20,748 nucleotides of DNA from a virus: the IMG/VR virus record IMGVR_UViG_3300017528_000122, positions 1-20,748 of that record; one strand, 5' to 3'. Position numbers and translations under genes: made by a program. Within the stretch, counting starts at the first letter, position 1, and every line of letters begins with the position of its first letter. Under the pieces are notes generated by a model. The model did no database searches. It was not told where the DNA came from and saw only the letters and a program-made list of their open reading frames with translations. Positions 1 through 20,748 of the stretch are shown here, piece by piece.

Positions 1-1983
1 GCTTCTCAGGGCCTGGGCCAGGCGGCGAGTAAAGGCACCGACCATAAGGACAAGGAGGCGTGGCAGGAAGGCCAGGAGACCGCACGCAACTGGGAGAACT
101 ATGCCAAGGAATCCGACGCCGCGATCAACTGCTTCATGTGCATCATGGCCGAGTCCAACTGGACCATGTACGCCAACAACGCCGTACCGACCAGCCTGAA
201 TTTCCCGCACGAGGGACTGAGCACCGACGGCACCTCGGTGGGCCTGTATCAGCAGACCGAGGGGAACAATTGGGGCAGCGTCAAGCAGCGGATGAACGTG
301 CGTGAGTCCACCGAGATGTTCCTGACGAGACTCAAGGCACACTCCGACTGGCGGAACATGGATCGCGCCGTTGCTGTTCAGGCCGTACAGGGTTCGGCGT
401 TTTCCGATGGGTCCAACTATAAGAAGTGGGAGCAGGAGGCGATCACCGAGGTTCGTCAACTCCGGCAGAATCAGACTCCCAACACCCCCGCTTCGGCCAC
501 CACCGACCCCACCAAGGTCACTCTCCCCGGCGGCGAAGGCACCAACAGCATTCCTGTTCCTCCCGCCGCAGCCTCCACCGTCACCAACGCGGTTGCCGGA
601 GCGGCCACCGGCAGTCCGGCAGCGGCCGAGGCAGCCACTGGAGCCAAGCCCCGGTTCGATACCCAAGGCGCGATCAATTTCGCCCGTGCGCAGATCGGCA
701 AGCCCTATGTGTGGGGTGGTACGGGCCCGGACGGCTACGACTGCTCGGGGCTGTGCATGATGGCCTATCGGTCCATTGAGCTTGAAATACCCCGAGTCAC
801 TCAACCTATGCTTGCTGGCTTGCAACGAATCACAGCGGCTCAGGCTAAGCCCGGCGACTTGATGTTTCCCAACAATGTCGAGCACGTTGTGATGATCAGC
901 GACGTCCCCGGCATGATCATCGAGGCCCAGCAGACCGGGGTACCGATCCACGAAGTCCCGTATTCGGCAGCAGGTATCGACCCCTCCTCGGTCCCAATCG
1001 CCCATGTCCCAGGTGCTGAATGGGGTGGAGCCGATCCGTCGGCTCCGTTCAATGCCTTTCCCACTAGTCCAGGTAATCCACCGGGCACGGTGACCAGCGG
1101 TCCTGATGGCACCGCTGCCCAGACCTCGGCCAAGGAGCCGATTGCGCGAAACTTGTTCACTTACATGTTCATTGCGCCTCCCGGCAGTGCCATCTCGAAC
1201 CTCTTCGGCGGCCAGCCCGGCGAGGAGGAGAAGGCGTTCATGAACGATCAGTCCATGATGCCGACCGTAATCTCCATGGCCACAGCGGGTTTGCGCAAAT
1301 TCGCCAGTGCTCCCAACGGTGACTTCATGGCCTACTACCCCGATTATTTCGGGATGGATGGCAAACAGGCGGTGCTCAAGCTCGAAGACATCGAGATGAA
1401 GAACGTCCAGATCGATCTCAACGACGACGCGCTGTGCACTCATGCCTACGTCGCGGGATCCCAGGCCCTGACGGCCGGAACAATGGGTACCTGGGGCTGG
1501 ATCATGAGCAAGGGCTTCGCCACCGTCGAGAACGAATGGCTGTTCCGCCGGATGACGCTGGGAGCCCCAAACGTCCCTGGGGAGGTGATGCAGAACGGCA
1601 AGGCGATCATGAAGAAGTTCGGTGTGCGTCCGATGGTCAAGGAGATGTCCATGTTGCGCACCGGGCCGATGGAGTTCCTGGCCGCCGTGCAGCTTTTCAT
1701 GGAGAACTGGGCCCAGCAGTACTCCACCAACATCGACATCTGCTTCATGCCGGAACTGATGCCCGGTAACCGTATTGAGCTGGTCGGTCACGGCCTGCAG
1801 GTCTACGTCTCCCAGGTGACACACACCTGCGACTGGGAGAATGGCTTCTCCACCCAGGTCACCATCTGCGCTCCGTCCACCACCGGCCTGGGCCGCATGG
1901 TCAGCAGCCTGCAGAGCACCGCCAGCCAGGACAAGAACGCCAACAACGACATCGCCAACAACTCGTCGGCCTGGTTGTATTGA
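1..1983 (+). CDS. Baseplate hub protein with lysozyme-like and NlpC/P60 hydrolase domains (5' partial)
   Basis: The reading frame is open from base 1, so the true start lies upstream; 660 residues are visible. Three parts can be seen. Residues about 40-150 form a lysozyme/transglycosylase-like domain, with a candidate catalytic Glu in ESNW (codon 151-153), then SVGLYQQ, NNWGS and AVQAVQGSAF, the pattern of actinobacterial phage tail lysozymes. A Pro/Ala/Thr-rich linker follows. Residues about 220-325 form an NlpC/P60 peptidase: YVWGG, catalytic Cys in DCSGL (codon 742-744) and His in EHVVMI (codon 883-885); the third residue may be the Glu or Gln in IIEAQQTG. From residue about 382 on is a gp27-like hub region with GDFMAYYPDYFG, DDALCTHAYV and MPGNRIELVGHG. 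It most likely caps the tail tube and degrades peptidoglycan during entry, combining the jobs of T4 gp27 and gp5. The enzyme domains are clear; the hub role is inferred from family resemblance and neighbours. Confidence 0.8.
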   Translation, partial: ASQGLGQAASKGTDHKDKEAWQEGQETARNWENYAKESDAAINCFMCIMAESNWTMYANNAVPTSLNFPHEGLSTDGTSVGLYQQTEGNNWGSVKQRMNVRESTEMFLTRLKAHSDWRNMDRAVAVQAVQGSAFSDGSNYKKWEQEAITEVRQLRQNQTPNTPASATTDPTKVTLPGGEGTNSIPVPPAAASTVTNAVAGAATGSPAAAEAATGAKPRFDTQGAINFARAQIGKPYVWGGTGPDGYDCSGLCMMAYRSIELEIPRVTQPMLAGLQRITAAQAKPGDLMFPNNVEHVVMISDVPGMIIEAQQTGVPIHEVPYSAAGIDPSSVPIAHVPGAEWGGADPSAPFNAFPTSPGNPPGTVTSGPDGTAAQTSAKEPIARNLFTYMFIAPPGSAISNLFGGQPGEEEKAFMNDQSMMPTVISMATAGLRKFASAPNGDFMAYYPDYFGMDGKQAVLKLEDIEMKNVQIDLNDDALCTHAYVAGSQALTAGTMGTWGWIMSKGFATVENEWLFRRMTLGAPNVPGEVMQNGKAIMKKFGVRPMVKEMSMLRTGPMEFLAAVQLFMENWAQQYSTNIDICFMPELMPGNRIELVGHGLQVYVSQVTHTCDWENGFSTQVTICAPSTTGLGRMVSSLQSTASQDKNANNDIANNSSAWLY

Positions 1984-4900
1984 TGGCCGGATTCGCACCC
2001 TACAGCACGACTCAGACCACCTCTGAGCCGGTGGCAATCGTCTCGGTCGACATCAACGCCCGAATGGCTAAGGGGCTCACCAGGCTTCGCACCATTCTGA
2101 ACATCAACTGCATGTACCCCGTCGGTGGCATGTACGTCATGCCCGCCGAGGGTGACCAGTGGTATGTCGATCGTCTCGATAACGCCTATTGGAAGCTGAC
2201 GGCGCGAATTCCGTTCAACGACAACAACACTCTGCTCGAACCTGTGCAGGGGCAGACCGTCATCGGTGGCACCGGGCCCGTCGAGCTGAACGGGTCACAT
2301 GTCAACGTCCACGGCGATGCCAATATCAATGGCGCGTTGTCTGTCGGCGACGTGACGCTCAAAGACATCGACGGGAAGCTGCAGCAGAGCAGTGACGGCG
2401 GGCAGACCTTCACTGAGATCGCGGGCAAGGCCGACATCGAAGACATCACCGGCCTGACCGAGATCCTCGACAACAAGATCGACAAGCCCCTCATCCCGAT
2501 CACGCCGGGCACCCACACCAAGATCACCTACGACGAGAACGGTCTGATCATCGCCGGGGAGGATGCCGCTCCCACCGACATCACCGGCCTGGTGCCGATC
2601 CTGGATGCTAAGTCTCCGATCGTTCACGACCACACCATGACCGAGGTCACCGGGCTGGACACTGCATTGGCCGGAAAGGCTGCTGTAGACCACACACACA
2701 CCGCAGACGGCGCATCCCTAGACCCTGACCTGGTCGACATCGGTGCGCTCGTTCCGGCCGATCTGGACTTCATCCAGCGCATCTCCGGGCACTGGTCCAA
2801 TGTCCCGCCGAGTGCCGTCAAGGGCGGGCTGGATCTGTCCTTTCTCGACATTGGCGGCATCCTGAGTGGTGGGCAGATTCCCGGTCTGGACGCCTCCAAG
2901 ATCATTAGCGGCCTCTTCGGCACCGGCTTGATCCCTGGCCTCGATGCGTCCAAGATCATCAGCGGCAGCTTTCTGACGTCGCTGATCCCCGGTCTCGACG
3001 CGGGCAAGATCACCTCGGGCATCTTCGGAGCAGGTCTGATTCCCAGCCTGGATGCCTCGAAGATCGTCTCGGGCATCCTGGGCCTGGCTCAGATTCCCGG
3101 CCTCGACGCGCTGCACATCCCCACCCTCGATGCCTCCAAGATCGGCACCGGCCAGTTTCTGACGTCGTTGATTCCCGGCCTGGACGCCAGCAAGATCATC
3201 ACCGGCCTCTTCGGTCTTGCCCAGATACCCGGTCTGCCCGCCTCACAGATCACCAGCGGTCAGTTCCCGCAGAGCATGGTGAACATCACCAATATCGCGG
3301 CGGGCATCGTCAATGGTGTCTTTACTGCGGGCCAGATCCCCAACCTGGACGCCACCAAGATCACCACGGGACTCCTTGACCTACTTCGGATTCCGGGTCT
3401 TGACCTCAGCCACATCCCCAGTCTGCCTGCTTCCCAGATCACCTCGGGTGCATTCCTGTCCACCTTGATCCCTGGCCTGGACGCCAGCAAGATCATCAGC
3501 GGCGTGTTCCCCCAGTCGATGATCACCGGACTGGCAGGCGATCTCGCCAAGTACCTGCCCACCAGTATCTTCAACGCCAGCGCTACTGCTGGGACGAACT
3601 TGGTCATCGACCCCGGTTTTGAGGATGTCACCATCGGGCGCAACCAGTGGTGGGCAGCGGGCGTCGGTAATGGATACACCACTGAGCAGACGCACGGCGG
3701 CACGCACAGTATCAAGCTCAGAGAGGGTCCAGACGGCTGGGATGGGTTCGATTTACTCTCTATTCCGGCCCCTGGCTCCCCAGATCAGCTTCCCCCACAA
3801 GATATATCCATCAAGGTGACGCCAGGTCAGAAGTATTATTTTGAGATCTGGGTTCTTCCCGACGGATCAGTCGGAACGATCGATTTTGGAGTTGCGTTTC
3901 GCAAAAGCTCAGATCCCTCTTCGTATTACGCAGAAACGGTGGGCGTAACCGGCGTCGAGTGGGTCGCAGGCACGCCTTCGCCACCAGCGTATGTCTGGAC
4001 GAAGCTCAGCGGATACAACACTGTGCCAGCAGGTTATGACCTGATGGAACCGTATTTCGAAATGACTGACGACGCACCAGGTTGGGTTGTCTACGTCGAT
4101 GACGCTGTTGTCCGTGAGGAGACTGCCAGCCAGAACATCATCAACCAGTTGTTCGGTGGCACAGACATTCTCGATTTGATCCTGCCCGACAGCATCCCCG
4201 GTCTGGACGCTACCAAGATCATCAGCGGTACGTTCCCTCAGTCGATGCTCGACATCCTCGACATTCCGGCAGGTCTGGTCTCCGGCATCCTGGGCGGGAC
4301 GCAGATCCCGCTGCTCGACGCCTCCAAGATCGGTTCCGGCACCCTCTTGTCGAGTCTGATCCCCGTCCTCGACGCGGCCACCAAGATCACCGGCATCCTG
4401 GGCCTGGGTCAGATTCCGGCACTGGATGCCTCCAAGATCACCACTGGCATCTTCGCTGATGCGTTCGTGCCTGGTCTGTCAAATCGCTTGCTCACCAACC
4501 TTTTTAACCAGAAGACCAAGACCGGTAGCAACCTTGTCATCGGCAGTGACTTCGAGGACACCACAATCCCTCGCGAAGCCAGTTCCGGCATCGGTTCGCC
4601 GTACAGCTTCAACACCCTCGGCTATACCACCGAACAGGCGCACAGTGGAACACATTCATGGAGGTTGACCGCTGCAGGTGGGTATGAGAGCGTCTGGTTT
4701 TCGCCTTATATCGGGCAGCCAGGCACCTATGGTAGCGGAACTCACGAACCTGCTGCTGGGATCAAAGTCCAACCGGGACAGAAGTATTACCTAGAAGTGT
4801 GGGTGTACCCCAAGGCGACTAACACCGCTGCTGCGGGAATTTTCACGGTGGCGCATCTGGTCGACTCCACGGGCGTCAACCCCGTCACATATCCAGGATT

Positions 4901-7835
4901 CTGGGGAGACACTCAACCCCCGAATGGAGCATGGGCAAAACTTGCTGGCTACCTTACGATTCCAGCCGGATACGACACGATCTACCCTGCTTTCAGTACC
5001 AGTCCCTCAACCCCCGCAGGGAACGTCTACTACATAGACGATGTGGTTCTGCGTGAGGAGACTGCCAGCCAGAACATCATCAATCAACTGTTCGGCAGTT
5101 CGTCAGTACTGCCGAGCATTCTACCCGGTGTTATTCCGGGGCTGGATGCCACCAAGATCACCAGCGGTATCTTCAACCTGCTTCAGATCCCCGGCCTCGA
5201 CGCTTCCCGTATTCCCCTGCTCGATGCAAGCAAGATCACCACGGGTCTTCTCGGTCTGGCCCAGATCCCGGCGCTGGATCTGACCAAGATCCCCAATCTT
5301 CCTGCCTCTCAGATCACTTCGGGACAGTTCCTCACTGGTTTGATTCCCGGTCTCGACGTCAGCAAGATAATCAGCGGGGTCTTCCCGATTCCCCGCATCC
5401 CCGCGTTGGATGCCACCCAGATCACATCGGGCACCTTCCCGCAGAACATGGTCGCGAACCTGCCTGCCAATCTGTCCAACATCTTCACCACGATCACCTC
5501 GCCGGTCGCCTCGAACCTGCTGCAGAACGTGCCGGTGTCGGCCATCGGTCAGTTCAACCCCGAGCTGTTGACCAACCCCAACTACGACACGCTGGGATCG
5601 GTGTCCGGTGGGTCGACTAGCTGGACTTGGGATCCCGCCGTTAGCCATACCGCAGGCGCTACCGGGTCGGCCAGGTTCACCGCCAACGGCACTACCGGAC
5701 AACTGCTTTCGGACCCGCCGATTCCGGTGTCCCCCAACCAGGTGCTCACCATCTCGCACTGGCTGCAGTGGTCTGGTGTTGCCGCTACCCCTGGTGTTGC
5801 CTTTCGGCTCAGCGTGGCTGCTTATCTGGGCATTGGGATTTCCAATACCGTTGACCTTCAGACCGTCTCCACCCCCGCCGCCTCCTCGGGCTGGACTCAG
5901 CTCTCCGGTCAGTACACCGTCCCGGCAACGGGCGTGGACAACATTCGGCTGCAACTCACCGTCACCTCGCTGGTCACGGCGGGCAGCATCTGGTGGGACG
6001 ACGGTTCGGTCAAAAAGACCCAATTGCTCAACGAGGCATGGACAGCGGGCCTGCCGGGTGATCTCAACAACCTGCTCTCCGGGATCAACGCGCGGGCACT
6101 GATCACCGACCTCACCGGGCTGCAGAGCAATCTGGGCCTGGGCGATTCGTCTTTGACCGCAATCACCAATCGGCTCGCCGGTCTCGGCTCTGGCGGCGGC
6201 TTCGACGCCAGCAAGCTCGGAAACATTAACAACATTCCCCAGTTGCTCGCCGCTAGCGTGGGGGGCATCGGTGGTATCGGGAACATCGGGGACTCGATGC
6301 AGCAGACCTGGGACACCGTGGCAGGAGCCTCTGCGGGCGCGGGCAGCCTGACAGGAATCCTCAACCGGTTGACCAATCTCAACACCAGCGGTCTCTTCCA
6401 CTCCGGTTTTCTGTCCAACATCACCAGCATTCCGCTGTTGCCACAGGCGAAGATCCCGGCTCTGGATGGCAGCATCATCCAGTTCGGCAAGGTGCCCATC
6501 GGCCAGATTCCCATCGGAAACGCTCCTACCGAACTGAACCGACTCACCCTCCCCGACGTAGGCCAGACTCTGGACCAGATCACCAATGCCTGGGTCGGCC
6601 AGGTCTTTAACCCCTTCACCGGCACCGACCCAGACATGGCCCGTCAGTCGATGGACAGCTTCTACTCGTCCTTCCTGAGCCTCACGCAGAAGGTGCAGGA
6701 TATCCGCTCCACCCAGACCGCCACCGACGTCTCCGGTACTACCGTCACGGTCAACTTCGGCGATCTGCCGGATGGGCCACTGCCGTCGAGCTTCACCACC
6801 ACCTACGTCGGAACTGGAACATCGACGATCGGCATCACCAACGGCGCGGCGGGCTGGCGAACCCAGGTCAACAATGGTAACCGGACGGGCATAATCGTCT
6901 ACAACATCGCCCCGACCAGCACCGACTTCCAGATCGTGCGCGGCACGCTGTCCGGCGCTCCACCCGGTGACAACGGCGGCAGCAAGCCCATGATTGCCGC
7001 CATCGGGCGGGTCGACAACCCCGCCAATCCGCGCAACTACGTCTGGGCGCGCGGCTACAACGACGGCTTCCTGACGTACAAAGGGGATGTCGGCTGCACG
7101 GTCAACGGCGTGGATACCACCTGGTTCAGCGGCATTCCCCTGACGTGGTCGATGGACATCAACATCATCTTCGGCGTCGGCGGCAATCCTCGTCGCTACC
7201 AAGTCTTTTCAGGTACCGAGTTGGTCAAGGACTTCCTGGAGCCCGGCACTGCCAGCAGGCTTGGCGCTGGCTTCCGGTACTGGGGTTGTCGAACCGATCT
7301 TAAGACCGATTCCGGCAAGGTCATCGCACCGCCGTCCATCGTCGGCACGTCGGTGAGCGACAACCAGCCGCCCGCTGTGACGGGGTGTACCTTCCGCGCC
7401 TACCGGGCCAGCACTGGCGGTGTCACGTTCTCGGGGACCAGCGTGGTGCCCACCACTCCTCCGTATTTTGATACCCCGCAATACAGGTCCGCCGACATGG
7501 GTTGGGACGGTGCCAATCTCACCATCGGCACCGAGGGCACCTATCTGGTCAACATCCGCTACAAGACTCCGAACATCCCTGGCGGTGCCAAGGCCGACGT
7601 GGCGCTGGCCCAGACGGGCATCGGCCTGGCACGGCGGATGGGCAGCGGGTTTGCGGACTCGTCGTTCGGGGCCAACTCGGGCAGCGCCATGTTCGGCTCG
7701 GCGCTGGTCTACTGCAAGGTGAATGACGTTCTGACGCCTGGCTATATCGTCTCGGCCAATGTCTCGTCAACGGGTGAGACAACCGGTACCGAATCATATT
7801 TCGAAGTCGCCCTAGTGAACAGGAGCATGGCATGA
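1983..7835 (+). CDS. Giant modular tail fibre / baseplate spike protein, receptor-binding (1950 aa)
   Basis: ATG at 1983 overlaps the previous stop by one base (TGATG), which implies coupled translation; a TTG at 1980 would add only one residue and there is no clear ribosome site. The N-terminus (about 1-110) has the MYVMPAEGDQWYVDR pattern seen at the start of actinophage minor tail proteins, then VNVHGDANINGALSVG and H-D-H/DHTHT tail-fibre-like repeats (about 110-290). Three shaft blocks of 18-residue IPGLDASKIISG-type repeats (about 299-513, 738-832, 1051-1160) alternate with three CBM4_9-like beta-sandwich modules (about 538-724, 847-1038, 1190-1349). After a Gly/Ile-rich stretch come a ConA/LamG-like domain (about 1590-1786) and a C-terminal C1q/TNF-like jelly-roll (about 1799-1950; MGWDGANLTIG, EGTYLVNIRY, ESYFEVALVN). 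It probably binds cell-surface glycans. The domain names are recognised by eye. It may be a central spike or a side fibre. Confidence 0.8.
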   Translation: MAGFAPYSTTQTTSEPVAIVSVDINARMAKGLTRLRTILNINCMYPVGGMYVMPAEGDQWYVDRLDNAYWKLTARIPFNDNNTLLEPVQGQTVIGGTGPVELNGSHVNVHGDANINGALSVGDVTLKDIDGKLQQSSDGGQTFTEIAGKADIEDITGLTEILDNKIDKPLIPITPGTHTKITYDENGLIIAGEDAAPTDITGLVPILDAKSPIVHDHTMTEVTGLDTALAGKAAVDHTHTADGASLDPDLVDIGALVPADLDFIQRISGHWSNVPPSAVKGGLDLSFLDIGGILSGGQIPGLDASKIISGLFGTGLIPGLDASKIISGSFLTSLIPGLDAGKITSGIFGAGLIPSLDASKIVSGILGLAQIPGLDALHIPTLDASKIGTGQFLTSLIPGLDASKIITGLFGLAQIPGLPASQITSGQFPQSMVNITNIAAGIVNGVFTAGQIPNLDATKITTGLLDLLRIPGLDLSHIPSLPASQITSGAFLSTLIPGLDASKIISGVFPQSMITGLAGDLAKYLPTSIFNASATAGTNLVIDPGFEDVTIGRNQWWAAGVGNGYTTEQTHGGTHSIKLREGPDGWDGFDLLSIPAPGSPDQLPPQDISIKVTPGQKYYFEIWVLPDGSVGTIDFGVAFRKSSDPSSYYAETVGVTGVEWVAGTPSPPAYVWTKLSGYNTVPAGYDLMEPYFEMTDDAPGWVVYVDDAVVREETASQNIINQLFGGTDILDLILPDSIPGLDATKIISGTFPQSMLDILDIPAGLVSGILGGTQIPLLDASKIGSGTLLSSLIPVLDAATKITGILGLGQIPALDASKITTGIFADAFVPGLSNRLLTNLFNQKTKTGSNLVIGSDFEDTTIPREASSGIGSPYSFNTLGYTTEQAHSGTHSWRLTAAGGYESVWFSPYIGQPGTYGSGTHEPAAGIKVQPGQKYYLEVWVYPKATNTAAAGIFTVAHLVDSTGVNPVTYPGFWGDTQPPNGAWAKLAGYLTIPAGYDTIYPAFSTSPSTPAGNVYYIDDVVLREETASQNIINQLFGSSSVLPSILPGVIPGLDATKITSGIFNLLQIPGLDASRIPLLDASKITTGLLGLAQIPALDLTKIPNLPASQITSGQFLTGLIPGLDVSKIISGVFPIPRIPALDATQITSGTFPQNMVANLPANLSNIFTTITSPVASNLLQNVPVSAIGQFNPELLTNPNYDTLGSVSGGSTSWTWDPAVSHTAGATGSARFTANGTTGQLLSDPPIPVSPNQVLTISHWLQWSGVAATPGVAFRLSVAAYLGIGISNTVDLQTVSTPAASSGWTQLSGQYTVPATGVDNIRLQLTVTSLVTAGSIWWDDGSVKKTQLLNEAWTAGLPGDLNNLLSGINARALITDLTGLQSNLGLGDSSLTAITNRLAGLGSGGGFDASKLGNINNIPQLLAASVGGIGGIGNIGDSMQQTWDTVAGASAGAGSLTGILNRLTNLNTSGLFHSGFLSNITSIPLLPQAKIPALDGSIIQFGKVPIGQIPIGNAPTELNRLTLPDVGQTLDQITNAWVGQVFNPFTGTDPDMARQSMDSFYSSFLSLTQKVQDIRSTQTATDVSGTTVTVNFGDLPDGPLPSSFTTTYVGTGTSTIGITNGAAGWRTQVNNGNRTGIIVYNIAPTSTDFQIVRGTLSGAPPGDNGGSKPMIAAIGRVDNPANPRNYVWARGYNDGFLTYKGDVGCTVNGVDTTWFSGIPLTWSMDINIIFGVGGNPRRYQVFSGTELVKDFLEPGTASRLGAGFRYWGCRTDLKTDSGKVIAPPSIVGTSVSDNQPPAVTGCTFRAYRASTGGVTFSGTSVVPTTPPYFDTPQYRSADMGWDGANLTIGTEGTYLVNIRYKTPNIPGGAKADVALAQTGIGLARRMGSGFADSSFGANSGSAMFGSALVYCKVNDVLTPGYIVSANVSSTGETTGTESYFEVALVNRSMA
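2877..3521 (+). repeat. 54-bp coding repeats, shaft block 1 (18-residue IPGLDASKI units)
   Basis: About a dozen consecutive degenerate units of the form IPGLDASKIxSGxFxxxL encode a repeating shaft. The standard unit is 18 residues (54 bp); several have short insertions such as LDALHIPTLDASKI. Bases drift at third positions while the amino-acid pattern is kept, so protein structure, not DNA, is under selection. Such regular hydrophobic spacing suggests a fibrous beta-strand or beta-helix shaft, probably trimeric (inference). Confidence 0.85.
3579..4157 (+). other. CBM4_9-like adhesive module, copy 1, inside the giant fibre gene
   Basis: Encodes a unit starting GTNLVIDPGFED, with GTHSIKLREG, KVTPGQKYYFEIWV, TVPAGYD and ending VYVDDAVVREETASQNIIN. 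This is the layout of carbohydrate-binding module family 4/9 jelly-rolls, in which a final aromatic/Asp-Asp strand closes the sandwich. Its base composition is lower in GC than the flanking repeats (27 of 60 bases G or C in 3781-3840). It is followed directly by shaft block 2. Confidence 0.65.
4194..4479 (+). repeat. 54-bp coding repeats, shaft block 2
   Basis: Five or six units of the same IPGLDATKIISG family as block 1, lying between the first and second CBM4_9-like modules. One unit has an extra residue (LDAATKITG). The block reads as a spacer that separates adhesive modules along the shaft. Confidence 0.8.
4521..5097 (+). other. CBM4_9-like adhesive module, copy 2, inside the giant fibre gene
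   Basis: Encodes GSNLVIGSDFED, YTTEQAHSGTHSWRL, KVQPGQKYYLEVWV, TIPAGYD and VYYIDDVVLREETASQNIIN, parallel to copy 1 throughout. The last part shares 32 identical bases with copy 1 (4113-4144 versus 5052-5083). The two are therefore related by duplication of a module; the middle parts have diverged strongly, which suggests selection for different ligands. Confidence 0.65.
5133..5463 (+). repeat. 54-bp coding repeats, shaft block 3
   Basis: Six or so units of the IPGLDATKITSG family following CBM module 2, ending in IPALDATQITSGTFPQNM. A last vestigial unit, IPALDGSIIQFG, appears further on near 6451-6490, followed by IGQIPIGNAP. Confidence 0.8.
5554..6030 (+). other. Divergent CBM4_9-like module, copy 3, inside the giant fibre gene
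   Basis: Encodes FNPELLTNPNYDTLG at its start, then ATGSARFTANG, IPVSPNQVLTISHWLQW, TQLSGQYTVPATGVDNIRLQL and IWWDDGSVKKTQL at its end. The order of motifs matches modules 1 and 2, but the sequence is far more divergent and it lacks the shared 32-base tail, so it is an older or independent acquisition. Confidence 0.55.
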
Positions 7836-8134
7836 GTGTGCCAATAGAACCACCCGTGTTGGAGAAGGCCCAATTGGAGCAGATCGCCAGTGTCGCAAGC
7901 GAAGAGGGTGGAGAACCGCTTACCGGCAATCAGGCTGCTGCCCTCATTGCCGCCTATCACAACGTCATCTCCGGCGATCCCGTCGGCACCATGCGGCGCG
8001 ATCCCGAGACCGGTGCGATAGCCCTGAAGGTGCAGGATCCAGGTGGCCTGATGCTGTGGCGGATCAGTGTGCCCGACGGCACTCAGTACAACGATCTGCA
8101 GCCCACCCTGACCTGGCCGCTCCTCGAAGTCTGA
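7832..8134 (+). CDS. Small conserved-type tail/baseplate-associated protein (100 aa), function unknown
   Basis: ATG overlaps the fibre stop in an ATGA arrangement, with AGGAG at about 7821-7825 as a well-placed ribosome site. The product is acidic and soluble, with no signal peptide or membrane segment. A helical N-terminal half is followed by VGTMRRDPETGAIALKV and WRISVPDGTQYNDLQP, which looks like a small beta domain. Similar short proteins accompany large minor tail proteins in actinobacteriophages, from general recollection. Its place between two giant fibres, with coupling to the first, suggests a small fibre-associated virion component or a fibre-folding helper. No function can be assigned from sequence. 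Confidence 0.75.
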   Translation: MSVPIEPPVLEKAQLEQIASVASEEGGEPLTGNQAAALIAAYHNVISGDPVGTMRRDPETGAIALKVQDPGGLMLWRISVPDGTQYNDLQPTLTWPLLEV

Positions 8135-8135
8135 C

Positions 8136-10421
8136 ATGGCATGGGTCGTCACTCCGCCCACTCCGGCCCAGAAGAGTTCGACGGGCTGGGTGACTTCCCC
8201 CACCACCACACCGAGCACTCCTCAGACGGGCTGGGTCGGTAGCGGCCAGGTCACGATCACGGGTAGACCGTCGGGCAGCGGTCAGCTCGCTGTTACCACC
8301 ACATTGGCCCGTCCATTCGTCACCGCGTTGCTGGCCGGTAACGGCACGCTCTCTGCCACCTTGCTCAAACGCGAGTACCGCGTCGTTGCGTTGGCTGGGG
8401 ATGGCACGTTCACTGCTGGGCGCACCACGGTGGGGTATTTGGCTCCTCAATTCAACGGTGACGGTGTCTTCGGCGGCGGCGTGGTGTCGACTCACCAGGA
8501 GGCCCAGTTCAGCGGTGCAGGACTTCTGGAGGGCTGGTCAGACGGCCTACACGCCAACGTCGGTATCGGCTACGGCATCAATGTGAACTTCACGGGGGAC
8601 GGCAGCCTGGTGCCCTATTTCGCCGAGATCCATTTGCAGTTCGCGGATTTCGCGAGCGCGGGCACACTGTCGAGCACCTTCACGCCCAACCTGATGGCCA
8701 ATCTGGCGGGCAGTGGTGTGCTCAGCGCCCAGGCGTTTGCGCTCTATGTGCGTACGGCTGCCCTGTTGGCCTCGGGCACGCTGTCGGCCACCGACTTCGC
8801 GAATTACCTGCGCTCCATTGGGTTTACCGGTGCGGGTGCGCTCACCACCCTGTTCCAGGCGCTACTCACTCCCGCCGGGGGAGGCACTGGGACGGTCAGC
8901 GCACTGGTCAGTCAGAAGTACTCTCTCGCCGCCGCACTATCCGGTAACGGGGCGCTGTCGGCTTCGGCAGTACAGCAGTCTGTGTCAGTCCCGCGCGCTG
9001 CTGCCTTCAGTGGCCCCGGCACCCTCGCCGCGCAAGCCATCCAGCGATACACCACTTCCCCTGCCACCGTTGCCCAACTGGTAGGCGTCGTCTACTCGCA
9101 GAGCAGCCTGTGGGCCAGTAGTGGTGTTACCGCTGCTAACTACGCCGGAATGAACGACAACAGCGCCAGCACAGGTGGCACCGCCACCGACATCACTCCA
9201 ACGCCAACCCATATCACCGCCGATATGGGTGTTTCGCAATTCATCCATCACATCACGGTCGGCTACGACTACCTGAACACTATCGGCGCGGGGGACTGGG
9301 GCGTTGCTTTCACCGAAGGGCTGACCGTTCAAGGATCCAACGATGGTTCGGCTTTTACCGACATCACCACCACCCCAACCTATGCCAGCAGCGGTTCATC
9401 CAATGGCCTGGTGAATATCGCCATCAACCAAACCTGGCGTTACATCCGGCTGAGGCATCCCACCGACTACTACATGGCCTGCACCGAACTGGAAGTCTAC
9501 GGTTCGGTACTGCTGGGTGGCGGCGGCACCCTGTCGGCCACTCCAGTGGCGAGTTACGCAAGTAGTGCGGCACTCTCCGGTAACGGCACGCTGACAGCGA
9601 CCGCCACCGGGACAGTCACGTTTGCGCCGTTTAGCGAGACGAATACCCCGCGCACCAACCAGCCCATTCCGACTGGTTTGCCGACGGGGGTCTGGGTGAC
9701 GCTGATCGGCGCGGGCGGCGGTGGTGGCCAGGGCGCACTGGGCAACCTGTCCAATCGTGCTGGTGGCGGCGGGGCGGGTGGAGCCGCCAAGGTGGGTCGT
9801 AGTTTCGTGCCATTGGCCAACCTCGGCTCGACGTACTCCGTTGCCCGCCCGCTGGGTGCTGCGCAGGTGACCGCCGGGGCAGCGGCGACGTTCTCCAGCG
9901 GCTCAGTGGTGCTGACCGCGAACGGTGGCGGGGCGGGCGGTAATGCCAGCGCCAACACTGCAGGCACCGGAGGGGCTGGCGGCACCGCAACGCAATCGGG
10001 CATCACCGGCATGACGCTCATCAACGGCACGGCAGGGGGAAACGGTGGTGTGTCCAACACTACGGGCTTGACGGCTGTCAACAACACGGCGGGCGCAGCA
10101 CCCGGTGGCGGCGGTGGTGGCGGCAGGAACAGCCTTGGCACTCCGCAGAGCAGTGGGGCAGGCGGCAACTCGGTGAACGCATCAGGCGGCGCTGGCTCTA
10201 CGTCCTCCAACATTGCTGGCTCTCCTGGCGGTAACGCTGCCGCTGGCCAGCCCGGCGGCGGCGGTGGTGGTGGGCCTGGCTCCAGTAACGCCACCACCAA
10301 TAGCTCCCTCGGCGGTAACGGCGGCACCTACGGCGCAGGCGGCGGTGGCAGCGGCTCCGGTCAGGTCATTGCTGCCGGTGGCGCGGGCGCTGATTCCTAC
10401 ACCCTTCTGGAGTGGGTCTGA
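8136..10421 (+). CDS. Tail fibre/adhesin protein with AGxGTLSAT repeats, discoidin-like domain and glycine-rich C-terminus (761 aa)
   Basis: ATG lies one base after the previous stop. After a Thr/Pro-rich start (about 1-45; STGWVTS and QTGWVGS are related), residues about 60-305 carry a dozen short degenerate repeats around LAGNGTLSAT, spaced about 20-25 residues. Residues about 310-458 resemble an F5/8 type C (discoidin) domain: YSQSSLWASSGVTAANY, ITADMGVSQFIHHITV, LTVQGSNDGSAFTDI, WRYIRLRH and CTELEVYGS. Two more repeats follow (LGGGGTLSAT, LSGNGTLTAT). Residues about 520-761 form a glycine-rich domain with VWVTLIGAGGGGG at its start, runs of seven Gly and LLEWV at the very end, as in many phage tail adhesins. 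It probably binds the cell envelope. It shares its repeat with the next gene, so the two are probably partners or paralogues. Confidence 0.78.
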   Translation: MAWVVTPPTPAQKSSTGWVTSPTTTPSTPQTGWVGSGQVTITGRPSGSGQLAVTTTLARPFVTALLAGNGTLSATLLKREYRVVALAGDGTFTAGRTTVGYLAPQFNGDGVFGGGVVSTHQEAQFSGAGLLEGWSDGLHANVGIGYGINVNFTGDGSLVPYFAEIHLQFADFASAGTLSSTFTPNLMANLAGSGVLSAQAFALYVRTAALLASGTLSATDFANYLRSIGFTGAGALTTLFQALLTPAGGGTGTVSALVSQKYSLAAALSGNGALSASAVQQSVSVPRAAAFSGPGTLAAQAIQRYTTSPATVAQLVGVVYSQSSLWASSGVTAANYAGMNDNSASTGGTATDITPTPTHITADMGVSQFIHHITVGYDYLNTIGAGDWGVAFTEGLTVQGSNDGSAFTDITTTPTYASSGSSNGLVNIAINQTWRYIRLRHPTDYYMACTELEVYGSVLLGGGGTLSATPVASYASSAALSGNGTLTATATGTVTFAPFSETNTPRTNQPIPTGLPTGVWVTLIGAGGGGGQGALGNLSNRAGGGGAGGAAKVGRSFVPLANLGSTYSVARPLGAAQVTAGAAATFSSGSVVLTANGGGAGGNASANTAGTGGAGGTATQSGITGMTLINGTAGGNGGVSNTTGLTAVNNTAGAAPGGGGGGGRNSLGTPQSSGAGGNSVNASGGAGSTSSNIAGSPGGNAAAGQPGGGGGGGPGSSNATTNSSLGGNGGTYGAGGGGSGSGQVIAAGGAGADSYTLLEWV
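9068..9510 (+). other. F5/8 type C (discoidin)-like domain, inside the fibre gene
   Basis: The block has the usual discoidin order: a Trp/Ser-containing start, the strand ITADMG (equivalent of the v-v-DLG strand), a GSNDGSAFT turn, then WRYIRLRHP and ELEVYG at the end. Discoidin domains commonly bind sugars or lipids. It splits the AGxGTLSAT repeat array, with repeats on both sides. Confidence 0.65.
9706..10418 (+). repeat. Glycine-rich low-complexity coding region
   Basis: Dense GGN codons encode Gly/Ala/Asn/Ser-rich sequence, including two runs of seven Gly (APGGGGGGGR near 10098-10130 and QPGGGGGGGP near 10249-10276). Known phage glycine-rich adhesins use polyglycine-II bundles with loops carrying receptor specificity; that structure is inferred here. 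Such tracts can vary by slippage. Confidence 0.75.
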
Positions 10422-13120
10422 TGGTTAGCCCTACCGATCTCACCGGGCTAACCGTTTGGCTTGATGCCTCACAGTTGACCCAGGCCGACGGTGTGTCCAT
10501 CGGGACACAATGGTCTGATCTGTCCGGTGGTGGGCATCACGGGGCGGTGGTCGGTTCCCCGGCCCCGGTGGTGAAGACCAACGCGCTCAACGGGAAACGA
10601 GTAGTCCGGTTTGCGGCGCACGAGGGCCGGATACGCGGCAATGGGATGTGCACCGCCGGGAGCTACGACCTGACCGTCCTCTACATCGGGCGGATGTGGG
10701 GCACCAACCTCGGGCGCATCTTCACCAACACCTACCCGCCGTACAACTTTCTGGTCGGAACCTATTCCGGCAGTGCCTATCCCGGTATGTACGACAACGG
10801 TTGGGTCGGCCCCACACCGGCATCCCTGTCTGGTCCCTCCCAGTGGATGCTCTATGGGGGTGTCTGCACCAGCTCGCTGCAGACGCTCTATGTGAATGGC
10901 GCGACGGCGGGGACGGGAGCCAGTAGCAACGGTCATGACAGTCTGTGGAACCTCTCCGGTTACGACGCGACCGCCGACACCGAAACCTGCGACTGCGAGA
11001 TCGCCGAACTGGTCGTCTACAACCGGGCGCTGACCACTACCGAACGACAGGCGATCGAGAACTATCTCAGCGCGAAATGGTTTCCACCCGTCCTGGACGA
11101 CTTCAACCGAGCCAACTCCAGCATTACTGCGGGCACGGATTGGATCAACCGCAATAACACGATGGGCATCAGTGACAATGCCGCCTACGGTGTCGTGTCG
11201 GGTGCGTGGAATGTGGCGTCCTACAACACCCCGGCGACTGCCAACGACATGGAGGCGTCCATCCGGTTGGGTGTGCCCGCTGGCGACCTGGGATGGGACT
11301 TCTGTTATGTCGGCATCGGCTTCAACGCTGCCGGTGAGGGCGTGTTCGTTGACACCAACGCCATCGGGGGCGGTTTCTCCATCTACACCCAAACCGATTG
11401 GGCGCTGGGCGGATTGGTCAATCAGGCGAATCTGGGCGCTACTTGGGTCATCGGCGACATCCTCACGATCAAGCGCGCGGGCAACATCTACACGGTCTAC
11501 AAGAACGGCGTAAACACCGGCCTGAATTGGACCGACAGCGGTGGTCTGGTTCCCATCGACAGCAGCCACCGCACCGCCGCGATAGGCGCATACGAGAACG
11601 GGACGGGTTCCCGCCGCATCGACTCGTTCACCGCGAGCCCGGTAGGGGGAGCGATACCGACCCCGGTATCGGCAACTCTGACCGGTGCAGGCGCACTGAG
11701 CGCAACAACGTTTGCGAGCTATCCCCGTGCCGCAGCCTTGACGGGCGCAGGCACGTTGTCGGCGACGACGGTCAAGGTGGCCCCGGTATCGGCTGCGCTG
11801 GCCGGTGCGGGCACGCTGTCGGCGACGACGGTCAAGGTGGCTCTAGTCTCTGCTGCGCTGGCTGGTGCGGGTGCATTCTCGGGCAGCGCGATGATGTTCA
11901 TCGCCTTCGGCGGGATACCACCCGCCACAGGCAGTCTGAGCGCGATCATCGCCATCGGGACCGGCGTCTACCCCGATGTCACGGGGGTGGGCACGTTGTC
12001 GGCGATGGTCTATGGGATTGTGCCCAAGACCGCGAGTTTGTCCGGCAGCGGGGCGCTGAGCGCCAGGATGGACCGGGCGCTGCCCGTCGCCTGGTCCGGC
12101 GGCGGTGTGTTGGTTACGGCTACCCAACAGATCTATTCCAAACAACCGGCCCTCTCGGGTGGCGGCACCCTGGCCGATCCCGCCTTCTACGGCACCGGAT
12201 TCAAGTCGGTGGACGCCAACGGGACCGGCACCGTCTCGGCGACCTGGATGGCCCGCCCGTTCGTCTATCCGGTGTTGGCCTCGGCGGGCACGATGGCCGC
12301 CACGCTGGGCATGCAGTACCTGCGCAATGGTCTTCTGGCGGGTGACGGCGCGCTCGCCGAAGCACACAAGCAGATCTATGCCCCGGCAGCCACATTGAGC
12401 GGCGATGGCGTTTTGGTGGCCACTGACACGCAGCTCTACGCACTGGCTCCCGGCCTCAGCGGTGACGGCACGCTGTCGGCCACCGTCGATGTGCCTGCAT
12501 TGGTAGTCATCAGTACCTTGGCGGTCACTGCGGCAACGATGTCTTTGCCGCCTCATGCTCCTGGCGATCTTCTTCTGGTACTCGGTGTTGGTTCCGCCGG
12601 AACCACCATGAGTGCCGCAGCGGCGGGAGGCACGGTGCCGACGTGGAACACCATCGACACCAGTGGCGCAAATCCAGGCACTCTCCTTGCCTGGGCGGTG
12701 GCGACCGCAAGCAACCACACCACTGGTTCCTGGACTAGCGCCACCCCTGCATCGATGTGTGCCATCGTGCTCCGCAATCAGGCACCGGGATCACCCATCG
12801 GTGGTCATGCAAAGACATCGGGCCAGAGCGTCACCCCCGTCGTTGCGCCCGCAATCACAATGGCCAAAACCAACGGCACGTCCATGCTGCTGCACTTCAT
12901 CGTCTCCCGGTGTTCAAGTGGCAATGCCGCCTGGCCTGTTGCACCCGCCGGATACATACGACAACTCACTCACTCTCCTGTCCCGGCCTATCCCACCTCA
13001 AAGCTCGCCATAAACAGCAAGAACGACACCACATCTGACGGCGCGTGTTCGCAACCCACGGGTGATTCTGCTGCTCCTATCGGGGCACAGGGGTTCACCG
13101 TCGAGATCCTGAGGCGGTGA
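10421..13120 (+). CDS. Tail fibre/adhesin protein with two ConA/LamG-like domains and AGxGTLSAT repeats (899 aa)
   Basis: ATG at 10421 overlaps the previous stop (TGATG) and has GGAG at 10409-10412 with eight bases between; the GTG at 10412 would fall on that ribosome site, so the ATG is preferred. Residues about 1-222 are a LamG/ConA-like lectin domain (LTVWLDAS, WSDLSGGGHH, QTLYVNGATAG, CEIAELVVYNRALT, ending ENYLSAKW). Residues about 222-406 are a second one (LDDFNRANSSITAG, GFNAAGEGVFVD, LTIKRAGNIYTVYKNG). Residues about 413-693 are AGxGTLSATTV-type repeats like those in the preceding gene. Residues about 694-899 are a C-terminal domain with HAPGDLLLVLGVGSAG, LLAWAVATASNHTTG and MCAIVLRNQAPG, a pattern seen at the ends of other phage fibres. 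Probably a glycan-binding fibre. The domain fold is judged by eye. Confidence 0.78.
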   Translation: MVSPTDLTGLTVWLDASQLTQADGVSIGTQWSDLSGGGHHGAVVGSPAPVVKTNALNGKRVVRFAAHEGRIRGNGMCTAGSYDLTVLYIGRMWGTNLGRIFTNTYPPYNFLVGTYSGSAYPGMYDNGWVGPTPASLSGPSQWMLYGGVCTSSLQTLYVNGATAGTGASSNGHDSLWNLSGYDATADTETCDCEIAELVVYNRALTTTERQAIENYLSAKWFPPVLDDFNRANSSITAGTDWINRNNTMGISDNAAYGVVSGAWNVASYNTPATANDMEASIRLGVPAGDLGWDFCYVGIGFNAAGEGVFVDTNAIGGGFSIYTQTDWALGGLVNQANLGATWVIGDILTIKRAGNIYTVYKNGVNTGLNWTDSGGLVPIDSSHRTAAIGAYENGTGSRRIDSFTASPVGGAIPTPVSATLTGAGALSATTFASYPRAAALTGAGTLSATTVKVAPVSAALAGAGTLSATTVKVALVSAALAGAGAFSGSAMMFIAFGGIPPATGSLSAIIAIGTGVYPDVTGVGTLSAMVYGIVPKTASLSGSGALSARMDRALPVAWSGGGVLVTATQQIYSKQPALSGGGTLADPAFYGTGFKSVDANGTGTVSATWMARPFVYPVLASAGTMAATLGMQYLRNGLLAGDGALAEAHKQIYAPAATLSGDGVLVATDTQLYALAPGLSGDGTLSATVDVPALVVISTLAVTAATMSLPPHAPGDLLLVLGVGSAGTTMSAAAAGGTVPTWNTIDTSGANPGTLLAWAVATASNHTTGSWTSATPASMCAIVLRNQAPGSPIGGHAKTSGQSVTPVVAPAITMAKTNGTSMLLHFIVSRCSSGNAAWPVAPAGYIRQLTHSPVPAYPTSKLAINSKNDTTSDGACSQPTGDSAAPIGAQGFTVEILRR
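11738..11880 (+). repeat. Near-perfect 60-bp tandem repeat in the second adhesin gene
   Basis: Units at 11751-11810 and 11811-11870 differ at 7 of 60 positions by my count and encode AGAGTLSATTVKVAPVSAAL-type 20-residue units. Parts of the unit extend on both sides. This is the youngest duplication in the repeat array; other units are far more diverged. Confidence 0.85.
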
Positions 13121-13132
13121 TCTGGAGTGGGT

Positions 13133-13213
13133 GTGATCACCATGTGTTCTTGCCCGCGAGCGCGCGGAACAGGTGAGCGGAACCAAGTGGGTTCCCCATC
13201 TCGAAGGAAGTGA
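13133..13213 (+). CDS. Possible short ORF (26 codons) in the gap between fibre and small protein genes
   Basis: The gap after the second adhesin contains a 26-codon frame from GTG 13133 (ATG 13142 in frame), with GGAG at 13124-13127 five bases upstream of the GTG. Its stop at 13211-13213 falls five bases before the TTG start of the next gene and overlaps the GTG at 13210. The product would be Arg-rich with two Cys and no recognisable family. It could simply be a coupling peptide or chance; the spacing is the only evidence. Confidence 0.2.
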   Translation: MITMCSCPRARGTGERNQVGSPSRRK

Positions 13214-13218
13214 TTCCG

Positions 13219-13569
13219 TTGGCCATAGCCGTGGCTGCGACTCGCCAGAGCCTCGCCGACCAGTACAAGACCCTCGGTACCTGGATAGGTGTTGCTACCG
13301 CTGACCCTGGGACAACGGCAACTCCTGCCTCGGAGGCCTCTGGCGGAGCGCCCGCATATGCCCGCAAGCAGACGACGTGGACAAGTGGTGCAGGAGGTGT
13401 GATAAATGGGTCGGCTGTGACCATCGATGTGGCTGCAGCAACGTACACATATATCCTTCTTGCGTCTGCTACCAGCGGAAATAACATGATTGATAAAGCG
13501 GCAGTTACATCGGTTGTAATGTCGGCACAGGGCCAAATTGTCGTTACTCCGACATATACGCAAACGTAA
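13219..13569 (+). CDS. Small structural-type protein of the tail region (116 aa), function unknown
   Basis: TTG at 13219 is chosen because AAGGAAG at 13204-13210 lies eight bases upstream and the product then begins MAIAVAATRQSLADQY; GTG at 13210 (three extra residues) would leave no usable spacing unless it is coupled to the short ORF ahead. The product has LGTWIGVATADPGT, ASEASGGAPAYARKQTTW, GSAVTIDVAAATYTYILL and GQIVVTPTYTQT. This pattern is familiar from small phage virion or tail-fibre-region proteins with a beta-rich fold. There are no signal peptide, membrane segment or catalytic motifs. The 3' half, from about 13440, is much richer in A and T than its neighbours, suggesting a different origin. 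Its place among fibre and baseplate genes suggests a virion role. Confidence 0.7.
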   Translation: MAIAVAATRQSLADQYKTLGTWIGVATADPGTTATPASEASGGAPAYARKQTTWTSGAGGVINGSAVTIDVAAATYTYILLASATSGNNMIDKAAVTSVVMSAQGQIVVTPTYTQT

Positions 13570-13599
13570 AATTCAGCCATTGTTGAATGGAATTGAATT

Positions 13600-13974
13600 A
13601 TGAGTGAAGAAATGCCAAGTGGCGGCGGATTAAATGAAGGCACCCTGTCATTTTTGGTATGGCCGACTTATGCCGGAGCCGTTAATGAGAATGGCGAAGA
13701 GCCGATGGGAAGCCCGGATTATGACCGGGGTCAGATCACCTGGTCGATGAACGAGCAGGGCCGTCTGGTCGGTAGCACCAGGATCAACATCCCACGCGGA
13801 AACCTGGACTGGACCCACATCATCTACTGCCATAACCCGTCCGTGGCCGGTTTCATCGTTGCCCAGAAGCTGACTCACCCGATACGACTGCCCGACGGCG
13901 GAACCATCGACCTCCTCGACATCACCGACGGTGATGTCTCCTTCCTCAATCCAGATCAGGTGCTTCATGACTAG
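13600..13974 (+). CDS. Small baseplate-operon protein (124 aa), function unknown
   Basis: ATG 13600 follows a 30-base AT-rich gap; only a weak GGA at 13589-13591 precedes it, and an in-frame ATG at 13612 is a possible alternative. The 124-residue acidic product contains GTLSFLVWPTYAG, GQITWSMNEQGRLVG, STRINIPRGNLDW, LTHPIRLPDGGTIDLLDI and VSFLNPDQVLHD, which reads as mostly beta structure. No known family is recognised. Its last eight bases overlap the next ORF and the gp25-like gene follows soon after, so it may be a baseplate or inner-wedge component. The first 80 bases continue the AT-rich patch, then the composition returns to the local norm. Confidence 0.7.
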   Translation: MSEEMPSGGGLNEGTLSFLVWPTYAGAVNENGEEPMGSPDYDRGQITWSMNEQGRLVGSTRINIPRGNLDWTHIIYCHNPSVAGFIVAQKLTHPIRLPDGGTIDLLDITDGDVSFLNPDQVLHD

Positions 13975-14161
13975 TCCCACCCCCGATAACTATTCGACTG
14001 GCGCGGTTAAGCAGGACGAGCAGACGCTGGCCGTCGCGGTGCGTACCAACATCCTGGACCCCGACGGGCTCAAGGACTGGGGAATCATGACGACGGACAG
14101 GGGCGGTCATTACGCCTCCTGGGAAGAGGTCCAGAACTGGCGGGACATGAGTCCCGCGTGA
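13967..14161 (+). CDS. Small protein (64 aa) between fibre and wedge genes, function unknown
   Basis: ATG 13967 overlaps the previous gene by eight bases, with AGG at about 13958-13960 upstream. An earlier in-frame ATG at 13931 would overlap the neighbour by 44 bases and is less likely. The product is acidic, with EQTLAVAVRTNILDPDGLKDW, GIMTTDRGGHYASWEEVQNW and RDMSPA at the end. No family is recognised. Its stop overlaps the GTG start of the gp25-like gene (GTGA), so it is probably translated in step with it, which suggests a small wedge-associated or assembly protein. Confidence 0.65.
   Translation: MTSPTPDNYSTGAVKQDEQTLAVAVRTNILDPDGLKDWGIMTTDRGGHYASWEEVQNWRDMSPA
14140..14157 (+). promoter_or_regulatory. 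Perfect 7-bp RNA hairpin abutting the start of the gp25-like gene
   Basis: GCGGGAC (14140-14146), loop ATGA, GTCCCGC (14151-14157) ends exactly one base before the GTG start at 14158. It covers the place where a ribosome site would lie, and no such site is visible there. In an operon this could keep the downstream gene silent until ribosomes finishing the upstream gene open the stem, so that output is coupled. This is an inference from sequence alone. Confidence 0.4.
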
Positions 14162-14574
14162 GCTATTCGTTCCGCATCGCCGATGGCGACTTGGTAGGGA
14201 TCGGCAACCAGCTCGATCTTGTCTTCGGTGTGGACAAGCTCAAGCAGGACATCGACTTGTGGATGCGTGAGCGATATGGCGGCGATCGGTTCCATCTCGC
14301 CATGGGCTCGATTCTGCAGGACTTCATCGGCGACATCGTTTCCGGCTCCACCAGGGCCGAGGTGCACGCCGAAGTGCTGCGGGTGCTGCAGAACTATCAG
14401 GCGGTCCAGTTGCGCCGTCTGAAGGAAAGCCCACAGATGTTGAGCACCAGCGAGTTACTGGTCTCCGTCGACGACATCGCGACCAATGTCAGTTTCGACA
14501 CCGTGATGGTGGCGATCAAGCTGCGTAACGGATCCGACCAAGCCACCACCATTCGGATCAACACCAGTCTCTAG
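14158..14574 (+). CDS. gp25/GPW-like baseplate wedge protein (138 aa)
   Basis: The only upstream start in frame is GTG 14158, overlapping the previous stop (GTGA). Residues 1-138 fit the small T4 gp25 / P2 gpW family of inner baseplate proteins. The DRFHLAMGSILQDFIGD stretch (about residues 41-57) is the equivalent of the family's conserved region, followed by a helix with RAEVHAEVLRVLQNYQ and a beta C-terminus (LLVSVDDIA, FDTVMVAIKLRNG). In contractile tails this protein nucleates the sheath and links wedges to the hub. Its position just before the J-like gene is the canonical gene order. Length is typical (family about 110-150). The family call rests on synteny as much as on sequence. Confidence 0.7.
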   Translation: MSYSFRIADGDLVGIGNQLDLVFGVDKLKQDIDLWMRERYGGDRFHLAMGSILQDFIGDIVSGSTRAEVHAEVLRVLQNYQAVQLRRLKESPQMLSTSELLVSVDDIATNVSFDTVMVAIKLRNGSDQATTIRINTSL

Positions 14575-14583
14575 GAGGTCGAA

Positions 14584-16326
14584 GTGACCAAAACGCCTGA
14601 CACCATCAGTCAGGAGATGCGGGCCAAGTTGTCCATCACCGCACCGGGCTTCTCCATGGAGCTGGGCACGCCCGAGCGCAAGATGCTCGACGCGGTGGCC
14701 GAGTCCATCAGCGAGTGCTATATCGACCAGTACCTACTGGGCTCGCTGCTGGACGTCGAGGCCAAGGCCGGGCTGGAGCTGGAGCAGTTCGTCGGCATCT
14801 TCGGCTACGGCCGTCTGCAGGGCAAGAAGTCTCAAGGCGTTGTGCGGGTGGAGCTTACGACCGCCAACGCTCAGGACATCCCGGTCAACCTGGGCACCCA
14901 GTTCTATACCCGTCAGGGCCTGCCGGGCACTTCTAACCCGCTGTACTTCTCGGCCAAGCAGGCGTCGGTGATCCCGGCGGGTACCTATGTCACCGACGTG
15001 CCGGTGGAGTGCACCATCGTCGGCACCGCAGGCAACGTGCCGCCGGACTCCATCGTCTACCTGGGCGAGATCATCGGCGCGTCCTCGGTGACCAACCTGA
15101 CCTCGATGACCGGCGGGGTGGACCCGGAGTCCGACGACGAGCTGCGTCAGCGGTTCAAGGACACCTTCATGCGCAACGTGGCCGGGACCGAGGACTGGTA
15201 CCTGGGGCTGGCTTACCAGAACGCCAGCATCTCAAAGGCGCTGTGCATCGGGCCCATTCGCAAGTACGCCACCCAGATCAACGTCCCCAGCGCCACCCTG
15301 ACGCTGCCCGTCAGCGCCGACGTCAAGTACGCCTGGCCGGGCGGGGAGAGCGTCTTCAAGAACCTGGGACAGGCCGACGAAGCGTTCTACCGGCCGATCG
15401 ACGACTACGTCTTCGTCTCCGGCTCCAGCCCGCAGATCCAGCGGGTGGCCACCGGGGTGATGGTGGAGGGCGAGGTCATCGACGTCGAATTCGAGTACAC
15501 CACACGGTCTTCGCGCAACGATCCGCTCAACGGGATCTGCAACAAGGTCGACGTGTTCGTCAACGGGGCCAGCCCGTTGTCGGTTGTCGAGCGCACCATC
15601 GTGCCCGCCCAGACGCTGTCCACCAATCCGGCCGATCCGCTCTACATCGGCAACTTCGCCCGCGTCGGCACCGCTGGGACGCCCAGCGCCACCAATCGGT
15701 TCATGCGGCTGGGCAGCGTGCCGGTGCTGAGCTTTCCCTCCTCGGTTGTCGTCGGCGTCACCAATTTCCAGCAAGGCAACCACTATCACGTGCTGCGCGG
15801 CACCACGCTGGACGCTGGGTCGTTGCGCGAGGTGGCCGGGCTGGAGTGGCTTCCGGCGGGCCCGGCGGTCAACACCCCGCTCACTCTGACCTACGTGTAC
15901 AACCGGGTGCCCGAGATACTGCAGGCCGTCGTCAAGAAGGGCAAACAGCTCACCACCGACGTGCTGGTGCACCAGGCCAGCTACGCCTACCTGAAGATCT
16001 TCCTGTCCATCGAGTACGACCGGGGCTTTGTGGTCTCCCAGGTGGTCAATGCCATCCAGGACCGGATGCGCGGCTACTTCGCCGGGATGCCATATGGCTC
16101 CTGGCTGGAGGTCAGCGATCTGACATTGTCCGTGCACCAGGTGATCGGCGTCGACAACGTCGCGCTGACCACCGCCGCCGAAGACCCCAACAACTACGGC
16201 ATCTGGGTCTTCGCCGACAGCTCTGACACCGTTCCACTGTCAGTCGAGACCGAGGACTTCAAGCTGGTCGACAACCAGCTCCCGGTCTTCGTCGAGGCCG
16301 TCTGCTTGAGAAAGCCGAACCGCTAA
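14584..16326 (+). CDS. Baseplate J-like wedge protein (gp6-like, 580 aa)
   Basis: GTG 14584 is preceded by a strong AGGAGG at 14573-14578, five bases away. The protein shows the hallmarks of the baseplate J / T4 gp6 family: an N-terminal helical part with GTPERKMLDAVAESIS, then AGTYVTDVPVECTIVGTAGNVPP, and the signature region VTNLTSMTGGVDPESDDELRQRF with FMRNVAGTEDWYLG after it (about residues 175-210). The C-terminal half is beta-rich, with a likely dimer or ring-contact part near VVKKGKQLTTDVLVHQ and IEYDRGFVVSQVVNAIQDRM. It forms the wedge ring of contractile tails, between hub and fibres, and rearranges when the sheath fires. The stop overlaps the next start by one base. Confidence 0.88.
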   Translation: MTKTPDTISQEMRAKLSITAPGFSMELGTPERKMLDAVAESISECYIDQYLLGSLLDVEAKAGLELEQFVGIFGYGRLQGKKSQGVVRVELTTANAQDIPVNLGTQFYTRQGLPGTSNPLYFSAKQASVIPAGTYVTDVPVECTIVGTAGNVPPDSIVYLGEIIGASSVTNLTSMTGGVDPESDDELRQRFKDTFMRNVAGTEDWYLGLAYQNASISKALCIGPIRKYATQINVPSATLTLPVSADVKYAWPGGESVFKNLGQADEAFYRPIDDYVFVSGSSPQIQRVATGVMVEGEVIDVEFEYTTRSSRNDPLNGICNKVDVFVNGASPLSVVERTIVPAQTLSTNPADPLYIGNFARVGTAGTPSATNRFMRLGSVPVLSFPSSVVVGVTNFQQGNHYHVLRGTTLDAGSLREVAGLEWLPAGPAVNTPLTLTYVYNRVPEILQAVVKKGKQLTTDVLVHQASYAYLKIFLSIEYDRGFVVSQVVNAIQDRMRGYFAGMPYGSWLEVSDLTLSVHQVIGVDNVALTTAAEDPNNYGIWVFADSSDTVPLSVETEDFKLVDNQLPVFVEAVCLRKPNR

Positions 16327-17675
16327 TGCCCAGTCAGAGTCCATTCCCAATGATGCCGTCGAAGTCGACGGAGCTTCGACTTGGCCATTTCGACGAGCAG
16401 GTCTATGCAGGCGATTCGTCCACCATCCTTTACAAGTTCATGGACGCCATGTGCGGGGATAGCGGTGCCGGGACACTGAAGAACGAGATATTTCTTCAAA
16501 GGCTAAGCGGCGCAATGGATTCCATATATGGAAGTGATCTTGATTACATATTCGGGAACATGCATTTCCTGAGCCGCAGCCCCGATGAGTCCTATCCCTA
16601 CAACACCGCCACCGAGATGCTCACCTCAGATCAATGGGATGAGGTGGTCATCAAGGATGCCTGGTATCGCGCCCGGATCACCGAGTTCTTCCAGGCATGC
16701 ACGGCGGGCGGTACCCATAACGGCATCCGGCTCTGCGTGCACGCGGCCGTGTCGGTGGATTGCGAGATCTTCGAAGTATGGCGCTATATGGACAATTTCG
16801 GCCTTACAGCGCATCTGGGCCGAGCCCCGGTCAACACCCGTCAGGAGGTGGTCATCCGGCCGCACAAGGAGATCCTGGAACCCAAGGAACGTCGTCTGCT
16901 ACGTGACATGCTGGACAAGGTCACCCCGCAGGACACCGTGATGACGATCGACACCCGAGGGCTGTCCGTGTCGGCTCCGGTTAGTGTACGGGCCCGCGCA
17001 GCCGACTCCACGTATTACCAGGTGGAGAAGATCGTCACTGCCACACCGGTTCTCGAATCTCTGCCCGCCCCGGAGCTGCTGGCCATCGACCTGGATCCGA
17101 CCGAAAAGTGGCTATTCTCAAGGTCTCCCGAGCTGGCCCCGTACTCGATGTTTAACATAAGCAGCGAATATGGATATTATTATCTGATCGGCGGTGGACC
17201 GCGCAGCCCCATCGACGCAGTCACCTACGGCACCCTGCAGTCGGACGGCTCGGTGCGAGCGGAGAACCCGTTCCAGATGTTCGAGACCACCGGACAGTAC
17301 ACCGACTGGATCGAGTACGAGATCGCCGACAGCCCGGATAACTATCCCGGCGGCAAGTTCGGCATCACCCCGACGACCGCGCCCGCGCTGACCGCCGATA
17401 AGGCCCCCTACCAGTTCCCCTACGCCAGCCAGCAGGACTACATCAACGAGAAGAAGGCCGACGTGCTGTCCGTGGGCGGCCTGGCCGACGACGTGCGCTA
17501 CAAGCTGCCGATCGAGAAGCCGTCTCAGGTCAAGCGCACCTTCACCGCTGATCTGGCCATCGCCTACTCGGCTCCGGCCCGTGACTCTACCGTTTCGGCG
17601 TCCTTGACGTGTCGACGACCGCGCCAGAACGTCCACCTGGGTGGGCTCAATCCGGCATCCTTCGTAAGGAGCTGA
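16326..17675 (+). CDS. Baseplate wedge protein in the tail protein I position (449 aa)
   Basis: ATG 16326 uses the last base of the previous stop (TAATG). The position directly after gp25 and J is the canonical place of the tail protein I / T4 gp7-like wedge protein, which bridges the wedge and the fibre-bearing parts. The first 160 residues are helical (LYKFMDAMCGDSGAGTLK, LQRLSGAMDSIYGSDLDYIFG, DAWYRARITEFFQACTAGG), consistent with that family. The rest is more variable: VVIRPHKEILEPKERRLLRDML, a beta section with LSVSAPVSVRARA, and IEKPSQVKRTFTADLAI near the end. The identification is by gene order plus rough fold, so it remains tentative. AT-rich spots occur at about 16480-16560 and 17149-17190. 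Confidence 0.55.
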   Translation: MPSQSPFPMMPSKSTELRLGHFDEQVYAGDSSTILYKFMDAMCGDSGAGTLKNEIFLQRLSGAMDSIYGSDLDYIFGNMHFLSRSPDESYPYNTATEMLTSDQWDEVVIKDAWYRARITEFFQACTAGGTHNGIRLCVHAAVSVDCEIFEVWRYMDNFGLTAHLGRAPVNTRQEVVIRPHKEILEPKERRLLRDMLDKVTPQDTVMTIDTRGLSVSAPVSVRARAADSTYYQVEKIVTATPVLESLPAPELLAIDLDPTEKWLFSRSPELAPYSMFNISSEYGYYYLIGGGPRSPIDAVTYGTLQSDGSVRAENPFQMFETTGQYTDWIEYEIADSPDNYPGGKFGITPTTAPALTADKAPYQFPYASQQDYINEKKADVLSVGGLADDVRYKLPIEKPSQVKRTFTADLAIAYSAPARDSTVSASLTCRRPRQNVHLGGLNPASFVRS

Positions 17676-17676
17676 G

Positions 17677-20600
17677 ATGACCCTCCTCGGCGGCGCAACC
17701 AAGTACTACTTCGACTTCAATTTTCCGCTCAAGGTCGTCCAGTTCATCCTGAACCTGATCTTCGGGAAGAAGGGCCAGGCGGCCATCGACACCGGGGTTC
17801 GGGAGTGGTTCTCCCAACCCCGGCCCGGCAGTGACACCGGCACAGAAGTCATTTCGACGATCTTCAAGCTCCCGCTGTCGGTCTCCGAGGTCACCATCGA
17901 TATCCTGCGGGTGCCCTGCACGCTGGAAGTCTGGTATCAGGATCGCTCCAACAACTGGCGACAAGTGATGGACATGCAGCGAATTCCCTTGCATGTCACC
18001 GTTTCTGGATCAGACACCAAGAGCTGGTACAAATACCACGTCAAGTGCTACCCGATCGTCGCCAAGCAGTTGCAGATTCGGATCACTCGGAATAACGACA
18101 TCACCCTGGAGAACATCCCGTACGTCTGTGGCCTACGAAACATATTGATACGCCGCAACGTCTACGACCGCGCGCAGGGCTCTCAGTACTTCGAGGAAGA
18201 ACAGGACATCCTCGGCAACGTCATCACCAAATACATCAAGGACTGGGATGCCGGACGGGCCTTCGACGACAACCCCACCACGTTCTGGAAGAGCGAGGCG
18301 ATGCCAGATCCTCTGGCAGTGGTGAGCCTCTATCTCGACGTGCGTGGTGACGACGGGACTCCCAAGCTGGTTGACAAGGTCTATCTGGATCCGGTCTACG
18401 CCGGACAGATGCTGAACCTGTACTACAGCTCAGATGACACCGTGGGCACTCGCAAGCTGAGCCCGATCACCATCTATCCCGACGAGGATGTCAACACCAC
18501 CTGGCGCATCCAGCGCGGCCGCACCGACACCGCTGGGGCCCCCACCGACGACGCCTACTACCGGTTCCCGTTCAACGTCGGCCCACTGGTCCGTGAGGAC
18601 GCCTGGGTGGGCGTGGAATGGGCCCCAGTCTTCGATCCCACCGCCGGGCCAGCACAGAACCCGGTGCTGCTGCGCGCGATCTCGACCGGGCCCACAACGG
18701 CTTTCAAACCGTCGGTGTACTACGACGTCGGCGCGGCCGAGTTCATCCTGGAGTTCACCGACGGCACCGACACCCGCACCTACACCGCTCCGGTCACTCA
18801 GCTCTTCACCTCCGGTGAGCCGTTGCGCATCGTGGCCGGATGGAGCTACGACCCGGACACCGTCTACATTTCGGTGGCCAACCGTACCGGCCAGGAGATC
18901 GCACGCCTACAGGACGAACCCACCACCCTGCCCGAGCTGGTCAGCTTCGACGGCCAGGTCGAACACTGGAACTTCCGGGGCACCCTGACGGCCACCATCA
19001 TCAAGCTGGATCATTGGAGCCACAGCGCCAACTTCCAGGCCAATCCGGTCTACTACACCGCGCCCGATCCGGTCATCCCCGACGCCCAGGGCCGCATCCC
19101 GGCCACCAGCCTGGACAACGCCATCTACGTGCGCTCCTCCACCGCCCAGGAGCACGGGACCGGCGGCGCGAGCGAGACCCACTACGAGGACAAGGAGTGG
19201 ACCCCGATCTGGCGGGACTACCTCACCGTCAAGGGCATGATGTATCTGCCCCAGGCGATTTCGATGAAATTCCTGAAACTGGAATTCACGAACCTCACCT
19301 GTGAGCCGTATCCCGTGTACGAGAGCGGGATTGAGGTGCGTTACAAGGTCTTCCCGACGTCGGTCACGCAACAGTCCTCACTGGGCCCGCGCATCTATAC
19401 CGGCGAGGGCGGCCCACTCGGGCTAGGCACTTTTATCAGCGTCAACGGTGTGCGCAGCGTCAACTGGCTGTCCCCGCAATCGGTGATAAACGCGATCGGC
19501 ACGGTCTTCAGCCCACAGATCCCTCCGGTGGTCATCAACCAGGGCAACCCCTACATCACCGAGGCCATCCCGCAAGCCCAGGACGCCAACGCCAGTGAGA
19601 ACTATCGGGTGGAGATGTCGTCGTCCTACGTCTACCGGCGTGACACGCTGGATCCCTACATCCTGGCCACCGACCAGTACAACACCATCATCAAAGCCGA
19701 GGGGCTGCAAGCACTTCAGGATTTCACCGACGTGCCGTGGGATGAGATCGCGGCCGCCAATCCGGGGGCCATCACGCGGGTGCGTGGCAGCATCGGCGCG
19801 ATCCCGGTACGTGGCACCGACTGGTGGATCTTCCCCGGCCAGCAGCTCAGGATCCCGGCGGCGGTGATGACCAAGCTGACCGACACCTCCACGGTCACCG
19901 AGAGCAAGCTGACTCTGGAGCACCGGGTTCGCTTCAACACCACCGCGATCCATCGCTACGCCTACAAGACGCTCAAGCGTGACGCGGCGATTGCCTACTT
20001 CGCGGGCGTGCGCGAGGTGCTGCCGTTCACCTCCACCTTCATCGCCGAGGAGGACAAGCCCCAGTTCGACTTCGCGCTGTACGACCCCGGCCAGTGGGTG
20101 GCCACCAATACCCGCCAGATCGCCTCGGGCCCCACCAGCGCACTGGGCAAGATCTACCGCATCTCTAATCCGTCCTTCGACACCTCCCTGGTCAACTGGA
20201 TCACCAGCCCCGGCGACGGCGGCTGGGTCCAGGACCGCAGCAGCGGCCACTACGCCTTGGGCTCGGCCAAGGTCTATGCCGATGAGCGGATCAAGGAGCT
20301 GATGAGCACCAAGCTCTCTGTGGTGCCCGGTGACACCATCAACGTCTCCTGCTGGGTGAAGTGGGCGACCATGGTCGTCACGGCCGGAGAGGCAGCCATG
20401 CAGCTCGGCGTGGTGGCCTACCAGACCGTCGACAACGTGGCCACCGCCGTGTCCATGCCGGTGCTGGCCCAGATCGACTTCACCGACTGGACGGTGCACA
20501 CCGATTCCGATTTCGTCCAGATGCTCGGCACCTGGACGGTGCCCGATGGGGTGGACACCATCCGGGTGCGGATGGCGCTCACCGAGGAGGCGCATTCCGG

Positions 20601-20748
20601 CAACGCCTGGTTCGATCTGGTGAGCGTCGAGGACGCCACCTTCAACACCGGCACGCTGTACAAGAACTTTTCCACCATGAGCGACTTCTCCAAGGCCACC
20701 GTCGAGTTCCGCGACTCCGGGCTGATCCGGTCGGATTCCATGTGGGCC
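17677..20748 (+). CDS. Very large multidomain baseplate/fibre protein (3' partial, at least 1024 aa)
   Basis: ATG 17677 has AAGGAG at 17666-17671, five bases upstream, and starts one base after the previous stop. The frame stays open to the window end, so 1024 codons are visible. Residues 1-185 are unassigned (LPLSVSEVTIDILRV, YVCGLRNILIRR). Residues about 191-260 resemble a discoidin-like core: FDDNPTTFWKSEAMP, VSLYLDVRG, DPVYAGQMLNLYYSSDD. Residues about 346-443 resemble LamG: AEFILEFTDGTDTRTY, IVAGWSYDPDTVYISVAN. Residues about 676-729 contain a LysM-like module (VPWDEIAAANPG, WWIFPGQQLRIP). Residues about 827-988 are a CBM4_9-like module (NPSFDTSLVNW, VVPGDTINVSCWVKW, AWFDLVSVEDA). Directly after the wedge genes, it is likely a fibre-anchoring baseplate protein or outer spike. 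Domain calls are by eye. Confidence 0.75.
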   Translation, partial: MTLLGGATKYYFDFNFPLKVVQFILNLIFGKKGQAAIDTGVREWFSQPRPGSDTGTEVISTIFKLPLSVSEVTIDILRVPCTLEVWYQDRSNNWRQVMDMQRIPLHVTVSGSDTKSWYKYHVKCYPIVAKQLQIRITRNNDITLENIPYVCGLRNILIRRNVYDRAQGSQYFEEEQDILGNVITKYIKDWDAGRAFDDNPTTFWKSEAMPDPLAVVSLYLDVRGDDGTPKLVDKVYLDPVYAGQMLNLYYSSDDTVGTRKLSPITIYPDEDVNTTWRIQRGRTDTAGAPTDDAYYRFPFNVGPLVREDAWVGVEWAPVFDPTAGPAQNPVLLRAISTGPTTAFKPSVYYDVGAAEFILEFTDGTDTRTYTAPVTQLFTSGEPLRIVAGWSYDPDTVYISVANRTGQEIARLQDEPTTLPELVSFDGQVEHWNFRGTLTATIIKLDHWSHSANFQANPVYYTAPDPVIPDAQGRIPATSLDNAIYVRSSTAQEHGTGGASETHYEDKEWTPIWRDYLTVKGMMYLPQAISMKFLKLEFTNLTCEPYPVYESGIEVRYKVFPTSVTQQSSLGPRIYTGEGGPLGLGTFISVNGVRSVNWLSPQSVINAIGTVFSPQIPPVVINQGNPYITEAIPQAQDANASENYRVEMSSSYVYRRDTLDPYILATDQYNTIIKAEGLQALQDFTDVPWDEIAAANPGAITRVRGSIGAIPVRGTDWWIFPGQQLRIPAAVMTKLTDTSTVTESKLTLEHRVRFNTTAIHRYAYKTLKRDAAIAYFAGVREVLPFTSTFIAEEDKPQFDFALYDPGQWVATNTRQIASGPTSALGKIYRISNPSFDTSLVNWITSPGDGGWVQDRSSGHYALGSAKVYADERIKELMSTKLSVVPGDTINVSCWVKWATMVVTAGEAAMQLGVVAYQTVDNVATAVSMPVLAQIDFTDWTVHTDSDFVQMLGTWTVPDGVDTIRVRMALTEEAHSGNAWFDLVSVEDATFNTGTLYKNFSTMSDFSKATVEFRDSGLIRSDSMWA
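19702..19860 (+). other. LysM-like module inside the last gene
   Basis: Encodes a short helix-turn-helix-strand pattern: LQALQDFTDVPWDEIAAANPG, an insertion, then WWIFPGQQLRIPA. Tail-linked LysM modules, as in T4 gp53, help wedge proteins pack; others bind peptidoglycan. An insert of about 17 residues between AANPG and WWIFPG makes it atypical, so the assignment is moderate. Confidence 0.5.
20157..20640 (+). other. CBM4_9-like module inside the last gene
   Basis: Encodes ISNPSFDTSLVNW at its start, ALGSAKVYAD, LSVVPGDTINVSCWVKW, LGTWTVPDGVDTIRVRMAL, and NAWFDLVSVEDATF at the end, the same motif order as the three modules of the giant fibre. This makes four CBM4_9-like modules in the window, two of them clearly related to each other. 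Confidence 0.55.

Follow-up and report, generated by a model that had tools for sequence, protein, structure and literature searches.

A candidate tail fibre of a Myrna-like virus combining probable pyocin-type repeat rods with CBM4_9-like modules

Introduction

The fibres of R-type pyocins have been solved at 1.9-2.3 A (6CL5 and 6CL6). In the account of Buth et al. 2018 (PMC6116203), their Rod domain (residues 328-356) consists of four helix-plus-turn motifs, i.e., repeats of a helix of 3-4 residues and a sharp turn, which form a trimeric interdigitated rod, and their Shaft, composed of such motifs too, spans about 93 A with 70 residues. The same account describes this repeat as so short that it is recognizable only at the structure level, and calls the stem of the phi29 head fibre topologically similar to it, a likeness by description (PMC6116203). 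Within the open-licence literature, the term "helix-plus-turn" together with tail fibre was found only in the pyocin paper.

Several phage proteins offer further points of comparison. Mycobacteriophage Douge has a central fibre, gp20 (PDB 8ZDO), with a stem, a tip and two CBM-like domains; for the latter, binding to M. smegmatis and to LAM/AM or alpha-glucan fragments is reported (PMC13033339). In mycobacteriophage BPs, gp22 is a predicted tail spike in which the substitutions A306V, L462R, A604E and G780R are reported to change receptor dependence or host range (PMC10465359).

Here, we describe a gene for a long candidate fibre in a complete IMG/VR virus record (IMGVR_UViG_3300017528_000122) of 20,748 bases, referred to as the window, in which arrays of an 18-residue repeat are interspersed with CBM4_9-like modules (hereafter beads). 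Part of this protein aligns to Douge gp20; unlike it, gp20 gives no match to the repeat profile and, with 878 aa, is less than half as long.

Results

Genomic setting and domain order of the fibre gene

The baseplate and tail genes of the window are nearest to those of large Mycobacterium myophages, Myrna matches the window at 14,173-20,095 with 73% identity, and the hosts of the virus would be mycobacteria or their relatives. The features of the fibre gene are as follows.

1983..7835, plus strand: fibre protein ORF, 1950 aa from the ATG at 1983 (1951 aa from the TTG at 1980)
2004..2438, plus strand: N-terminal anchor domain (phrog_2952, residues 9-153, E 1.5e-31)
2577..2705, plus strand: PF12789 "Phage tail repeat like" (residues 200-242, E 2.8e-7, above cut-off)
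2877..3521, plus strand: rod block 1, 12 listed units (phrog_7565, E 3.9e-37)
3597..4154, plus strand: bead A, CBM4_9-like, from NLVI (residue 540) to the exit linker REETASQNIINQLFG
4194..4466, plus strand: rod block 2, unit starts at residues 739, 776 and 812 plus a degenerate unit at 794 (phrog_7565)
4530..5093, plus strand: bead B, CBM4_9-like, a paralogue of bead A with 41% identity
5133..5450, plus strand: rod block 3, 7 listed units, two of them 8-aa half units (phrog_7565)
5502..6104, plus strand: bead C, a CBM4_9-like relative of the glycan-binding domain at the N terminus of Douge gp20 (PDB 8zdo)
6291..7820, plus strand: C-terminal tip region (phrog_746, residues 1438-1947; DUF7257, residues 1571-1797)

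The start of this ORF overlaps the stop of the upstream gene (TGATG). That gene (1-1983) codes for a structural protein of the tail that contains an NlpC/P60 domain (E 7.6e-17), judged from its domain content to be a probable peptidoglycan hydrolase in the tail, and its Myrna homologue is annotated as LysA. The anchor domain is shared by minor tail proteins of the Myrna gp133 type, which occur in large myophages. Like the window protein, Myrna gp133 and further members of phrog_2952 have this domain and are encoded between a LysA-like structural gene and genes for the baseplate; however, gp133 has 319 aa without any units, whereas the anchor in the window carries the whole fibre. In Myrna, the gap between the LysA-like and baseplate genes holds two small genes (319 and 203 aa), compared with about 12 kb in the window, starting with the fibre protein. 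At the other end of the protein, the tip region is homologous to a solved mycobacteriophage minor tail protein (9n6a, E 4.4e-37).

The assignment of the beads was examined at the level of the whole protein and of single modules. The complete ORF passes the Pfam CBM_4_9 (PF02018) cut-off in three stretches (E 4.1e-9, 37.4 bits). When scanned alone, bead A reaches 26.5 bits against a cut-off of 25.9, and beads B and C score 18.2 and 17.7 bits, below that cut-off. Bead C is a more distant relative of the paralogous beads A and B; together with the region that follows it, it aligns to Douge gp20 (residues 1175-1419 to 147-389, E 9.1e-25). Bead C may bind glycans, as its Douge homologue is reported to do (PMC13033339). 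We also observed a run of 32 identical bases in the exit linkers of both bead A and bead B (4113-4144 and 5052-5083); as these paralogues have otherwise diverged, the run points to a recent exchange or recombination event in the linker.

Number, spacing and age of the repeat units

The first-pass annotation had placed an IPGLDASKIxSG-type repeat at 2877-5463, and 22 IPxLDASKI-type units indeed lie there in three blocks, starting at residues 300-497 (12 units), 739-812 (3 units) and 1052-1140 (7 units); a degenerate single match at residue 1492, outside the blocks, was left out of this count. With a strict motif, [IVL]PxL[DP]xx[KQRH][IVL], 19 occurrences were counted in the 1951-residue reading; when this protein was shuffled 1000 times, the motif appeared 0.009 times per shuffle on average and never more than once. 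The separation of the blocks by CBM4_9-like modules was also borne out, with two modules between blocks and a third after block 3. The idea that the modules interrupt the shaft at regular places holds in part: 12 of the 19 within-block steps measure 18 residues, but the others measure 8 (four), 37 (two) and 36 (one, containing the degenerate unit at 794), and the blocks differ in length (~215, 91 and 106 residues). Besides its 18-aa units, block 1 contains one double unit of 37 aa and two half units of 8 aa. The 8-residue steps correspond to half units such as IPGLDALH, and they show that the 18-mer consists of an 8-residue part (IPGLDASK), which can be duplicated on its own, and a 10-residue part.

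Third-position drift with a preserved amino-acid pattern, another earlier observation, was recovered quantitatively. Where ten units have identical residues in common (495 comparisons), the codon is the same in 53%, while the codon use of the gene predicts 44%; the units are thus old, with nearly randomized silent sites.

Relationship of the repeat to the pyocin Rod

In agreement with the initial impression that the repeat has no named family, scans of block 1 against Pfam and NCBIfam gave no family at its curated cut-off. All three blocks are matched by phrog_7565, a family of minor tail proteins (E 3.9e-37, 3.9e-16 and 3.9e-12 for blocks 1, 2 and 3, respectively). In open-licence full texts, searches with the letters LDASKI and SKITSG returned nothing relevant among the matches listed.

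The suggestion that the fold might be undescribed was not supported: the repeat profile picks out the R1 and R2 pyocin fibres, whose structures are known, within their Rod domain, and a match to an already described shaft had been named beforehand as a result that would speak against it. With a 31-unit profile, the R1 (E 1e-7) and R2 (E 1.1e-5) fibres were the best two of 177,635 PDB sequences, the next being a creatine kinase at 0.58; these E values refer to whole chains, the independent E of the best single stretch being 0.001. A 77-column profile built from 28 rows gave E 2.8e-5 and 1.3e-4 for R1 and R2, and block 1 as a single sequence matched pyocin at E 0.078. The reversed repeat profile produced no match among the PDB sequences up to E 10. 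The pyocin match spans 20 residues, approximately one unit (334-353, inside Rod 328-356, numbered from the constructs stated in the paper, R2 323-691 and R1 323-701; PMC6116203), and a second stretch of R1 pyocin matched by the profile falls in the Shaft. On the basis of these sequence matches, the fold of the repeat is probably not new. The creatine kinase matches (LDASKIRSG, 0.58 and above) and a plant receptor kinase found by single-block phmmer (0.24) were taken as chance.

The likeness to the R1/R2 pyocin fibres extends beyond the Rod stretch IPGLDASKLVSGVLAEQRLP, which matches one repeat unit: in both systems, rods alternate with globular domains, the end is lectin-like and the fibre belongs to a contractile tail. 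The two differ in that roughly one unit can be recognized in the Rod of the solved pyocin fibres, plus a diverged copy in their Shaft, whereas the window has 22 sequence-periodic units in three blocks, and in that the pyocin beads are Knobs, whereas those of the window are CBM4_9-like.

Unit-wise length variation in cultured mycobacteriophages

Repeat-number variation, which had been proposed as something to look for in related phages, was found in gp22 of cluster G mycobacteriophages. This tail spike (BPs/Angel/Halo gp22, phrog_7565) has the same units as the window, including the 18 + 19 double unit QFPQxMxNITNIAAGIVxGxF. It differs from the window protein in having five unit starts (Angel) and a different anchor and tip, and no CBM4_9-type bead was seen by eye between the units of Angel gp22. 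A further difference is that these phages are siphophages.

Four Liefievirus gp22 genes were read (Angel, Paito, Plagueis and Guo1). Angel and Paito have an identical array. Plagueis gp22 is 100% identical to that of Angel outside one in-register gap of 165 nt, which removes 55 residues (an 18 + 37 step). Guo1 gp22 is 99.8% identical to Angel gp22, with a few substitutions, outside one in-register gap of 258 nt, equal to 86 residues (a 68 + 18 step). Collapse of the repeat during assembly is an unlikely source of these gaps, because the units involved differ at the DNA level (28/36 and 24/36 identical core bases). Angel and Plagueis gp22 thus form a clean natural pair differing by 55 shaft residues alone.

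Angel gp22, used as a stand-in for BPs, has the wild-type letters at positions 306, 462, 604 and 780, and all four lie outside its unit region (residues 70-228). Plagueis and Guo1, which lack 55 and 86 shaft residues, are still listed as M. smegmatis phages. Both the location of the substitutions and the natural indels fit a division of labor in which the rods would act as spacers and other domains as binders. The opposite assignment, with the repeat blocks as the receptor-binding surface and the CBM-like domains as spacers, could appeal to the units being the most numerous surface of the protein, and is very improbable in view of the reported host and receptor positions (PMC10465359) and the shortened shafts of Plagueis and Guo1.

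The same architecture in related contigs

A degenerate DNA pattern retrieved 80 viral loci (L020-L099), which were not deduplicated and of which several are pieces of the same contig. Among them, a step of 18 residues was seen 87 times, a step of 37 residues 25 times and every other step at most 5 times; as these two dominate, the periods 18 and 37 are properties of the family. In the 77-column alignment, 16 columns are invariant across the 28 rows, and the I, P, L, A, I and G positions are strongly conserved between contigs.

Beads lie between or after rod blocks in L097 (three), L058 and L059 (two each) and L022 (one). Their junctions are of similar length: from the last unit to the bead entry motif there are 34-43 residues (36 in 5 of 10 cases; 43 by hand count for bead A of the window), and from the bead exit motif to the next unit 26-29 residues (eight cases including bead A of the window). 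The L097 contig, a 143-kb relative, also has an anchor with 38% identity and a baseplate J protein with 53% identity to those of the window. It was the only positive among the nine records tested for the anchor and the seven tested for baseplate J, the other records being contigs of 21-97 kb, some perhaps fragments; consequently, the rod-and-bead kit seems to occur on different anchors.

The unit array is also found in viral contigs of several sizes, and its most regular form, with ten uninterrupted 18-residue steps, was seen in a 51-kb viral contig (L064, 425-1087). In L056, three units run straight into an ARGGTG motif, and a unit followed by RGGT occurs in 5 of 91 pattern-scan loci (not deduplicated). 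RGGT is a common tail-fibre motif. A search of the genome collection for the repeat gave a single locus, in the predatory bacterium Halobacteriovorax marinus (L017, 4416-10359), where a 1981-codon open frame contains six unit starts at exact 18-residue steps; the protein is not phage-gene-like in appearance. Two other candidates were dropped, one (L016) matching only through a PTR-like stretch and the other (L007) over 25 residues only.

Proposed organization of the fibre and alternative folds

The idea of a shaft carrying lectin-like beads gains support from the domain order, the same grammar in related contigs, the tail-protein families matched and the unit-wise length variation in cultured phages. 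We consider it likely that a large Myrna-like actinobacteriophage here encodes a long and probably trimeric tail fibre with pyocin-type rods, beads and a Douge-like tip, and that the feature forms the shaft of this fibre. In this organization, the N-terminal domain would plug the fibre into the baseplate, and three rods of tandem 18-residue units would follow, each unit probably forming a few helix-plus-turn motifs as in the Rod of R-type pyocins. Two CBM4_9-like beads would be held along the shaft, and a third bead and the Douge-like tip would complete the fibre. The rods may set distance and stiffness, the beads may touch glycans of the cell envelope through multivalent contacts of low affinity, and committed binding would fall to the tip. 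Shaft length would be altered by recombination between units, and beads would come and go as cassettes whose junctions hardly vary in length. Scaled from the pyocin Shaft, where 70 residues cover about 93 A, 18 residues would extend ~24 A, and the three blocks would measure ~29, 12 and 14 nm.

A different fold is suggested by AlphaFold2 (AF2). In the monomer model of four units (27 sequences; pLDDT 76, pTM 0.60), ASK helices are accompanied by one stacked SGxF strand per unit, resulting in a stacked solenoid with a weak leucine-rich-repeat resemblance at low to medium confidence. Accordingly, the units might stack within one chain as a beta-solenoid or a leucine-rich-repeat-like 18-residue coil, giving monomeric solenoids with a fold unlike that of pyocin. 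Many of the weak Foldseek matches of this model are leucine-rich or FNIP repeats, but none reached E <0.001 (the best being 0.8 in the viral library and 4.4 in PDB), the highest structural Z was 2.8, to a leucine-rich-repeat protein, and the five four-unit models range in pLDDT from 76 to 56. Moreover, AF2 is reported to turn near-perfect repeats into confident, unrealistic beta-solenoids (Pratt et al., PMC11795689); because of this documented bias and the monomeric nature of the model, the solenoid was given little weight. The 8-residue half units would also break the register of such a coil, and the sequence match is to a trimeric rod. We therefore regard a solenoid as unlikely. The model nevertheless counts, as a prediction, against the pyocin-like reading, and neither 6cl5 nor 6cl6 was among the Foldseek (PDB and viral library) and VIA-align matches listed for it. 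The short ASK helices in the regular units, on the other hand, agree with helix-plus-turn motifs, for which a helix of 3-4 residues is expected, although the model as a whole is a solenoid.

Still less probable is a reading in which the repeats merely tether the beads to each other as a flexible and largely disordered chain. The AF2 monomer of block 1 has a pLDDT of 51, as such a tether would predict, though from a shallow alignment of 7 rows and with ASK modelled as a 3-residue helix in the regular units, and long stretches of regular secondary structure are scarce in the sequence. However, the conserved columns described above, kept despite near-random silent sites, point to structural constraint, and the homologous pyocin stretch is part of the crystal structures at 1.9-2.3 A (PMC6116203).

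What is new in the preferred organization, i.e., a trimeric shaft of pyocin-type rods, is a multi-unit, sequence-readable rod of this type with lectin-like beads on a myophage baseplate anchor. The long arrays make the pyocin-type repeat visible in sequence, with a usable profile, and this bead-and-rod building kit is unusually easy to read. The arrays also tie the pyocin-type repeat to the fibres that decide the host range of therapeutic mycobacteriophages (BPs gp22, PMC10465359). Should the rods serve as rulers, the length of the shaft and the distances between beads would be traits open to measurement. More tentatively, IPxLDASKIxSGxF might be a sequence-readable ruler, that is, a helix-plus-turn code shared by mycobacterial phages, pyocin-like contractile tails and at least one predatory bacterium, with length tuned in ~2.4-nm steps by unit recombination and lectin bead cassettes placed at set distances. 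Were this true, fibre geometry would be calculable from sequence.

Repeats in the downstream ORFs

Two further ORFs of the window, at 8136-10421 and 10412-13120, contain a repeat of about 20 residues (AALxGxGTLSATxxxx), with 16 and 13 loose matches, respectively, which looks like a second, unnamed fibre repeat. A 60-base tandem repeat is located at 11750-11871. Residues 322-443 of the product of 8136-10421 weakly resemble F5/8 type C (discoidin), scoring below the Pfam cut-off, and this protein ends in a glycine-rich C-terminal tip (phrog_754).
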